This document shows positions 1 through 64,000 of a DNA stretch of 64,000 nucleotides, piece after piece. This DNA comes from Giardia muris (lineage: Eukaryota; Fornicata; Diplomonadida; Hexamitidae). The stretch spans positions 620,001 to 684,000 of the forward strand of contig CM016928.1 of assembly GCA_006247105.1 (NCBI GenBank), written 5' to 3'. The notes under the pieces are model-generated. The model had not been told where the DNA came from. It did not search any database and saw only the letters and a program-made list of their open reading frames with translations. How positions within the stretch are numbered: the first letter of the stretch is position 1; each line of letters begins with the position of its first letter. Both the position numbers and the translations under genes were made by a program.

Positions 1-1
1 G

Positions 2-1771
2 TGCGTTGTCAAGGCTGAGCTCGAGCGCCTCCTTGGGATACAACGGACGGATGATGAGTTCTCCCAGGTGCTGGCAGACATGGGATTGGAACTGGATGAG
101 GTCGTTATGAAGCCTGAGAGGAGCATTGAAGGATCCATGACCATGGAGCCAGTCAAGCACTACAACATCGACGTGACGGCCAATCGTTCGGATGTCCTAT
201 GCGTCGAGGGCCTCGCGGTCGCCCTCCGGCCCTTCCTTGGTCTTGGGCGTCCATGTCAGCGTTTGACATCTCCTAGTCACCTCCAGGTGTACGTCGATTG
301 CGCTCGGGTGGGACTCGTCCGCCCGTACCTCGTCTCGGCGGTTGTCCGTCACGTTCACTTCACGCAGACCTCGTACAACTCGTTCATTGACTATCAGGAG
401 AAGCTTCATCAGAATCTCGGCCGTCGTCGAACCCTTGTCGCCATCGGGGCGCATGACCTCAAGAAGCTCGACCCAACGCACATCACGTACACGGCAGAGC
501 CTCCGGAGCAAATCTCCTTCAGGGCATTGAATCAAGCTGAGAAGTTAGATGGGAGAAGCCTTTTTGCCGTCCTTGGAAGCGATCAGCGGCTTAAGGAGTA
601 TCTTCCCCTTCTTCAGGGGCATGTCCATTGGCCTGTCATTCGGGATGGTCGTGGTGAGGTCCTTTCCCTCCCTCCAATCATCAATAGTGAGTACTCGAAG
701 ATTGACCTTTCCACCACCGACGTCTTCATCGAATGCACGGCGATGGACTTGACCCGCGCACAAGCTGCCCTTTGTGTTCTGACAAACGCCCTTGTGATGC
801 ATACTTCGAAGCAGACAGATATCGAGACCGTCACGGTCATTTACGATGGATATAATGAGAGCCCCCATCATGATGCCTTGAGGACTGGACAGCTCATCAC
901 CCCCTCTAGCCTAAACGCCGCTATTGACATCCCCTGCTCTCGCTTCTGCGATGTTGCAGGAATCCCAAGAGATATCCTTTCTCCAGCCGAGATCTGTAAG
1001 TTTCTCGAGCGTGTTGGGATCGACGCAACCCCGTTATCGAGCATAGCAGCTAGTGGAAGGAATGACAGTGTCTTACGTTGCCGCGCACCCTTCTACCGGC
1101 CAGATATCATTGGAGAACCCGATATCGTCGAGCAGTTCTGCATTTCCTTCGGGTTCAACAATATCGCCAAGTATGCACGCCTTCCACCATCTGCCACCAT
1201 TGGAAACACCCTCCCAGGCTTCCAACTCGCCGAGCTCGTCCGTGGAGAGCTCGTCGCGTGTGGGTACACAGAACTGGCCCTTTTCTCCTTATGTGCCCTC
1301 GAAGATGCAGCATTCGGTGCACTACATGTTGAACTCCAGAACTCCAGGACTGCTCAGTTCACCCATGGCCGTGGCTCTCTCGTCCCTGGGCTTCTTCAGA
1401 CGGCGTCTGAGCACCAGACTCGCCAGCTCCCTATCAGAGTCTTTGAGGTTGGAGAGGTCCTGGTCCCCATTAGCGAGGAGAATGATGATGTAGGTGTCCG
1501 CGCTCGTCGACGTATTGCGTGCCTTCAAGGAGGGCCTCGAGATGACTTTTCGTCGGTTCACGGCGTTGTTGACCGTCTTGCACGCCGGATGGGTGTATCA
1601 GCGCGTCTTGAGGGCGAGGATGAAGAAGGTACTTGTCTCAGTGGCCGTCGAGCCGCCATTTACTTCGGCGAGAAGAAAGTTGGGTGGCTTGGGGTCATTG
1701 CCCCTTCAGTCCTGGCTGCGTATGGAGTTCCTTTTCCATGCACTGCGATGGAGCTTAACCTCGACGAGTAA
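2..1771 (+). CDS. FARSB: Phenylalanyl-tRNA synthetase beta subunit (5' partial)
   Basis: This is the beta chain of cytosolic PheRS, which charges tRNA-Phe as an (alpha-beta)2 enzyme. The frame is open to the left window edge, so the first residues are missing. The first readable residues (KAELERLLG, then DDEFSQVLADMGLELDEV) match the eukaryotic/archaeal N-terminus. Next comes the B3/4 editing region with YNIDVTANRSDVLC-type residues, then a B5 domain and the catalytic-like core ending in a short C-terminus, without the bacterial anticodon-binding extension. About 589 residues are visible, the usual eukaryotic size. The stop codon lies inside an AGTAAAC poly(A)-like signal and the next gene starts 10 bp on. 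Function is assigned from recognised family features, not a search. Confidence 0.88.
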   Translation, partial: CVVKAELERLLGIQRTDDEFSQVLADMGLELDEVVMKPERSIEGSMTMEPVKHYNIDVTANRSDVLCVEGLAVALRPFLGLGRPCQRLTSPSHLQVYVDCARVGLVRPYLVSAVVRHVHFTQTSYNSFIDYQEKLHQNLGRRRTLVAIGAHDLKKLDPTHITYTAEPPEQISFRALNQAEKLDGRSLFAVLGSDQRLKEYLPLLQGHVHWPVIRDGRGEVLSLPPIINSEYSKIDLSTTDVFIECTAMDLTRAQAALCVLTNALVMHTSKQTDIETVTVIYDGYNESPHHDALRTGQLITPSSLNAAIDIPCSRFCDVAGIPRDILSPAEICKFLERVGIDATPLSSIAASGRNDSVLRCRAPFYRPDIIGEPDIVEQFCISFGFNNIAKYARLPPSATIGNTLPGFQLAELVRGELVACGYTELALFSLCALEDAAFGALHVELQNSRTAQFTHGRGSLVPGLLQTASEHQTRQLPIRVFEVGEVLVPISEENDDVGVRARRRIACLQGGPRDDFSSVHGVVDRLARRMGVSARLEGEDEEGTCLSGRRAAIYFGEKKVGWLGVIAPSVLAAYGVPFPCTAMELNLDE

Positions 1772-1773
1772 AC
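1767..1773 (+). terminator. AGTRAAY poly(A) signal overlapping stop
   Basis: The heptamer AGTAAAC contains the TAA stop of the PheRS gene. AGTRAAY is the known Giardia polyadenylation signal. That it works here is inferred from position. Confidence 0.5.
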
Positions 1774-1781
1774 TGAGAAAA

Positions 1782-3623
1782 ATGCCAGTGGAGTCCCGCG
1801 CGGAACAAGCGGTCCTGTCTCCCGCCAACCTCGCGGTCCTCAGGAACACGCTCGGATCGGATGTGACACGGATGCAGGACGCACTTAACGATCGAGGCCA
1901 GAACCCGGCGGTCTATGAGCAAATCCGTGCTGTCGTTCAGCAGAACCAGCGGCTCCTCGGGATTCTCTCAAACATCGAGCAGCGCTTTGCACAGGACCCT
2001 GCACACGTCGATCCACAGGATCGTAACCGGTATTCGACCATCGTTGGCTATGTCCTCCGGAATCATCCCGAAATCGAGTCGGCTCTTCAATACGAGCCCC
2101 AGCATAAGGCACTCTTCCAGTCCGTTGATGTCGGGCGGGTCAACATCGGAAGCATTGTGGAACAGCGAGCAACTGGCGGACCTGATACTCTCTCACCTCA
2201 AACAGCCACTCCTCTTTCGATCTCTTGTCCTCCTAAGGCCGCCTCGGCACATGTCTCGCGTCTTCGTGGATCAATGGACTTGGACCATCCTGACACAAAA
2301 GCTCCAACTGACTTACGTCCTAACCTGCAGGACATTGCGGACAGTGATCTCTTCCTCGCCGAGATCATGCATACGACCCCTAGCATTCGGGCGTCCGAGT
2401 CTTTCCTAACAGAACCCATCTACGACACCCATGGGGCGCTCATCGAGCCAAACCCACGCCATGCGCGCCAGGTCCTTTACGAGCTTGCGAAGCAGTACCG
2501 GGAGCAGCTTCTGGCGGCGAAGGACGGAAAACTTGCCGCCCTCCAGGCCGAGAACGCAGCCTTAAAGACAAACCTCCATGCAGCGTTGACGGAGATCACA
2601 GATCTTAAGGCACGTCTCTCTTCATCAGCCGGGCGTCTCTCGATCCAGGAGGACTTTCTCACCGCCGAAAATACCGCCCTTAAAGAGACTATCACCCGCA
2701 AGTCCGCAGATGCCTCGCAGCTAGCTCAAGAGATGCAAGCTCTTCGTGCTGAGGTTGCAGACCTGAAGTGCGCGAGAGAGAACCTGACGCAATTGACAAG
2801 TGTCTTGCTTCAGGAGCGCCAAGCCCTACAAAACGAAATCATTCAAGGGTCTCGGGCCAATGGTGATGTTAGTCGTGAGACTTCCCTCGAACGAATCGAG
2901 GCAATGTGCCGTCATGCCGCGGCTCTTGAACAGCAGATTCAGACTCAACCGGCACGCACAGATCTTTGCGATACATTCATGGCGAAGCTTGAACTGACGA
3001 TCCAGACATACGAGACGATGCTTGGACGTGTCAAGCAACTCACTGGAGCCCAGTTGAACGACCTTAGTGTCACCCTTTCTCCACATGCCAGTATGGTCTC
3101 CATCCTGGGCGTCCCCGAGAATGGAGGGACCACTATAGCACGTCAGGGACGTGAGCCCAACTCCCTATCAACCGGTCAGCAGTCCCATCAAGATCCCGAG
3201 CGGACGAAATCACAGCCGCGCTCTACACGCTCACCAACCCGGTCAAAGTCGGGGACGACTGGACGTAACGGGCGACAGGTCAGCCCCGACGTTCTTGTCT
3301 ACGAGGTCGTTCGTGTTCTAACAGAGCTCGGTCCGCGAGCGCCAGCACTCCAGCGTGTCGGACCACGTGAGTGGATCGTCGAGAAGAATGGGATCGTCAT
3401 CTCTGTCAATTTGAATAGCAGCGGGATTGTGGTTGTCGAGTCCGAAGGAGGTGTGCCACTTGTCCAGTTCTTAAAACGAATGCACGACGTCCCAGCGCGT
3501 CTAGGGACTCCGGGTAGTCGTTCCCCTCGGCGCCCTCGGACGTCGTCCGTCTCCACGCGCTCCCCAGGCTTCAACGCCCTCAGTATGTTCGACACGGCGC
3601 GAAAGATCATGGATAAGCACTGA
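1782..3623 (+). CDS. Coiled-coil protein of unknown function
   Basis: I do not recognise this 613-residue protein. The start is set at the ATG behind GAGAAAA; the frame stays open upstream, but that part overlaps PheRS. The N-terminal 120 residues are predicted mixed helix. Residues about 240-400 contain heptad-rich coiled coil (for example LAALQAENAALKTNL). A second short coil follows, then a Ser/Thr/Arg-rich linker. The C-terminus has a compact, probably folded segment of about 70 residues (VLVYEVVRVLTELG to VPLVQFLKRM), then a basic Ser/Pro-rich tail. The pattern suits a cytoskeletal or basal-body protein, but this is inference. It converges with the protease-like gene; the two stop codons are 2 bp apart. 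Confidence 0.75.
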   Translation: MPVESRAEQAVLSPANLAVLRNTLGSDVTRMQDALNDRGQNPAVYEQIRAVVQQNQRLLGILSNIEQRFAQDPAHVDPQDRNRYSTIVGYVLRNHPEIESALQYEPQHKALFQSVDVGRVNIGSIVEQRATGGPDTLSPQTATPLSISCPPKAASAHVSRLRGSMDLDHPDTKAPTDLRPNLQDIADSDLFLAEIMHTTPSIRASESFLTEPIYDTHGALIEPNPRHARQVLYELAKQYREQLLAAKDGKLAALQAENAALKTNLHAALTEITDLKARLSSSAGRLSIQEDFLTAENTALKETITRKSADASQLAQEMQALRAEVADLKCARENLTQLTSVLLQERQALQNEIIQGSRANGDVSRETSLERIEAMCRHAAALEQQIQTQPARTDLCDTFMAKLELTIQTYETMLGRVKQLTGAQLNDLSVTLSPHASMVSILGVPENGGTTIARQGREPNSLSTGQQSHQDPERTKSQPRSTRSPTRSKSGTTGRNGRQVSPDVLVYEVVRVLTELGPRAPALQRVGPREWIVEKNGIVISVNLNSSGIVVVESEGGVPLVQFLKRMHDVPARLGTPGSRSPRRPRTSSVSTRSPGFNALSMFDTARKIMDKH

Positions 3624-3625
3624 GT

Positions 3626-4252
3626 TTAACTCGCAGCGACGACCGGGGTGAAGGCGGCCACGACAGACTCCATGGCCCACCGCATCTGAGGGACTTGGAA
3701 ACAACCATTCACGCCCCATGTAGGACCCCAAGTATTCTCCAATAACCAGAACGGTGACCCCTTCTCGTCGACTCCCCACCCGATGAGTATGACGTGATGC
3801 GATCCAACGGGTACTCCGTTGCCTCCTTCATACATCTCCCTCCCATCATGGTAGAAGAGCCCATGGTCCAATGGGATGACCACATGTAAAGGGCCGTTGT
3901 CCATGAGCTCCTGTTTGATCCCTTCAACATCTCGGTGCCCGATATTATGAATATCTTCAAGTCTTAAAGCCATCCCATCCATAGTGAAAAGGTCCATGGT
4001 CCCGAGACGGTCCCAGAGACGCACGAGGTTATCATCAACGGTGGTGTGGTTCAATATCTGCTCATATGAAACAACCCGATATGTACCTCGAAGCATACAA
4101 AGTCGCCGCGCGATCGTGGTAGCGGCGGCATGAGCCCAAGCTTCGGCGAGTGGGGCGGCCTCCGGAGGTTTGCTACAATGCTGGTACATCTCCCGCCAAT
4201 CGTACATTGGAGGAAGAGGGTGCGCGAGCGCAACGACGAGAACGCCAAGCAT
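3626..4252 (-). CDS. Papain-like (C1) protease homologue lacking catalytic Cys
   Basis: The 208-residue product has a short hydrophobic N-terminus (MLGVLVVALA), likely a signal peptide, followed directly by the mature-type start YDWRE with no propeptide. Family C1 landmarks are visible. NGPLHVVI matches the usual NGP strand, GSHHVILIGWG holds the catalytic His (about 152) and ENTWGPTWG holds the catalytic Asn (about 173). The Cys region reads PLAEAWAHAA, so Ala38 stands where the catalytic Cys before Trp is expected, and the oxyanion Gln is also missing. It is therefore probably an inactive cathepsin-B/L relative with a binding or decoy role in the endomembrane system. It diverges from the ZMYND12-like gene across a 12-bp A/T-rich gap. 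Confidence 0.78.
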   Translation of the reverse strand: MLGVLVVALAHPLPPMYDWREMYQHCSKPPEAAPLAEAWAHAAATTIARRLCMLRGTYRVVSYEQILNHTTVDDNLVRLWDRLGTMDLFTMDGMALRLEDIHNIGHRDVEGIKQELMDNGPLHVVIPLDHGLFYHDGREMYEGGNGVPVGSHHVILIGWGVDEKGSPFWLLENTWGPTWGVNGCFQVPQMRWAMESVVAAFTPVVAAS

Positions 4253-4264
4253 TCACCGAAATTA
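4253..4264. promoter_or_regulatory. 12-bp bidirectional initiator region
   Basis: Two divergent start codons are separated by only 12 bp containing GAAATTA. A/T-rich initiators at the start codon are the known Giardia core promoter, so one element probably serves both genes. Confidence 0.45.
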
Positions 4265-5707
4265 ATGCCTTGGGAGCGTAACGCTTCGAAAGGCGGGCGA
4301 GTCTTCGAAAGAGAAGGACTCTCCAGGGAGGAGCTCGAATGGAATACCCTTGCTCAGCGACGGTTGCGGACTCAACGGTTTGCGACTCTGAAGAACGTCA
4401 ACCCACTCGCCATGCCGAGGGCGAAGGCTCTGTTTTACACATGCGAGGTGTGTACGCAGCCCGCGAAACTCCAGTGCTCGAAGTGTGGAAGCTGTTGGTG
4501 CAAACAGGAGCATTTCCTACTCGACTCAGAGAGTATACATTTCGCCATCTGTCCAAAGCTTGCTGAAATTCGAGAACTCTCTCTTCAAGAGGGACGTCTC
4601 GAGAGCCTTGCAGAAATCGTCCAACGCGCGCATGAAGCCCCAGTCCAAATCGGACTGCTACGAGAAGTTTGCGATGCTGCACAAGAGCGGGCAGAACGGT
4701 ACATCGGGGACCGTTGCTACATCATGGCGGTCGCTCCTGCCTCCCGCTATATGCGTCTTGCGTTACTGCTCTACTCTGCAACAAGCTACGAATACCTTCA
4801 TGCCTCTATCCTAGTAGCGCGTGCTCAGCTCGGATTGGAGAAGTACTCGCGTGTCGAGGCTACGCTTGTGCAACTTCGTGCCGATGCCTTCCGCCTACTT
4901 GACCACGTACAATCGGAAATTGGGAGACCAGCTGATACTCGTGCCAAACCTTCCGTCGGAGGCACGCTAATATCTCTTCAGTTATGCACCATGCCACTTC
5001 GAATCATAGCTCGGATACCTTCGCGATACATTGCACTCTTGGGAAGCCTCTACCTCATCGCCGGGACTCTCTATCTCGACATGGGGCGTTACAAAGAGGC
5101 GCTTCATGAGTATGCTCATTCCAGCTATTGTATGGCTCTGGCGTATGGGCCTGCAAGTCTTGAAACATCCCTCGCGTATTCGAACGTCGCGTTCGTGTAT
5201 CTACGCAAAGCCTACGATCTACCAGTTCCCATGCGCTTCGAGCATTTTCTCGAGCATATCCAACACAACCCTGATACCAACATTGTCGACAAAGAAACAC
5301 TCACTCGTGCAGTTCACGTTGCCCTATTCGTCGTGAACGTCTGGGCGACGCATCTCCGGCAACGGATGAATATGGGACAAGGAATCACACTTCACACTAG
5401 AGACGCTGGAGATCCACGTCGAGTCCTTCTTGAGATTCAATGTTTCATCCGTCTTCATTGTGGTCAAGTGTCCTTTGAGTATGGACATGCGTCTCTGACG
5501 CTTGCGCTTTTGTATGCTGTGTATGACGATGAGGCCAATGCCTTTCTACACTCGAAGCGGGCCTATGAGGCTTTCCGGGCGGGTCTCGAAAATCCTGACG
5601 CCTGGGCCTCACCATACTCCGCCGAGGCCAAGGCATACGCCTCAGAGGCGCGGGAGACGATGGACGCGCTCTCGGCCTTCATCACTCGTTTCTCACACCT
5701 ACGATAA
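4265..5707 (+). CDS. ZMYND12: ZMYND12-like MYND-finger TPR protein
   Basis: The 480-residue protein has a MYND zinc finger near residues 60-96 (C60-C63, C71-C74, C79, H83, H92, C96). Helical TPR-like repeats follow (for example GTLYLDMGRYKEALHEYAHS and SLAYSNVAFVYLRKA). Finger-then-TPR order without a SET domain, plus similarity of the segment around the finger, fits animal ZMYND12. That is a ciliary/flagellar protein linked to TTC29 and inner dynein arms. The start is the ATG behind GAAATTA; the open frame reaches upstream into the divergent protease gene but is unlikely to be used. The last 106 bp lie inside the left arm of the inverted repeat, and a detached copy of them sits at 17182-17287. 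The stop is immediately followed by the RRS1 ATG. Confidence 0.72.
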   Translation: MPWERNASKGGRVFEREGLSREELEWNTLAQRRLRTQRFATLKNVNPLAMPRAKALFYTCEVCTQPAKLQCSKCGSCWCKQEHFLLDSESIHFAICPKLAEIRELSLQEGRLESLAEIVQRAHEAPVQIGLLREVCDAAQERAERYIGDRCYIMAVAPASRYMRLALLLYSATSYEYLHASILVARAQLGLEKYSRVEATLVQLRADAFRLLDHVQSEIGRPADTRAKPSVGGTLISLQLCTMPLRIIARIPSRYIALLGSLYLIAGTLYLDMGRYKEALHEYAHSSYCMALAYGPASLETSLAYSNVAFVYLRKAYDLPVPMRFEHFLEHIQHNPDTNIVDKETLTRAVHVALFVVNVWATHLRQRMNMGQGITLHTRDAGDPRRVLLEIQCFIRLHCGQVSFEYGHASLTLALLYAVYDDEANAFLHSKRAYEAFRAGLENPDAWASPYSAEAKAYASEARETMDALSAFITRFSHLR

Positions 5708-6229
5708 ATGCAATTCGACCTTCATTATCTCATGGCGACTGATCCAACACCCTTGCCGCCGGGGCTTCTGGAACCTGAGACAGACGAGCATCAGATGATG
5801 GATGTCGCTGTTCGGACCGTTGCAGCCCTCTGCAAGGAGTTTGTGCAGCTCCCTCGAGTATCAAGCAACATCGGGCTTATGGGGACGTTACCTCCTCCGA
5901 TCCTTCATCTTCCGCGTGAGAAGCCTCTTCCAAAGCCGCGGGAGCCAACTCGATGGGAACTGTTCGCCAAGACGAAAGGGATCAAGAAGCGAAAGAGATC
6001 ACGGCTTGTGTATGACGAGAAGGTCAAGGAATACCGTCCACGTTATGGGAGGAATCGACGGACAGATAACACGACAGAGTATGACCCGATCATCCCTGCA
6101 AAGGAGGGGGTTGATGATTATCCAGGGGCGAAGGATGCCTTTACAGTGGTTCGGGAAGCGCGCTTGGCACGCATCGCAAAGAACAAGGCTCAACGCGCCG
6201 CGAACCTACGGCGGGGCGGGAGGAGGTGA
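5708..6229 (+). CDS. RRS1: Ribosome biogenesis regulatory protein RRS1 (left copy)
   Basis: RRS1 acts in the nucleolus in assembly of the 60S subunit, delivering 5S RNP components with RPF2. The 173-residue protein has the family signature LPREKPLPKPREPTRWELFA, then a basic stretch (KKRKRSRLVYDEKVKEYRPRYG) and a basic C-terminus. It is somewhat shorter than yeast RRS1 (203). The ATG directly follows the previous stop (GATAAATG). A second in-frame Met eight codons on (MATDPT) could be the true start. The gene lies wholly inside the left repeat arm and has an identical copy at 16660-17181. It converges on eIF3j with about 10 bp between stops. Confidence 0.85.
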   Translation: MQFDLHYLMATDPTPLPPGLLEPETDEHQMMDVAVRTVAALCKEFVQLPRVSSNIGLMGTLPPPILHLPREKPLPKPREPTRWELFAKTKGIKKRKRSRLVYDEKVKEYRPRYGRNRRTDNTTEYDPIIPAKEGVDDYPGAKDAFTVVREARLARIAKNKAQRAANLRRGGRR

Positions 6230-6239
6230 ATGTTTACCC

Positions 6240-6998
6240 TTATATAAAGTCGTCGTACCCGCAAGCATTGTCATACTTCTGGTGTCCTGACGAGGAGCCA
6301 CCCACATAGATCTGGGGCTTCCCACTACCCTTCTTTTTCTTCTTTTTGTCTTGCTCACGACGATACATCTCTGCGGAGATGCGGGCACAGACATCCGAGA
6401 GCTCTTTAACATCCTCGGGATAAAGTGGTTCAACCGCGCCTGTGATGATGCGTTTTAGACAGGCCATATAGAGGACGTCGTTGTCCTCGCGAGCCGTACG
6501 CTTCAAGGTGCTCCGGAGCTTCTCTACGACCCTGTCTGCAAGGCGATCGAAGTCGTTCGCCGTCTCGGCTGGGAGATCATCAATACTCTTGAGACTCTTC
6601 ATCGTCTTCTCAGCGCCCTCCACATGCATGAAGTCATCCTCCAGACTACGAATACCAGGCTGGTCTTTGTTTGCCTTCTTGGTGGCAGACTCCTCGGATT
6701 CAGAGGAATCGTCAAGCATGCGCTTCGCCGCATCGATGCTTTGCTCCGCGCGTTGACGGGCAGCAACTCGGTGACTTCCTTCACCTGTATCCATGGGAGT
6801 GGACCCCGAGAATACCTCACGCTCACGGTTACGAAGATTCCGACGGCGCTCGGCCAGCGCTTGCTCGTCTTGTCGCTTCTGTTCCTCGGCCGCTTGCTGC
6901 TGCTTCTTCTTGCTGAGGCGCTCGGCGTTCTTTGCCCACGAGTCGCCTCCTGACCCCTCAGAGCCTTCAGAACTGCTACCGAAGTCTAGCTCAGGCAT
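6240..6998 (-). CDS. EIF3J: Translation initiation factor eIF3 subunit J-like (left copy)
   Basis: The 252-residue protein is highly charged. It has an acidic Ser/Gly-rich start, an Ala/Gln/Lys-rich helix (residues about 28-60), a helical core (ETANDFDRLADRVVEKL, then LKRIITGAVEPLYPEDVKEL) and a Lys-rich segment followed by a tail ending GYDDFI. A C-terminal Lys-rich patch and a final Y-D/E-D-F motif are typical of eIF3j/Hcr1, which binds the 40S decoding centre and helps subunit recruitment and recycling. The start follows GTGAAAA. An identical copy is at 15891-16649. Assignment rests on the tail and overall layout; the N-terminal half is too low-complexity to help. Confidence 0.72.
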   Translation of the reverse strand: MPELDFGSSSEGSEGSGGDSWAKNAERLSKKKQQQAAEEQKRQDEQALAERRRNLRNREREVFSGSTPMDTGEGSHRVAARQRAEQSIDAAKRMLDDSSESEESATKKANKDQPGIRSLEDDFMHVEGAEKTMKSLKSIDDLPAETANDFDRLADRVVEKLRSTLKRTAREDNDVLYMACLKRIITGAVEPLYPEDVKELSDVCARISAEMYRREQDKKKKKKGSGKPQIYVGGSSSGHQKYDNACGYDDFI

Positions 6999-8194
6999 TT
7001 TTCACGGGGTTGATCAGAATCAACGAACAAGTCCTGATTGTAAGCTATTCCCGTTGAGGGACTAAGGGATCTATGAGTTACCGTGGGAACCTTCCCGTTC
7101 TTGGCTCTCCTTGAGGCACTCGATTTGGTTATTGGGTTGGAATCGAGGTTGGGAGTATTTTCCTACTGTGGTCGGTCTATGTCTCGACTTATAGAAGAGG
7201 AAACTGTTGTTAACAAATCTCAAGATTAGGAACGCAGACGCTATGTTCCTCCGGGAGGTCACTTAGGAATCGTTAATTGGATCTCGAAGAGCTCTTATCT
7301 TTGTTACTGGGAGGGCCGTCGGAACTCACTCTTGGTAACGCACCTCTCGACTCATTTCAGTTCTACACAAAGGGAAGATCCAAGTCATCTGTGTTGTCGT
7401 AGAACGGCTTAGATCACAACCTGCGGGCTCAAGAGAGCAGGTTATTGAGGAGATTTGACACAGAAGTCCGTACTCGATTATCTCCGAATCACTACCCTTC
7501 TCATGAGTCGAGCACGATCGCTATCTTGCAGTCGGACGTATTGTGGATACGCTAAATAGCGATTTCAGCCTTTTAGATATCGTTCAAGCTTTGATCGGCT
7601 GCCCATCTCCGGCTCCTTCCACTGAGTAAAGTGCTTCATTCTACCATTTTCACTCATGGGCAGTCACTCTTCTATGAGGAGTTCACTACCTCAAAGACCT
7701 CTTGTATGGCAACCTTTTGCTGCTAGACAATTGATTGATGTAGCTTAGCCTGCACCAGCCAGAGACCGGATCCCGAATGGTATGTTCTCGTCATGTTGAT
7801 CACCTTCGCTCCTAGACTTCCCTCTCGGATATACGCTGAAGCACTGTCGAACTGATCCTGTAAGAAATCCTAGGATTTCTCTGGGTCGTCGCCCCATCCT
7901 CTCCACCACCAATCTCAAGACCCTTCCCAGTGTGCAATACTTCACTCTGGGCTGACAAATCCCTTGACTCAGGCCCTTCATTGAGCTTTTAACTGGGAAG
8001 ACAGGTCTCCTCCCATAACAAGGAGAACGAAGATGTCGATCCCCGCAATACCACATTGATGGTCCTCCGTGCAGAAGAGAAGTACTCGGGGCAGACCTCC
8101 CTGCTGGACAAGAGAGCCACTCTCGCTTATGCAAGAAGACGTCTGGCCCAGCACGACCGGCGATACAGGAGGAGGAGGGCTAGGCCCCGGGCAG
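6999..8194. other. 1.2-kb non-coding region in left repeat arm
   Basis: I see no convincing protein gene. The frames present are short and lack initiators. It is less GC-rich than its neighbours. It holds an 18-bp perfect palindrome at 7863-7880. The same region, reversed, is at 14695-15890. It may contain non-coding RNA genes, but I recognise none apart from the tRNA that follows. Confidence 0.6.
7863..7880. repeat. 18-bp perfect palindrome
   Basis: AGAAATCC followed by TAGGATTTCT reads the same on both strands. The mirrored copy lies at 15009-15026. Function unknown. Confidence 0.8.
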
Positions 8195-8282
8195 TGGGGT
8201 GTGGTGTAGTGGGAGCACGACGGCTCTTGAAGAACAATCTGGTACTCATGCCGTTACCCGGGTTCGATTCCCGGCACTCCAG
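8195..8282 (+). tRNA. Probable tRNA with 18-nt intron, possibly Gln(UUG) (left copy)
   Basis: The 88-nt segment folds as a tRNA. The acceptor TGGGGTG pairs with CACTCCA (one G-U), followed by G as discriminator. The D-stem is GTGT/GCAC around an AGTGGGA loop, and the anticodon stem is ACGGC/GCCGT. The T-arm is CCGGG-TTCGATT-CCCGG. The internal promoter boxes fit (A box TGGTGTAGTGGG, B box GGTTCGATTCC). The anticodon loop is 25 nt long, so an intron of about 18 nt after position 37 is likely. That placement gives anticodon TTG with an unusual C at position 33. A different stem register would give CTT (Lys), so the isotype is uncertain. No T-run terminator is seen just downstream. Confidence 0.72.
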
Positions 8283-8498
8283 CTTCGCTCTCTTCGAGGA
8301 AGACACCGCCCACTCCTTCTCGTCCTGTCACCTTCCGACTCTCCGTCTCGATGGGAAGGACCCCTCTCTTGAAGACCCTCTCCAGGCCTACTTGTTGAAG
8401 CCCTTGGGTCTCCACCCTCGGGGAGTTGAGGAACATCCAGCCAGGCACTCCACGCACTTCGTTGACGTCGAAGACAGTGGATGTAAGATATGAGAGTC

Positions 8499-9752
8499 CT
8501 AGAGGTACACCTTGACAGTGTTGTCGATGGGAGTCCTGCAGAGCGGGCAGGTCTGGCCTTTGAGCTGACTCGAACAGCCAGAGCAGGTGCAGATGTGCTT
8601 GCAGGGCTGGAGGAGCGTGTCCTTCGGATTCGTGGGGCAGACAATGCAGCTACTCGATTGGAGGACGGCCCGGGACGTCGTGATGGTCTTCAGTGAGGTT
8701 GTCAGGTTCCTCTCGAGCTCGTCAGTCCTCTCCTGGAGGTGGGCAGTGAGCTCTGCGATCCTTCGACCGTGCTCCTGCCGTTCTGCGGCCACCTCGGCGT
8801 CTTTCTCCTCGAGGCGCCGCTGTAGAGATGCGATCTCTGCAGCGTTCGTCTTTCGGTCCTGCTGCTCAGTGAGCTGCCTGAGGAAGTTCAGCTCAGCAAT
8901 GATGTTGGAGAATGCGTTCTCTGCATGCTGGGCGTCGTCCCCAGAGAAGGCAGTGCTGAGTTCTTGCATGGTCAGCAGCTTCCTCTGTGCAACCGAGAGG
9001 TGACGTCCGACTCCCACTCCTGCTCCCGCGTCGTCTCGAAGAATGCGGGCACAACACTGACATCGAGTATGGTGACTGGCCTTCGAACCAACAGACTCTG
9101 CAATATCGAGGGCTGACTCGCCCTGGGAGTTCTCAAGGTCCGCCTCTTCCAGAAGGAGCTTCACGCATCCGACTTCCCCGTGCTGTGCGGCGAGCATCAG
9201 GGCTGTCCGACCCTCCTAGTCCTGCATCCGGAGCTCCTGAGTTCGGAGAAGACGGACGAACTCCACCTCGCCCCTCTCTGCGGCGTACATGAGTGCCGTC
9301 CGTCCATCCGTGTCCTTCCTTCCCGCTTCATCCAGATGAGCATGGAAGGCCTCCCGGTCTCCTGCGATGATGGCCTGGATGAGGGACGTGATGTCGACCG
9401 CAGGGGGAAGAAGCCGAAGGACCAGGTTATCGGGGGAGTCCCGTTCTAGAAGAGCGATAAGTTCCTTGCTGTTCCTGGGATTCGCACGTGCAATGTGACC
9501 TGCTGTGTCGCCTTGGGAGTCGCGAAGGCCGAGCTCATACGGTTCAAGGAGAGCGACGATGTCCGTACTTCCTCGGGCTGCACACATCAGGGGCGTCCAG
9601 CTGCTTCGGTGCTTCTTTCCGACATCCGTGACTTTGGGCCTCACGGTCTTGCTATCCCCCTTACGAACGCCTTCATCGAGAACGTAAAGGTGTTTCCTGA
9701 GCATTGGGAGCATCCTATCCCTCCGGTCCCTGAGGCCGGGGGCCCACTCCAT
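8499..9752 (-). pseudogene. Ankyrin-coiled-coil-RING gene interrupted by in-frame TAG
   Basis: Two same-frame open segments are separated by a single TAG at 9216-9218 (plus-strand cta). The stop falls within an ankyrin repeat, right after ELRMQD and before EGRTALMLAA, where intact paralogues read MQDN-G-WTALM. The upstream segment has ankyrin repeats. The downstream one has a repeat, a coiled coil (about 65 residues) and a C-terminal IAP-type RING (CIVC, CKHICTCSGC, CPLC) that should act as a ubiquitin E3. No A/T-rich initiator precedes the first ATG (9752), so the 5' end may also be lost. It is either a pseudogene, a readthrough gene or a sequencing error. The last 136 bp are the inner end of the left repeat arm and are identical to the end of the intact paralogue at 12786-14390. 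Confidence 0.75.
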
Positions 9753-10097
9753 CAGCACAGAAAGAGAATAGACCCTGGGATTCAGTGCTCCTTCCGAGCC
9801 TGCGGAACGGCCCGTTCACTCAGGGTGCTCTCGTCCCTGGATGAGCTCCCACTGGTCATCGGTCTCCCCTTATAGCCCCCCAATCTCCTGGTGATGATCG
9901 GGCCCGTTCCCCTCTCAAGGACGAATGGCCTCTGACGAGAGCCGTGCCAGACGGAGAGAGGGCCCCACTGGCTTCCCGGGGACGGGTGCATCGATCTGGA
10001 CGCCCCTCTGTTGTCGAGGGGATGCGAGATGGCGGGTCGGCCTCTTGGACCGGAGGAGCGTCCTCAGTGAGAGGGAGGATGGGGTTGACGTTCAAAA
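9753..10097. other. GC-rich gap between divergent ankyrin genes
   Basis: No supported gene is seen. The stretch ends in TTCAAAA directly before the ATG at 10098, a typical initiator. The end facing the broken ankyrin gene has no such element. Confidence 0.5.
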
Positions 10098-11117
10098 ATG
10101 TCCTCCACTGACTTGATGAGGGCAGCCTTGAATGGAGATCTTGAGGGCGTCGAGGCCAACCTCGGAGATATTGGGAAGCAGAATAAAGGTGGTTGGACGG
10201 CCTTGATGTATGCCGTAGAGAAAGGCCACGCTAACTGCATTCCCCTCCTTAAGGAGGAGATTAGAATGCAGGACAACGACGGGTGGACTGCATTGATGAA
10301 GGCCGCAATATTTGGCTACACAGACTGCGTTCGACTCCTCCTCTCCGAGGCAAGAAAGCAGACAACGAAGGAATGGAGAGTTTTCCCTCCTGGAACAACG
10401 GCGCTCATGGTGGCCTCCTTCAACGGCCAAGTAGATTGCATTCTCCTACTTGAGAAAGAGATCGGGATCCAGGATAATGAGGGATGGACCGCACTGATGC
10501 ATGCCGCCTACAATGGCAAAATAGACTGTGCTCGACTCCTTCTTTCTGAAGCTGGGAAACAAACAACGAAGGAATGGAACGAGTATTCCCCTGACGAATG
10601 GGATAGTTCTGATTCTGAAGAACAATACGGTTTTCCTCCTGGAATGACTGCACTCATGATCGCAGTCCGTCAGAACTGTCCTGAGATGATTGAACTTCTC
10701 CTCCCCTATGAACAGGGAATGGGAGATTCCAAGGGACATACTGCTCAATGGTACGCAAATAACGGTGATTTAGGTGAGGACGACTTCACTAGTGTTTGTG
10801 AGCTCCTCAAGAATGAAGGAACGGAAAGAATTCATCCACCATCGAATCTTGGTGATGTGCTTAGACTCCAGGAGCACCTTAGCAAACTCACAACTGAGAA
10901 TGAGACCCTCAAAATGGAACTCGCAGACCAGAAGGCCCAGAACATCGCCCTCGAAAAGGAGGTTACCCAATTGAGGACCGAGAGCCATGACATGAAAGAC
11001 CTTCAGAGACGCCTCGAGGAAGTGGAGGAGGAGAAGAGGATCCTCCTCCAGAACCTCGCTGCTGTCGGGGGCAGGCTCACCAACCACCCCCAGGGCATTG
11101 GAACGCCCACTGGATGA
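10098..11117 (+). CDS. Ankyrin-repeat protein with C-terminal coiled coil, no RING
   Basis: The 339-residue protein starts behind TTCAAAA. Residues 1-240 are ankyrin repeats of the Giardia 21.1 style (GWTALMYAVEKGHANCIPLL, GWTALMHAAYNGKIDCARLL). Two repeats carry inserts after KQTTKEW. Residues about 255-325 form a coiled coil (LKMELADQKAQNIALEKEV). The protein ends abruptly at GTPTG, just where the neighbouring paralogues continue into a RING finger. Loss of the RING by truncation or frameshift is likely, leaving a binder without E3 function. Repeat sequences are very close to those of the 12786 gene, showing local duplication. Confidence 0.8.
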   Translation: MSSTDLMRAALNGDLEGVEANLGDIGKQNKGGWTALMYAVEKGHANCIPLLKEEIRMQDNDGWTALMKAAIFGYTDCVRLLLSEARKQTTKEWRVFPPGTTALMVASFNGQVDCILLLEKEIGIQDNEGWTALMHAAYNGKIDCARLLLSEAGKQTTKEWNEYSPDEWDSSDSEEQYGFPPGMTALMIAVRQNCPEMIELLLPYEQGMGDSKGHTAQWYANNGDLGEDDFTSVCELLKNEGTERIHPPSNLGDVLRLQEHLSKLTTENETLKMELADQKAQNIALEKEVTQLRTESHDMKDLQRRLEEVEEEKRILLQNLAAVGGRLTNHPQGIGTPTG

Positions 11118-12785
11118 CCTGCGTCCGGAGGCAGGGGCAGGAGGTCGGAAGGCCCGGCCGGATGAAGGAGTCCCCGTCGGTCCTCCTATGGGCCTCCGGG
11201 ATCAACGGTCATCGTCCAGTGCCCCGGTCTTCGTCCTTCGATCAAGAGGAGTGAACGGGATCACGGGAGGGACGAGAGGACGACCATGAGCCCCGGTTGA
11301 TCCCAACCCGTCTCCATGAAGGAGGGCCGGCCTCCTCGGATCTGCCTGAGGGCATGGATGGAGAGCGGGGAAGGGCACCAGGCCGTGCATGGCTGTGTGA
11401 GCCAATCCCGGCTGCTCACTGCTCCGGACTCGTGACAGAAGTGGGTGTCCGGAGTTCACGCCCTCCAGCTTGTGGGGCCGTGCCACGAACTGGAGCCTGT
11501 TCGAGGAGCGTGAGGTGCACGGGTCGACGCCACCATGGACAGTATCCTCCTTGGTCGTCCCACGATGCACTGAGAATCATCGGGGATGACAGCATCCACG
11601 ACGACGGGTCCTCAGGCACAGGGAAGACCGTCCGAGTCGAACGGAGTTCCGTGGTTGGGCGTCAGTCGGTTCGTGGAAGGACACGTTCTACCTCCTTCCC
11701 GACTGTGGTGGCATCGGGAGGTCCACCATCGGCTGGGGACGTCGGGGGGACCTGGAACTTCAAAGTGCTTGTTCAGTCACAGAACACAGCATACACCAGC
11801 ACAACAACACACCCGTCCTTAGCATACTACTCCCTTATCCGACTATAAGGACGCGACCCTTGACCTCCTTGAACCATCCCGTAAGAGATCTCTTTCATGC
11901 GCCTCCTTTCGCTTTCGGATGCCCCTCTCTCGGAGGAACTCTCTACCCCCCTTCACCCGACCGGCTCTACCGTACCGGAACCTTCACTATCTGACGGAGG
12001 AGGACCTTAACCCCCTGGCCCTTTGCAACAGTTCTGGCACAGGGGGGTCTTTCATCGATCCATCGTCCGTAGCAGAAACCCGCCTCTCCACCCCCCTCAT
12101 CGATTTCACGGACACCTCGTCGTTCGAGCCCTCTGAGTCTTCTGTATTTGAGGAGCAGATCCCCCGAAGAGCAACCTCCAGCTATGGATAGAGGGTAGCT
12201 CTCGACCCACGACATTCTAGAGTCAAGCAGGAACGTGACCCCATCGACCGAGGAGACCCATATCTCCATATCAGACTCCTCGGACTTCGAGGTAATCGAG
12301 CCGCACGACACGGACGATGAGGAGCTCTACGATGCCAGCCAGTCCGCTGTAGAGGTCCTCGTGACCAGGGGATCTGGGGAGACATCCAGTTCAACGAGCA
12401 AAGCACGTACAGGGAGGCCCTGGGTCGACCAACCTCTTTTCTGCTCAGACGACTGCACGTGCAGGGGCGATCGGACCGTCCCACTGCTCGACCGCCAGAG
12501 AGGCCCATGTCTCTGCAAGACCTCTCTGTCGTCGGGGACGGATCCGCCACCTGGGATGGTGAGAGATGCTCCTCTTGGGGCGGGGTGGTAGTCATCCCCG
12601 CGGGCCTGGAGGCACGAGTAGGGCTGTGGAGGAGTGAACGGACGCGGGGCCTCTGCCCGCCCGGGGAGACCGTTCCGAGAGGTCCTCTCAGGCAGGGACG
12701 TGGGGAACGCCCCGTCGTGCCCCTTCTGAGGGGACTGGGATGGGGGCGTCCTCAGGTGAAGAAAGTGGACATCTGATTCTCAAAA
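11118..12785. other. 1.67-kb GC-rich region with ORF relics
   Basis: No gene has a convincing initiator or recognisable domain here. Short open frames occur throughout. Two of them, near 11919-12191 and 12235-12420 in different frames, are Ser/Asp/Glu-rich and could be relics of one gene. The region ends with TCTCAAAA, the initiator of the next ankyrin gene. Confidence 0.5.
11919..12420 (+). pseudogene. Possible relic of an acidic Ser-rich coding region
   Basis: The frame at 11919-12191 includes a plausible protein-like stretch (TEEDLNPLALC, then LIDFTDTSSFEPSESSVFEE). It stops at TAG. About 45 bp later another frame continues in similar acidic style (ISISDSSDFEVIEPHD, then DDEELYDASQSAVEVL). 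Shared composition across a frame change suggests one decayed reading frame. No homologue is recognised, and chance ORFs in GC-rich DNA are a real alternative. Confidence 0.25.
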
Positions 12786-14390
12786 ATGTCTGATACGGCA
12801 TTGATGAAGGCGGCTAAAGCTGGAGATCTCGAAGCCATGAGGGCCAATCTCAATGAGGTTGGAAGAAAGGATGAAAATGGTGGGACAGCCCTGATGAGAG
12901 CTGCTCTTAGAGGCCATATAAACTGTGTTCAACTCCTTCTCTCAGAAACCGGGGGGCAAACGACGAGAAACTGCAATGGGTTATCTCCTGGAGCAACTGC
13001 CCTCATGCTTGCAGCCCACCGGAACCACATCGAGATCGTCCAACTTCTCATCCCTTACGAACAGAAGATGAAGAACAATAATGGAGAGACAGCCTTGATG
13101 CAGGCCGCGATGTGGGGGCACGTCAACTGCATTCCCCTCCTCGAGGGGGAGATCGGGATGCAGGACAACTGGGGATTGACCGCACTGATGCATGCCGCCT
13201 ACAATGGAAAGACAGACTGTGCCCGACTCCTTCTTTCTGAAGCTGGGAAGCAGACGACGAAGGAATGGTATGGGTTCCCCCCTAGAACAACTGCTCTCAT
13301 GATGGCAGCTCGCCGGAACCATCCCGATATCGTTGAACTCCTTCTTCTATATGAACAGGGTATGGAGAATTTCTATAAGCACACAGCCAAGTGGCACGCA
13401 TACAACAGTTCAAAGAAAGGTAACTTCACCCGAGTCTGCGAACTCCTTGAGAACGAGGGGACAGAACGTATACCTCCACCTTCCAAAGGACCGCTGATGT
13501 TCTTAGTTTCCGCCGTGATGGGGGATGTTGATGGAATTCAGAAGAATCTGAGCTATGTGGGTTATCAAGGGCCGAATGGAATGACAGCACTGATGTTGGC
13601 TGCAGAGAAGGGTCACACAAATTGCATTCCTCTCCTCAAAAGGGAGATTGGGAAGCAGAACAGAAATGGGGAGACTGCCTTGATGAGAACCGCCTACAAC
13701 GGCCACAAAGATTGCATCTTCCTGCTTGAAAAAGAGATTGGGATGCAGAACAAGAATGGTTGGACAGCCTTGATGCTAGCAGCAGCGAAAGGTCACGCTA
13801 AATGCATTCCTCTTCTCAGGAAGGAGCTTGGAATGAGGGATAATTACGGAAACACGACCTTGATGAAAGCCGCTTATAACGGCCACAAGAACTGCGTCCA
13901 ACTTCTTCTTTCCGAGGCAGGGAAGAAAACGACAGATGAATGGGAGAATACTTTTGATGGCTATCTCCCCGGAATGACGGCTCTCATGATAGCAGCCCAC
14001 CGGAACCGCCCCGATATCGTTGAGCTCCTTCTCCCCTACGAACAGGGAATGAAAGACTCTAAAGGACACACAGCTCAATGGTATGCGAACAACGGTTCAA
14101 GGGGAGGAGACTTCACCCGTGTCCGTCAGCTCCTCGAGAATGAGGGCACGGAACGGATCCCTCCCCCGACTCCTGGAGCAGCCGGCCGGAGAGGCGTCAA
14201 GAAGCTCTCCTCGTCCAGGAGCCTTCCAGAAGGGATGACCTGTGTCATCTGCCTCACGAATCCGAAGGACACGCTCCTCCAGCCCTGCAAGCACATCTGC
14301 ACCTGCTCTGGCTGTTCGAGTCAGCTCAAAGGCCAGACCTGCCCGCTCTGCAGGACTCCCATCGACAACACTGTCAAGGTGTACCTCTAG
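12786..14390 (+). CDS. Ankyrin-repeat RING-finger protein (putative E3 ligase)
   Basis: The 534-residue protein begins behind TCTCAAAA. It consists of about ten ankyrin repeats (motif GxTALMxAAxxGHxxCIPLL) with two or three longer repeats carrying KQTTKEW-type inserts. A short linker follows, then a C-terminal IAP-like RING: CVIC, CKHICTCSGC, CPLC, ending TVKVYL. Ankyrins would bind substrates and the RING would recruit a ubiquitin E2. Unlike the gene at 8499-9752 it has no coiled coil before the RING. Codons for the RING from 14255 on belong to the right repeat arm and match the broken paralogue exactly, so the two RINGs are either freshly duplicated or homogenised. Confidence 0.85.
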   Translation: MSDTALMKAAKAGDLEAMRANLNEVGRKDENGGTALMRAALRGHINCVQLLLSETGGQTTRNCNGLSPGATALMLAAHRNHIEIVQLLIPYEQKMKNNNGETALMQAAMWGHVNCIPLLEGEIGMQDNWGLTALMHAAYNGKTDCARLLLSEAGKQTTKEWYGFPPRTTALMMAARRNHPDIVELLLLYEQGMENFYKHTAKWHAYNSSKKGNFTRVCELLENEGTERIPPPSKGPLMFLVSAVMGDVDGIQKNLSYVGYQGPNGMTALMLAAEKGHTNCIPLLKREIGKQNRNGETALMRTAYNGHKDCIFLLEKEIGMQNKNGWTALMLAAAKGHAKCIPLLRKELGMRDNYGNTTLMKAAYNGHKNCVQLLLSEAGKKTTDEWENTFDGYLPGMTALMIAAHRNRPDIVELLLPYEQGMKDSKGHTAQWYANNGSRGGDFTRVRQLLENEGTERIPPPTPGAAGRRGVKKLSSSRSLPEGMTCVICLTNPKDTLLQPCKHICTCSGCSSQLKGQTCPLCRTPIDNTVKVYL

Positions 14391-14606
14391 GACTCTCATA
14401 TCTTACATCCACTGTCTTCGACGTCAACGAAGTGCGTGGAGTGCCTGGCTGGATGTTCCTCAACTCCCCGAGGGTGGAGACCCAAGGGCTTCAACAAGTA
14501 GGCCTGGAGAGGGTCTTCAAGAGAGGGGTCCTTCCCATCGAGACGGAGAGTCGGAAGGTGACAGGACGAGAAGGAGTGGGCGGTGTCTTCCTCGAAGAGA
14601 GCGAAG

Positions 14607-14694
14607 CTGGAGTGCCGGGAATCGAACCCGGGTAACGGCATGAGTACCAGATTGTTCTTCAAGAGCCGTCGTGCTCCCACTACACCACACCCCA
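14607..14694 (-). tRNA. Probable tRNA with 18-nt intron, possibly Gln(UUG) (right copy)
   Basis: This copy is identical in reverse complement to 8195-8282: same acceptor, D, anticodon and T stems, same 25-nt anticodon loop and the same doubt over isotype. It lies about 217 bp beyond the stop of the ankyrin-RING gene and faces it. Confidence 0.72.
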
Positions 14695-15890
14695 CTGCCC
14701 GGGGCCTAGCCCTCCTCCTCCTGTATCGCCGGTCGTGCTGGGCCAGACGTCTTCTTGCATAAGCGAGAGTGGCTCTCTTGTCCAGCAGGGAGGTCTGCCC
14801 CGAGTACTTCTCTTCTGCACGGAGGACCATCAATGTGGTATTGCGGGGATCGACATCTTCGTTCTCCTTGTTATGGGAGGAGACCTGTCTTCCCAGTTAA
14901 AAGCTCAATGAAGGGCCTGAGTCAAGGGATTTGTCAGCCCAGAGTGAAGTATTGCACACTGGGAAGGGTCTTGAGATTGGTGGTGGAGAGGATGGGGCGA
15001 CGACCCAGAGAAATCCTAGGATTTCTTACAGGATCAGTTCGACAGTGCTTCAGCGTATATCCGAGAGGGAAGTCTAGGAGCGAAGGTGATCAACATGACG
15101 AGAACATACCATTCGGGATCCGGTCTCTGGCTGGTGCAGGCTAAGCTACATCAATCAATTGTCTAGCAGCAAAAGGTTGCCATACAAGAGGTCTTTGAGG
15201 TAGTGAACTCCTCATAGAAGAGTGACTGCCCATGAGTGAAAATGGTAGAATGAAGCACTTTACTCAGTGGAAGGAGCCGGAGATGGGCAGCCGATCAAAG
15301 CTTGAACGATATCTAAAAGGCTGAAATCGCTATTTAGCGTATCCACAATACGTCCGACTGCAAGATAGCGATCGTGCTCGACTCATGAGAAGGGTAGTGA
15401 TTCGGAGATAATCGAGTACGGACTTCTGTGTCAAATCTCCTCAATAACCTGCTCTCTTGAGCCCGCAGGTTGTGATCTAAGCCGTTCTACGACAACACAG
15501 ATGACTTGGATCTTCCCTTTGTGTAGAACTGAAATGAGTCGAGAGGTGCGTTACCAAGAGTGAGTTCCGACGGCCCTCCCAGTAACAAAGATAAGAGCTC
15601 TTCGAGATCCAATTAACGATTCCTAAGTGACCTCCCGGAGGAACATAGCGTCTGCGTTCCTAATCTTGAGATTTGTTAACAACAGTTTCCTCTTCTATAA
15701 GTCGAGACATAGACCGACCACAGTAGGAAAATACTCCCAACCTCGATTCCAACCCAATAACCAAATCGAGTGCCTCAAGGAGAGCCAAGAACGGGAAGGT
15801 TCCCACGGTAACTCATAGATCCCTTAGTCCCTCAACGGGAATAGCTTACAATCAGGACTTGTTCGTTGATTCTGATCAACCCCGTGAAAA
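14695..15890. other. 1.2-kb non-coding region in right repeat arm
   Basis: This is the mirror copy of 6999-8194, with the 18-bp palindrome at 15009-15026. No protein gene can be supported. Confidence 0.6.
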
Positions 15891-16649
15891 ATGCCTGAGC
15901 TAGACTTCGGTAGCAGTTCTGAAGGCTCTGAGGGGTCAGGAGGCGACTCGTGGGCAAAGAACGCCGAGCGCCTCAGCAAGAAGAAGCAGCAGCAAGCGGC
16001 CGAGGAACAGAAGCGACAAGACGAGCAAGCGCTGGCCGAGCGCCGTCGGAATCTTCGTAACCGTGAGCGTGAGGTATTCTCGGGGTCCACTCCCATGGAT
16101 ACAGGTGAAGGAAGTCACCGAGTTGCTGCCCGTCAACGCGCGGAGCAAAGCATCGATGCGGCGAAGCGCATGCTTGACGATTCCTCTGAATCCGAGGAGT
16201 CTGCCACCAAGAAGGCAAACAAAGACCAGCCTGGTATTCGTAGTCTGGAGGATGACTTCATGCATGTGGAGGGCGCTGAGAAGACGATGAAGAGTCTCAA
16301 GAGTATTGATGATCTCCCAGCCGAGACGGCGAACGACTTCGATCGCCTTGCAGACAGGGTCGTAGAGAAGCTCCGGAGCACCTTGAAGCGTACGGCTCGC
16401 GAGGACAACGACGTCCTCTATATGGCCTGTCTAAAACGCATCATCACAGGCGCGGTTGAACCACTTTATCCCGAGGATGTTAAAGAGCTCTCGGATGTCT
16501 GTGCCCGCATCTCCGCAGAGATGTATCGTCGTGAGCAAGACAAAAAGAAGAAAAAGAAGGGTAGTGGGAAGCCCCAGATCTATGTGGGTGGCTCCTCGTC
16601 AGGACACCAGAAGTATGACAATGCTTGCGGGTACGACGACTTTATATAA
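15891..16649 (+). CDS. EIF3J: Translation initiation factor eIF3 subunit J-like (right copy)
   Basis: The protein is identical to that of 6240-6998: 252 residues, acidic start, Ala/Gln/Lys helix, helical core, Lys-rich patch and GYDDFI tail. It retains its GTGAAAA initiator, so it should be expressed. If both arms are real, the cell has doubled dosage of this factor. Confidence 0.72.
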   Translation: MPELDFGSSSEGSEGSGGDSWAKNAERLSKKKQQQAAEEQKRQDEQALAERRRNLRNREREVFSGSTPMDTGEGSHRVAARQRAEQSIDAAKRMLDDSSESEESATKKANKDQPGIRSLEDDFMHVEGAEKTMKSLKSIDDLPAETANDFDRLADRVVEKLRSTLKRTAREDNDVLYMACLKRIITGAVEPLYPEDVKELSDVCARISAEMYRREQDKKKKKKGSGKPQIYVGGSSSGHQKYDNACGYDDFI

Positions 16650-16659
16650 GGGTAAACAT

Positions 16660-17181
16660 TCACCTCCTCCCGCCCCGCCGTAGGTTCGCGGCGCGTTGAG
16701 CCTTGTTCTTTGCGATGCGTGCCAAGCGCGCTTCCCGAACCACTGTAAAGGCATCCTTCGCCCCTGGATAATCATCAACCCCCTCCTTTGCAGGGATGAT
16801 CGGGTCATACTCTGTCGTGTTATCTGTCCGTCGATTCCTCCCATAACGTGGACGGTATTCCTTGACCTTCTCGTCATACACAAGCCGTGATCTCTTTCGC
16901 TTCTTGATCCCTTTCGTCTTGGCGAACAGTTCCCATCGAGTTGGCTCCCGCGGCTTTGGAAGAGGCTTCTCACGCGGAAGATGAAGGATCGGAGGAGGTA
17001 ACGTCCCCATAAGCCCGATGTTGCTTGATACTCGAGGGAGCTGCACAAACTCCTTGCAGAGGGCTGCAACGGTCCGAACAGCGACATCCATCATCTGATG
17101 CTCGTCTGTCTCAGGTTCCAGAAGCCCCGGCGGCAAGGGTGTTGGATCAGTCGCCATGAGATAATGAAGGTCGAATTGCAT
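16660..17181 (-). CDS. RRS1: Ribosome biogenesis regulatory protein RRS1 (right copy)
   Basis: The protein is identical to that of 5708-6229, with the LPREKPLPKPREPTRWELFA signature. Its immediate upstream DNA is only 106 bp of copied ZMYND12-like 3' sequence before the repeat breaks, so any promoter must lie in that copied piece or in unique DNA beyond 17287. Confidence 0.85.
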   Translation of the reverse strand: MQFDLHYLMATDPTPLPPGLLEPETDEHQMMDVAVRTVAALCKEFVQLPRVSSNIGLMGTLPPPILHLPREKPLPKPREPTRWELFAKTKGIKKRKRSRLVYDEKVKEYRPRYGRNRRTDNTTEYDPIIPAKEGVDDYPGAKDAFTVVREARLARIAKNKAQRAANLRRGGRR

Positions 17182-17287
17182 TTATCGTAGGTGTGAGAAA
17201 CGAGTGATGAAGGCCGAGAGCGCGTCCATCGTCTCCCGCGCCTCTGAGGCGTATGCCTTGGCCTCGGCGGAGTATGGTGAGGCCCAG
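17182..17287 (-). pseudogene. Orphan 3' fragment of the ZMYND12-like gene
   Basis: This is the reverse complement of 5602-5707, the last 35 codons and stop of the ZMYND12-like gene. Nothing related continues past 17287, so it marks the duplication breakpoint. Confidence 0.9.
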
Positions 17288-17458
17288 ATGAGGCAACTCC
17301 TCCTGAATCCTATTTTGAATCTTGCCTTTAGTTATCTCAATCTACCCCCCCAAACCTCTAGAATCTCCCGCTACGTTTCTACCCCCACACCAATTCACCC
17401 TCTCCTCCCGCGATCCCCTGTCCATCTACGAACTGATCCCTCACCCCTCCAGATAAAA

Positions 17459-19162
17459 ATGAACAAGTGCACTGTTTATCAAGATGGAAACCTCATCCAG
17501 TCTTATGACATAGCCGTCTCAGATATCATCGTTGGACGTGCAACAAAGGATGGATCTGCTCCGAAGGTTGAGGAGGGAACGCTCTTTATTCCACTCCCAG
17601 GACCTGCTATCTCGTCTCGACACCTGACAATCAATCTTGGAGATACCGTCACAGTCACTGACAGCTCGCGTACAGGGTCAGTGGTTCAACATGGTGGGGA
17701 GAGCCATGATCTCCACAACACATCGCATACGTTCGCAGCGGGACCGCAATTCGTTATTGTCTGCGTCTCGAAGAATATAGAGTTCCGGCTCATCTTCGCT
17801 AACGAGAGTGAGCAGAAGAACCAGCTCACAGAGATTCCTGCATCGGCTCCGGAGCCTAAAAGAAAGACGGCTACTCAGAAGGCAAAGGTTTCCAAGACCT
17901 CCACGGATGAGAAAGCATCGAAGCGAACAAAGACGACTGCTGTGAAGGAGAAACCAGTCAAGGAGAAAGCCACAAAGCCTCGCACTCGGAAGGTTGCGGA
18001 GGTATGTGATGCAGAACCGACACCTCCTGAGCCACAGAATGAGTCTTTTCACGAGTTTAGTGGGGTTGACGATGATGACGATGAGAATGAAAGCCTTCAG
18101 ATCGATGACACTGAGGAAGAGATAGAAGAGGAAGAAGAGAAGCCCGAAGAACTCTCCGAAGAAGGTGAAGCATTTGCTGATGTGCCACTCGATTCTGCAG
18201 ATATTCCCGTCCCAACTGCTTACGACCTCGAAGAGTACACGCGGCGCCGGGCACAGATGCCTACATGTCGAGGGGATGGAATTTCGCTTAAGTCTGCACT
18301 TGAGGAGCTTGGACCTGCAGCTCGCTGCTGCTGGTGCAACTATCTAAGATCTGAACTGAAGGAAACAGTTTCGGAGCTCAGCATTCATGCAGATGAGGGT
18401 TATGCGTTTGAGCGCGTCGACGTCTTCTTCACAAACAAATTTCGACGGACCGCACGTTACCTCCTCGCGATTCATCGTGGGATCCCGATCATCAGAGAAG
18501 AGTATCTTATCCGCTGCCAGAAAACTGTCTTACGTGACTCTGAACTTCCTTTCCCGCATGCTGCGAAGTATCTTCTTCGTCCGACTCGCGAGGAAGCCGC
18601 CCAAAATGACCCCGAGCTCCTCAAAGTGCTTCCTAATGATTGGTCACTCCCACGTGTAATTGCACGTGCTCGGAAGTATCCCGTTGTCATAACTTGCGCA
18701 GAAAGTGTCTTGATTGCTCCTGAAGCCATTATTGGGCATCCGATGGAGCGTAAGTCGCTTGTCGATGATCTCGTTACGCTTTATAGCTTTGCACTCCTCA
18801 CAGCTGGGATGGGGGTTACAAGGACGACTATTTTGCTACCAGAAGAGTTCGACCGTGCAGTCTGCTCGGAGAGTTTCTATGAAGCATTTCCTGAGGCGCA
18901 TCGTCGTCCAGCTCGCCAATTTCATCCTTGTGCCCGTCTTTCGACATTAGAAGAGCGTATTCTCGAAGCCGCTGGACCTGCGGGTGAAGAGGGGACGCCC
19001 ACGCTTCTAATCGTTCCTGATCCTAGTAGCCCGCACTACGAGCCATATTCCAGCTTTAAGGGAGTAGTTGACGGCCGAACCTTCATCCAGATGACGCGTG
19101 CCGGAATTGTACACAGCGTCTTACTTGGAGAACCCGTCTTTGAGGCGCACTTCATCCAGTAA
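17459..19162 (+). CDS. FHA and BRCT domain protein (Nbs1-like architecture)
   Basis: The 567-residue protein starts behind AGATAAAA; the frame is open further upstream, but only through the orphan fragment. Residues 1-115 look like an FHA phosphothreonine-binding domain (IIVGR, then GPAISSRHLTINLG, then DSSRTGSVV). A basic Lys/Thr-rich linker and an acidic stretch (residues about 200-255) follow. A BRCT-like segment comes next (FERVDVFFTNKFRRTARYLLA, then GIPIIREEYLIRC). The C-terminal 190 residues may hold a second BRCT. FHA then BRCTs recalls Nbs1 of the MRN DNA-break complex, but the long linker differs, so DNA-damage signalling is an inference. The stop lies in an AGTAAAT signal that also overlaps the next ATG. 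Confidence 0.68.
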   Translation: MNKCTVYQDGNLIQSYDIAVSDIIVGRATKDGSAPKVEEGTLFIPLPGPAISSRHLTINLGDTVTVTDSSRTGSVVQHGGESHDLHNTSHTFAAGPQFVIVCVSKNIEFRLIFANESEQKNQLTEIPASAPEPKRKTATQKAKVSKTSTDEKASKRTKTTAVKEKPVKEKATKPRTRKVAEVCDAEPTPPEPQNESFHEFSGVDDDDDENESLQIDDTEEEIEEEEEKPEELSEEGEAFADVPLDSADIPVPTAYDLEEYTRRRAQMPTCRGDGISLKSALEELGPAARCCWCNYLRSELKETVSELSIHADEGYAFERVDVFFTNKFRRTARYLLAIHRGIPIIREEYLIRCQKTVLRDSELPFPHAAKYLLRPTREEAAQNDPELLKVLPNDWSLPRVIARARKYPVVITCAESVLIAPEAIIGHPMERKSLVDDLVTLYSFALLTAGMGVTRTTILLPEEFDRAVCSESFYEAFPEAHRRPARQFHPCARLSTLEERILEAAGPAGEEGTPTLLIVPDPSSPHYEPYSSFKGVVDGRTFIQMTRAGIVHSVLLGEPVFEAHFIQ

Positions 19163-19164
19163 AT
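19158..19164 (+). terminator. AGTRAAY poly(A) signal spanning stop and next start
   Basis: AGTAAAT contains the TAA of the FHA/BRCT gene and the first two bases of the next ATG. It fits the known Giardia poly(A) consensus; use is inferred. Confidence 0.5.
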
Positions 19165-19723
19165 GTCAGTCGCCCGCCTGGCGTTTGCCTTTCTCCGTGA
19201 CTGTATCACCGAATGGGACGGAGATGAGACAGATCTAGCCGTCGCACTGCAGGATTTGCCTCTTGATGGGATCTTAGACGCAGAGGAGAGCGCCCGGACT
19301 ATTGGATCTGTCGCCGAAGAGCGAGCACGACTTGTCACACAACTCTGGGCGCAGCAGTCACGAAGTACATTTCCTCCCCCGGAACTCCAGGGCCTTGATG
19401 ATCGGGGAACAAGCACTGATGCGCTCAGCCTGCATCGACACGATGTTGTGCGAACGTACCAATTCATCGAGAGAGCGTGCTTTGATGTCCTTCAGAAGGT
19501 TGCCTGTCTTCCTTGTGAGGGTGGGGTTACCGGAGCTTTCTTTATCGCTGCTAGTGTTTCACAACACCGGTATCGGACCATCGAGAGTCTTCTAGGAGAT
19601 CTTTACTCTGTCGTTGCATACGGAGAGGTACAGTTTGCGATATCCGCTGCAGACGCTCGAAGTGTCTATCGCGTACTCCTGGCTGTGTGGAGTGGAGTCC
19701 AACGTGACGCTGAGCTTATGTAA
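19163..19723 (+). CDS. Hypothetical protein, 186 residues
   Basis: I do not recognise this protein. It is predicted mainly helical, with an acidic N-terminal third and no membrane segment or signal peptide. Two Cys pairs near its middle (ERACFDVL, ACLPC) form no known finger. Its ATG directly follows the previous stop. It converges with the PA200-like gene, and the two coding ends overlap by 8 bp (19716-19723). It is supported by the tight tiling with neighbours and by its length without stop codons. Confidence 0.6.
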   Translation: MSVARLAFAFLRDCITEWDGDETDLAVALQDLPLDGILDAEESARTIGSVAEERARLVTQLWAQQSRSTFPPPELQGLDDRGTSTDALSLHRHDVVRTYQFIERACFDVLQKVACLPCEGGVTGAFFIAASVSQHRYRTIESLLGDLYSVVAYGEVQFAISAADARSVYRVLLAVWSGVQRDAELM

Positions 19724-22700
19724 CATAGACAGCTCCATGCCGACTTTCGGAGAGCATCTCAAGCTCTTCGGGCCCGAAGAGAAACGTAAGCCACGTTGGA
19801 TGTCGCTCAAAGCGTCGCCAAAACTGTCCAAAGAAATGTCGGGTCACCTCTCGAACTGCAGGATGTACTGAATTGACCAGTCGTGCAAGGAAGAGAACTG
19901 GAACGACTGCCAGCGAATCTAGGGTCGCCACCAGGCAGTTGGACACGCTACCCAGAAACATTGCACATCCAACCCGTTGGATCGTATTCTTCTCTTTTGC
20001 TAGCGTGATTACACGTTCTATGAGTGCCCTCGCCCTCGCTTCTGGCAGGCGGAGTACAAACATTGTAAAGCTCCTAGCTGCAGCGAGCTGGACCCGTCGA
20101 GTTTCGCGCGTTGCTGCAAGAAGGAGCAGGCCGACACAATCTTCTACCATGGGTGTTCCGATGCTCTGGAAGGCAAGGAGCTCTGTGGCAATGATTCCGG
20201 CCACAGCTACAAGGAGTGTTCGTCCGTAGGTCGAGTGTGAAGCCTCCCAGACGTTTGCTAGCTCTGTAGCGATCGTGGCGGGATTTGCAGATCTAGCATA
20301 CGCCCATGCAATCATAGCAGCATCAACGGCAGACTTCTGCATTACGTCAACGTCAAGCACTCTTGTTAGCGTCAGGAGGCAATCTGAACCTGCAACTTTG
20401 CACATCAGTCGAGAATAGGACTGAGAGATGTACCGAAGAATCGAGACATACAGATCCGCATCATGCTGAAAATCAACATCTTCTCTCGTCGGCTGAGAGC
20501 GCTCGTTGGGATGTGTTGCGAGCCAGCCTGTCATCCGCTGGGCAAGACCCCTTATAACTGCGGCAGCACCCTCAGTTCCCGCTGCAACGGCTAGAGAAGT
20601 GCCCAATACAATATGCATGGCACCATTAATTATTGGAGACCATCCGAGCGGATGTCCAGCCTCCAAAGCATCCAATGCAGATGCCAGGACATTTGTAGCC
20701 AACTCACTGGCAAGCGCGGGCAAGCATGAAGTGACACCCTCAAGTAGTGCTCCGAAGAGAGCAATACGGCCCGCGATCTGACGACTTGATTGCCGTCCTA
20801 TTTCTCGCGTTGTAATGAGCTGCCGGATCCACGCAAGTTCTGAGTCATAGACACTTACGAGGTCTGATCCAAACCCGACAACAGCACCGTGGACTGCATG
20901 TGTCCAGTAGCCAATCACAAACGAATATGGTGTAACCTCAGAGATACGAAGGAAGATGGCCCCGACGAGACGAGTGAGCGTCGGAAGGAGCAACCGATAT
21001 ACATCGTCCTCCCGATAGTGTAGAAGTGCGCGTGTGGCGAAGAGAATGGCCATCGAGAGAGCCAAATGCTCCTGCTGACGAAGAGCTGGATGGGCATCGT
21101 CTTCTCGCTCAAGGATATCTAGAACAGCTCGAAGAATTATACGAAGAATATCGACCCCTCCAATAGCGACAAGCCCACCCCACAAACGCCCCACCCTACG
21201 TTGATAGTCTTTTGTGACGAATTTGTTCTTCGCCTCTTCCGCTCCCATCGCCATCTGAAGAAGCTGCGGGATGAGTGCTGATGCCTCCGCCACAAGTAGT
21301 CGCCGCAGACGTATGGGTGCTAAGAAAGTCCGTTCAGTACGGATTCCTTGGGGGTAATACGCAGCAATGACTGCTGGAAGACCGAAGATAACTTGACTCA
21401 TCAGCGCACTCCTGTTTCGTTTGAACAAGTTGATCAATTCCTTGAAGAGGTCTATCGTGAGTGGAAGGGGTGGAAGTGCTGAGCTGTGGAGTCTCCAGGC
21501 AAAGAGTGCGCAATGATGAGCATTCGGTGTGTGGCACAAGAAGTCTTCCGATAGGAAGCGGCTCGCATCGGCCGCAATACATGCTACGAGTCGTGCAGCG
21601 GCAGAAGACTGTTCTGTCGGAACCTGTTCCAGAACACGGACGGGCATGTCTGTTACAAGTACGGTTGTAGATGGTACGGCCCCAGTTCGGAGTGGTGGGA
21701 TAACTCGATATGCCTTGCAAACACGACTGAAGTATGTGAAGGCAGAGTCAAGTCCGATCCCATCCATCCGCGCGAGAGCCTCTAACACGCTAGCAAGCTC
21801 CCTATAGACAATGTCGAGTGGGAAGCCCAAGAGGCCCGTCCAATATCCGAAGAGACTGGTCGTTGAACAGAGCAGAGCAGCACAGCGGCATAGAACAACG
21901 GTCGAACTGCCAGTTTGTCCAGCTAGACCTCGTGAGATTTGACAAAGGAGCTGGAATGTAGCCGTTGCAAGTTGAGGCGCATGGTGTGAAAGCTCTCCAA
22001 GGAACACCAAAGCATGTGCGCTTATCTTCTTCCCACCACAAAGATAGATGTCCAGAAGCATGGAGACGAGGGAGACTACATCGTCATTTAGCCAGCCCGG
22101 TACCGCTTCTACTGCCGTTGCCTGGCGCACCTTATACATTGAGTATGCCAATAGATTGAGAGAGAGGCGTGTAATTCGTTCGGGACAGCGGCGCTGGGAA
22201 GTATCGCAAGATCGGATGACATCACACTGTATGTCTCCTTCATTTTGAGTGTCTTTCCAGTGGCCAAGTCGTTGGAGGACACCCAGAGCCCGATTTATTG
22301 TTCGGTCTGCTCCCCGTGCCCCACGGAGAGAAGCGAGGCACCGAGAAAGGACTTTCACGATAGTTGTAGCGCCCAACGAAAGATGATACGCCGGTGCCGG
22401 TTCATCTGGGAGCCAGCGAGCACGTTCAGGACTCGGGCAAAAAAGTGCTGTGGTCTTGTTTGTCTTTCTTCGTAGCTCTTGCGAAACCATAAGCATGCCA
22501 CCGACACACCCCGTATACGTCGAAATCAGAGGGACACGAAAGTCAGATGCGTTAGTAGATGAGTGGGGATCGCCGAAAACCGCGAGTCGCGGACGCGGGA
22601 CGATACGAGTAAGAGCATCATCGGGTTCAAGTGCAGCAATGCCAACCCCCACTGACTGAAGCAAGGACGATAGCGTTGGAGAAGTGAGAGGAACACTGGC

Positions 22701-25361
22701 ACTCAGGACATGCGCCTCGTTCCGAGCATAAGGCGAAAGAGCATCACAGAGACGAACGTGTATATCAGCAAGTTTTCGCGTTGGGGGCAGCGTCTCAAGA
22801 GTCGCCAGGACGGTGTCAACAAGGCGCTGAGCTAAAGCGATTGAATCCTCTGTAGGAACACACCAGCGGACCGGTTTGTATGTCCGTGGAGGAATCGGCC
22901 TCCAATCAATAATGAATGCCTCAGTGCATGCCCCAATTAGTGCATCTAAGATGAGGGAAGTGCCCTCAAGGAGTGAGAGCGAACGTCCAAGTGCAGTGTT
23001 CTCGAACTCATCTCCACTACCAACATCTCCGTCGGGTGTATTTTCCAAGAGCACACAAAGCTCTGATAAGCTCTGGGCGATGTAGTCCTCAATGAACTTG
23101 ACAACAAGTGCTCTACGTTCCGTCCCTGTGACGTGTGGGTCGTGCTGCACACACGCAGCTAGCCCTTGAGCAGCCGCCAAGCGCTCTCGTCCAGGACGAT
23201 CGCCTTGCAAGATGTTGAGAAGCCGTATTACAACGTCTCTGAGAGAATCGGAGAATCTGTCGGCGTCGATTCGTCCCGCAATACCGGCAACAAATGCACC
23301 CAGGCCAACGTTGAGGCGTGGATGTGCCGAACCGACTGCTTCATCGTCGAGTGTAGTTTCAAGGATGGGAAATAGCCGCTTATGTAGGAAGGTTCCATCG
23401 AGAGCGGCAACGAGAGAAGTGAGAGTCTGTTGGATGTACGTTATCACAGCATTATCCCCTCCTGACTGCACAATGCAGAAGTGATTGGCAGAAGGCTCGG
23501 CGTCCATATCAAGACGGGGCGGTGCTGGAGCATCTCGAGCAAGCTGTAGAAGGGCCCGAACCATCGTCTCCAGAGCATCTCCAAGCGTACCTTGAGGAGC
23601 TGAACGGGCGAGGTCTTCCTCAGATATGGTTGGGATAGAGCCAAGAAGGCACGCAAGAAAGCGAAGTGCTACCACAGAGTGTTGCTTCTGGTCCAAACTG
23701 ATGTAATGAGTCGCAAAGTAAATAGCCTCGGGGATGGTGAACCCTTCAGATGATGGATCGGTCCAGCGATCAAGAAGAGTGTCAGTAATGAGTTCAAGAA
23801 CCTCAAGAGCATGAGTGTGCGACACACCATGTGCTCCATTATCTTGAGCCGCATCACGGAGAATGCGTGTGCACACATCCCAGGAACGTGCCAAAAATGC
23901 ATCCATGAGCCTATTCATGCAGCACTCGGTGTGAGGAAGAAGAAAGCTGCCCGATTTCGTCTGAAGCAGTTTCCAACGAACAATTGGCGCTCCAAGATCA
24001 TCGAGGATATCAGCCAGAGGTTCAACTATGACGGCGTGCGCAACGACAAGTACGGGCGCAGCAACAACCTTCAATATGCGCCAGCGAAAACTTACCTGAT
24101 CCCATTCGTCTGGAAGGAGCCGAGCTCTGTTAGCACTTGCAAAAAATAGCGGGAGCTCGGCATCAAACTTCGATTTGTACATGCCCTGATAGCATGCTAT
24201 GTATACATCCGTGCAGAGAAGCTGATAGAAGGGGTTATCAGCGAGATAGGCACGATTTAGGACGAGAGACGTGCCCGTTTCCTGGCCTAACAGAGTCTTG
24301 TAGCGAGCATGTGCAACCTCCTGCCGGACTAAGGCCCAGAGGTTTGAGCCGGGCTCGTAATCAACTAACCAGTCAAGGAGCGAAGTATCAGAATCGATAA
24401 ACGTAGGCCACCAGTCGGGGTGTGCTCGATCCATGGGCCCAGCCGCCTCGCTTGTGAATTGTTCTGGTCGTGCGATGATATATCCCGCTGGAAAGGCAAT
24501 GCGCACAAATCTCATGATATCGGGAGTAGCAGTACCAAGTGTGAGATCTGGGCGGGCAGACAAGAGGGATCCAAGACCAGCGAGTAGCGGTGCTGCAACA
24601 GCGGGGTGATGGACCTGTGAGCACACTGCAAGAATATCATTGAGAAGGGCCTGGAAGAAGGTATGAGTTGCTTCAATGAATCCACAATGCTGTTCGATGG
24701 CGGCTGCCGCATCGGGTGCGACACATGTATCCGGAAGCAGTCGTTCCAAAGCTCCAGATGCCAATTTCGGTTCCTGAGCTACAAGGAGAGAGCGTGCATA
24801 GGAGCCAGACGTGTATGGTACGAAGTAAGCGATGAGATATGCATAGCGATATGCCTTCTCGGTCTCACCAGCTACGGGCCTGTGCTGCGCAATTGCTGCG
24901 AAGAGGTCTTCATATTCACGAGGATCAAAGTAAAGCGCCAAGCTAGAAAGAGTCTGGCGAAGTTCCATCGCAAGTAGGTCCGGTCTTACAAGCCCTCCCG
25001 AGCAAGAGAAGACGGAGTTCTCAATAAGGGCTAGAAGGGGACGCCATGGAATGACAATCGGAAGGCTCGGGAGGGCATGACACAAAACAGCCGTGAGTCG
25101 CCCGATCTCAGCCAAAAGCTCCTTTGGGAGGCTGGTCGTTCGGTATAGCAGAAGCTCAAGGAGGAGCTCGACAAGCTCAACCCGTTCTGAGACGGTGAAT
25201 GGGACTTGGCCAGCAGCCATCTCCCGCAGGGCAATAAGCGCCCCAAGGAGTACGCCGCTGTCACGGGATGTGCGGATTTGCTCAAGAACCCATGGGACGG
25301 CGTTCACCCCGTCCGAACCGAGGTCGAGAGGGCTCAACAACAAGTTCCGTGGAAGAGCCAT
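19716..25361 (-). CDS. PSME4: Proteasome activator PA200/BLM10-like HEAT protein
   Basis: PA200/Blm10 caps the 20S proteasome as a single large HEAT-repeat dome. The 1,881-residue length equals the family norm (human about 1,843). Near residue 115, IPWRPLLALIE matches the conserved LPWRPL region. Helical repeats fill the rest, and the C-terminal 60 residues (HPAVREVTRHFFGQFWRRFERH) match the end of PA200. The family ends in Tyr-Tyr-Ala, which docks in the alpha ring; here the tail is VYVT, so the docking Tyr is offset by one. The start follows CAATTAA. Alternative: another giant HEAT protein, but the size and both ends favour PA200. Confidence 0.7.
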   Translation of the reverse strand: MALPRNLLLSPLDLGSDGVNAVPWVLEQIRTSRDSGVLLGALIALREMAAGQVPFTVSERVELVELLLELLLYRTTSLPKELLAEIGRLTAVLCHALPSLPIVIPWRPLLALIENSVFSCSGGLVRPDLLAMELRQTLSSLALYFDPREYEDLFAAIAQHRPVAGETEKAYRYAYLIAYFVPYTSGSYARSLLVAQEPKLASGALERLLPDTCVAPDAAAAIEQHCGFIEATHTFFQALLNDILAVCSQVHHPAVAAPLLAGLGSLLSARPDLTLGTATPDIMRFVRIAFPAGYIIARPEQFTSEAAGPMDRAHPDWWPTFIDSDTSLLDWLVDYEPGSNLWALVRQEVAHARYKTLLGQETGTSLVLNRAYLADNPFYQLLCTDVYIACYQGMYKSKFDAELPLFFASANRARLLPDEWDQVSFRWRILKVVAAPVLVVAHAVIVEPLADILDDLGAPIVRWKLLQTKSGSFLLPHTECCMNRLMDAFLARSWDVCTRILRDAAQDNGAHGVSHTHALEVLELITDTLLDRWTDPSSEGFTIPEAIYFATHYISLDQKQHSVVALRFLACLLGSIPTISEEDLARSAPQGTLGDALETMVRALLQLARDAPAPPRLDMDAEPSANHFCIVQSGGDNAVITYIQQTLTSLVAALDGTFLHKRLFPILETTLDDEAVGSAHPRLNVGLGAFVAGIAGRIDADRFSDSLRDVVIRLLNILQGDRPGRERLAAAQGLAACVQHDPHVTGTERRALVVKFIEDYIAQSLSELCVLLENTPDGDVGSGDEFENTALGRSLSLLEGTSLILDALIGACTEAFIIDWRPIPPRTYKPVRWCVPTEDSIALAQRLVDTVLATLETLPPTRKLADIHVRLCDALSPYARNEAHVLSASVPLTSPTLSSLLQSVGVGIAALEPDDALTRIVPRPRLAVFGDPHSSTNASDFRVPLISTYTGCVGGMLMVSQELRRKTNKTTALFCPSPERARWLPDEPAPAYHLSLGATTIVKVLSRCLASLRGARGADRTINRALGVLQRLGHWKDTQNEGDIQCDVIRSCDTSQRRCPERITRLSLNLLAYSMYKVRQATAVEAVPGWLNDDVVSLVSMLLDIYLCGGKKISAHALVFLGELSHHAPQLATATFQLLCQISRGLAGQTGSSTVVLCRCAALLCSTTSLFGYWTGLLGFPLDIVYRELASVLEALARMDGIGLDSAFTYFSRVCKAYRVIPPLRTGAVPSTTVLVTDMPVRVLEQVPTEQSSAAARLVACIAADASRFLSEDFLCHTPNAHHCALFAWRLHSSALPPLPLTIDLFKELINLFKRNRSALMSQVIFGLPAVIAAYYPQGIRTERTFLAPIRLRRLLVAEASALIPQLLQMAMGAEEAKNKFVTKDYQRRVGRLWGGLVAIGGVDILRIILRAVLDILEREDDAHPALRQQEHLALSMAILFATRALLHYREDDVYRLLLPTLTRLVGAIFLRISEVTPYSFVIGYWTHAVHGAVVGFGSDLVSVYDSELAWIRQLITTREIGRQSSRQIAGRIALFGALLEGVTSCLPALASELATNVLASALDALEAGHPLGWSPIINGAMHIVLGTSLAVAAGTEGAAAVIRGLAQRMTGWLATHPNERSQPTREDVDFQHDADLYVSILRYISQSYSRLMCKVAGSDCLLTLTRVLDVDVMQKSAVDAAMIAWAYARSANPATIATELANVWEASHSTYGRTLLVAVAGIIATELLAFQSIGTPMVEDCVGLLLLAATRETRRVQLAAARSFTMFVLRLPEARARALIERVITLAKEKNTIQRVGCAMFLGSVSNCLVATLDSLAVVPVLFLARLVNSVHPAVREVTRHFFGQFWRRFERHPTWLTFLFGPEELEMLSESRHGAVYVT

Positions 25362-25367
25362 TTAATT

Positions 25368-25374
25368 GTTCACT
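25368..25374 (-). terminator. AGTRAAY poly(A) signal
   Basis: On the minus strand AGTGAAC lies 9 bp after the stop of the coiled-coil gene 25384-25959 and just before the PA200-like start. It matches the known consensus. Confidence 0.5.
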
Positions 25375-25383
25375 GAGAGGAAG

Positions 25384-25959
25384 TCACTTCTGCGTGATAG
25401 ACCTTATCGTCTGGGCCTGAAGGGCAACGACTTCGCGGAGCTGGGCGGTCTCCTGGGCCCTTGCACTAGTCGCCTCTCGCAGGCTCGTGATCATTCGGCG
25501 AAGCGTCCGGTTCTCATCGAAGAGTTGTTCTGAGATCTGCTTGTGCGAGGTAAGCTCGTCGATGAGGTCTTCACGTTCCTCTTCCAACTCGGTTACGCGC
25601 TCCCGAAGCCGGGACTCACCAACCCCATGGCACAACGACTCTTCAAGGTCGAAATCTGCCACGGACTCTGTGCAAGCCGGTGTGTCCCCTCGAGGAGGGG
25701 GTACCTCGCTGAAGGAGGGGACAAGCGAAGTGCGAAGCTCCAGAGACTCGACCTGCTTCTGGAGCGAGAGGATCAGCCGGTCCTTGGCGTCGACCTCGAG
25801 GTAGAGCTCGTCGATTTCCGCCTGTCGGGCATCGACCTCGTCCTCGAGTTCCGCGATGTTGTCTTGCATCGCGAGTATGAGCGTCCGGACGCCATAGGCG
25901 TCGTCTCCTTCGGTCAATTGGGCCGGGCTGGGAAGCTGTGGGGAGATGAGCGTCGACAT
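25384..25959 (-). CDS. Small coiled-coil protein
   Basis: The 191-residue protein starts at the ATG behind GAAATAAAA; another Met seven codons upstream lacks such an element. Two coiled coils are clear: residues about 25-70 (IAELEDEVDARQAEIDELYL) and 105-185 (RERVTELEEEREDLIDEL), joined by a Pro/Ser-rich linker. No known family is recognised. It follows the 1,125-residue coiled-coil gene on the same strand with about 20 bp between them; a shared cytoskeletal role is only a guess. Confidence 0.72.
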   Translation of the reverse strand: MSTLISPQLPSPAQLTEGDDAYGVRTLILAMQDNIAELEDEVDARQAEIDELYLEVDAKDRLILSLQKQVESLELRTSLVPSFSEVPPPRGDTPACTESVADFDLEESLCHGVGESRLRERVTELEEEREDLIDELTSHKQISEQLFDENRTLRRMITSLREATSARAQETAQLREVVALQAQTIRSITQK

Positions 25960-25979
25960 TTTTATTTCCTCTCGGCGCA

Positions 25980-28900
25980 TTAGTGCACTATTTCGAGATC
26001 ATCGAGGCGGGTGTTCAATTCCGCGCGCGCAACGGCGTTGCTCTCGAGGAGGCCCCCGTTTGCCCCCAGGGTGAGCTGCTCTATGGCATGGGCGAGCCCG
26101 GTCGCCGACAACGTTTCGGGGTCATTGGCCGCCACCCGTCCATGAACGTACTGGTCGGTCAGGCGCGCGAGCCGGTCGGCCTCGAGCTGTTCTCGTCGCT
26201 CCTCCCGGCGCTCGTCTAGTCGCTCAATCGCCTCTTCTAAAGGCACGCTTGTAGAACGTTGAGCACCCGGCCGAGGAAGTCCTAGTGGCAATGACTCGCT
26301 GGGTCGAACAGGTGCCATCCCATCCTCAATATCGGTAAGGAGGAGGCTCTTGGCCATACTCGCGTCTGTTGGTGTCGCACTCTCACCAGAAACGTCCGCT
26401 GACCCGCGACGGCTGTGCCCCGCTCGAGTGAGCAAATCCTTTGCGGCCGATTTGGAAAGAGCACGAATGGAGCCACTTCCAACCTCGCTCCCGCTTCGCG
26501 AGCGCAGTAACTTGACTCGCAGCTCTTGAACCTCAATCTCTAGGCGTGCCTTCTCTTCAGACACACGTGCGAGTTGCTCCTGCGCCAGGCCACTGCTCCG
26601 CTCGTACTCTCGCGCAAGTGTCTCATGATGGGAACGCTCTGCCGCAAGAAGACTTGTGCTTTCTCGGAGCTTCATGGTGAGATCCTGAAGCTCATCTCGA
26701 AGCTGCTGCATCTGGTCTAGTGTCGGGAGTCGCTCTATCTCGCCAGATAGATACTGAATTTGCCCCTTCAGCTCGCTGATCTGGAGTTCCTGTGCCGTCC
26801 GCGTCCCTTCGAGGCTTGTAATTGTGTGTTGAGCGGTGATCGCTCGCGTATAGAGATCAGTGCATGCCGAACGAGCTTCTTGGAGCGTAACTGCCTGTGT
26901 TTCGGCGCAAACCCGGAGGTTCTGGAGGAGCATCTGGGGAGAGGAGAGATTGACGACCAAAGCGTTTCCTGCATCCAGTCCTGTCGTCATATAGTACTGG
27001 TGCATTGAAGTGAAGTTGAGCTGGTAGAGTATGCGTGCGTAAGTGGGTTGTAGAAGGCGCGCATCGACGACTCCAATGAAGAGACGTGAGACCAAGCTCA
27101 TTAGTTTCGCGATGGCAGAGCTTTCTGCAATGCAGTAAACCTCTGATGCTTCTCTGCCGCTACCGTCTGGTAGTCGCATTTGCTCCAAGATAGATAGGTG
27201 ATTCTTAATTCCCAGATCCGTATTACTGAGCAAATGGTCAACTCCATTAACGGCTCCATAAAAGGCCGAAGGGATGCCCCCTGCTGCAGAAGTTGTCGCG
27301 AGAAGTGCGTCGAGCTTTTCAAAGTATGTCTCCCGTTGCCCAGTTTGGGAAATGAATGTATCCACGTGCTGACGGAGTATAAGCCCTGAATCGGCACGAA
27401 TGATCTGCTCTCTTGCGCACGAAAGCCGGTGGACAAATACGGAGGCATGAACCACGGCCTGGAGCCGCCGGCGAGCACGCATACTTCGGCGCCGTGCAAG
27501 AAGGTGAGCGTACTCAGTTGGATTCCCATCTTCAGTTACGGCGGGGTAGAGTGAGGCCTCAAGGCCTTCATTGATCCGCAAGACCTCTGCAGCAAACGCC
27601 TCGCTCCCCGAATGGAGCTTCTCGAGAATCCTCTTCTCGAGATGGAGATTACGAATCGCGAAACGGTCCGCTTCCATAACCCGTAGCAGCGCGTAGACGA
27701 CGAACGAGAAGGCTGCGACCTTTGTCTGCATTTGTTGTAGCTCCTCCGAGTATTGAGCCGCTTGTTCCGTATGGAAGTCGTTCTGGCGTGCTAGCTCGCC
27801 TTCAAGCTCGTCGATACGGCGGTCTGCCTGGCTCTGTACCTCTCTAAGGGCCTCGTTGGCACTCTGTTCTCGCTTCTTGGCGTCCGCTTCGAATACCTCC
27901 ATATCAGTAGTCGCCTTCTCGAGCCGCTCCAACAGGGCCATATTCTCCGCGGTGGCCTCTGCACGTTGTTCATCAATAGTTCGCAAAGCCCGTTGAGCGT
28001 CAGCTAGGATCGCACAAACGTCGAGGCCCCGCTGTGTCGCATAGCGCAACCGTGAATCGTTGGGGGAATCCGAAAGTCTCTGTGGAGAACGACCATGACT
28101 TTTGTGGAGCGTAAGTTCTGTGAGTGTATCAACCAGGCGTAGTGCTGCATCCTTTGCTGCCTCGTAGTCGTCCGCGCTTTGTGTGAGTGCTCCGATGCGT
28201 GCTTCTTGTGCAGCGAGGCGCTCTCCCCTCTTCTGACACTCGGCCAAGTGGGCCCGTGCGAGAGCTTGCTGTTCTACCACTTCCTGACACTTTGAGTCAA
28301 AATTACGCTTTGCGGCTACTAGTTGTGCGTTGAGAGTTGCTAGCTCATCTTCCCGCTCTCCAGTTGTCGTCTGCGCCTGGGTCAGCATCTGACCAAGGCT
28401 ACGTGCACCTTCGCTCGCCTTGTGAAGCTTTAAACAAGCCTCCCGTAGGGCATCGGCGGTACTTTGGTCGGCCTCTCGTGCATCGAAGCAGAGTCGAGAA
28501 AACGTGAGCGGAAGAGTCTCTGACGAAGTGGATCCATCACCTTCCTGAGAGGTCGGACCAAGAAGGGAGGACGACCGCAGACGTCCTATCAGCCATGAAT
28601 TGAGGTGGTTAAGCTCCTCTGTAAAAGCTCCTATGGTACCAGTGAGAAGAGCACGCATGCTTCGAAGCTGTTCTGCTTGATTTCCCGCACGCTGTCTTTC
28701 CGCTTGTAACTCAGCCTCTAAGTACATTGCACGACTGGATATTCCAGGGTAATCTAGAGCCTCAAGCTCGGCAATTCGTTGCCGCTGCTGGTCAACTAGA
28801 CGCCGGAGCTCGTCTGAAACCTCTTGCTCGCGTTGAAGTCGGTCATCCGAAGCCTTCTGAGCGGCAAGAGCTACGGTTTGACTCTCACGTAGCTCCTGCT

Positions 28901-29357
28901 GGCATCGACTCAGGTCTGCCTCAAGCGAATTAACACGGTCCTGTACCTCGAGCAACTGTTCCCCTGCCGTTTCATAACGCGCAAGGGTCTCGCATCGGTG
29001 GAGTGCCGCTCGGAGATCGTCTTCAAGCTGGTGTATCCGCTGTTGTTGATGCCGACTGCCTTCTTCAGTCTCCCGTAGCTGGCGCTCGAGGAAGAGTCGC
29101 TCTGTCCGCTCCTGAACATTCCGCTCCTGCGTTTGCATAAGACGCTGCTTTAGAATGTCGGCGTCTCGCACCCGTTCAGCGGTTCCGTAGGTGGTTCGCT
29201 GCGACAGCTCTGGCTGCACTCCAGAGCCCACAGAAACCGCGTACGTATTCCGGAACGTTGTCCCCACTCGCGTATCTCCCCGAAGGTTTCTGTAGAGCGC
29301 CGTGTGACGCTGCAAATGCTCGGACACCGGATCGCCCATCAGGATTTTTGACAGCAT
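25980..29357 (-). CDS. Large coiled-coil protein
   Basis: The 1,125-residue protein has a short non-coil head (HLQRHTALYRNLRGDTRVGTT). Long heptad coils cover roughly residues 65-560. A helical, less regular middle (about 560-830) includes ALLRVMEADRFAIRNLHLEKR. A second coil follows to about 965, then a Ser-rich tail with Arg/Glu-rich helix (EERREQLEADRLARL). No family is recognised; basal-body, flagellar or golgin-like roles are all possible. The first ATG overlaps the upstream gene's poly(A) signal. A second in-frame Met (MGDPVS) lies six codons in and cannot be excluded as start. Confidence 0.75.
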   Translation of the reverse strand: MLSKILMGDPVSEHLQRHTALYRNLRGDTRVGTTFRNTYAVSVGSGVQPELSQRTTYGTAERVRDADILKQRLMQTQERNVQERTERLFLERQLRETEEGSRHQQQRIHQLEDDLRAALHRCETLARYETAGEQLLEVQDRVNSLEADLSRCQQELRESQTVALAAQKASDDRLQREQEVSDELRRLVDQQRQRIAELEALDYPGISSRAMYLEAELQAERQRAGNQAEQLRSMRALLTGTIGAFTEELNHLNSWLIGRLRSSSLLGPTSQEGDGSTSSETLPLTFSRLCFDAREADQSTADALREACLKLHKASEGARSLGQMLTQAQTTTGEREDELATLNAQLVAAKRNFDSKCQEVVEQQALARAHLAECQKRGERLAAQEARIGALTQSADDYEAAKDAALRLVDTLTELTLHKSHGRSPQRLSDSPNDSRLRYATQRGLDVCAILADAQRALRTIDEQRAEATAENMALLERLEKATTDMEVFEADAKKREQSANEALREVQSQADRRIDELEGELARQNDFHTEQAAQYSEELQQMQTKVAAFSFVVYALLRVMEADRFAIRNLHLEKRILEKLHSGSEAFAAEVLRINEGLEASLYPAVTEDGNPTEYAHLLARRRSMRARRRLQAVVHASVFVHRLSCAREQIIRADSGLILRQHVDTFISQTGQRETYFEKLDALLATTSAAGGIPSAFYGAVNGVDHLLSNTDLGIKNHLSILEQMRLPDGSGREASEVYCIAESSAIAKLMSLVSRLFIGVVDARLLQPTYARILYQLNFTSMHQYYMTTGLDAGNALVVNLSSPQMLLQNLRVCAETQAVTLQEARSACTDLYTRAITAQHTITSLEGTRTAQELQISELKGQIQYLSGEIERLPTLDQMQQLRDELQDLTMKLRESTSLLAAERSHHETLAREYERSSGLAQEQLARVSEEKARLEIEVQELRVKLLRSRSGSEVGSGSIRALSKSAAKDLLTRAGHSRRGSADVSGESATPTDASMAKSLLLTDIEDGMAPVRPSESLPLGLPRPGAQRSTSVPLEEAIERLDERREERREQLEADRLARLTDQYVHGRVAANDPETLSATGLAHAIEQLTLGANGGLLESNAVARAELNTRLDDLEIVH

Positions 29358-29362
29358 TCACT
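29356..29362 (-). terminator. AGTRAAY poly(A) signal overlapping next start
   Basis: On the minus strand AGTGAAT begins 4 bp after the TGA stop of the helicase-RBR gene, and its last two bases are the start of the following ATG (29357). It matches the known consensus. Confidence 0.5.
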
Positions 29363-29366
29363 CAGT

Positions 29367-32300
29367 TCAACTCGTAGGATCATCGTAGATGAGGCCCTTC
29401 TCGTCAAAGACCCCTCCATGCTCAGCATTGAGGTGATCGTGAGCGCTGTCGGTATCCCTAAAGCCTTTTCCACAATGCCAACAAAAGATCTGCTTGCAGA
29501 TGCATGTCATACAGTAGCAGCCGCCTATGAACGCCACTCCATGCTTGCAACGCGGGCAACGGCGGATGTCCTTAAATATCTTGGCGTTCAAGCAAGCATT
29601 CTTCAGATGCCAGTCCTCACAGAACGCATGCATCCCTAGCTTACACTCGGGCGTGACACACTCGCATCGCATCTCCTTCTCATTCGCATTCGGATTGACG
29701 ATAAGGGGAACGGCCGGATGTTCCGGGCAGCGAGAGAAGAAGCCTCGGTAGGATAGGACGATCCCAACCTTGACGTGCACCCAGTGGTTGATAAGGACCC
29801 CGCACGTGCGATGATCAACAAAGCGTGCAACGGATGCCGCAAAAGGTGTCACGTTCCCCTTGGATATGACTATCTGACTGGCAAGAGTGAGTGATTCAAT
29901 AGCTGTGTACTCACCCAGACGAGCGACGGTCTCTCCGTCAGGATAGAACTTCCTCAAGTAGTATCGAAGTCCCTCCTCAAGGCACTCCAGACACACGCTT
30001 GTCGCTCTTATGCAGGTTCCGTCCGGACGAAGTGTTGGGATCATGATACCTGAATCGACTTTGAAGGCGCATATTCCCGCGCAAGCAATCTCATCGTCAT
30101 TGGGCGCATGGTCTCCCCGAATCTTGTCGATAAACTCCTCGGCATCATCCCTTGCTGCCTCAGGAGCGACAAGCTGGAGTGATGGGACATCAATAAGCCA
30201 CCTCTCGTGACCGGCCTCTGCCAGTCTTCGTCGGAGATGTGGGATCCGAATCCCTTGAATAGAGAGAAGCGCGAGCGGGAGGTGAAGGAGTTCGTGAATT
30301 TTTCGCCCAGGAGCTGAGAAGCGAGCTTGAGATCTCTCGTCGCCATAGAACACCCCACCTCGAACCTCCAGATGCTCTTTGGCGAGAAACTCACGGAGTA
30401 AGGGTTGTACATCCGGATGCTCGAGAGCTGCTGCAGGAAGACATGTCGTATCAGTATAGATACGAGTGGCCTTCTGCGACTCGAAGGCTCGCGTGAGTTC
30501 TTTGTCGAAGGCCATTGCTGCATGGGCTCCGCGAACACGAACGACGAGGTCTCTCCTCTGGACGCCATCTGCAACGCCCACGGACGAGATGAATACCCCA
30601 AATCTTCTTGCAATCTGACGGACCTGGTTGTGATCGTAGCAGATGGGAATGGTGAACCGGAAGACATCGATAACATCCACGGCGGGGAGTTCAAGAGGCA
30701 GCCCATCAGAGACTCTATTGGCTATATCGTATGCCGACATCGCAGTCTGCGGGAGGTAGAGGCTTGCTCCCTGTGGACCACATCTAGAGGCAGATACGCG
30801 GTCGTCTCCAATGAGCGCGCTTGCATTCCACTTCAACTGATCGAGAACTTCATCCGTCAGCACACTCGCTCCGCCATCGAGGCTTCGAACGGCCACCATC
30901 CCACTATCTACATCTGCAGTAATGCTCGAATCCTGCAGGAATAAAGTTTCCATCGTAGAGATAACATCGTTGAGCGAAAGAGGGGTGTGAAGTCCAGCAG
31001 CACCATGATCTGGACTGTACCGGATGAGCTGGAGATCATCCCCAAGTTTGAAAAGCTGCTCATTGAAATCAAAGTAGAGCATCCCTTTGTTAAAGCGGAA
31101 GAGAATCTCCTTCTCCTCCATCATAGCACCGAAGGCAGTCTCGAGGTCTTCCACCATATCCCCGCCCTCGACGACCTCCGGAGCATCACTCTGTATGGCG
31201 TTTAGATTCTCAACAAAGAGGTCGACTGTCGTTAGAGAGCTTATCCCCCTCTTGACAGTAGGATCTTCGAGAAGTGCTGGGTCCACGAGGAGGACAAGTC
31301 TCCCTTCATTCGCCCCGGTTCTGACGTTTCCACAAAGACGAGGGGAGCCCGCAACTTCGCGTCGCATGTTGAAAACAGGATTCGGAGTAGCAAGTCGATC
31401 GGCAGTCTTGTGTACCGTCAAGCGGTATTCTTCATTCCTCATCGGAGGCTGGCAGATGACCGCTACACGAATCCGTGGGTATACCCCCGGCCCATGTGTC
31501 ACAAAGTTGTTGGCAAGGAACGTTATCCCCTTTCTGTTAAGGGCGTACGCTTTCGGGACATTTTCTCGCCCGTTGATGTACACTTCGACCTCCTGTACGG
31601 TCTGGCTCGGATCAATGATCTCAACAGCTGCAGGCAGATCGGCGAGACCCGCTAAGATCGTGCGGGGTGTGAGACAGAGAACAGGCCCTGCGACGCTGAG
31701 CGCATCTTCAGCGGCTTGTCGTGCTACCGTGAAGCCGCCTGCCGCCTGGAAGCAGATATACGCCCCCACGGAGTTCAGTTCAGAAGGTGACTGCCCTCCG
31801 AGAATGAGGTAATTCGCCGCCCCGGTGCTGCCTATAGGCTGCAGGGCATTACCATACTTCCCATCAAGATATGCGCGATCCAGAAGTGCGTCAGCATAGG
31901 GGCTTCCTGTGGCGAAAGCAATCTCCCTAGATACTCGGATGCTTCCGACACGCTGTTCTGCTCCAGTAGGTGGCCAGCGATGAAGGAGCATCCCACGTCG
32001 TCCTTGTCGCGTTTCCTCAACTGAAAGAGCAATGGCCTCACCCCAAAATGCAGGAGCACCACCTGACCAGGGACTAGGATCGGCGATGACGCGCATGTCA
32101 TTGGGGAGTGCCATTTCAGCAGCGACAAGCGGTGTCCCGTTCTCTGGGCGCCTCCCCGCAAGGATGAGTCGTCGGAAGGTGAGATGATGCGCGCCCCGGA
32201 AGATCGCATTGTCTCCCATGACTCGCTCAAGTAACCGGTCAGTAAGTCCTAGAAGTGTCTCGTTGTCTAGACGGCTCGCGGTAGCGAAGGATTCCTCGTT

Positions 32301-34613
32301 CGTGATTCCTAAGAGATCCTCGAGGGTGGTGCGGACGTTCTGAGAGAGAGTTTGAACGCTCCACCGAACAAGACCCCACTCCTGGCAGATAGTGTCAATG
32401 TCACCTGTGGCCATCGCAAGGAGAAGAGCGCGAACAAGCGTCACAATATCCGACTCGGGACAGCGGTCCTGCGGCAACGTGACTTCCGCTTCAGGGTCGA
32501 CGAGCCTCGGGATCACAATTGCGTAGAGAAGGACCAAGAACGCTACCGCGTGAGCTTCGTCTCCTCCTGCAATCTCAAGGAAGAGTAGCGCATAGTCTGG
32601 AGAAAGACCCACGACTGCAGAGATACGCTTTCCATAGTCTATGATCTCACCTCGACTGCTAAGACACCCAATATTCTGAAGGTGTGTAATTGCACCGATC
32701 ACAGAATCTCGGGCGAATCCCAGGGCTTCGGCGATATTCTCGAGGAGAACACCCTGCTTGCGAGTTCGAAGAACGAGGGTTACAAGGTCCTCGGCCTCGA
32801 TCTCCCGATGGGGCCTTGCGGTCAGCCCACCAAGAGGTTCGATGCAAACAGCAGTGCCCGCACAGATACGGCCAAGACAGCCAAGTCGAAGTGTCCTTTC
32901 GGCGTGGGATATCGGTTTGACTCCAACTCGTGGTATCTGGGTTATGGGGTCGAGTATTCGGACTTCGCAATACCCGGTCTCCAGGACAGCAGCGACACGC
33001 TGGAAATCGTTCGCGCTGTCTGCCCTCTCTGGAAGAAGGACGACCTTCAGAACCCATTTGTGGAGGTCATCGGGAAGAGCTCTAGCAATGAAGTTCCTGA
33101 TCACTCTAGAGCTGTTATCACGTCCGACGCACATGATGACGAGGGTTGTTCTCTCTTGGTTTTCGGACATTTCATTGCACATATGGCGGAGCCTGCCATA
33201 GAGATCCTCAACTGAAGTGCATCCATGACTCAGCTGTGTGATGGGGTGGATGCGGGCGCTCCCTGCTAATCGCCATTCAGCGGTATTCTCAAGTCCATTC
33301 CTAGAATTGTAGAATGACCGGGCGAGATCTGCAGACCCTGTGGCTCCAGGATAAAAGACCACGATGTCTCCACGCTCCGCGTTGCCCGTATACATCCGAG
33401 CGATGATATCGATGAGCTCCCTCTGAACAACCTCCTGCAGGGCGTTGATACCAGGAAGGGTGACAGCCCTCGAGGTGACCGTGTACACCGAAGGATCGTC
33501 AAGTACGAATAATTCTGCTCGGCCATCATTCAGGAAGTCGGGAACTGGACCTGTCGCAAGAAGAGTCGCAGACGGGAGAGTGTCCTGGATTCTACCTCTG
33601 GAACGGAGAAGTGCCCAGAGGATATCCGTATCGCTTCTACACAGGTGCGCCTCGTCAAGGATGAAAGTTGCGACCGCTCCGATGCCTGGGAATGATGCAG
33701 AAAGGCGGATGGCCGTGTCGTAGTCCAGAAGACACAGTTTGGGAATGTCTGGATGCTGCCCATTGAGGGCGTCCCGGACCAGCTGTTCGACATCCCCAAC
33801 TTTCGGGACAACGCCTCCAATGGAGGAGAGGACTATTGATATGGGTCTGGCACTGACGGCAGCGTTTAGGGATTGGACGAGGATGACGATTCGTGGGCCA
33901 CCCTGACAATGAATGAGTTCGGTAAGGAACGTGGGGATGCAGGGGACAAGGCCGCAGCCAGCGGGTCCCGAGACAATAAGGAATTCCGGACGACGATTCA
34001 TACAGACGTCAAGAACTTCGGCTCGGAGCCGAAAGGCTGGGAGAGGGAGGTGGGTCGGATGGCAGTTGATCAAGACTTCCTCCGGCTCATGGGACGCCAG
34101 GCGCATGGCTGTGACGGCGAAGCTCACGCCTAACCTCCAATCAGGCCAGGATGCGATGCGTACCATCGACCTACCAAGAACCCTCTCGGACCTGCGCATT
34201 CGGTCGAGCATGTATTCTCGAGAGAAAGTTACCACATTACTGAACCTGTCAATCGTGCTGTAGAACGGCCTCCTATGCGTTTCGAGAACGCGTATCGCAT
34301 AGCGGAGGCCTCTCCAAAGGTCCATAAACTCCACAACGGTCCTGGAGTAATGCAACACTCGATTGCCGTCCTGGTCCTCCATGAGGATGATGTCACAGAA
34401 GAGCCGCTGGACATCCAGGGGAAGCGCGGGGTAGTTCTCCAGCTCCAAAGAGAAACCGTATTCCCGAGTGAAGAGGTCAGCAAGAAGGGCCGCAACATTC
34501 TCTTCGCCGTGCCCTCTCAGAGCGTCCCTGACCATCTCTCGGTAGTCACGCAACCCTTCCGCCGCAAATTCCTCTTGCGGCTGCGGCGCGTCGGGTGACA
34601 AGCCTGGAACCAT
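29367..34613 (-). CDS. DEAH-helicase-like / RBR E3 ubiquitin ligase fusion
   Basis: The 1,748-residue protein joins two modules. The N-terminal half has a DEAH-helicase fold: VSGPAGCGLVPCIPTFL at the Walker A site (the GKT Lys/Thr replaced by Leu-Val), DEAHLC, SATLLATG, and a C-terminal helicase domain region. A winged-helix-like segment and about 700 poorly recognised residues follow. The end is a RING-between-RING unit: CVTPECKLGMHAFCEDWH resembles the IBR, then RING2 CPRCKHGVAFIGGCYCMTC with the catalytic Cys after GG, then FCWHCGKGF. Plant DEAH11/12 proteins share this order. It probably ubiquitinates through a Cys-thioester, while ATPase activity is doubtful. The start follows CAAATAA. 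Confidence 0.8.
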   Translation of the reverse strand: MVPGLSPDAPQPQEEFAAEGLRDYREMVRDALRGHGEENVAALLADLFTREYGFSLELENYPALPLDVQRLFCDIILMEDQDGNRVLHYSRTVVEFMDLWRGLRYAIRVLETHRRPFYSTIDRFSNVVTFSREYMLDRMRRSERVLGRSMVRIASWPDWRLGVSFAVTAMRLASHEPEEVLINCHPTHLPLPAFRLRAEVLDVCMNRRPEFLIVSGPAGCGLVPCIPTFLTELIHCQGGPRIVILVQSLNAAVSARPISIVLSSIGGVVPKVGDVEQLVRDALNGQHPDIPKLCLLDYDTAIRLSASFPGIGAVATFILDEAHLCRSDTDILWALLRSRGRIQDTLPSATLLATGPVPDFLNDGRAELFVLDDPSVYTVTSRAVTLPGINALQEVVQRELIDIIARMYTGNAERGDIVVFYPGATGSADLARSFYNSRNGLENTAEWRLAGSARIHPITQLSHGCTSVEDLYGRLRHMCNEMSENQERTTLVIMCVGRDNSSRVIRNFIARALPDDLHKWVLKVVLLPERADSANDFQRVAAVLETGYCEVRILDPITQIPRVGVKPISHAERTLRLGCLGRICAGTAVCIEPLGGLTARPHREIEAEDLVTLVLRTRKQGVLLENIAEALGFARDSVIGAITHLQNIGCLSSRGEIIDYGKRISAVVGLSPDYALLFLEIAGGDEAHAVAFLVLLYAIVIPRLVDPEAEVTLPQDRCPESDIVTLVRALLLAMATGDIDTICQEWGLVRWSVQTLSQNVRTTLEDLLGITNEESFATASRLDNETLLGLTDRLLERVMGDNAIFRGAHHLTFRRLILAGRRPENGTPLVAAEMALPNDMRVIADPSPWSGGAPAFWGEAIALSVEETRQGRRGMLLHRWPPTGAEQRVGSIRVSREIAFATGSPYADALLDRAYLDGKYGNALQPIGSTGAANYLILGGQSPSELNSVGAYICFQAAGGFTVARQAAEDALSVAGPVLCLTPRTILAGLADLPAAVEIIDPSQTVQEVEVYINGRENVPKAYALNRKGITFLANNFVTHGPGVYPRIRVAVICQPPMRNEEYRLTVHKTADRLATPNPVFNMRREVAGSPRLCGNVRTGANEGRLVLLVDPALLEDPTVKRGISSLTTVDLFVENLNAIQSDAPEVVEGGDMVEDLETAFGAMMEEKEILFRFNKGMLYFDFNEQLFKLGDDLQLIRYSPDHGAAGLHTPLSLNDVISTMETLFLQDSSITADVDSGMVAVRSLDGGASVLTDEVLDQLKWNASALIGDDRVSASRCGPQGASLYLPQTAMSAYDIANRVSDGLPLELPAVDVIDVFRFTIPICYDHNQVRQIARRFGVFISSVGVADGVQRRDLVVRVRGAHAAMAFDKELTRAFESQKATRIYTDTTCLPAAALEHPDVQPLLREFLAKEHLEVRGGVFYGDERSQARFSAPGRKIHELLHLPLALLSIQGIRIPHLRRRLAEAGHERWLIDVPSLQLVAPEAARDDAEEFIDKIRGDHAPNDDEIACAGICAFKVDSGIMIPTLRPDGTCIRATSVCLECLEEGLRYYLRKFYPDGETVARLGEYTAIESLTLASQIVISKGNVTPFAASVARFVDHRTCGVLINHWVHVKVGIVLSYRGFFSRCPEHPAVPLIVNPNANEKEMRCECVTPECKLGMHAFCEDWHLKNACLNAKIFKDIRRCPRCKHGVAFIGGCYCMTCICKQIFCWHCGKGFRDTDSAHDHLNAEHGGVFDEKGLIYDDPTS

Positions 34614-34654
34614 TTATTTGAGCGCAATTTCCATTCACGCGTATCGACCTGACG

Positions 34655-36436
34655 CTAGTACATGTCTGTGACTGGGCGGACCGAGGACCGGCCTTGCTTG
34701 AGGCTGGGGAGCTCTCCGGCGCGCCTCGTTGATGTGACCGCCCCGCGGGCAGGGCTCTGGCGATTCAGCTGGCTCTTCGGGGTGTGAACCACATCTGGAT
34801 GCACACGCCCGTTCGCACCGAAGCCATATGCGAGAAGCTCGTCTCCACCCCGCCGGTCCGCGCCTGGCGTGCGCGGTGCATAGCTTTGCGGCTTAGGAAT
34901 GCGACTCGTCGTCGCGGGGACGTTGCGCGCAGGGCTGTACGTCCCTCCACGACTCGTTACTCTGTTCGGGGTCATGCTCCCGCGAGTGGAGGTCTGCGGA
35001 AGCCCTGTGGGCGTCGTCGCACGCACTCCGGACCCTGAACGGGCCGACATCGTCCCTGGAGCGAGTTTGGCGTGCCCCGATGCTGTGGGGTCATAACCAG
35101 GCGCTCGAGTCTGCTGCGTTCGAGCGGGAGAGTTCTTTAGATACTCGTCTAGTTTCTGGCGCACCTTCTCTGTCCCTGAGGTACGCCCCGCACTCTGACC
35201 CGCGCGATTCGGAGATAGGGGCCCAGAGGGAGCGCCGCGTGTCGGTGAGTTGCGCGCAGGGCTTGCATTGTACGCGGCGCGCGACGATTGCACCGTCGAT
35301 GACATCGGTTGACGTGACATCCCGGCCGAAGCATTTCTTGCGGGACTCGTCGCCGTCCCAGGGTAGCTTCCAACTCCGGCGGGGCTTGCAAGGGGAATAC
35401 TACTCGAGGGTTCTGCGTCTGTCTCTGCCGCAGACCTGGTCTGGTAATAAGATCTGATCTTCGGCTCCATCTTCAGTAGAAACTCCTGCTGCTGGCCAAG
35501 AATGGATCCGGGACGGAGGATGCGGAGCCAGGCGATGATCTCTCGGGCCGTGAAGTCGTACTTCTGAATCATGTAGAGAGCGATCAGCGTCCCAGTCCGG
35601 CCGAGCCCCGCCTTACAGTGAACGGCGACCCCGCCCTGCTCCTTGTCTGTGATCTCGATGAACTGACGGATGATCTTGTCGGCTGGGCAGGTCCCATCGG
35701 GGAAGGGAAGGTCATAGTGATGGATCCCTGCACGTAGAAAGTCTGCCCGGTTGTAGCAGGCCTCATTCAGGCGGACGACGGCGGTGACGTTGCGCGATTT
35801 GAAAAGAGGTATGTATGACGCGGGCGAGAAGGGGTGGTAGCGAAAGAAGGGGTGTGTCGGGGAGACGGGGCCTGCGAACGCTATGTACTTGTCATTGAGC
35901 ATCCAGGTCAGGTCTCCGTTCTCAACCTGTGAGTAGAAGTAGTAATCGTCGTACTTGAAAGTGCTAAGATTGAAAAGCTTAGCCTTCATGGCGCGCTCCA
36001 TGGCAAAGAGGCAGTCGCTAACGGTCATTCCATACGAACAGGGGCCGGCGCACGCGTCCCGGAACGGGACGAGGGCCGGTTGAACTTGCCGGGTGATCAG
36101 GTCAGCGATCTCAGCCGCAGGCTTCTGAAGGACACAAACCATGAAGAGACCAATAAGAACAACCGAGTTGGCACGGAAGTTGTAACCAGACCCCGAGTAG
36201 TAGACGATCCGCTTCGACTTCAGGTTGGGATCCTTCATCTTATTTGAAAGCTGAGCGAAGAAGACGTAGGTCTGCCCAAGGTTGAGAGGCCCGAAGTCGT
36301 GCTCGAATGGGTAGTAAACGAGCGTCGAGTCCGTCGAGAAGTAGTGTGTGTCGGCCGTATCCGCGACCGAACCCGTTATCGTCGCGTAGTACAGGCGATC
36401 CGGAATGAACTCGGCCGGTCGGCCTTGGATGGGCAT
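34655..36436 (-). CDS. CDC14: CDC14 dual-specificity phosphatase
   Basis: CDC14 reverses CDK phosphorylation at mitotic exit and also acts at cilia and centrosomes. Two tandem domains are visible in 593 residues: a non-catalytic N-terminal DSP-like domain, and a catalytic one with VHCKAGLGRTGTLIALYMI (Cys and Arg of CX5R present) and the downstream Gln motif LRPGSILGQQQEFL. The C-terminal 240 residues are disordered, basic and full of Ser-Pro/Thr-Pro sites (SPARN repeated), so CDK regulation is likely. The start follows GTTTTAAA and shares a 40-bp A/T-rich gap with the divergent RecQ gene. Confidence 0.92.
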   Translation of the reverse strand: MPIQGRPAEFIPDRLYYATITGSVADTADTHYFSTDSTLVYYPFEHDFGPLNLGQTYVFFAQLSNKMKDPNLKSKRIVYYSGSGYNFRANSVVLIGLFMVCVLQKPAAEIADLITRQVQPALVPFRDACAGPCSYGMTVSDCLFAMERAMKAKLFNLSTFKYDDYYFYSQVENGDLTWMLNDKYIAFAGPVSPTHPFFRYHPFSPASYIPLFKSRNVTAVVRLNEACYNRADFLRAGIHHYDLPFPDGTCPADKIIRQFIEITDKEQGGVAVHCKAGLGRTGTLIALYMIQKYDFTAREIIAWLRILRPGSILGQQQEFLLKMEPKIRSYYQTRSAAETDAEPSSSIPLASPAGVGSYPGTATSPARNASAGMSRQPMSSTVQSSRAAYNASPARNSPTRGAPSGPLSPNRAGQSAGRTSGTEKVRQKLDEYLKNSPARTQQTRAPGYDPTASGHAKLAPGTMSARSGSGVRATTPTGLPQTSTRGSMTPNRVTSRGGTYSPARNVPATTSRIPKPQSYAPRTPGADRRGGDELLAYGFGANGRVHPDVVHTPKSQLNRQSPARGAVTSTRRAGELPSLKQGRSSVRPVTDMY

Positions 36437-36476
36437 TTTAAAACTCTGTCGCAGTATTTTAAACGTACTTTTTTGA
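36437..36476. promoter_or_regulatory. 40-bp bidirectional promoter between CDC14 and RecQ
   Basis: The gap has TTTAAAA next to the CDC14 ATG and TTTTAAACG with TTTTTTG next to the RecQ ATG. Both fit the known A/T-rich Giardia initiator. Confidence 0.5.
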
Positions 36477-38243
36477 ATGGGGCGAGAACTGGACCAAGTG
36501 CTTCGGATGGTCTTCGGGCATGAGAGCTTCCGTCCATTGCAGCGCGAAGCGGTGGAGGCGGTTTGCGACGGTCACGACGTCCTCGTGGTATTCCCGACCG
36601 GTGCTGGGAAGTCTCTCGTTTATCAACTGGCAGCCATCGCACTCAAGCAGACTGCCGTCGTTATCTCACCACTCATTGCCTTGATGGACGACCAGGTAAC
36701 CCGGCTTAGGGCGCTTGGACTCTCCGTGTACACCATCAACTCCTCCGTATCGATGAACACACGAGTACAAGCCTACGATCGAATGCGAGAAAACCCTCGC
36801 TCGATCAGCTTCCTCTACATCACCCCCGAGGCTCTGTCGAACTCCGAGTTCCGCCAGCTGTTCCGTGCGATGGTCGAAAACCGGTTTATCGGCTTCATTG
36901 CTGTCGACGAGTGCCATGTCCTTTCTGACTGGGGAAACACGTTCCGGAAGAGCTACCGGAATCTCTCATGCCTTCGAGACCTTGCCCCGAACGTCCCGAT
37001 CATCGCGCTGACCGCCACTGCGACTCGATATACTGCTCAGGACATTGTGTCATGCTTGCACCTCCATCCGGACTTCCACATCTTTGTTAGGTCCTTCAAC
37101 CGCCCAAACATTTACTACCGTATCCTCTACTGTCCCCCATCGACCGCGAAGATTGGACTCCTTGTCCAATGCCTTCGGGCATATTCCCAACGAATTGAGC
37201 GGGGTGACCCTGCCATACCCGAGTCCCCGGCCGCTCCTGGTGCCGTCATCGTCTATTGCTATACCCGTGCGGAGACAGAAGCCGTCGCGCGGAAATTAGT
37301 CGAAGAAGGCTTCAACGCGCAATACTTCCACGCCGGGATGGAGCCGGGTGCAAAGGCGGCGCTCCTGCAAGACTGGTTGCGGCCACAAACGGCATCTGGG
37401 ATCGTCGTGATGGTCGCGACGATCGCCTTTGGAATGGGGATCGATCGCCCTGATGTTCGTCTTGTCGTTCATTACAACCTCCCGCGCTCGATGGAGAGCT
37501 TCTACCAGGAATCCGGACGCGCGGGCCGCGACGGCGAGCCCGCAGTCAGCGTCGTCATCTTCGACCTAGGAGACATTGGGCCAGCAATAACGCGTGTCCA
37601 ACGCGAGAACTCCCAATTCGAGCTGTATTCTTTGTACAGTTTCCTACTCTATGCCCTCCGGAAGCGCTGTCGGAGAGCCTCGCTTCTTGGATATTTCAAC
37701 AGTGGCGTGGAGGAAGACTCGTCCCTTGGCTCCACCTGCTGCGATGTCTGTGCAGGACGCATATCCCAGATGGCATCCGAGTATTTGGACGCACGAGACT
37801 CGATTGAACAGAAGCTGAATAGCTGTCTGACAGGGTCCGGCAAACAGTTCCGTGGCTCACTTCGAGACTTCGGGCAGTCTGGTACTTCGTCTGTACTGTC
37901 ACAAAACGAAAGAAGGGAGGTAGTTAAAGATAAGAAGAAGAATTCCGAGCATCTTTCTGAGCCTCCGGCCAAGCAACGTCCTACTGAACCTGAAGAACAG
38001 CCGCAGGGGAAGTATGAGCAACGGCTCGTAACGTACCTCAGAACTCTTCTCGTACACCTTCCAGATTCGGTGCTTCACGAGGGCCTAGTCGAAATAGAGG
38101 AGATGGTTGTTGCTCTTGCAGGAGGTGATTCTATCAAGCGTGCCGGGTGTTACCGACACCTTTATACGGCACTCCGAAAGACGGCTACGTATCCGACGCG
38201 GGACGTGATCGCATCTCTGGTCCTCGCCTACTTCGAGGCGTAG
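36477..38243 (+). CDS. RecQ-family DNA helicase
   Basis: RecQ enzymes unwind DNA 3' to 5' during recombination and fork repair. All core motifs are seen in 588 residues: FRPLQREAV (motif 0), FPTGAGKS (I), DECHVLSDWG (II), LTATAT (III), VATIAFGMGIDRPDVR (V) and YQESGRAGRDG (VI). The RecQ zinc-binding part follows with CRR, then CCDVC. After a charged linker the C-terminus (YEQRLVTYLRTLL) may be a reduced HRDC-like domain but is not clearly one. It is a short RecQ of the RecQ5/Q1 size class. It ends 1 bp from the convergent NEK-like gene. Confidence 0.92.
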   Translation: MGRELDQVLRMVFGHESFRPLQREAVEAVCDGHDVLVVFPTGAGKSLVYQLAAIALKQTAVVISPLIALMDDQVTRLRALGLSVYTINSSVSMNTRVQAYDRMRENPRSISFLYITPEALSNSEFRQLFRAMVENRFIGFIAVDECHVLSDWGNTFRKSYRNLSCLRDLAPNVPIIALTATATRYTAQDIVSCLHLHPDFHIFVRSFNRPNIYYRILYCPPSTAKIGLLVQCLRAYSQRIERGDPAIPESPAAPGAVIVYCYTRAETEAVARKLVEEGFNAQYFHAGMEPGAKAALLQDWLRPQTASGIVVMVATIAFGMGIDRPDVRLVVHYNLPRSMESFYQESGRAGRDGEPAVSVVIFDLGDIGPAITRVQRENSQFELYSLYSFLLYALRKRCRRASLLGYFNSGVEEDSSLGSTCCDVCAGRISQMASEYLDARDSIEQKLNSCLTGSGKQFRGSLRDFGQSGTSSVLSQNERREVVKDKKKNSEHLSEPPAKQRPTEPEEQPQGKYEQRLVTYLRTLLVHLPDSVLHEGLVEIEEMVVALAGGDSIKRAGCYRHLYTALRKTATYPTRDVIASLVLAYFEA

Positions 38244-38244
38244 A

Positions 38245-41200
38245 TTAGTAGATGTACATCTCGATCGCGTGGCGCATCTCCTTCACGGTCGGAGCATCGA
38301 GCCAGCGAGGAATCCCGTTGAGCGCCTGTGCCCCATAGATGCGAGCACTAGAGGGGGCAAGGATGCTGACACACTCCGCCTGTCCCGAGTGTACAGCCCA
38401 CTCGAGAGCGGAGCGCCCCCCCTCGTCTACAATATCGAACTCGTAGTCCGCTAGACAGCGGACAATTTCAGTCTGGTCACTGGTTGTAGCATGGATGAGT
38501 GCCGTCCATCCACAATTGTCTTGCTCCTCCGCCTCTGTATCACGGAGGAGGCGGACCGCTTCAGAGTTCCCACAGCACGCAGCAATCATCAGTGCGGTCA
38601 TCCCGTGCTCCGTTTCCGAGATCGATGCCTCATAAGGCGCAAGCGCTCGAACGCATGCATTCCGCTCCTCGATAACTGCAAGCATCAAGGCGGTTGGATT
38701 CCCGACCTCCTTCTTTGCGCATGGGAATGACGCGGCGAAGCGGATCCCTGCCTCTTCTGGGGCAAGCAAGCCACAGGCCTTATCGCGCCCGCTCTTTGCG
38801 GCGAGCATCAACGCCGTATAGCCCTCGTTGTTGATCATCCCCTTCTCGCTGGTCAACAGTTCTTGGACTGCCTCGAGGTTATTCATATAGACTGCGACCA
38901 TCAAGGCTGTCAAGCCAGAACGCGTCCTTTGGCGAGCCCCCATGGCTATGAGCTCCTCGGTGAGGGGAGAAAACTGGGCGACCGCCAACATCAGTTCAGT
39001 GAACCCATCTTCTTTGAGGAGCTGTTGCTCCAGTGTATAAAGCGTTCGAAAGCCTTCCGCATTCCCGCAGAGGACGGCATGCTCCGCGGCACACCTCCCA
39101 TCCCGATCTCGGACCTTCCCCTCATAGGGTGCTAGTGTCAAGACAATATCCTGCCTTCCATCCTTGACAGCGCGCATCAGAAGAGTCTGCTCAGCGGCCC
39201 CATACTTCGTCCTGGCCTCGTACTCGGCAAGCTTCCGCACAGCTTCTGTCTGACCTTTCTCGTAAGCGTGGACGATTGCCGTCTTCCCATTCAGGTCCAT
39301 CAGGTTCTTCTCCACAGGCCCAAGGCTATCGATGATCTGGAGGGAGGCCTCATCGGTACAATACATCAGAGCTGTCTTCTTGAGATTGTCCACCCGGCCA
39401 GCCGCATACTCGGCAAGGATCTTCGCGATGGCGAACTGGCTTTTCCAGATAGCCACCATCAACGCGGTCTTCCCCTTAGAGTCGAGGTACTTGACATGTG
39501 TCGGGGCTAGGATGTAGGCCAAGACGATATCTCGGGCTCTAATGGCATCAAAAAGAGCGTCTTTATCATGCACATACCTCTGTGCATACTCTCGCCGCTG
39601 CTCGGGAGGCAGGAGGGCCTCGGCGATCTCCATATTGCCCCAACGGAGGGCAAGCGTGATGGGTTGGGTCCCATCGAGAAGATTAAGGCCACGTTCCTTC
39701 TCGATGAGGTCGTGTACTGCGTCCGTGCGATTAAAGATACAGGCGAACATCAGGGCGGAATACCCAAAGGCGTCGACCTGCCCGAGGAACGACTGAAGAA
39801 TGACACGAACCGATTTGATGTCGTAGAGGGCGATCGCCTTCATCAGCGGGGTGAAGTTGCACTGCTCAAGGAGATCCTTCTCGCGGTCGAGGAGGACGGG
39901 GATACACTCCACCGACTTCTGTACGTAACAGATGTGTAGGGCGAAGTCCTTCACATCGTTGGTCATCCCCCCCTCAAACCCGAGAAGGGCACGGCACAGT
40001 TCTCGACAGTTCGCGGCTGCAGCGTACATCAGTGCCGTGTTCCCAAGATTGTCCCGCATCCCTTGCTGGTCAATGAGCTTCCGTGCAAGCTCTACGCGGG
40101 AGCGTTCGCAGGCCCGCATCAGCGCGGTCACACCCTTGGAATCCTGCTGTCGCGGGAAGTGCCTATGTAGGAAGAGGGCAAGTTCCTCGTCATCCATACT
40201 GATGGCTCGGAAGATGTAGCTGATCGGATCTCGAAGCGCATAGCCCTCGCGAATGAGAGTATCCATGATCCTTAGGTTCCGACCCGCGAAGGCCATTCCA
40301 AAGACGCTTCGTGACCCAAGATCTTTGAGACGAGCTTCTTGAGGCGCGAGAAGGTCAACCATTTCCACGTGCCCGGCCTCTGTGGCGAGCCCCAACGCGA
40401 GGTCTCGTCGTTTGTTTCGAATCCCTGCCTCAGCCTTAAGAAGCAGTCGTGCCGCATCGAGTTGGCCTGCCTTGGCCGCATACATTAAAGCCGTCCAACC
40501 GTTATTGTCTTTTGCACCCGCCTGATACAAATAACGACGCACATCACTAAGATGCCCGTCACGAGCCGCACGCATCAGTGCCGTGACCCCGTAATCGTCC
40601 GGGTAGACTGTGGCGCGGAGCCAACACTTCACCTTATGTAGACGACTATCAGTCAAGATCGTGGCGATCCAAGGATGATGCTCCTCCTGACCCAGGAGGT
40701 GTGGCAACGGGTCAAGGAGCTGGTAGAAGTCCTCGGAGAGGCTCTCACGAAGCAAGGGGAGAGTCCGCTCGGGCTCAAGAAGGTAGGGGACATGCGCCGG
40801 TAGCTGTGGGCTCACGACAAGCATCACCATGAGCCTAGTAATGACGGTCAGAAGGGCCTCCTCGGTACTCTTCGCAGCTCCTGCGCGATGCACGTTTGAG
40901 TCCAGAGACACCGTCGAGGTCGAACGCGTGAGAGAGGTCGTTGACTTCTCAAGCGTCGTGGTACTTCGAAGAAGAGGAGTACTAGCAAGGGAATGAAGGC
41001 GAAGCGGTCCCAGCGTGCTTGCTGAGGCCATAGAGGGCGTTTGGGCGAAAGTATCTCCCTGAAACTTCTCCAAGCTATCCACCAGGTACTGCATGTACGC
41101 CTCAATTACATTGATCTGTAAATAATCACGAGTCTTCAGGGTGATGTTTTGCGGATGAAAAAGGTACGTCCCGAAGTCCGGCGGCAACGCCTTCTGCTGC

Positions 41201-41667
41201 GCCACCTGCATGGCGACGGTCAGCAGCTGAACGTAGTAGCTCTCGAGAAGGTCCACGGGTAAAGGTTGGCGAGTCAGATGCCCATCATCGACGAGCATCT
41301 GCAGGGTGATTGCCGGGGGGCATTCTGTGACCACACAAAGCTGATGGCTCGCGTCATCCTTCTGGATTCCGAAGACCCTCAGGACATTCTGCTTATCGAG
41401 CCGGGCGAGTGCTTGGAGGTGCTTCACGAGCTCGCTGACCCCGTCACGGCTATATCCCCCCGTGTGAAAAGTATATACGAAGCACAGCTCCCCCGTCGTG
41501 CTCGTCATCGCCCCCGTGCACTCGAACTGCTTGGCTCCGACCCGCAGCTCCCCCCGGATTCTGAGCTGAGGGGGAGACGTGTGAAGGTCCGAGAGCCTGT
41601 AGAGGGAGACGAACGAGCCCTTTGATAGTGACGCGTCGTTACTGTGTGGGGAACCCTCTTCCTTCAT
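38245..41667 (-). CDS. NEK-like pseudokinase with ankyrin repeats
   Basis: The 1,140-residue product has an N-terminal kinase-like domain of about 210 residues followed by some 20 ankyrin repeats (GxTALMxAA type). The kinase part is degenerate. No Gly-rich loop is seen, the VAIK-type Lys is not evident (FVYTFHT), and the catalytic loop reads LFHPQNITL without the HRD Asp. Between them a Ser/Thr-rich linker (RSTTTLEKSTTSLTRS) occurs. Giardia has many NEK-ankyrin proteins, a large share catalytically dead; they are thought to be scaffolds on the cytoskeleton. Start chosen behind GATAAAT; an in-frame Met nine codons upstream (41694) is possible. Confidence 0.8.
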   Translation of the reverse strand: MKEEGSPHSNDASLSKGSFVSLYRLSDLHTSPPQLRIRGELRVGAKQFECTGAMTSTTGELCFVYTFHTGGYSRDGVSELVKHLQALARLDKQNVLRVFGIQKDDASHQLCVVTECPPAITLQMLVDDGHLTRQPLPVDLLESYYVQLLTVAMQVAQQKALPPDFGTYLFHPQNITLKTRDYLQINVIEAYMQYLVDSLEKFQGDTFAQTPSMASASTLGPLRLHSLASTPLLRSTTTLEKSTTSLTRSTSTVSLDSNVHRAGAAKSTEEALLTVITRLMVMLVVSPQLPAHVPYLLEPERTLPLLRESLSEDFYQLLDPLPHLLGQEEHHPWIATILTDSRLHKVKCWLRATVYPDDYGVTALMRAARDGHLSDVRRYLYQAGAKDNNGWTALMYAAKAGQLDAARLLLKAEAGIRNKRRDLALGLATEAGHVEMVDLLAPQEARLKDLGSRSVFGMAFAGRNLRIMDTLIREGYALRDPISYIFRAISMDDEELALFLHRHFPRQQDSKGVTALMRACERSRVELARKLIDQQGMRDNLGNTALMYAAAANCRELCRALLGFEGGMTNDVKDFALHICYVQKSVECIPVLLDREKDLLEQCNFTPLMKAIALYDIKSVRVILQSFLGQVDAFGYSALMFACIFNRTDAVHDLIEKERGLNLLDGTQPITLALRWGNMEIAEALLPPEQRREYAQRYVHDKDALFDAIRARDIVLAYILAPTHVKYLDSKGKTALMVAIWKSQFAIAKILAEYAAGRVDNLKKTALMYCTDEASLQIIDSLGPVEKNLMDLNGKTAIVHAYEKGQTEAVRKLAEYEARTKYGAAEQTLLMRAVKDGRQDIVLTLAPYEGKVRDRDGRCAAEHAVLCGNAEGFRTLYTLEQQLLKEDGFTELMLAVAQFSPLTEELIAMGARQRTRSGLTALMVAVYMNNLEAVQELLTSEKGMINNEGYTALMLAAKSGRDKACGLLAPEEAGIRFAASFPCAKKEVGNPTALMLAVIEERNACVRALAPYEASISETEHGMTALMIAACCGNSEAVRLLRDTEAEEQDNCGWTALIHATTSDQTEIVRCLADYEFDIVDEGGRSALEWAVHSGQAECVSILAPSSARIYGAQALNGIPRWLDAPTVKEMRHAIEMYIY

Positions 41668-41702
41668 ATTTATCCTACTTTTATCATTCAGCATGGTTTT
41701 CG

Positions 41703-42278
41703 TCACGTGAAGAACGTCAGCGCCTCGGCCTCCGCAACGAACTTCCGGCCCAGGATCCGGCTCGCCGTCGAACGGGGCGCAACCTGCCCGGGTAGCTCGC
41801 ACCCCATCGCCTTCGCTATTGGGCCACGTATCGCTTGCCCAATGAGAGAGCCAATGATTCCTTGTGTCACTTCCCTTGGGAGTCGATCCTTTGGCAACCC
41901 CCGTTGGGCGAGTAGACGGAGCCCTGGGGGGAGGTCAAAGGGAAGGAGAAGCACCCCGGAGACGGTGATCCGATTGAGGATGGCTCGATTGATAACCCAA
42001 CCAAGCACCCATCCACCTGCTGTCGTAAAGGCTCGCATTCGTGTAAGCCGGGCCCAGGTCTGCTCAAGATGCGCTTGAGTCCGTGTTCGTGTCATCTCCT
42101 GCGCCTCTGTGATGACGGCGGAAGCATCGAGAGCATCAAGGGTTGCGTAGTCAGTCGTTAGCTCTTCACGAGCTGAGATAAATTCTCGTCGGCGGTATAA
42201 CATGAAATACGAGAAGACGACTCCGATGAGCGCCCCAAGCAGGGTTTTCAGAGGAATCAGAAGGAGTTGCACTCGCAT
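41703..42278 (-). CDS. TMCO1: TMCO1/EMC3-family (DUF106) ER membrane protein
   Basis: The 191-residue protein has an N-terminal membrane helix (LLLIPLKTLLGALIGVVFSYFM cut short here), a cytosolic charged helical stretch (about 30-80), then a second hydrophobic region ending in INRAILNRITVSGVLLLPF and a C-terminal amphipathic part. Layout and size equal TMCO1 (188 residues), an Oxa1-superfamily ER insertase subunit. RMRAFTTAG and LLPFDLPPGLRLLAQRGL correspond to conserved positions before and after the second helix. The start follows a run of A (CAAAAAAAATG). GET1/WRB has a similar topology and is the main alternative. Confidence 0.65.
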   Translation of the reverse strand: MRVQLLLIPLKTLLGALIGVVFSYFMLYRRREFISAREELTTDYATLDALDASAVITEAQEMTRTRTQAHLEQTWARLTRMRAFTTAGGWVLGWVINRAILNRITVSGVLLLPFDLPPGLRLLAQRGLPKDRLPREVTQGIIGSLIGQAIRGPIAKAMGCELPGQVAPRSTASRILGRKFVAEAEALTFFT

Positions 42279-42400
42279 TTTTTTTGAGACACTGAAATGG
42301 AAGGGAGCGTCATTGTTCCATTCTTTCTACTGGTTCCAAGAGAGATGTCATCTTTCCTCCTTTTCAAGCGAAGCTAACAAAAGATTCAGATCTATTTCTG

Positions 42401-43723
42401 ATGAGTTCTGCAAAACAAGGGAAGAAGGTCAATAAAGCCAACTCCACGCGCACTGAGTTAATGACTGCCGCCTCCATGGGAGATGGCGCGGCTGTTGGCC
42501 TCCTTTTGCGTGCCGGTGCCGTTTCTGGAGCTCAGGACGAATATGGTTGGACTGCTTTGATGTTAGCCTCTCTCGCTGGTGCTACAGACTGTATCGACCA
42601 GTTATTAGAGCTAGAAGCGGGAAAGCGCATGGAGACCTGGCCTCAGGAGCGTTGTCCAGCTCCACGAGTCTTTCCGATTGTAGGTTCCGGTGCAACTTCA
42701 TTGATGGTGGCCGCCACGTGTGGATACGCTGAATGTGTCACCCACCTATTGAAGAGCGAAGGGAAGTCCCAGACGGCCGCCGGCGTGACGGCGCTCATGT
42801 GTGCATCTGCAGCTGGTCAAGTAGCATGTGTCAACCTCCTTCTTGAAGAAGCTCATTTGCACACGACGCGTCCCCTCGGGAAGAATGGCGCTTACCCTAA
42901 TGGGACGACAGCGTTGATGTTGGCGGCACGTGAAGGCCATGTGGATGTAGTTCAGGCTCTGATTCCACACCTTCTTGGGATGGTGGATGAAGGAGGGAAG
43001 TCAGCTTCCCATTATGCGCTTGAAGGAGGTCACTTCGAAGTCGCCCTTCTTCTTCGAGATGAGTACAAAGAGGGTGCGTCTAGTACGACGATGCTTATGG
43101 CCGCCGCGGCCTGTGGAAACATAGAGGTCGCCCAACGCTATGTCTCAGAGCAGGGTATGTGCGACACACGAGGACGGTCAGCCTTGATGTTAGCCGTGGC
43201 AGCTGGGCATACAAACACTGTCAGCCTTCTCGCACCACTTGAGCATACACTCACCGACGACAAAGGAAAGACGGCAACTCAGCACGCTCTTGAATTAGGG
43301 CGTCCTAAGTTGGCACTCCTTCTCGCAAAGGGTGCTTCTGATGGAATGACCCAGCTGATGCTGGCTGCACGCGCCGGAGATGTAGAGGCTTTGCAGGCCA
43401 GCCTTGTCGAGGCCAGGCTGCACGACTCACGTGGACGGACAGCCTTGATGTGTGCAGCCTTCTATGGGCATGCCGCATGTGTTGCTCTGCTTCTCGACCT
43501 CGAACGAGGGTATGTTGACGCCAATGGCTGGACCGCGTTGATGTATGCAGCTCTTGCTGGCCATGTTGACGTCGCGAAGCTTCTTCTTACCGAGGCAGAA
43601 GCCGAGTCCACCGATTGGGGCTTCGACATGCCTCCTGGGACAACCGCCGCAGCCATTGCTAAGAGCTATGAGCACCAGAACGTACTGGCGCTGCTTATTC
43701 AAGGCTGTGAAGTAAAGGGTTGA
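42401..43723 (+). CDS. Ankyrin-repeat protein (21.1 type)
   Basis: The 440-residue protein is almost entirely ankyrin repeats: about ten copies of GWTALMLASLAGATDCIDQL-type units, with longer repeats at residues about 70-110 and 150-180 where a Pro/Gly-rich insert precedes GTTALMLAA. No RING, kinase or coiled coil is attached. Giardia proteins of this class are numerous and largely uncharacterised, probably scaffolds. It is more diverged from the ankyrin genes of the inverted repeat than those are from each other. The start has only a weak A/T element (ATCTATTTCTG). It converges with the E2 gene with 2 bp between stops. Confidence 0.82.
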   Translation: MSSAKQGKKVNKANSTRTELMTAASMGDGAAVGLLLRAGAVSGAQDEYGWTALMLASLAGATDCIDQLLELEAGKRMETWPQERCPAPRVFPIVGSGATSLMVAATCGYAECVTHLLKSEGKSQTAAGVTALMCASAAGQVACVNLLLEEAHLHTTRPLGKNGAYPNGTTALMLAAREGHVDVVQALIPHLLGMVDEGGKSASHYALEGGHFEVALLLRDEYKEGASSTTMLMAAAACGNIEVAQRYVSEQGMCDTRGRSALMLAVAAGHTNTVSLLAPLEHTLTDDKGKTATQHALELGRPKLALLLAKGASDGMTQLMLAARAGDVEALQASLVEARLHDSRGRTALMCAAFYGHAACVALLLDLERGYVDANGWTALMYAALAGHVDVAKLLLTEAEAESTDWGFDMPPGTTAAAIAKSYEHQNVLALLIQGCEVKG

Positions 43724-43725
43724 TT

Positions 43726-44169
43726 CTATTCTGTTAGACGTGAGTTGACTTCGGCTTCCCATGTTCCGTTCCGTACGGCCTCTGCTGCTTCGGGGTCAAG
43801 TGGGTCATCGGGTGTAGGAGTGGCAAGGATGAGCAGAAGGGCGTGGGCGATGGCAGTCAATGTTAAACCGCGATCGTAATCATCCCTGGTCAGGTTTAGA
43901 CAGACTCGTCCACGTGCAATATTCGGATGGAAGACGGAGGTAATGGCCGAGAGGATTGGAGGCATGAATGGCCAATCAGATGGGAGGGAGACTTGGAACG
44001 TCACCGGACGAGCTCGATATGGTCCTGCTGCTGGAGTTAAGATCAAGCGAATAGTATTGAGATGACCATCCTCTGGCAAGAGGAAACGAAGGTGCGAGCT
44101 TCTAGCCTCGGCAAGGAGGCGGAGCTCGCGACAGAGACGCCAAGAACGACGGATCTCCACATCGGACAT
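43726..44169 (-). CDS. UBC12: Ubiquitin-like conjugating enzyme E2, UBC12-like
   Basis: E2 enzymes carry ubiquitin or a relative on a Cys. In 147 residues the UBC fold is clear: FQVSLPSDWPFMPPIL, then FHPNI with HPN at about 81-83, and the active Cys at about 90 (GRVCLNL), followed by LTLTAIAHALLLILATPTPDDPL. The wording around the Cys and the DDPLDPEAAEA stretch fit UBC12 (UBE2M), the NEDD8 E2, better than general ubiquitin E2s. The N-terminal docking extension of UBC12 seems absent or short, so ubiquitin is still possible. The start follows AGTAAAG, 2 bp after the IFT140 stop on the same strand is its partner gene. Confidence 0.78.
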   Translation of the reverse strand: MSDVEIRRSWRLCRELRLLAEARSSHLRFLLPEDGHLNTIRLILTPAAGPYRARPVTFQVSLPSDWPFMPPILSAITSVFHPNIARGRVCLNLTRDDYDRGLTLTAIAHALLLILATPTPDDPLDPEAAEAVRNGTWEAEVNSRLTE

Positions 44170-44171
44170 CT

Positions 44172-47100
44172 TTACTGATCACTTGCCTCAGCTCCCAACT
44201 GAATCTCCTCGAAGTCCGCACTTGGGGTTGGGGCAAGAGTCCCGAGGTCCGCGGAAAACGTGCGACACATCTCGGAGTCGATAAAGTCTTCGACTCGAAT
44301 CCCTTGTTGGACCATCTCGCGGAAGACGGCGGTCACACGCCCACGCTCGCCCCGAGCGGCATGGAACTCCGCCAGTAGGCCGTAGATGTCGCCCTTCTGG
44401 ACGTAGCAGCCTTCCATCTGTTCAACAGCCGTTAGAAGCTTAGTCGCATTGTTCTGAAGGGTATCTGCTCCGTCGTGGTTCCGCGTCGTGTCTCGGGCGA
44501 AGTCGCACAACTGGAGGAAGGCATTAACAAGCTTCGCATTCTGCTCGTAGTTACGTAACGCGTCACGAAGCGCCTCTATTTTCGCCGCCCGTGCTGTCGC
44601 TACCCGCTCCGATTCTTTTGCAGACGCTCCAGCCTCGACATACTCGAGTGCGACACGCTGACGTTTGACACACTCGAGGATCGCGGACTTCGCTTTCATG
44701 TAATCATGGAACTCAAGGATCTCCTCAGCACAGCAATGGGCGAAGAACTTTGCGATCAGCTCGAGGGCGTTCGCCTTCTCGTAGAACGAGACGATAACTG
44801 GGAGGTGCCCTCCTCCACGCCAGTCTTGCGTCTGGAGGAAGTTCGCTGCCGCGATGTAGACCTGCTTCTGGCGCGCAACCTTCGCGAACTTGATGATCCG
44901 GTCTGCATCTCCAAGCTTGACGAGCGCGGTCGTCGCCAGCTGGTAGTTCTGCACGAGGATGAACTTCTTCGTCGCAGCACCATAAAGGCCGGCCTTGAGA
45001 AGAAGCTTTCCCAGAGTCTCGACGATCCCCTTGGCGTCAGGGTCATCTTCAAGCTGCTGCGGGGTTGGAGTCAGTACATCTGCGAGCTGCTCAGTGATAC
45101 GGATTCGTCCCTCCGTGATTATCTTAAGCGCGTCCTCATACGCATGGGCACGGGCAAGGGCTAACGTCGCAACCTGAATGAACTTATTCTGGTCTTCAAG
45201 AGAATAATCTTCGGAACTAATGTCCAGCAAGGCTCTCCCCGAGCGGATCAATAGGTCATCACTAATCATCGCCTCACGTGAGCCGGAGCCCGGGACCGTG
45301 CCACTCTCCTCTCCCTTCTCAGATGCATCCGAGGAACAAAGAAACTCATTAAGAAGACTAGCGAGCTCGCGCATCCTATTGCTCTTGAGGCAGAGCTCTA
45401 TGCCCTGCGCCCCAAGACCCGCCGTCTTGTAGAGGACCAGGGCCTTCTCAACATAATCCTGCAACCGCTCATACTCGCTCTCCGTCATCTTCTCCCCAAC
45501 CTCGGCAAGGGCACCTCGATACCGGTCCGAGAAGTATGCGGCCGCCACAAGGCCCAAGCGCTGGCTATGCGAGGCCGTCGCAATGCTATAGATGATCTCA
45601 TCGGCCTGACAACGGATGGCACACGATAAGGCGTGCGTATGTGCGTTACAGAGACTGAAGAGCCGAGCAGCCTCGAGCCAGTATCCTGAGGTATTCTTGG
45701 TCCGAGCGGCCTCCTCGACGAGACGTGCCGCTTGATACAAGGCCTGAGGCGCATTAATTCGCTTTGCAAGATCTGCACATGCCTCGGGGCCATTCTCTCG
45801 ATATTCGGCCCGAACACGTTGGACGTCCTTATCGGCATCCATAATCGCCTGTGGGTTCATACTCAACGTGTCGATATCTAGGTTGCTTGCAGCACTTCCA
45901 TACACTTCCGAATAACACCGATTGGCCCCATTGACATCGCCCTGATAAACTAATCGATCGGCCAAGGCGAGGACAGATCCTTTCCTTGCGAGTGACGCAA
46001 GCCCGCTCGTCGCAGATGTAAGGCTATACGCGCCCTGTGAGGTTAATACTTCTGTTGCGAGCCCAGCCTCGTTGAGAAGTCGAGTGAGTTGAAGCGGCCG
46101 TGCTTGAAGTTGGGTACCGCTTGCCGCCTCCTCACCAAGAGCTAAACCCATAAGGGCAATCAGTTGCTGGTCTTGGGCCGAGACTCTTGCACGTCCACCA
46201 TTATCTTTCCCATCATGACCTCCTATCCCTGGGCCCGAGGAAAGGTCTTGTATCCCACTGCTACCTGTAAGGGCGGAACGAAGGAGTAGAGATAAGAGTG
46301 GAGAGCGAAGATGAGAGATGCAGGTCTTAAGAAGGCCGACGTATCCGTTCTTAATGCAGAGGATCGCCAACGAACGCCAGACCTGCGGGTTCTCGCTTGC
46401 CAGGACGAAGGCATATGCCTCGGCTATCTGCCCATTCGCGATGCAAACAATGAACTTGTTGAGAGCATATGTGGTAGTGCAGGATTGTTGGAGTCCAACC
46501 CGGTTCAACGTCCCAAGCATTGTTAGACTCCGCATGGTGATCTTATCGGAGACGATGGTACTGAACACGCTAGTGGCGACCTCGTCTGGGTTTTGGACTC
46601 GCTCGAGAAAGATAAATGCGGGAGAGAGGAGTGTGAGGAGCGTCGAGGTGAGGGGTTGCATTGTCCTTTCGAGACGTGAGATGATATACGGTTCGAAGAC
46701 GCCTTGGACGGAAAGGAACGTTTTGTCGACATGGTCATGCAACCCTGCATAGACTCGATCTTGCTGCATCACCTCGGTATGCAAACACTGTAAGAAAAGT
46801 GCAATGCGACGCTGTTCCGATTCCGCCTCGCAAAGTGCACAGAGTGCTGCAACAAGATCGCTACTATCTTGGTCATCCTCAGGCCCAAGGGAGTCCAGCT
46901 TCTTCTCCAAAAACTCCATCGAGAGCTCGTGCCGCGAGGCTACTCCAAGCTTCAGTGCTGCTAGGAGACCACAGCCAACAAAGGGTGCATTCAGGGTGGG
47001 GGCAAGAACAAGCTCCGTCCCTAACGTTCCAAAGCAATCTATATTAGCTGAGACGACCGTATATGGGGCGAAGTCGAAGATTCTCGAGGAGACGACGGTG

Positions 47101-49556
47101 GAAGAGGTGACATCGTCCATTTCGGCGAGAGGCCCTCCCTCCCCGACCAGGAGTTGATTGACCTTGCGCTCGTCAACCCGAATGCACACAATGTAGGGGA
47201 GAAGCGAGGACAACCCGGTTCCCATGTTGTACCCCTTGAGGACTATCGAGAGGTCGATGTGATGGGCGTCATCGAGTGTGACCGTCGAGTTACACGCCTG
47301 AACGCAGATGCTATCCAGAGGAATGAGAGGGGAGAGCGTGCTACTCACGGAGAAGGAGCGAGGATGATGAGTGCCGGAACCGTTATTCCCATCTGTCGTC
47401 CCATCAGGGTTCAGTTCCGGTGCCGAATAAGAGGTAACATCCAGGAGCATCCCCATCACATTGGCGACATAAGCGACCGTCGAGAGTTCCTTACAGTCAG
47501 TACAGAAGACACGGAGACTGTTATCAACCATGAAGAGATGGCGGTTGACAAGGGTGATGCGAGCAACGCGATCGATGATACGTCCATATGTGGGGTCATC
47601 GTTCAAGACAAGCCTCTCAGTCCTTTTCCCCGTGAAGCTATACTTGACGATCTCGACACGGGAATATTCTGCGTCGAGATCATCACGAGAGTTCTGAGAG
47701 GCCAGAATGTAGTTTCCGAAGAGTGCACAGTCTGCGACGTAGGAATAGCGTTCGTCAAGGTGGAAGGCCCCTGCGGGGGTAGGGGATTGACCGACAGTAA
47801 CCCGAAAGACAGTGAAGGAGTTATCCCCGAACGCAAGTACAAATCCCGCCAGCGTGTCGAGCTCGACTGCGGTCTTCATATCAACGAGTGTCGAAAGCTT
47901 CTTGATTGGGAAGGTGGCCTCAAGGTCATGCTCCTGAAGACGGCCACTGGCAGTATTGATACTGACGCGAAAGGTGCGGGAGCCTGTCAGAACGGCGGTC
48001 AGGAAGCTATTCCGTCCCGACATGAACTGCTGGTCAAGAAAGCTCGGCTTCGTCAGGGGCTCGCCGGAAAGGTCCTGTGCGAAGATGACCCCATTCGTCC
48101 TATTAGCATACGAGACTTGAAGGTCCTTCGGCTCGAAGGAGAAGCGGAGGAGAGAGGCATAATGGCTGGCGGCGTCCGCACTTTCGGAGTCGTGCGGGTT
48201 GTAGGCGGTAATTAGAAGCTGGAGGTCTGCATTACTACCAAGGATGACTTGAGACACGAAGACATCTTGAAGCGGCCCTCCACGCCCCCCACGCACGGTA
48301 TGACGTTCCGTCACATGGATGCTATCAAGGCCATGAGGAACCGCCGGGCCTAAGGCAAGAGGTCGGGAATAACGGCGATCATTGGCATGGAGATATGTCT
48401 TAGAAACCGCGTAGGTATGCATCTCAGCCATATCGAAGGCATCCACAAGGAGCTTTCCAGGGCGGCGAGTAACGACTGCATAACCTCCAAGGCCTTTAAG
48501 AGAAACGATCAACCCGAAGCCGTCAATGACAGTTAATGGCCCGTTCGTCCCTTGAAAGCCCTCGATCGCCGTCTCGAGGTCAGCATAGATGGCTTCCTGG
48601 GTCAAGATGTTCAACATCCTGACCTGTCCTCCAGAGGGTGTAAGAAACCCAAGCCGTAACCCTGGGAGGCGGACTATCCCGGCTTCGGCAAGGTATTCGA
48701 TCTTTGAGCGTGGAACCTTTGTCTTCTGGCTCCCAACGATGAGGGCTTTGAACCCGTATGTGAAGATGTCTCCGTGTGTGGAGACGACGCAGTAAGTGTC
48801 ACTACATGCCCAGTAGAAGAGCCGCTCGAGTCGCACCTTAGTCCCAACGCCCCCACTTGATAAAGGGACAGTATCGATCTGGCGAGCATTCCCGTTGTCG
48901 GTTAGAACGACGATCTCTCCACCTTCCCACGCAATGATACACTCGAAGAATCCCAACCCCACATAAGAGGAAAGGTCGATGGGGCCTTCTCCGGCCGAGG
49001 TTGCTCCCATGACACAGATGACGTTCTCCGTACAACTGGTTCGTTCGATGACGTCAACGACTGGGCCTGCACGATGGACGGAAGTGATTTGCTCCAGGAC
49101 AAGAGAGCCTGTTGAGAAAGTATAAAGATTGACGAGTCCCATTGAGTCACAGGTTGCAAGAAGTTGCCCACACGCTAGCCAACGGATCGTACAGATCGGT
49201 GCGCTATGAAAGTCTCCATTGTAAGCGGGATTTGGGTCTGATGGGAGCCAAATGGCGTAGGCACCATCTTGGAACCCGACGACGGAGAGGTACTCGATAA
49301 AAGGATGGCATGCAACCGCCGTGACTGGGATGATCCTCTCCTCGGCGTCGCGCCGGACAAGGCGATCGACGGGGAGCTGGTTAGCGATCGAGGTTTTGCT
49401 CGCAAGAGTTAAAGTACGGTTTTCAGTGGGGCTTAAAACTGCGAGGGAACCATCTGAAAGGATGGCAAAGAGGGCGTCCGAGGAGGATTGGGCGAACGCG
49501 CGGACTACGCAGAGGTGCGGGTCGTCAAGGATGATGTCCGACTCGACTGTGATCAT
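44172..49556 (-). CDS. IFT140: Intraflagellar transport protein IFT140
   Basis: IFT140 is a core IFT-A subunit for retrograde transport and membrane-protein entry in flagella. The 1,794-residue protein has N-terminal WD40 repeats forming two propellers (residues 1 to about 700) and a long TPR-like solenoid. The C-terminal part is diagnostic: FAKVARQKQVYIAAANFLQ, then DWRGGG, then KGDIYGLLAEFHAARGE correspond closely to human IFT140. It is about 330 residues longer than human, partly through inserts in the middle. The start follows AAGAATA. With ZMYND12-like and other axonemal candidates it suits a flagellated protist. Confidence 0.9.
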   Translation of the reverse strand: MITVESDIILDDPHLCVVRAFAQSSSDALFAILSDGSLAVLSPTENRTLTLASKTSIANQLPVDRLVRRDAEERIIPVTAVACHPFIEYLSVVGFQDGAYAIWLPSDPNPAYNGDFHSAPICTIRWLACGQLLATCDSMGLVNLYTFSTGSLVLEQITSVHRAGPVVDVIERTSCTENVICVMGATSAGEGPIDLSSYVGLGFFECIIAWEGGEIVVLTDNGNARQIDTVPLSSGGVGTKVRLERLFYWACSDTYCVVSTHGDIFTYGFKALIVGSQKTKVPRSKIEYLAEAGIVRLPGLRLGFLTPSGGQVRMLNILTQEAIYADLETAIEGFQGTNGPLTVIDGFGLIVSLKGLGGYAVVTRRPGKLLVDAFDMAEMHTYAVSKTYLHANDRRYSRPLALGPAVPHGLDSIHVTERHTVRGGRGGPLQDVFVSQVILGSNADLQLLITAYNPHDSESADAASHYASLLRFSFEPKDLQVSYANRTNGVIFAQDLSGEPLTKPSFLDQQFMSGRNSFLTAVLTGSRTFRVSINTASGRLQEHDLEATFPIKKLSTLVDMKTAVELDTLAGFVLAFGDNSFTVFRVTVGQSPTPAGAFHLDERYSYVADCALFGNYILASQNSRDDLDAEYSRVEIVKYSFTGKRTERLVLNDDPTYGRIIDRVARITLVNRHLFMVDNSLRVFCTDCKELSTVAYVANVMGMLLDVTSYSAPELNPDGTTDGNNGSGTHHPRSFSVSSTLSPLIPLDSICVQACNSTVTLDDAHHIDLSIVLKGYNMGTGLSSLLPYIVCIRVDERKVNQLLVGEGGPLAEMDDVTSSTVVSSRIFDFAPYTVVSANIDCFGTLGTELVLAPTLNAPFVGCGLLAALKLGVASRHELSMEFLEKKLDSLGPEDDQDSSDLVAALCALCEAESEQRRIALFLQCLHTEVMQQDRVYAGLHDHVDKTFLSVQGVFEPYIISRLERTMQPLTSTLLTLLSPAFIFLERVQNPDEVATSVFSTIVSDKITMRSLTMLGTLNRVGLQQSCTTTYALNKFIVCIANGQIAEAYAFVLASENPQVWRSLAILCIKNGYVGLLKTCISHLRSPLLSLLLRSALTGSSGIQDLSSGPGIGGHDGKDNGGRARVSAQDQQLIALMGLALGEEAASGTQLQARPLQLTRLLNEAGLATEVLTSQGAYSLTSATSGLASLARKGSVLALADRLVYQGDVNGANRCYSEVYGSAASNLDIDTLSMNPQAIMDADKDVQRVRAEYRENGPEACADLAKRINAPQALYQAARLVEEAARTKNTSGYWLEAARLFSLCNAHTHALSCAIRCQADEIIYSIATASHSQRLGLVAAAYFSDRYRGALAEVGEKMTESEYERLQDYVEKALVLYKTAGLGAQGIELCLKSNRMRELASLLNEFLCSSDASEKGEESGTVPGSGSREAMISDDLLIRSGRALLDISSEDYSLEDQNKFIQVATLALARAHAYEDALKIITEGRIRITEQLADVLTPTPQQLEDDPDAKGIVETLGKLLLKAGLYGAATKKFILVQNYQLATTALVKLGDADRIIKFAKVARQKQVYIAAANFLQTQDWRGGGHLPVIVSFYEKANALELIAKFFAHCCAEEILEFHDYMKAKSAILECVKRQRVALEYVEAGASAKESERVATARAAKIEALRDALRNYEQNAKLVNAFLQLCDFARDTTRNHDGADTLQNNATKLLTAVEQMEGCYVQKGDIYGLLAEFHAARGERGRVTAVFREMVQQGIRVEDFIDSEMCRTFSADLGTLAPTPSADFEEIQLGAEASDQ

Positions 49557-49594
49557 TATTCTTGACCTCGATTTACTTTTGCACCCATCCGACC

Positions 49595-51583
49595 TCAGAA
49601 GGTGGCGGCCTCGTCCTTCAGAGAGAGCGACAAGGTAGAGAGGAGGAAGGTCGCATCAGGAGACCCCTCCAGAAGCCCAGCAAGTGCCTTGAAAGGTGGG
49701 TTCGTCTTATCCGCCTCCTTGAACCCGTACGCGGCTCGATGGAGCTGGGCGACAATCATCTCCACATGGGCGTCGAGAGAGGTGCGACGGGTTGGGACCT
49801 TGAGACGAGCCTCACAGATCGTTCCCGCCTTACCAAGATCGGTTCCTTCTGGCAATCCTTCTTCTTCAAGAAGAGCCCGTCTCACAAGGGCAAAGAAGGG
49901 CCCGTCAAAGAGGTGGAGGGAGATCCTTGGTGCGAAATGTTGATATTCTAGGACCTGGGTCGCAATAATACTGCAAGGGTAGTGAATGATGGACTGCTCT
50001 GGGAACTTAAACATCTCGGCGAGGGCTAGAGCTGGTGCCCCACTCTCAAGAAGAAGGAGGGTTAGATAAGGGCTTGAGCCATAGACGATCTCTCCATCGG
50101 GCCCCAACGTATGCTGGATGCTGATGGTCTTCTTGAGGCCCTGGACATTGTTCGCAACGCTCGCATTTGCATCGCTACATGCCTTCGCGACCTCCGAGGT
50201 GAACTCGTAGCCACAGGTTGCCTTGAGGTGCTGATAGACGTCCTGGAAGATATAGGAAAGGCCGATCACGAATGGTAATAATTGCTTCTGTTCTCCTGCA
50301 CCGGCCGCCCTATAATAGACCTCGACGAAGTCAACCGCCATATCTGGTCTGAATTCTGTCTGAAGGGTACGTTCCTCCTTTTCCTTGATGGCCTCCTTAG
50401 TGATCTCACTGAGGCGAAGTAGTTCGGCAAGGGCACTGATGACGTGTTGCTTGAGAAGCATCTTCATCCCAGCATCACAGGCCTCAGGGGTGACCAGTGG
50501 GACCTCACACAGCACATGCGGCGGAGAGCCCGGAGGGGGCTTTGGGATGTTCGGCGTGCAATGAAGAATCTCTAGGAACCCAGGGATGCATGCTTTGGCA
50601 AGCTCGTCGATCTTACTGGCGTAATATAGGCTCTCAGACTCCTTCTCCGAAAGGATCCCGGAACGTATGGCTTCACGGAAGGCCGAGACCGTTATCTGCA
50701 GGAGCGTCCTGATGGTCCCTGGGTGAGACTTGAGATTAATCGTGCTACGTAGGAGAGCTGGAAGGCTATCAAGGATAAGCTCGCGGACCGGCCCAGTACA
50801 GCCATTGGCGAGCAAGGAACAGATGATGAACGACGCATGCATCAACGAGTCAAAAGGCGCGTTCGCTTCGAAGAGCGCAAACATCGACTGGACAATCCCG
50901 CTCTGGAGGACGATCTCGGTCTGGAGGTGAATGGACTCCGTCGCCCGGTCCTTCCCGACGATCAGGTAGTGGATCGCCTCTGTCGCCGGGGCAGAGCACA
51001 GGATCTGGCAAAAGAGAGAGAGGATGTAAGGGTTGTTGAGGATGTACTGCTGGAGCTTCTTGAGACGCATCGGAGAGCGGACGAGCATAATGATCAAGCG
51101 GCAAAAGTTCTCGGCGACGTGAAGGGGGATACGGCGCTGAGCATACCTCTGAGGTAAGCCCGCAGGACCGGCCGTGGGAGCCGTCACGGAAACTCGCTCG
51201 ATCATGACGCTGTCGAGCTCCTCATGCGTCAGGTAGCGGTGCTGCTCCGTCGAGTACGGCCTCAGCGCCATAAACAGCTGCCCCATGAGCGTCGGGTTCG
51301 AGGTGATCGTATCAAGGAGCGCCGAGATATCTGCGACAAAGACGTCGTTCGCCGCGGCTGAGAGCTGCCGCTTCGACTCCTCGGGGTCGTACGCATACGC
51401 GATCAGCCTCATGATCGTGTCCTGCTTGGATAGGTAAGAGTGGAGCGAGTTGGACGTCTGCTGAAGCTCGGCCGAAAGCTTGTCGTACGCGAGGATGGCC
51501 TCGAGGTTGTCGCTCCGGATGTGCTCGTCGATATCGCTCGACTGGTCCGGAGAGTAGAACATGGTCCAGAAGAAGGACGACAT
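49595..51583 (-). CDS. Protein phosphatase 6 regulatory subunit (SAPS domain)
   Basis: SAPS proteins bind PP6/Sit4 catalytic subunits and steer their targets. The 662-residue product starts with the family hallmark SFFWTMF, then helical HEAT/ARM-like repeats: SDNLEAILAYDKLSAELQQ, LHSYLSKQDTIMRLIAYA, LLDTITSNPTLMGQLF and NFCRLIIMLV. These parallel human PPP6R in order (FW start, DE-rich helix, LL-L-Q repeat, then a non-conserved C-terminal half). The ATG is 15 bp upstream of nothing but GAAAAATCGAG, a weak initiator. The C-terminal half is not recognised beyond being helical. Confidence 0.75.
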   Translation of the reverse strand: MSSFFWTMFYSPDQSSDIDEHIRSDNLEAILAYDKLSAELQQTSNSLHSYLSKQDTIMRLIAYAYDPEESKRQLSAAANDVFVADISALLDTITSNPTLMGQLFMALRPYSTEQHRYLTHEELDSVMIERVSVTAPTAGPAGLPQRYAQRRIPLHVAENFCRLIIMLVRSPMRLKKLQQYILNNPYILSLFCQILCSAPATEAIHYLIVGKDRATESIHLQTEIVLQSGIVQSMFALFEANAPFDSLMHASFIICSLLANGCTGPVRELILDSLPALLRSTINLKSHPGTIRTLLQITVSAFREAIRSGILSEKESESLYYASKIDELAKACIPGFLEILHCTPNIPKPPPGSPPHVLCEVPLVTPEACDAGMKMLLKQHVISALAELLRLSEITKEAIKEKEERTLQTEFRPDMAVDFVEVYYRAAGAGEQKQLLPFVIGLSYIFQDVYQHLKATCGYEFTSEVAKACSDANASVANNVQGLKKTISIQHTLGPDGEIVYGSSPYLTLLLLESGAPALALAEMFKFPEQSIIHYPCSIIATQVLEYQHFAPRISLHLFDGPFFALVRRALLEEEGLPEGTDLGKAGTICEARLKVPTRRTSLDAHVEMIVAQLHRAAYGFKEADKTNPPFKALAGLLEGSPDATFLLSTLSLSLKDEAATF

Positions 51584-51600
51584 TCTCGATTTTTCACTGT

Positions 51601-54600
51601 TTACATGGAGAAGTAACCATCGAAACCATCAGGCATCTTCATATCGCGCATCTTGAACCACTCCTCCATCTTCCCTTTGACCTCCTGGAGGGTCCCCCTG
51701 GCCTTCTCGGTTAGCTCCGAGGTTGGAGGCTGCTCCTTTTCAAGACGAAGCGCATTCAACTCATTCTGAACCCTCTCGAGCTCCTGCTTGAGGCGGATCC
51801 CCTCGGCGGTGGACTTGTCGCACTTCTCGCTGATCCGGGCATACTCCTGTCTCCGTTCCTCCTCAGAAGGCAGGTTGTTGTAATACAGCTCGTTCTTGAG
51901 GCGGATGTAGTTGGCCTGGAGTGCCGTGTACATCTCAGGCGTGACCTCACCTCGAAGGGGATCAAGGATGTGGTCCGTGAGTTCCTGGGGAATCAACTCG
52001 CAAAGACTGGCAACCGTCTCCTCGGCGCTCCTGAGTGACTCGAGAAGATTCTCGTTCCCCTGTTTCTGAAGAGTCGTCGTCGACTTTAGCCCCTCGCACA
52101 TCTCACCGTGGCCGTCCATCATCTTCCTGAAGTTTCGTCGCTCCGCCATGTCCGCCTCCGACGCAATTTTGGTCGCACTCGAGGACTCGTTAAGCTCCGC
52201 AATCACTTTCTTGAGCCATTCGATCTCCATGTCCCTGTCGAGGATGTTCTCCAGATGGCCCTCGTCCTGGCGGGAACGGTAGTTCAGGAGGCGTTTGAGG
52301 CGGTTAAGTTCATTCTGGGTCCGCTCCAACTCCTCTTTGATCCGTTCCACCTCCTCGTTGGTTGCACCCTGCTGGTCGTCAGGCGCATCAATGATCGCAT
52401 CGTCATTCCTGGTTATAGAATCCAGTGCCGCCAGCAGCTCTTCGATCTCGCGGTCCTTCGCCACGAGGGTGTCATTCAGCTTATCCTTCTCCTCACGCAA
52501 GCACCTCTCAGCCTGGGCGTAGCTCTCAAGCGTATCGGTGGCCTCCTGGAGCGCCGAGCGGAGGCTCTCAATCTCGCGGGCAGCATCATCACTCGGGGGC
52601 CGGGGTGCCAGAGGAAGCGACGCGGCACCAGACCCAGACCCTTGAGGTGTCCGAGCAAGACGCGGGGACAGGCTCGTACAAAGAGACGCGATAGTATGCG
52701 ACTGTTGGTCAAGAGCCTCGTTGAGCTCCTCGATCTCACGGGCCTTTGCGTTGTTCGCCTCCTGGAGCGCAGTGATTGTATCCGTATGTTGACTGAGCAA
52801 GAGGCTCATTACCTCAGTCGGCGCCCCCTCTGCGTTATGCGCCTCGAGTAGCTGAATGCGCTTCCGGGCGTCCTCGAGCTCGCGCTCAAGGGCGGCCGCC
52901 CGTGCTAGGAGTTTCTTGTCCTCGGGCTTCAGAAACTCGGCCATTCGGAGCCGGTCTTCTGCATCCCGGAGCTGCGCCTGAAGCTGGTTGATCATATCAA
53001 GATTCATGCTCGATGGTCTCGTCGTGTTGGCCTTACGCTGCTGTTCGAGCAGCGCGTTCAGGTCGGTAATCTCCTCATCCCGCTTGTGGAGTTCGTCATC
53101 CCGGTGCGCAATTCCGTCGTCGAGCTCCTTGACACGCTTGTCGAGCTCTTTCTCCCTGGCCTCAAGCTCCCTAATACGCTCGTTGAGTGATGCAGCCATG
53201 TAATTTGATTCAGTCTCAACTTGCGTCAGATCGCTTCGAAGACTATCAAGCTCTCTCTTAGCATTCTCCAGTTCATCGCGCGTCTCCCGAAGCTCCTTAT
53301 TCGCCTGGTCGCGCTCATCCTGGAGGCGCCGCTTTTCGCTCTCGAGCTCATCGACCTTCCCATTCAGGCGCTGGATCTCCTGCCGATCGCGGTCGGACTG
53401 GGCCTCGAGCTCCTTAATGCGTGCTTCCGCACTGGCCTTCTTGGCATGCAGATCCACGAGGCGCTGCTCGAGATCGTCAGCATGACGCGACGCATTCAGG
53501 CTGCCTATGTTCTGATCGAGAATCACTTCGCAGATCTGGTTCTCGAGAAGGCGGATCTTTGCCCCCGCGTCATCGACCAGCGCACGCATCGTTAGAACTT
53601 GGTCGTCGCGTGTTCTGAGCTGCTCCTCAAGATCGCCGATCCGCTGGTGAAGCTTTGCGATCGTTGCGTCGCGATCCGCCAGAGTCCCACGGAGCTCGGT
53701 GAGCTGGGCATCTTTCTCCTGCCTCTCGCGATTGAGGTCATCGATCTGGTCATTGAGCCTATTGACCTCGTCGCGCTGCTTGTCTGCGAACGCCCTTGCC
53801 GTGTTGAGGTCGTTCTCGAGCGTCTGGAGCTGAGTCTCAACCTCAGGTGGGATGTACGGGCGCGCCTCGAGCGCCTTGATACGGTGCTGGGCCTCGCGGA
53901 GGAGCCCAACCACCGCGGGGTCGATATTTGGCCTCGACGCCAGCTCGTCGTTGAGGTGCGCGATCTCCCGCCCGAGCTCCTCGCGGATCTGGCGCAGGTT
54001 GTTCTCGTGCTCGCGCGCCTCCTCCTTGGCGAGCCCCACGGTCATACGGGCCTCGTCGAGCCCCTTCGTAAGCGCCTGGACCTGCTCCTCCAGGCTGTCA
54101 CGCGCTTTCGAGACCTGGTCGAGCGTTTCCTGCTGGAGCTGGCGCGTGCTCGCAAGGCGGTGCTTCTCCTCCTCCATCGTGTTGACCGAGCGGCGAAGCT
54201 CGTCAAAGGAGCGCTCCTGCGACTCGATCGCCGCGACGAGGCGCTCGATCAACTTATCGCGCTCCTCGAGCTCGGCCTCGTGCCTCGCGATCTGCCCATT
54301 GACGCGCTCCAGGGTTCCTCGAAGCTGCTCAATCTCTTTCTTGTCCTCGTTGCGCCCGCTGCGCTCGTTCTTAAGCTCCTCATTGAGATCCTTGCAGCGC
54401 CGGTCGAGCTCGTTGAACTGGTTCGTCGGAACGTGCGTACTCCTCATCTCCGCATACTCGTTCTCGAGGTGCTTGATGCGGTCCTGCGCGTGGTAGAGCT
54501 GCGGAGACAGTGTGTTGATCTGCGCGAGCTTATCCTCGATTTCCTCCTCCTTGCGACGAAGCTCACTCTGAAGCGCGCGGCGGCTATCCTCGAGGGCACG

Positions 54601-56061
54601 AAGCTCGTTGCGGAGGCGATCGCTCTCCTTCTGCTCGGTGTCGAGCTTATGAGTGAGATCCTCAACGCGCTTTTCCGCCTCGGCGAGACGCGGTTCGAGC
54701 TCCTCGAGGCGGCGGCGACTACCCTCGTTTTCGTTGCGAAGCGCACGGACGCTTTTAACGAGACCCTCAAGCTCCGCCGCAGTTCCCGCGGCCTCCGCGA
54801 TATCCACCACGGCGGCCTCCACGTGTTCTATGCGATGCGCGGCGTCAAGGAGGCGTGCTGACGCTTCCCGAACCTCGTCTCGACGCTTCTGGAGGTCATC
54901 CTGGAGCTCCTGGATCCTCAAGTCGCGCTCGGGGATATCAACGCGCTCCAGTCGGTTGATAGCATCTTTCCCGTCTTCTATCTCCCGATTCAGCTTCTGG
55001 ATCTCTCTCTCGTCCTGATTCCCTTTGATGCGGAGGTCTGAGACGAGGCCCTCCAGGTAGCGGATTCTCGCCCCCAGGTCGTCAGGCGGGGGGATGCTGT
55101 CCAATCGCCCACGAAGATCGCTGAGGGTAGTGACCTGCCTCGAGAGCATGTCCTGGGACGTATCGAGCTCATTCTTCTGCTTGTTGTACGCGTCTCTGAG
55201 CTCGTCATAGTCCCTTCTGTACTTGGCATTAAGCTCCTCCAACTCGTTACGCGTGGCGAGTCCGTCAGCCACGAGGCCCTCCAGAAGCTTGATACGCTCC
55301 CGAGCATCACGGAGGTCTGCCGAGGAGATGACTGGGGCAAAAGATGCCTCGTTCTGCAGCCTCTCCAATTCCCTCTGAAGGTCGTCGATGTGACGCTGGA
55401 GGTTCGGCTTATCGACCTCCTCGGCCCTGTAGACCTTTCCCTCAAGCTCGTCGATGGTGCTTTTCAGCCTCTCGACCTCCTCGCTATGGTCGGGTGCGGC
55501 CTGGAGCGCCTGGAGGCGAAGCTCGGTGATGCTGCGCTCGCGCTCGGAGAGGAGCTTGACCAGGCCGCTCACAGCGTTCGTCTTCTTATCGAGAGAGTGC
55601 TTGAGCTCGTTGTTCTCCTCGGTAAGTTTGTCATTGGCGCGAAGCAGGGCGCTAATCGCGTCATCTTCGGAGTCCTGGGCCTTTCGGCCGTAGGTGACCT
55701 CGTCGCTGAGATGGGCGTAGCTCTTGCTGAGCGCCTGGTTGGTCTTGTTAACCTCACTGAGTGCCTTTACGATTGTCTTGATCCTGTCGTCCGAGCTTGC
55801 AAACATGCGGATCTCTTCGATGAAAGAATCGATAGACTTGGCGGTCTCTGTGTTTTCTCCAACGTGTGTAATCGTATACTTCACGGCCTGTGCCAAATCC
55901 TCCTTCTCTCTTTGAGACCTAGCAAGTTTCTCGTCGAGGTCGCGGATACAGCTGTCGCGCTCGCGGATGATCCTCTCGGCCGTGATGTCGCAATTGCAGC
56001 GAGGACAGACCACTGACTGCCCGATCAGCGCACTCGCGTCCGTACCGCCGTGCGCGCTCAT
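51601..56061 (-). CDS. Giant coiled-coil protein with N-terminal CxxC
   Basis: The 1,486-residue protein starts at the ATG behind CCAAAAAA; an upstream in-frame Met would overlap the FKBP stop. The first 35 residues hold VVCPRCNCDITAERI, a CxxCxC that could bind zinc with a partner. From about residue 35 to 1,470 it is nearly continuous heptad coiled coil, interrupted by a Pro/Ser-rich hinge near residue 1,140 (SPRLARTPQGSGSG). Length gives a rod of order 200 nm if uninterrupted. Such proteins in Giardia occur in the disc, median body and axoneme-associated structures; I cannot say which. No motor or kinase domain is present. Confidence 0.8.
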   Translation of the reverse strand: MSAHGGTDASALIGQSVVCPRCNCDITAERIIRERDSCIRDLDEKLARSQREKEDLAQAVKYTITHVGENTETAKSIDSFIEEIRMFASSDDRIKTIVKALSEVNKTNQALSKSYAHLSDEVTYGRKAQDSEDDAISALLRANDKLTEENNELKHSLDKKTNAVSGLVKLLSERERSITELRLQALQAAPDHSEEVERLKSTIDELEGKVYRAEEVDKPNLQRHIDDLQRELERLQNEASFAPVISSADLRDARERIKLLEGLVADGLATRNELEELNAKYRRDYDELRDAYNKQKNELDTSQDMLSRQVTTLSDLRGRLDSIPPPDDLGARIRYLEGLVSDLRIKGNQDEREIQKLNREIEDGKDAINRLERVDIPERDLRIQELQDDLQKRRDEVREASARLLDAAHRIEHVEAAVVDIAEAAGTAAELEGLVKSVRALRNENEGSRRRLEELEPRLAEAEKRVEDLTHKLDTEQKESDRLRNELRALEDSRRALQSELRRKEEEIEDKLAQINTLSPQLYHAQDRIKHLENEYAEMRSTHVPTNQFNELDRRCKDLNEELKNERSGRNEDKKEIEQLRGTLERVNGQIARHEAELEERDKLIERLVAAIESQERSFDELRRSVNTMEEEKHRLASTRQLQQETLDQVSKARDSLEEQVQALTKGLDEARMTVGLAKEEAREHENNLRQIREELGREIAHLNDELASRPNIDPAVVGLLREAQHRIKALEARPYIPPEVETQLQTLENDLNTARAFADKQRDEVNRLNDQIDDLNRERQEKDAQLTELRGTLADRDATIAKLHQRIGDLEEQLRTRDDQVLTMRALVDDAGAKIRLLENQICEVILDQNIGSLNASRHADDLEQRLVDLHAKKASAEARIKELEAQSDRDRQEIQRLNGKVDELESEKRRLQDERDQANKELRETRDELENAKRELDSLRSDLTQVETESNYMAASLNERIRELEAREKELDKRVKELDDGIAHRDDELHKRDEEITDLNALLEQQRKANTTRPSSMNLDMINQLQAQLRDAEDRLRMAEFLKPEDKKLLARAAALERELEDARKRIQLLEAHNAEGAPTEVMSLLLSQHTDTITALQEANNAKAREIEELNEALDQQSHTIASLCTSLSPRLARTPQGSGSGAASLPLAPRPPSDDAAREIESLRSALQEATDTLESYAQAERCLREEKDKLNDTLVAKDREIEELLAALDSITRNDDAIIDAPDDQQGATNEEVERIKEELERTQNELNRLKRLLNYRSRQDEGHLENILDRDMEIEWLKKVIAELNESSSATKIASEADMAERRNFRKMMDGHGEMCEGLKSTTTLQKQGNENLLESLRSAEETVASLCELIPQELTDHILDPLRGEVTPEMYTALQANYIRLKNELYYNNLPSEEERRQEYARISEKCDKSTAEGIRLKQELERVQNELNALRLEKEQPPTSELTEKARGTLQEVKGKMEEWFKMRDMKMPDGFDGYFSM

Positions 56062-56084
56062 TTTTTTGGAAGCCCAATCAAAAT

Positions 56085-57113
56085 TCACCCGGAGATCCCG
56101 CCCATCATTCGCCTGTAGAGCCCGGCCTTCTGACGCTCCTCGGCGGCGATGCGCGCCTCACACTTGGCGAGCTCCTTCTCGGCCTCTCCGTTCTTATCGT
56201 CTCCGAGGCCCAGGTCGCGGGCCATCTCGAAGAAGCCCTTCGCCTCCTGGTAACGGGCAGCATGCATCGCGCCTCTGGCGACGCGCATGTAGAGCTTGAA
56301 GAGGAGGGGATGGTTGGCGGCGCGGCGCTCTTCCTTCTCCTCTAGGAGCTTGATGCCCTCACGGGCACGACCACAGCTATCCGCGTACTTCTCCTGCTTG
56401 AACAGGACGATCGCCCAGTTGGAGAAGAGGGTGGCACGAAGAACGACGCGCTCTTCCTCGAGCTCCGGAGCCGGGTCGAAGAAGTACTCGAGAAGTTGAG
56501 TGCCCTTGTCATACTTGGCCGCCGCCTTTCCGAGCTTGCCTTCCTTGAAGTACTTGTTCCCGAGCTCCTGGCGGACCTTTGCCGCCGCGAGCTTCTCCTC
56601 GTTCGTTCCGGGGTACTCGTGGTCTTTCTCCTCGAAGTCGATGAGCTCTATCTCGAATTGCAAGAGAGCGTCACTTGGGATCGAGCCGCTCCCGGCCTTC
56701 CCATATGCGTAGTCCGAGACAATCGTCAGGAGTGCCTTCTCCCCGACACGCATCCCTGGGACACCCTGGTCCCAGCCACGGATCACACTCCCGTTCCCGA
56801 TGTCGAACGTGAACGGAGTCCCACGCGTGACGGACGAGTCGAAGACCGTCCCGTCGGCGAGCTTTCCCGTGTAATGGACTGTCACCGACGCATCCGCCTC
56901 GGGGCAGACGTCGGCGTCCGCGGGGGCGGGCTGTAGGGTCTGACGAATGATTGCCCCCTTCCCCCCGGTCACGTCCTGGGCACCGGGCTCCGCCCGCGCG
57001 CGGTCATAGACCCCTCGGTCCTCGTCGTTCCGGAACGTCGGCTCGAAGACCTCCGTCACCCCCTCCGGGGCCGCGTGCTCGTGCTCGTGCTCATGGCCGC
57101 AATCGCAGGGCAT
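56085..57113 (-). CDS. FKBP-type peptidyl-prolyl isomerase with TPR domain
   Basis: The 342-residue protein begins with a His-rich metal-binding-like tail (CDCGHEHEHEHA). One FKBP domain covers about residues 65-160. The FK506-pocket residues are present: Tyr in VHYTG, Phe-Asp in VFDSS, Phe in FTFDIG, Val-Ile and Trp in SVIRGWDQG, Tyr in YAYG. Three TPR units follow (ELGNKYFKEGKLGKAAAKYD, LFSNWAIVLFKQEKYADSC), as in FKBP4/5 and AIP, which dock on Hsp90. Only one FKBP domain is present. It is cytosolic with no signal peptide. The start follows CAGAAAA. Confidence 0.9.
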   Translation of the reverse strand: MPCDCGHEHEHEHAAPEGVTEVFEPTFRNDEDRGVYDRARAEPGAQDVTGGKGAIIRQTLQPAPADADVCPEADASVTVHYTGKLADGTVFDSSVTRGTPFTFDIGNGSVIRGWDQGVPGMRVGEKALLTIVSDYAYGKAGSGSIPSDALLQFEIELIDFEEKDHEYPGTNEEKLAAAKVRQELGNKYFKEGKLGKAAAKYDKGTQLLEYFFDPAPELEEERVVLRATLFSNWAIVLFKQEKYADSCGRAREGIKLLEEKEERRAANHPLLFKLYMRVARGAMHAARYQEAKGFFEMARDLGLGDDKNGEAEKELAKCEARIAAEERQKAGLYRRMMGGISG

Positions 57114-57135
57114 TTTTCTGGAGGGATGATTGATT

Positions 57136-57828
57136 TCACATCGATTTCAATCGTAGTAGACGGAGGCGTAGATGTGGATAGAGAGCATCCAAGGGGGTTC
57201 TTGAGGGTTGCGGTGGTACCTCCGGTGGTGGCCCGTGCTTCGGTCCAGGTTCCCTTTCTTCTTCGGGCTTGAGCCTGAATGGCTTTTCCAGAGCGGCCTT
57301 GACGGCGTCAGTATACGCGTGTTGTCGTCGGCTGAGGTCGGCTCGGATCAAACGCGAGCCGACTCGGAGTCCATTGAGTGTACGTGCGGCACGTTTGGCT
57401 GCGTCTTCGTCGTAATATTTGATGAACGCGCTCCCCGAGAAGGCCCCGCGTCCATCGAGCATGTAACGGACAGAGCTGACGTGTGTTGTCCGCTGACGGA
57501 CCAGGTAGGAGAAGGCTCCAAGAGGGTGCGTGTAGGGGATGCCGGTAACAAACACGCAGACCTCGAGGGCCGGAATGCGGGCCCGTCCAGTTGCGGCGTT
57601 AAAGCCGACGTTGAACCCGGCCTTGGAGAGGCGGAGATATGTCTCAGCGGCCACTTCAGATGTGATGAGTTCGAGGTATGCGACCAAGTACGTCTCTCCA
57701 AGCGTTTCCTCTCCGATGAGGCGGCAATGGGCAATGTCGTCAGGGGAGAGCTCCAGGAGTCGGAGAGCCTCCGTCTCCGTCAGCTCGAGGGGTAGGCGAT
57801 CGACGCGGAGCTGCTTGCACACATCCAT
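57136..57828 (-). CDS. RRM RNA-binding protein
   Basis: The frame is open to 57903 but the first true ATG is at 57828 (behind GCGAAAATC), giving 230 residues. An RRM is clear at about residues 85-165: VFVTGIPY as RNP2 and GSAFIKYYDEDAAKRAARTLNG as the RNP1/helix 2 region, ending IRADLSRRQ. RNP1 lacks its usual aromatic pattern (GSAFIKY). A less regular similar fold may precede it. The C-terminus is basic and Pro-rich. The first 89 bp overlap the end of the upstream gene on the same strand in another frame. Confidence 0.7.
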   Translation of the reverse strand: MDVCKQLRVDRLPLELTETEALRLLELSPDDIAHCRLIGEETLGETYLVAYLELITSEVAAETYLRLSKAGFNVGFNAATGRARIPALEVCVFVTGIPYTHPLGAFSYLVRQRTTHVSSVRYMLDGRGAFSGSAFIKYYDEDAAKRAARTLNGLRVGSRLIRADLSRRQHAYTDAVKAALEKPFRLKPEEEREPGPKHGPPPEVPPQPSRTPLDALYPHLRLRLLRLKSM

Positions 57829-59494
57829 GATTTTCGCACTCTGCTCTTCGGATTGCAAGTAGGTATTGAAGACAGTCGTCAAGGGCGCAATGGAAGTGGC
57901 CAAGGATTGGGGTCCGCCGCGTCACGGTTAATAGGGCACGGTGACCTGCGCAGTAAAGACGTGATGGAGCAACCTCCTGATGACTGAGACTCTCTGCGGT
58001 CTGCGGGTTGAGTATCGGGGCGAAGAACTGCTGGATCTCGACGAGCTCTGCGACGATCCCAAGGGACTTGAGGCATTCGCGTTCTGTGTTGACTCCTTTT
58101 CCTAAGACTATTGGGGTTTCAGGTTTGAAGTACAAGGGAGGATACTCATCCAGAAATTCAATGGCGTACTCGAAGTGGAGGAGAGATAAGCCCGAAGGAC
58201 GGGTATATCTCCTACATGCGACGAGGTCTGGGAGCGTGAGGCGACAAAGGGTTGTGAAGATAGGATCATCGTCACCATTATCATCGCCTGGGATAGTCGG
58301 GAGCCATGCTCTTAAGTCTGAGATGGAACCATAGATGAAAGTTTGAAGATCGTCGAAGATTTGGCGGTCTTCAGACCTGAGGAATTGAGGAGCATCATAT
58401 GCATCCTTTGTCTCTTCGGTTCGACAATATTCGATTCCGGTAATGGAGACAACAGATTCAAGTTCAAGCGTATTAGAGATTTCAGTTTCCGGTCGAAGAA
58501 ATCCTTGAAGGACGAAGATTGGTCTAGACCCTATCGCCTTCACCGCACCAAGTTCGGAGATGAGGCCTGACTCAAGGCTATAGAGCTCGAAGTCCAGGAC
58601 TGTTAAGGATGTGGTTGGGATCGTTGTGGAATCCCAATACTCACGAATTAGAGGAATATCCGCAAGGATCTTGACCTGATCCAGAAGGGCACGGGCCGTA
58701 TAGCAAGCGCCACGAAGCGAGCCGCCACGTGCCAGTTCCACGGCATACATTTGACGTACATGTGAAACATAGGGATCAGAATCTTCGGACTCTTCTACAT
58801 GTGGGTCTGACCGGTTCCCACGGCTCGGTTGGACCTGCTTAGCCGCCCTGAAACGACGAGGGTCATGTAGCTCGTATTGCTGCTGCCCGCTATATCGCGT
58901 TATCGACCCTGATGAGACTTCGTCACCTTGATGAGTCACTTTAAGCTCGTGGTGAATTAAGGCCGAATGCTTATAGAAGGTTGGGTGTTCGCTTGCACTT
59001 CTGGAGGTGAGAAGCTGCATGGGACAAAGCTCACGGACGACAGTATCCGGCTCCTCCTTCAAATAGGAAAGGAGCAATTCAAAGAGAGTGATATTGTTGC
59101 CGACGACGCAATATACAAGAGCACTATTTCCAGCAGCATCACAAGCACGCATGGTGAGGGGATCAAGCGTTTCGGGACATTCCCCTATGAGAGCGCTACG
59201 ACAAAGTGCCGGGATGTTGAGAAGTGAGCCTTCGCTTTCTAGAAGGATAATGACTCCTTGTGACCAAAGAAGCCGTAGCGCTAGTCCTAGGGCGCAAGCA
59301 CCAGGCGTCGTGTATTCTGGTATCGAACCATATGTGACAAGAAGCTGGAGAGCATAAGTGTTCCGAGCCCTGGTGGCGACCTCACGAAGACGTGCCGCCT
59401 CATATCCGTCAATGCCCTCAGCTCCCTTGAGAAGGGATTGCAGATAACGCGCCTCCGACGCACTAAGTGAAGGCTGGGTACAGAGAATCTCCAT
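57740..59494 (-). CDS. Unknown protein with DEDDh-exonuclease-like segment
   Basis: The 584-residue protein starts behind GAGAATA. The first 190 residues are helical and ankyrin-like (AAGNSALVYCVVGNNITLFEL). At about residue 295, VLDFELYSLESGLISELGAV resembles exonuclease motif I of the RNase H-like DEDD group (Asp and Glu both present), followed by FLRPETEISN and ITGIEYC as in such domains. Later PIVLGKGVNTERECLKSL may be another conserved strand-helix. The remaining catalytic Asp/His pair cannot be placed with confidence. Maelstrom-type DnaQ-like domains are one possible relative. The C-terminal 30 residues are low-complexity and overlap the RRM gene. Function is not established. Confidence 0.6.
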   Translation of the reverse strand: MEILCTQPSLSASEARYLQSLLKGAEGIDGYEAARLREVATRARNTYALQLLVTYGSIPEYTTPGACALGLALRLLWSQGVIILLESEGSLLNIPALCRSALIGECPETLDPLTMRACDAAGNSALVYCVVGNNITLFELLLSYLKEEPDTVVRELCPMQLLTSRSASEHPTFYKHSALIHHELKVTHQGDEVSSGSITRYSGQQQYELHDPRRFRAAKQVQPSRGNRSDPHVEESEDSDPYVSHVRQMYAVELARGGSLRGACYTARALLDQVKILADIPLIREYWDSTTIPTTSLTVLDFELYSLESGLISELGAVKAIGSRPIFVLQGFLRPETEISNTLELESVVSITGIEYCRTEETKDAYDAPQFLRSEDRQIFDDLQTFIYGSISDLRAWLPTIPGDDNGDDDPIFTTLCRLTLPDLVACRRYTRPSGLSLLHFEYAIEFLDEYPPLYFKPETPIVLGKGVNTERECLKSLGIVAELVEIQQFFAPILNPQTAESLSHQEVAPSRLYCAGHRALLTVTRRTPILGHFHCALDDCLQYLLAIRRAECENHGCVQAAPRRSPTPRADGDGGSPTPGALP

Positions 59495-59505
59495 TATTCT
59501 CTCCT

Positions 59506-59856
59506 TTACTCGTCGATGTCATCGGGATTGTCGGAAAAGGGCTGTCCCATTGGCACCTCTGATGAGGGATCGGGTTGGAAGAAGCTCTCCTCCCTCGAAG
59601 GGGCATCACCCAAGGCCCGGTCAACAGCTCTATTCCTAACACTTCGAGCAAGGGTTTGTAGACGTGCTGCGATACGATAGGGCGATGCTCGAAGATATGT
59701 ACTTTGGCACCAATGACGGAACGCTTCATCAAGCCGATAGCCAAGTGCAGCCCCAGTAACCGTGCTTCGAACTAGTGCTTCATGCAAGGCCTCTACAAGC
59801 TTCGGTAACCCGAGGGATGAGCTGAGATCGTTGCTATTGAACCTTCTCTTCGTCAT
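59506..59856 (-). CDS. Hypothetical protein, 116 residues
   Basis: The first ATG lies behind CACTGAAA; the upstream frame is open but without ATG. The protein is basic and helical in its first 80 residues (LPKLVEALHEALVRS, YRIAARLQTLARSV), then an acidic Pro-rich tail. No family is recognised. It overlaps the end of the cytochrome b5 gene by 23 bp and ends 11 bp before the next start. Tight tiling and an initiator support it as real. Confidence 0.55.
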   Translation of the reverse strand: MTKRRFNSNDLSSSLGLPKLVEALHEALVRSTVTGAALGYRLDEAFRHWCQSTYLRASPYRIAARLQTLARSVRNRAVDRALGDAPSREESFFQPDPSSEVPMGQPFSDNPDDIDE

Positions 59857-60211
59857 TTTCAGTGATTGGCTCACAACCTCCATAGCGGCTTGGGACAAGC
59901 GTCCCAATCGCTAATGGCCTCAGCATCTTGGCGACATCCACCCAGCGATGGACGGACAAGGACGCATGCGTGGTGTCCCCTCCCATGTACTTGTCCATGC
60001 ACGCCCGCCCCCCGGGGTGGAACTGGATGTAATGGGTGACGTCGTAGACGAGCCCCTGGTGGGATATCCAGGCGTCGTCCGGAGACGCGTGCTGGGCCAC
60101 GTCCTCGGGCGTGTAGAGGGTCGTGCGAATCTCCTCGTCGGTGCGCGGCCGCACCTTCGAGAGGATGTGCTCGCGCATTCTGGCGTCGCGACGCTCACGA
60201 ATGCTCGACAT
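59834..60211 (-). CDS. Cytochrome b5
   Basis: The 125-residue protein has the cytochrome b5 core: WISHQGLVYDVTHYI, the heme His in HPGG (about 65) and a second His 23 residues on (VHRW, about 88). The extended basic N-terminus and acidic C-terminus flank the heme core as in the known soluble Giardia cytochromes b5, whose electron partners are still unclear. It has no membrane anchor. It diverges from the next gene over just 7 bp. Confidence 0.9.
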   Translation of the reverse strand: MSSIRERRDARMREHILSKVRPRTDEEIRTTLYTPEDVAQHASPDDAWISHQGLVYDVTHYIQFHPGGRACMDKYMGGDTTHASLSVHRWVDVAKMLRPLAIGTLVPSRYGGCEPITENDEEKVQ

Positions 60212-60218
60212 GTTTAAA
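60212..60218. promoter_or_regulatory. 7-bp bidirectional initiator (GTTTAAA)
   Basis: Two divergent ATGs are separated only by GTTTAAA, whose TTTAAA core is palindromic. If both starts are right this is the whole intergenic region and the promoter must overlap coding sequence or be this element. Confidence 0.5.
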
Positions 60219-62630
60219 ATGCACTCGAGTAGGACACGTCAGGAGGTGACGATCGCGATCTACCAACAGGAGCCGATCGTCCCCGGGGCTCGGCGCAATC
60301 GGCTCGTCGACAAGAGGCTCTACGCTGAGCAGAAGGCCCCTGGCCTGGCAGCGAAGCCTGCCCTCCGCGGAACTCGCAAAAGACGCGCCGGTAACGCCAA
60401 GACCGAGGCCGAAGAGCCCAAAAATGAGGCCGGTGCCTCGACTATGCCCCCAAAGGACCTCTCTCCGACCAAGCCATGTCCTCGCGTTCGACCTGGCGAT
60501 GAGAAAGCCACGATCTCGCGGATCTGGGAATCGATTTGCCTTAATCCCGCGGAGCGCCGGTACGCCTGGACGGCCCTCGAGGGCGACACGCAGGCGACAC
60601 GGGCCTACGCTATGCGATTACGGGACTTCTTCGCCCTCAAGACCAGGTATCTGAGCCTCCTGGCGCAGCGAGGAGAGACTATCGAGGCCTTCCGCACACA
60701 CATGGGCCGTCTCACGCGGAAGTCTAGTCAGGAGATGCGCCGCGGGCTCGCTCGCTACTTCCTAGAGATCCGCAACTTGACGGCTCAGATCACAGACGTC
60801 GTGGAGAACGCCCGATATAGGACGAACGTCCCCATCTGCCTCCCTTCCTTCGACACAGCTGAGATCCTTGAGCGACCGGGTTGTCAATGGTATGCACAAC
60901 TCCTCACGGAGAACATCATCACGGAGGACGTCGCCGTGAAAGTCGCCCACGCGCTAGGCTTCTTTGACGACCCCGAGAACGGGCAGTTCGCAACGTACGA
61001 TGATGTGGTTCATGCGATCAGCTCTCTCTATCTTCGAGCAACCCGAGGTGCGGCCTGGCCGGCCATTAGTGAGGACGCGGACCCCCGTCCGTTTTCGATC
61101 GAAGACGTTTCCCTTTATTTACTTCTGGGCCTCCAGATCGACTCTCCGACCGCGAAGCTCGACTTTTCAGACTTCCCTGTCGTCTTCCACAAGTTCCTGG
61201 CGTGCTTTGCACAGGTCGATGAACCAGTGCTAACCGGGGCACAGATCCGCGACCTGATCCTTGATGAGGATACGCGAATCGCGACGTTCCGAACCCTTCT
61301 TGAGGCACAGCTGGAGGAGCGGCAGACGATAGTTGTCATTCGTACCGGGAAGTCTGATGCTACCCCGTACGAGACGTGTCCTCTCTTAGATGCCGAAGCT
61401 CGGAATGGGTATCGAGGCCTTAAGCCTGGTGGCTTCTCCAAGTACCAGTTCCCGACGGATGGGAGTATGATGCCCGACACGGGACGGAAATCTTCCTGGA
61501 CACCCGGTTCCGAGGTTCGACAGACGAAGAAGGCGCTTCGACGACCCAGTAGTCAAGTAGGGCTACAGGTCGCTTCAACTATTGTCCCTGATGCGACAGA
61601 GCCGATCTCCGGCGGATTAACAGGAGATGAATCCTTAATTCTCACGAAAAGCGGTACTGGTTCTCCGACCTCGTTACCAAAGCCGCTTCCCTCCCTTCTC
61701 TTGGACCGGACACTTGATTTTGCTCATTCTTATCAGGAAGAGGAGGATGACAGCGAGGATCCTGAGCCACGCCTCCAGAGCCCATGGTATGAGAGCGACG
61801 ATGAGATGGCCTTTCAGGCCATCGTTGATGGAGTTCTTATTGGGCGTCCGCAGTCACCAAAGCCCATCAAACCACCACTTCGTCAGACAAAGCCAGCTCC
61901 TCCTCTGGCTATCATAGAATCGGTTTCTTCTGAGGCCCCACATCCACCCGCTGTATCTTCGATCTCCGTGAATACTACCGACATTACAATAACGGAAGTC
62001 GTGGAAATCACTACGGAAGCAGTTCCAACCGAACCCCTAGCCTCGGAGCCATCCAAATCTGCAGACTTCGATCTTACTCGTCTCGATACTCCAGCAGCTA
62101 GGCCTCTAACTCCAGACCCCTTCCTCGAGCTAGAACAACCTCGTCTGATGACACCAGCCACGCAACCTGAGGACACTCTCTGGATGATTCCAGACCGGCC
62201 GAAGTTCGAGGATGTGGACATCACACGAGCACTTACTCCAACGATGAGTGAGCCTTCACCCGAACCGGAGGAGCCGCCTCCAATTCCCGATGAGGATCTC
62301 AATCGCGTCGAGTCCCCTCTTGAGCCTTCATCTCCAGACTCTGATATGATCGTCATGGAAACTTCACCAGAAGGAGGGCAAGTGGAGGAGCTTCAACGGA
62401 TTGAGACGCCTTTGCCACCTGAAGAGGACACAGACCCCATAGTTGTTGTAGAACCTGCTCAAGCGCTTGACGAGGACAACGATGGCAGCATTCACAGAGC
62501 CGAGACGCCAGAAGATAGCCTAAGTGGGGCCGACGAAATCGAGCGAGTATCCACCCCCTTCTATCGTATTGAGACGATGGAGCCGGACTCTCTCGATGGA
62601 ACTCAGTACGATATCCCTATCGACCTCTGA
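60219..62630 (+). CDS. Large protein with disordered acidic Pro-rich C-terminus
   Basis: The 803-residue protein starts directly behind GTTTAAA; the upstream open frame runs through cytochrome b5 and is not used. Residues 1-95 are basic and disordered. Residues about 100-370 look folded and helical (ISRIWESICLNPAERRYAW, YLLLGLQIDSPTAKLDFSDF). From about 450 on it is disordered, with many Thr-Pro/Ser-Pro pairs in a loosely repeated pattern (LTPDPFLELEQPRLMTPA). No known domain is recognised. The Thr-Pro repeats suggest kinase control, as inference. The stop is followed by an AGTGAAC signal. Confidence 0.72.
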   Translation: MHSSRTRQEVTIAIYQQEPIVPGARRNRLVDKRLYAEQKAPGLAAKPALRGTRKRRAGNAKTEAEEPKNEAGASTMPPKDLSPTKPCPRVRPGDEKATISRIWESICLNPAERRYAWTALEGDTQATRAYAMRLRDFFALKTRYLSLLAQRGETIEAFRTHMGRLTRKSSQEMRRGLARYFLEIRNLTAQITDVVENARYRTNVPICLPSFDTAEILERPGCQWYAQLLTENIITEDVAVKVAHALGFFDDPENGQFATYDDVVHAISSLYLRATRGAAWPAISEDADPRPFSIEDVSLYLLLGLQIDSPTAKLDFSDFPVVFHKFLACFAQVDEPVLTGAQIRDLILDEDTRIATFRTLLEAQLEERQTIVVIRTGKSDATPYETCPLLDAEARNGYRGLKPGGFSKYQFPTDGSMMPDTGRKSSWTPGSEVRQTKKALRRPSSQVGLQVASTIVPDATEPISGGLTGDESLILTKSGTGSPTSLPKPLPSLLLDRTLDFAHSYQEEEDDSEDPEPRLQSPWYESDDEMAFQAIVDGVLIGRPQSPKPIKPPLRQTKPAPPLAIIESVSSEAPHPPAVSSISVNTTDITITEVVEITTEAVPTEPLASEPSKSADFDLTRLDTPAARPLTPDPFLELEQPRLMTPATQPEDTLWMIPDRPKFEDVDITRALTPTMSEPSPEPEEPPPIPDEDLNRVESPLEPSSPDSDMIVMETSPEGGQVEELQRIETPLPPEEDTDPIVVVEPAQALDEDNDGSIHRAETPEDSLSGADEIERVSTPFYRIETMEPDSLDGTQYDIPIDL

Positions 62631-62636
62631 GTGAAC
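62630..62636 (+). terminator. AGTRAAY poly(A) signal overlapping stop
   Basis: AGTGAAC begins at the last base of the TGA stop of the 803-residue gene and fits the known consensus. Confidence 0.5.
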
Positions 62637-62639
62637 GCT

Positions 62640-63626
62640 CTAGAGCCCCGTGAACGGCGTCTCCCCACCGCCAGGGCGCTCTCCGGGCGCGCGTTGCGGA
62701 GGTGCAGCCTGCTCGGCCATGTGCTCAAAAAGCCTCTGTTCTCGCTTTCGCGAGCGTTGGACCAGGTCAGTCGTGTACTGCTCAAGGCGAAGAAAATTGT
62801 CATCGATTTCGTCAATGACGTTGATGGCGGCAGCCACCTTATCTTCAAGTTCGGCCGTTGCTCGCTCCGCCCGTTGCTCCTGCTGCAGCTTCTCGTCAGG
62901 TGGAACAGGAACAAGAGCTTCCGCTAACTTGGGGGGCGGCTTCTTTGTGGTCCGAGTTGACTGTCGTGAGGAAAGAGGTGCCTTCTGACGTGAAGTAGTA
63001 GGCCCCTTCTTCTCCTGGGATTGCTGTTCGACGACGTTCCCCTCCTTATCCAGCTTCACGGCAAGCGAATCATGTTGTTCCCGTTGAGTTTGAGCAATCT
63101 GACGTTGGACATCGTTCTGTATCGAAATCGGGAGATCATCCCCACTCACGATGGCAAGTTCCTTGAATGCTGGGCAATGGCCATGGATTTCCCGCTTGAA
63201 CTCCTCGGGATCTCCCGGGACCTGGTCTGCAGAAAGACACAAAGTCTCAAGGGTCTTGGGGAGGTGGGAGACTGGAATAGAGCCAAGGGGGTTGAAGGCA
63301 ACGTTCAACTGCTTGAGGTGAGTGAAGGAAAGGCCTGATAAGTCAGGAAAGCGATGAACCGCATTACGAGCCACACTCAACACTTCTAGACTTGGTAGGA
63401 GCTCCAGAATATCCGGAGAGAGCTCTCGGATCTGGTTGAACGATAGATCTGCACACTTCACGCGTGCAAACATATCAAGTCCGTCGAGCGAGGTCAGACC
63501 CTGCCCCTCCAGAGAGACCCGCTCGAGCTCGATAATGAGGGTGGCGACCTCTTCGCTCGTCCCTCCAAACAGCTCCTTGAGGACGCGCAGCGTGATGGGC
63601 TTTTCGTATACGGTATTGATTGACAT
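62640..63626 (-). CDS. Leucine-rich-repeat protein
   Basis: The 328-residue protein starts at MSINTVYE behind ATCTAGTTCA; an upstream in-frame ATG (63689) would overlap the divergent gene. Residues 35-150 hold about five LRRs of the SDS22-like type (VKCADLSFNQIREL, LEVLSVARNAVHRFPDL, LKQLNVAFNPLGSI). A Lys/Ser-rich linker and a C-terminal coiled coil (about 250-310) follow. This layout is common in axonemal LRRC proteins (for example LRRC46), but no exact orthologue is claimed. It converges with the 803-residue gene. Confidence 0.75.
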   Translation of the reverse strand: MSINTVYEKPITLRVLKELFGGTSEEVATLIIELERVSLEGQGLTSLDGLDMFARVKCADLSFNQIRELSPDILELLPSLEVLSVARNAVHRFPDLSGLSFTHLKQLNVAFNPLGSIPVSHLPKTLETLCLSADQVPGDPEEFKREIHGHCPAFKELAIVSGDDLPISIQNDVQRQIAQTQREQHDSLAVKLDKEGNVVEQQSQEKKGPTTSRQKAPLSSRQSTRTTKKPPPKLAEALVPVPPDEKLQQEQRAERATAELEDKVAAAINVIDEIDDNFLRLEQYTTDLVQRSRKREQRLFEHMAEQAAPPQRAPGERPGGGETPFTGL

Positions 63627-63651
63627 TGAACTAGATTTTCGGTGCCCAAAT
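63627..63651. promoter_or_regulatory. 25-bp gap between divergent genes
   Basis: The gap between the LRR start and the next plus-strand ATG includes GATTTTC and CCAAAT, the latter touching the plus-strand ATG, as expected of an initiator. Confidence 0.4.
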
Positions 63652-64000
63652 ATGCGGGCGGGCGACCTCGACCGAAGCGTACATGACATGGAGCTCTCAG
63701 ACCTCTACGGTGGTGTCGAGAGCCCCCCGCGGATGATGGGCGGGCAGCGGACGACGCGTCAGCCAGACCCTCCTTCTAAGCCTCATGATCCAGGAGCATT
63801 GCGTGAAGGACTACTCGGTCGAATCACGACTTTAGAAAGTGAGTTCTCCGTTCTTGCGGGGTATCCCTCCTTATTGATCGCTCCAGCTCCTACTGGTGAT
63901 GACTCTGTCGAGCACCCACCTCTTATTGACTTCTTACCAATTATCGCTACATTTCAGATGCAACGAGATGAGATTTCAGCGCTTCGGCGAGGGCTCAAAG
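63652..64000 (+). CDS. Hypothetical protein (3' partial)
   Basis: An ATG behind CCAAAT opens a frame that runs without a stop for 116 codons to the right window edge. The visible part begins MRAGDLDRSVHDMELSDLYG, then a Pro/Arg-rich stretch, and turns helical (LREGLLGRITTLESEF), ending in a likely coiled coil (MQRDEISALRRGLK). No family is recognised. The divergent layout with the LRR gene and the initiator support it. Confidence 0.6.
   Translation, partial: MRAGDLDRSVHDMELSDLYGGVESPPRMMGGQRTTRQPDPPSKPHDPGALREGLLGRITTLESEFSVLAGYPSLLIAPAPTGDDSVEHPPLIDFLPIIATFQMQRDEISALRRGLK

What the first reader, a model, noticed from the sequence alone, without database searches (positions are those of the whole stretch)
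5602..17287. 3-kb near-perfect inverted repeat around an ankyrin gene nest
Arms of 3,033 bp (5602-8634, 14255-17287) appear identical in coding and non-coding parts and flank 5,620 bp. Two housekeeping genes and a tRNA are doubled. Identity in non-coding DNA implies a very recent event, active gene conversion, or an assembly error. Recombination between the arms would invert the spacer and leave the outer genes intact.
Basis: partly seen in the sequence, partly recalled or inferred. Interest (0 to 1): 0.8.

Follow-up and report, generated by a model that had tools for sequence, protein, structure and literature searches.

The report
Mirror-image gene duplication around ankyrin genes
A 3-kb stretch with two housekeeping genes and a tRNA appears twice, letter for letter and in mirror orientation, around ankyrin genes in what looks like the mouse parasite Giardia muris, and sister loci show that such mirror copies get overwritten from one side to the other.

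Summary
The inverted repeat is in the assembly exactly as described: arms 5602-8634 and 14255-17287, identical at 3,033 of 3,033 bases. They double RRS1, an eIF3j-like gene (each with 2 matches in the whole genome) and a tRNA. The genome fits Giardia muris.

The inner arm ends lie at the start of the RING domain of two divergent ankyrin-RING genes. The right gene is a chimera: its body matches two relatives (75/80 and 41/42 nt), but the flank after its stop codon is the left gene's type (54/60), unlike those relatives (21/60, 20/60). The left outer gene is whole; only its last 106 bp recur on the right. So the right arm was copied from the left, probably starting in RING homology.

Four further long repeats were read at ankyrin/NEK nests; three have the same RING-start boundary. 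At one sister pair (C1, C2) arms differ by 0 and 1 bases within a locus, but 180 of 6,415 sites separate the loci: arm-to-arm copying recurs.

Identical inverted VSP pairs around such genes are already published for this genome (PMC7641422), so this is a new variant of a known kind. The window arms' age and spacer inversion remain untested.

The parts
5602..8634 (+). left arm of the inverted repeat (inferred donor side)
   Evidence: 3,033 of 3,033 bases identical to the right arm
14255..17287 (-). right arm of the inverted repeat (inferred copy)
   Evidence: direction
8635..14254 (.). spacer of 5,620 bp with the ankyrin bodies
4130..5707 (+). gene crossing the left outer end (weak TPR match, below Pfam's cut-off); its last 106 bp lie in the arm
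17182..17287 (-). 106-bp tail of that gene, repeated at the right outer end without the rest of the gene
5708..6229 (+). RRS1 homologue, copy in left arm
   Evidence: PF04939, 5e-45
16660..17181 (-). RRS1 homologue, copy in right arm
6240..6998 (-). eIF3j-like gene (PF08597 eIF3_subunit), copy in left arm
   Evidence: 8.8e-13
15891..16649 (+). eIF3j-like gene, copy in right arm
8195..8282 (+). tRNA gene with a long anticodon loop (probable intron), isotype unsettled, left arm
14607..14694 (-). tRNA gene, right arm
8350..8498 (-). left-type 3' flank of the ankyrin-RING gene; family homology at other loci ends at 8350
14391..14539 (+). the same left-type 3' flank, found behind the right gene
8499..9197 (-). 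left ankyrin-RING gene; RING end (8499-8634) in the arm, body in the spacer; an upstream ankyrin ORF (9216-9752) lies apart, so the gene may be a broken copy
10098..11117 (+). ankyrin gene in the spacer
12786..14390 (+). right ankyrin-RING gene; RING end (14255-14390) in the arm, right-type body in the spacer
17459..19162 (+). gene beyond the right outer end, start read at an A-rich ATG (ORF begins earlier, at 17207); weak BRCT match
   Evidence: start is inferred

Best explanation
A one-sided copying event, started in the RING-domain homology of two ankyrin genes that point away from each other, carried the left gene's RING end, its 3' flank and about 2.7 kb of neighbouring DNA (tRNA, eIF3j-like gene, RRS1, last 106 bp of the next gene) onto the right side, in place of what had followed the right gene's RING. 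Break-induced replication or template switching at a fork is the likely route. Such repeats exist at several ankyrin/NEK nests of this genome, and arms are re-copied onto each other, so they stay nearly identical in coding and non-coding DNA. Shown: identity, the RING-start boundary, the chimeric right gene, the direction, and within-locus copying at a sister pair of loci. Inferred: the molecular route, and that conversion still acts on the window's own arms.
For: Arms identical at 3,033 of 3,033 bases. Arm identity begins 17 nt inside the left RING match here, and 3, 2 and 2 nt inside at three other repeats (on the right side 20, 0, 5 and 5 nt). Right gene: the 80 nt just upstream of the arm match C5:75.5 kb at 75, the 42 nt match C1:2808.9 kb at 41, against 32/80 and 23/42 for the left gene's body; the first 60 nt after the stop match these two at 21 and 20 but the C2 left-type flank at 54 (random mean 15.2, maximum 29). 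Further relatives of the right gene also stop matching within 4 nt of the stop codon (C1:653023-653289, C5:74931-75582, C4:695188-695343). Outer side: whole gene on the left, 106-bp tail on the right. C1 and C2 sister repeats: 0 of 6,416 and 1 of 7,136 differences within loci; 180 of 6,415 columns separate the loci, 1 separates the C2 arms, 0 are arm-specific across loci. Published: identical VSP pairs around psiARP-2/ARP-2/NEK genes (PMC7641422).
Against: No sister locus exists for the window's own arms, so conversion there is not tested. The five regions read were picked by eye from RING pairs facing opposite ways (35 such pairs within 25 kb); one of the five (C3) has no long repeat, only 427 bp at 82%, and the C5 repeat ends 78 nt beyond the RING gene, with no RING at its left arm end. 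The outer ends of the C1 and C2 repeats were not reached, so independent copying from the same RING edge is as possible there as an old repeat kept alike. No reads were seen.
Confidence: 0.72

Rival explanations
1. A single, very recent inverted duplication with no continuing conversion: the arms are identical only because they are young.
For: 0 differences in 3,033 bp fits a young event; one sequence alone cannot separate the two.
Against: Every one of the four other long repeats read is also 99.5-100% identical, the only decayed inverted matches seen being short (430 bp at 90.7%; 427 bp at 82%); the C1/C2 pair shows that within-locus copying happened after those loci parted.
Confidence: 0.2
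2. Assembly artefact: a false join or a folded-back read made the second arm.
For: Such errors make mirror copies; no reads could be checked here, and consensus building can hide small differences between arms.
Against: A folded-back read gives arms that abut; here a unique 5.6-kb spacer and two different outer flanks exist. The right gene's junction is explained by relatives. The assembly is from PacBio reads with Illumina correction (PMC7641422 passage), keeps 6 mismatches and a 4-base gap between the C5 arms and 180 sites between C1 and C2.
Confidence: 0.05
3. The ankyrin nest is a mobile element, or the spacer a switch that is inverted by a dedicated enzyme.
For: Divergent genes with shared RING ends at its edges; parts of the nest are dispersed in the genome.
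Against: No transposase or recombinase domain in 10 ORFs scanned in and near the repeat (not every ORF was scanned); arms consist of different local genes at different loci; inversion would change no protein because both RING ends are identical.
Confidence: 0.03

Closest known systems
Identical inverted VSP gene pairs and the duplicated arginase region of Giardia muris (Xu et al. 2020, PMC7641422, Table 3 and text)
   Same: Same genome by all features; identical gene copies in mirror orientation around psiARP-2, ARP-2, NEK or zinc-finger genes; the authors suggest ARPs and NEKs as anchoring points for recombination.
   Different: Here the arms carry RRS1, an eIF3j-like gene and a tRNA instead of VSPs. 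The RING-start boundary, the chimeric 3' flank, the direction of copying and the within/between-locus contrast were not in the parts of the paper that I read.
Gene-conversion palindromes of mammalian sex chromosomes (PMC3723533, PMC8981503; search listings with the start of the abstracts only)
   Same: Long gene-bearing inverted repeats with arm identity above 99.9% or 99%, kept so by arm-to-arm conversion.
   Different: Protist, an ordinary chromosome, arms of a few kilobases, and inner ends tied to a protein domain of a gene family.

Membership tests
gene-conversion palindrome (sex-chromosome type) | long inverted repeat with a unique spacer and near-perfect arms, non-coding DNA included | tested here: met
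   3,033 of 3,033 bases, spacer 5,620 bp
gene-conversion palindrome (sex-chromosome type) | arms more alike within a locus or species than their age allows (concerted evolution) | tested here: inconclusive
   met at the C1/C2 sister loci; no sister locus for the window's own arms
gene-conversion palindrome (sex-chromosome type) | occasional inversion of the spacer | not testable with these tools
   one assembly, no reads
G. muris identical inverted pairs (PMC7641422 Table 3) | identical mirror copies around ARP-2/NEK/zinc-finger genes | tested here: met
   ankyrin and RING matches in the spacer-edge genes
G. muris identical inverted pairs (PMC7641422 Table 3) | the paired genes are VSPs | tested here: not met
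   arm genes are RRS1, eIF3j-like and a tRNA
transposon with terminal inverted repeats | same terminal repeats at every copy | tested here: not met
   arms differ by locus; only the RING end and a short 3' flank recur
transposon with terminal inverted repeats | transposase gene | tested here: not met
   none among 10 ORFs scanned with Pfam; not every ORF was scanned

The most novel reading that the evidence does not exclude
In G. muris, pairs of ankyrin-RING genes facing away from each other act as seeds throughout the genome: recombination starting at the RING domain copies whatever lies outside one gene onto the outside of the other, and keeps re-copying it, so that any neighbouring gene can become a doubled mirror pair whose copies correct, or spoil, each other. 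This would be a domain-anchored palindrome system that serves housekeeping, surface and laterally acquired genes alike in a genome with little allelic variation.
Probability: 0.4. Interest if true: 0.75.

Novelty: new variant of a known kind. Interest (0 to 1): 0.57.

Why it matters
If RING-anchored copying is general, it explains how unrelated genes (RRS1, a tRNA, VSPs, the arginase region) end up as identical mirror pairs beside ankyrin genes, and it gives a protist counterpart to sex-chromosome palindromes. Allelic variation in this genome is very low (0.016% in PMC7641422), and how Giardia limits mutation build-up is an old question (recalled); conversion between mirror copies would be a testable part of an answer. 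It can also spread defects: the two C1 arms, identical to each other, carry the same shortened frame where C2 has a 290-aa arginase. Gene counts and heterozygosity near such nests need long reads.

Tried and rejected
Rejected: a mobile element with inverted ends (the shared 285 bp turned out to be the RING end plus the left-type 3' flank); insertion beside tRNA genes as a general rule (no tRNA found in 10 of 10 other loci scanned, with the search's default settings); a programmed inversion switch (no recombinase among the ORFs scanned, no coding change).

Led nowhere: three rows (L003, L005, L006) were in the wrong orientation and were used for no count. In one search the 'last 140 nt' comparison lies almost wholly inside the arm, so it says nothing about the gene body, and its gapped random control reached 100% in one of 200 draws (cause not examined); one search replaces both with ungapped counts. 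The gene order before duplication could not be checked in another Giardia: a protein search returned G. lamblia P15 RRS1 (59%) and an 88% relative on a 2-kb contig, without context. The outer ends of the C1 and C2 repeats were not reached. The tRNA isotype stayed open. Literature searches on Giardia with inverted repeats, gene conversion or palindromes gave listings in which I saw no other paper on this; one search listed 15 of 631, so absence from print is not shown. Only PMC7641422 was opened: outline with abstract, sections 6, 7, 9 and 12 in full, passages of 10, 14 and 17.

Full report
What was checked. The two arms, 5602-8634 and 14255-17287, are identical in 3,033 of 3,033 positions, and this is the only inverted repeat of 60 bp or more found in the window with 20-base seeds. 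The window is C4:620001-684000 of a genome of 9,737,486 bases in 52 contigs. Size, GC of 55.5% and contigs of 1,289,658 and 1,296,710 bases fit the published Giardia muris genome (9.8 Mbp, 54.7% GC, chromosomes of 1.290 and 1.297 Mbp, but 59 contigs; PMC7641422).

What is in the arms. From the outer end inwards: the last 106 bp of a TPR-like gene, RRS1 (5708-6229), an eIF3j-like gene (6240-6998, opposite strand), about 1.2 kb with only short ORFs, a tRNA (8195-8282), and the 3' flank and RING end of an ankyrin-RING gene. RRS1 and the eIF3j-like protein have two matches each in the genome, both here. The first 2,748 bp of the arm gave no further DNA match, while the last 285 bp belong to a dispersed family.

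The inner boundary. The two genes at the spacer edges point outwards, and their RING ends lie in the arms. On the left side arm identity begins 17 nt inside the RING match; at three other repeats it begins 3, 2 and 2 nt inside (C2:593034, C2:651136, C1:1447387); on the right side the figures are 20, 0, 5 and 5 nt. Upstream of that point the two gene bodies differ (for the C1 and C2 repeats). This is what copying that starts in shared homology, and reaches back only to its edge, would leave.

Direction. Just upstream of the arm, the window's right gene matches two right-type relatives, C5:75.5 kb (75 of 80 nt) and C1:2808.9 kb (41 of 42), where the left gene's body does not (32 of 80, 23 of 42). 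In the first 60 nt after the stop codon it does not match those relatives (21 and 20 of 60; random mean 15.2, standard deviation 3.5, maximum 29 in 1,998 draws) but matches the left-type flank at C2 (54 of 60). The two relatives' flanks resemble each other (136 of 145 aligned). Further relatives of the right gene also stop matching within 4 nt of the stop codon (C1:653023-653289, C5:74931-75582, C4:695188-695343). So the right gene's own flank was replaced by the left gene's. On the outer side the TPR-like gene is whole on the left, and only its 106-bp tail is present on the right, followed by the upstream region of another gene. Both ends say left to right.

Other loci. One search lists 35 pairs of RING matches facing opposite ways within 25 kb. 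Five regions were fetched, picked by eye, with a leaning to pairs of like score. Four hold a long repeat: C2:587240-593034/597201-602995, 5,795 bp at 99.983%, VSP in the arms; C2:644-661 kb, at least 7,136 bp with 1 mismatch, aldo/keto reductase and arginase in the arms; C1:1440-1457 kb, at least 6,416 bp with 0 mismatches, reaching 1440261 and 1457211 by equal-score matches; and C5:726-733 kb, 1,901 bp with 6 mismatches and one 4-base gap, of which 4 mismatches and the gap lie within 40 bp of the inner end, reaching 724129 and 735032 by equal-score matches. The fifth, C3:536-544 kb, has only a 427-bp inverted match at 82%. Spacer genes scanned at these four repeats (7 of 7) carry ankyrin matches, with RING or protein kinase domains. 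The C5 repeat ends 78 nt beyond the RING gene on the right and has no RING match at its left arm end, so the RING-start rule holds for 4 of 5 repeats read, window included. Two more mirror pairs are known by scores alone: C4:955961-961507/966641-972187 (7400/7400 bits) and C1:2373096-2375748/2380961-2383613 (3073/3068). Both have the axis at the other end of the same VSP segment, which suggests separate origins. An unselected 200 kb of C4 had no inverted match of 1 kb or more.

Conversion test. The C1 and C2 repeats are collinear with each other across both inner junctions and in parts of the spacer, about 97% in the arms. In 6,415 ungapped arm columns 180 sites separate C1 from C2, one site separates the two C2 arms, none separates the C1 arms, and none is arm-specific across both loci. 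Whatever the age of these repeats, their arms have been copied onto each other since the two loci parted. Either an old repeat is kept alike by conversion, or each locus was copied independently from the same RING edge; the outer ends would decide and were not reached. A third locus, C5:65-76 kb, has the same outer region once in the list (97%), with a left-type gene and a right-type gene that keeps another flank: it may be the state before duplication. Consensus building might hide small differences between arms, but the assembly does keep differences between the C5 arms and 180 sites between C1 and C2.

What is published. PMC7641422 reports seven pairs of identical VSP genes in mirror orientation around psiARP-2, ARP-2, NEK or zinc-finger genes (Table 3), an arginase region duplicated on chromosomes 1, 2 and 5 between ARPs and NEKs, and the suggestion that these families are anchoring points for recombination. 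The window holds the same kind of structure with housekeeping arms. The RING-start boundary, the chimeric flank and the within/between-locus contrast were not in the parts I read.

Limits. No reads, one assembly, few loci, chosen with RING orientation in mind. For the window's own arms a young single duplication remains possible. The molecular route (break-induced replication, template switching, conversion) is inferred.

Noticed in passing
window 10901-11761: An 861-bp stretch at the end of the spacer ankyrin gene recurs at 25 or more places, mostly at 93-96% identity, several of them on small contigs or near contig ends (capped list). Nature unknown.
   Followed up: no
window 8350: The left-type 3' flank is joined to unique DNA here, 67 bp past the tRNA, while at C1, C2 and C5:72 kb it continues in another sequence: a breakpoint where the ankyrin nest meets the housekeeping region.
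   Followed up: partly
C4:955961-972187 and C1:2373096-2383613: The VSP segment that forms arms at C2:587-603 kb also forms equal-score mirror pairs here with the axis at its other end. Coordinates resemble the alpha-tubulin pairs of Table 3 in PMC7641422 (not verified).
   Followed up: partly
C1:1442636-1443124 and 1454348-1454836: Both C1 arms carry the same shortened frame where C2 has a 290-aa arginase, in line with the paper's note that arginase is intact only on chromosome 2.
   Followed up: partly
C5:65-76 kb (L004, L041): Related nest with the arginase-side region found once and a right-type gene with its own flank: possibly the state before duplication.
   Followed up: partly
C4:543450-546590: Short inverted pair, 430 bp at 90.7%, between places 3 kb apart.
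   Followed up: no
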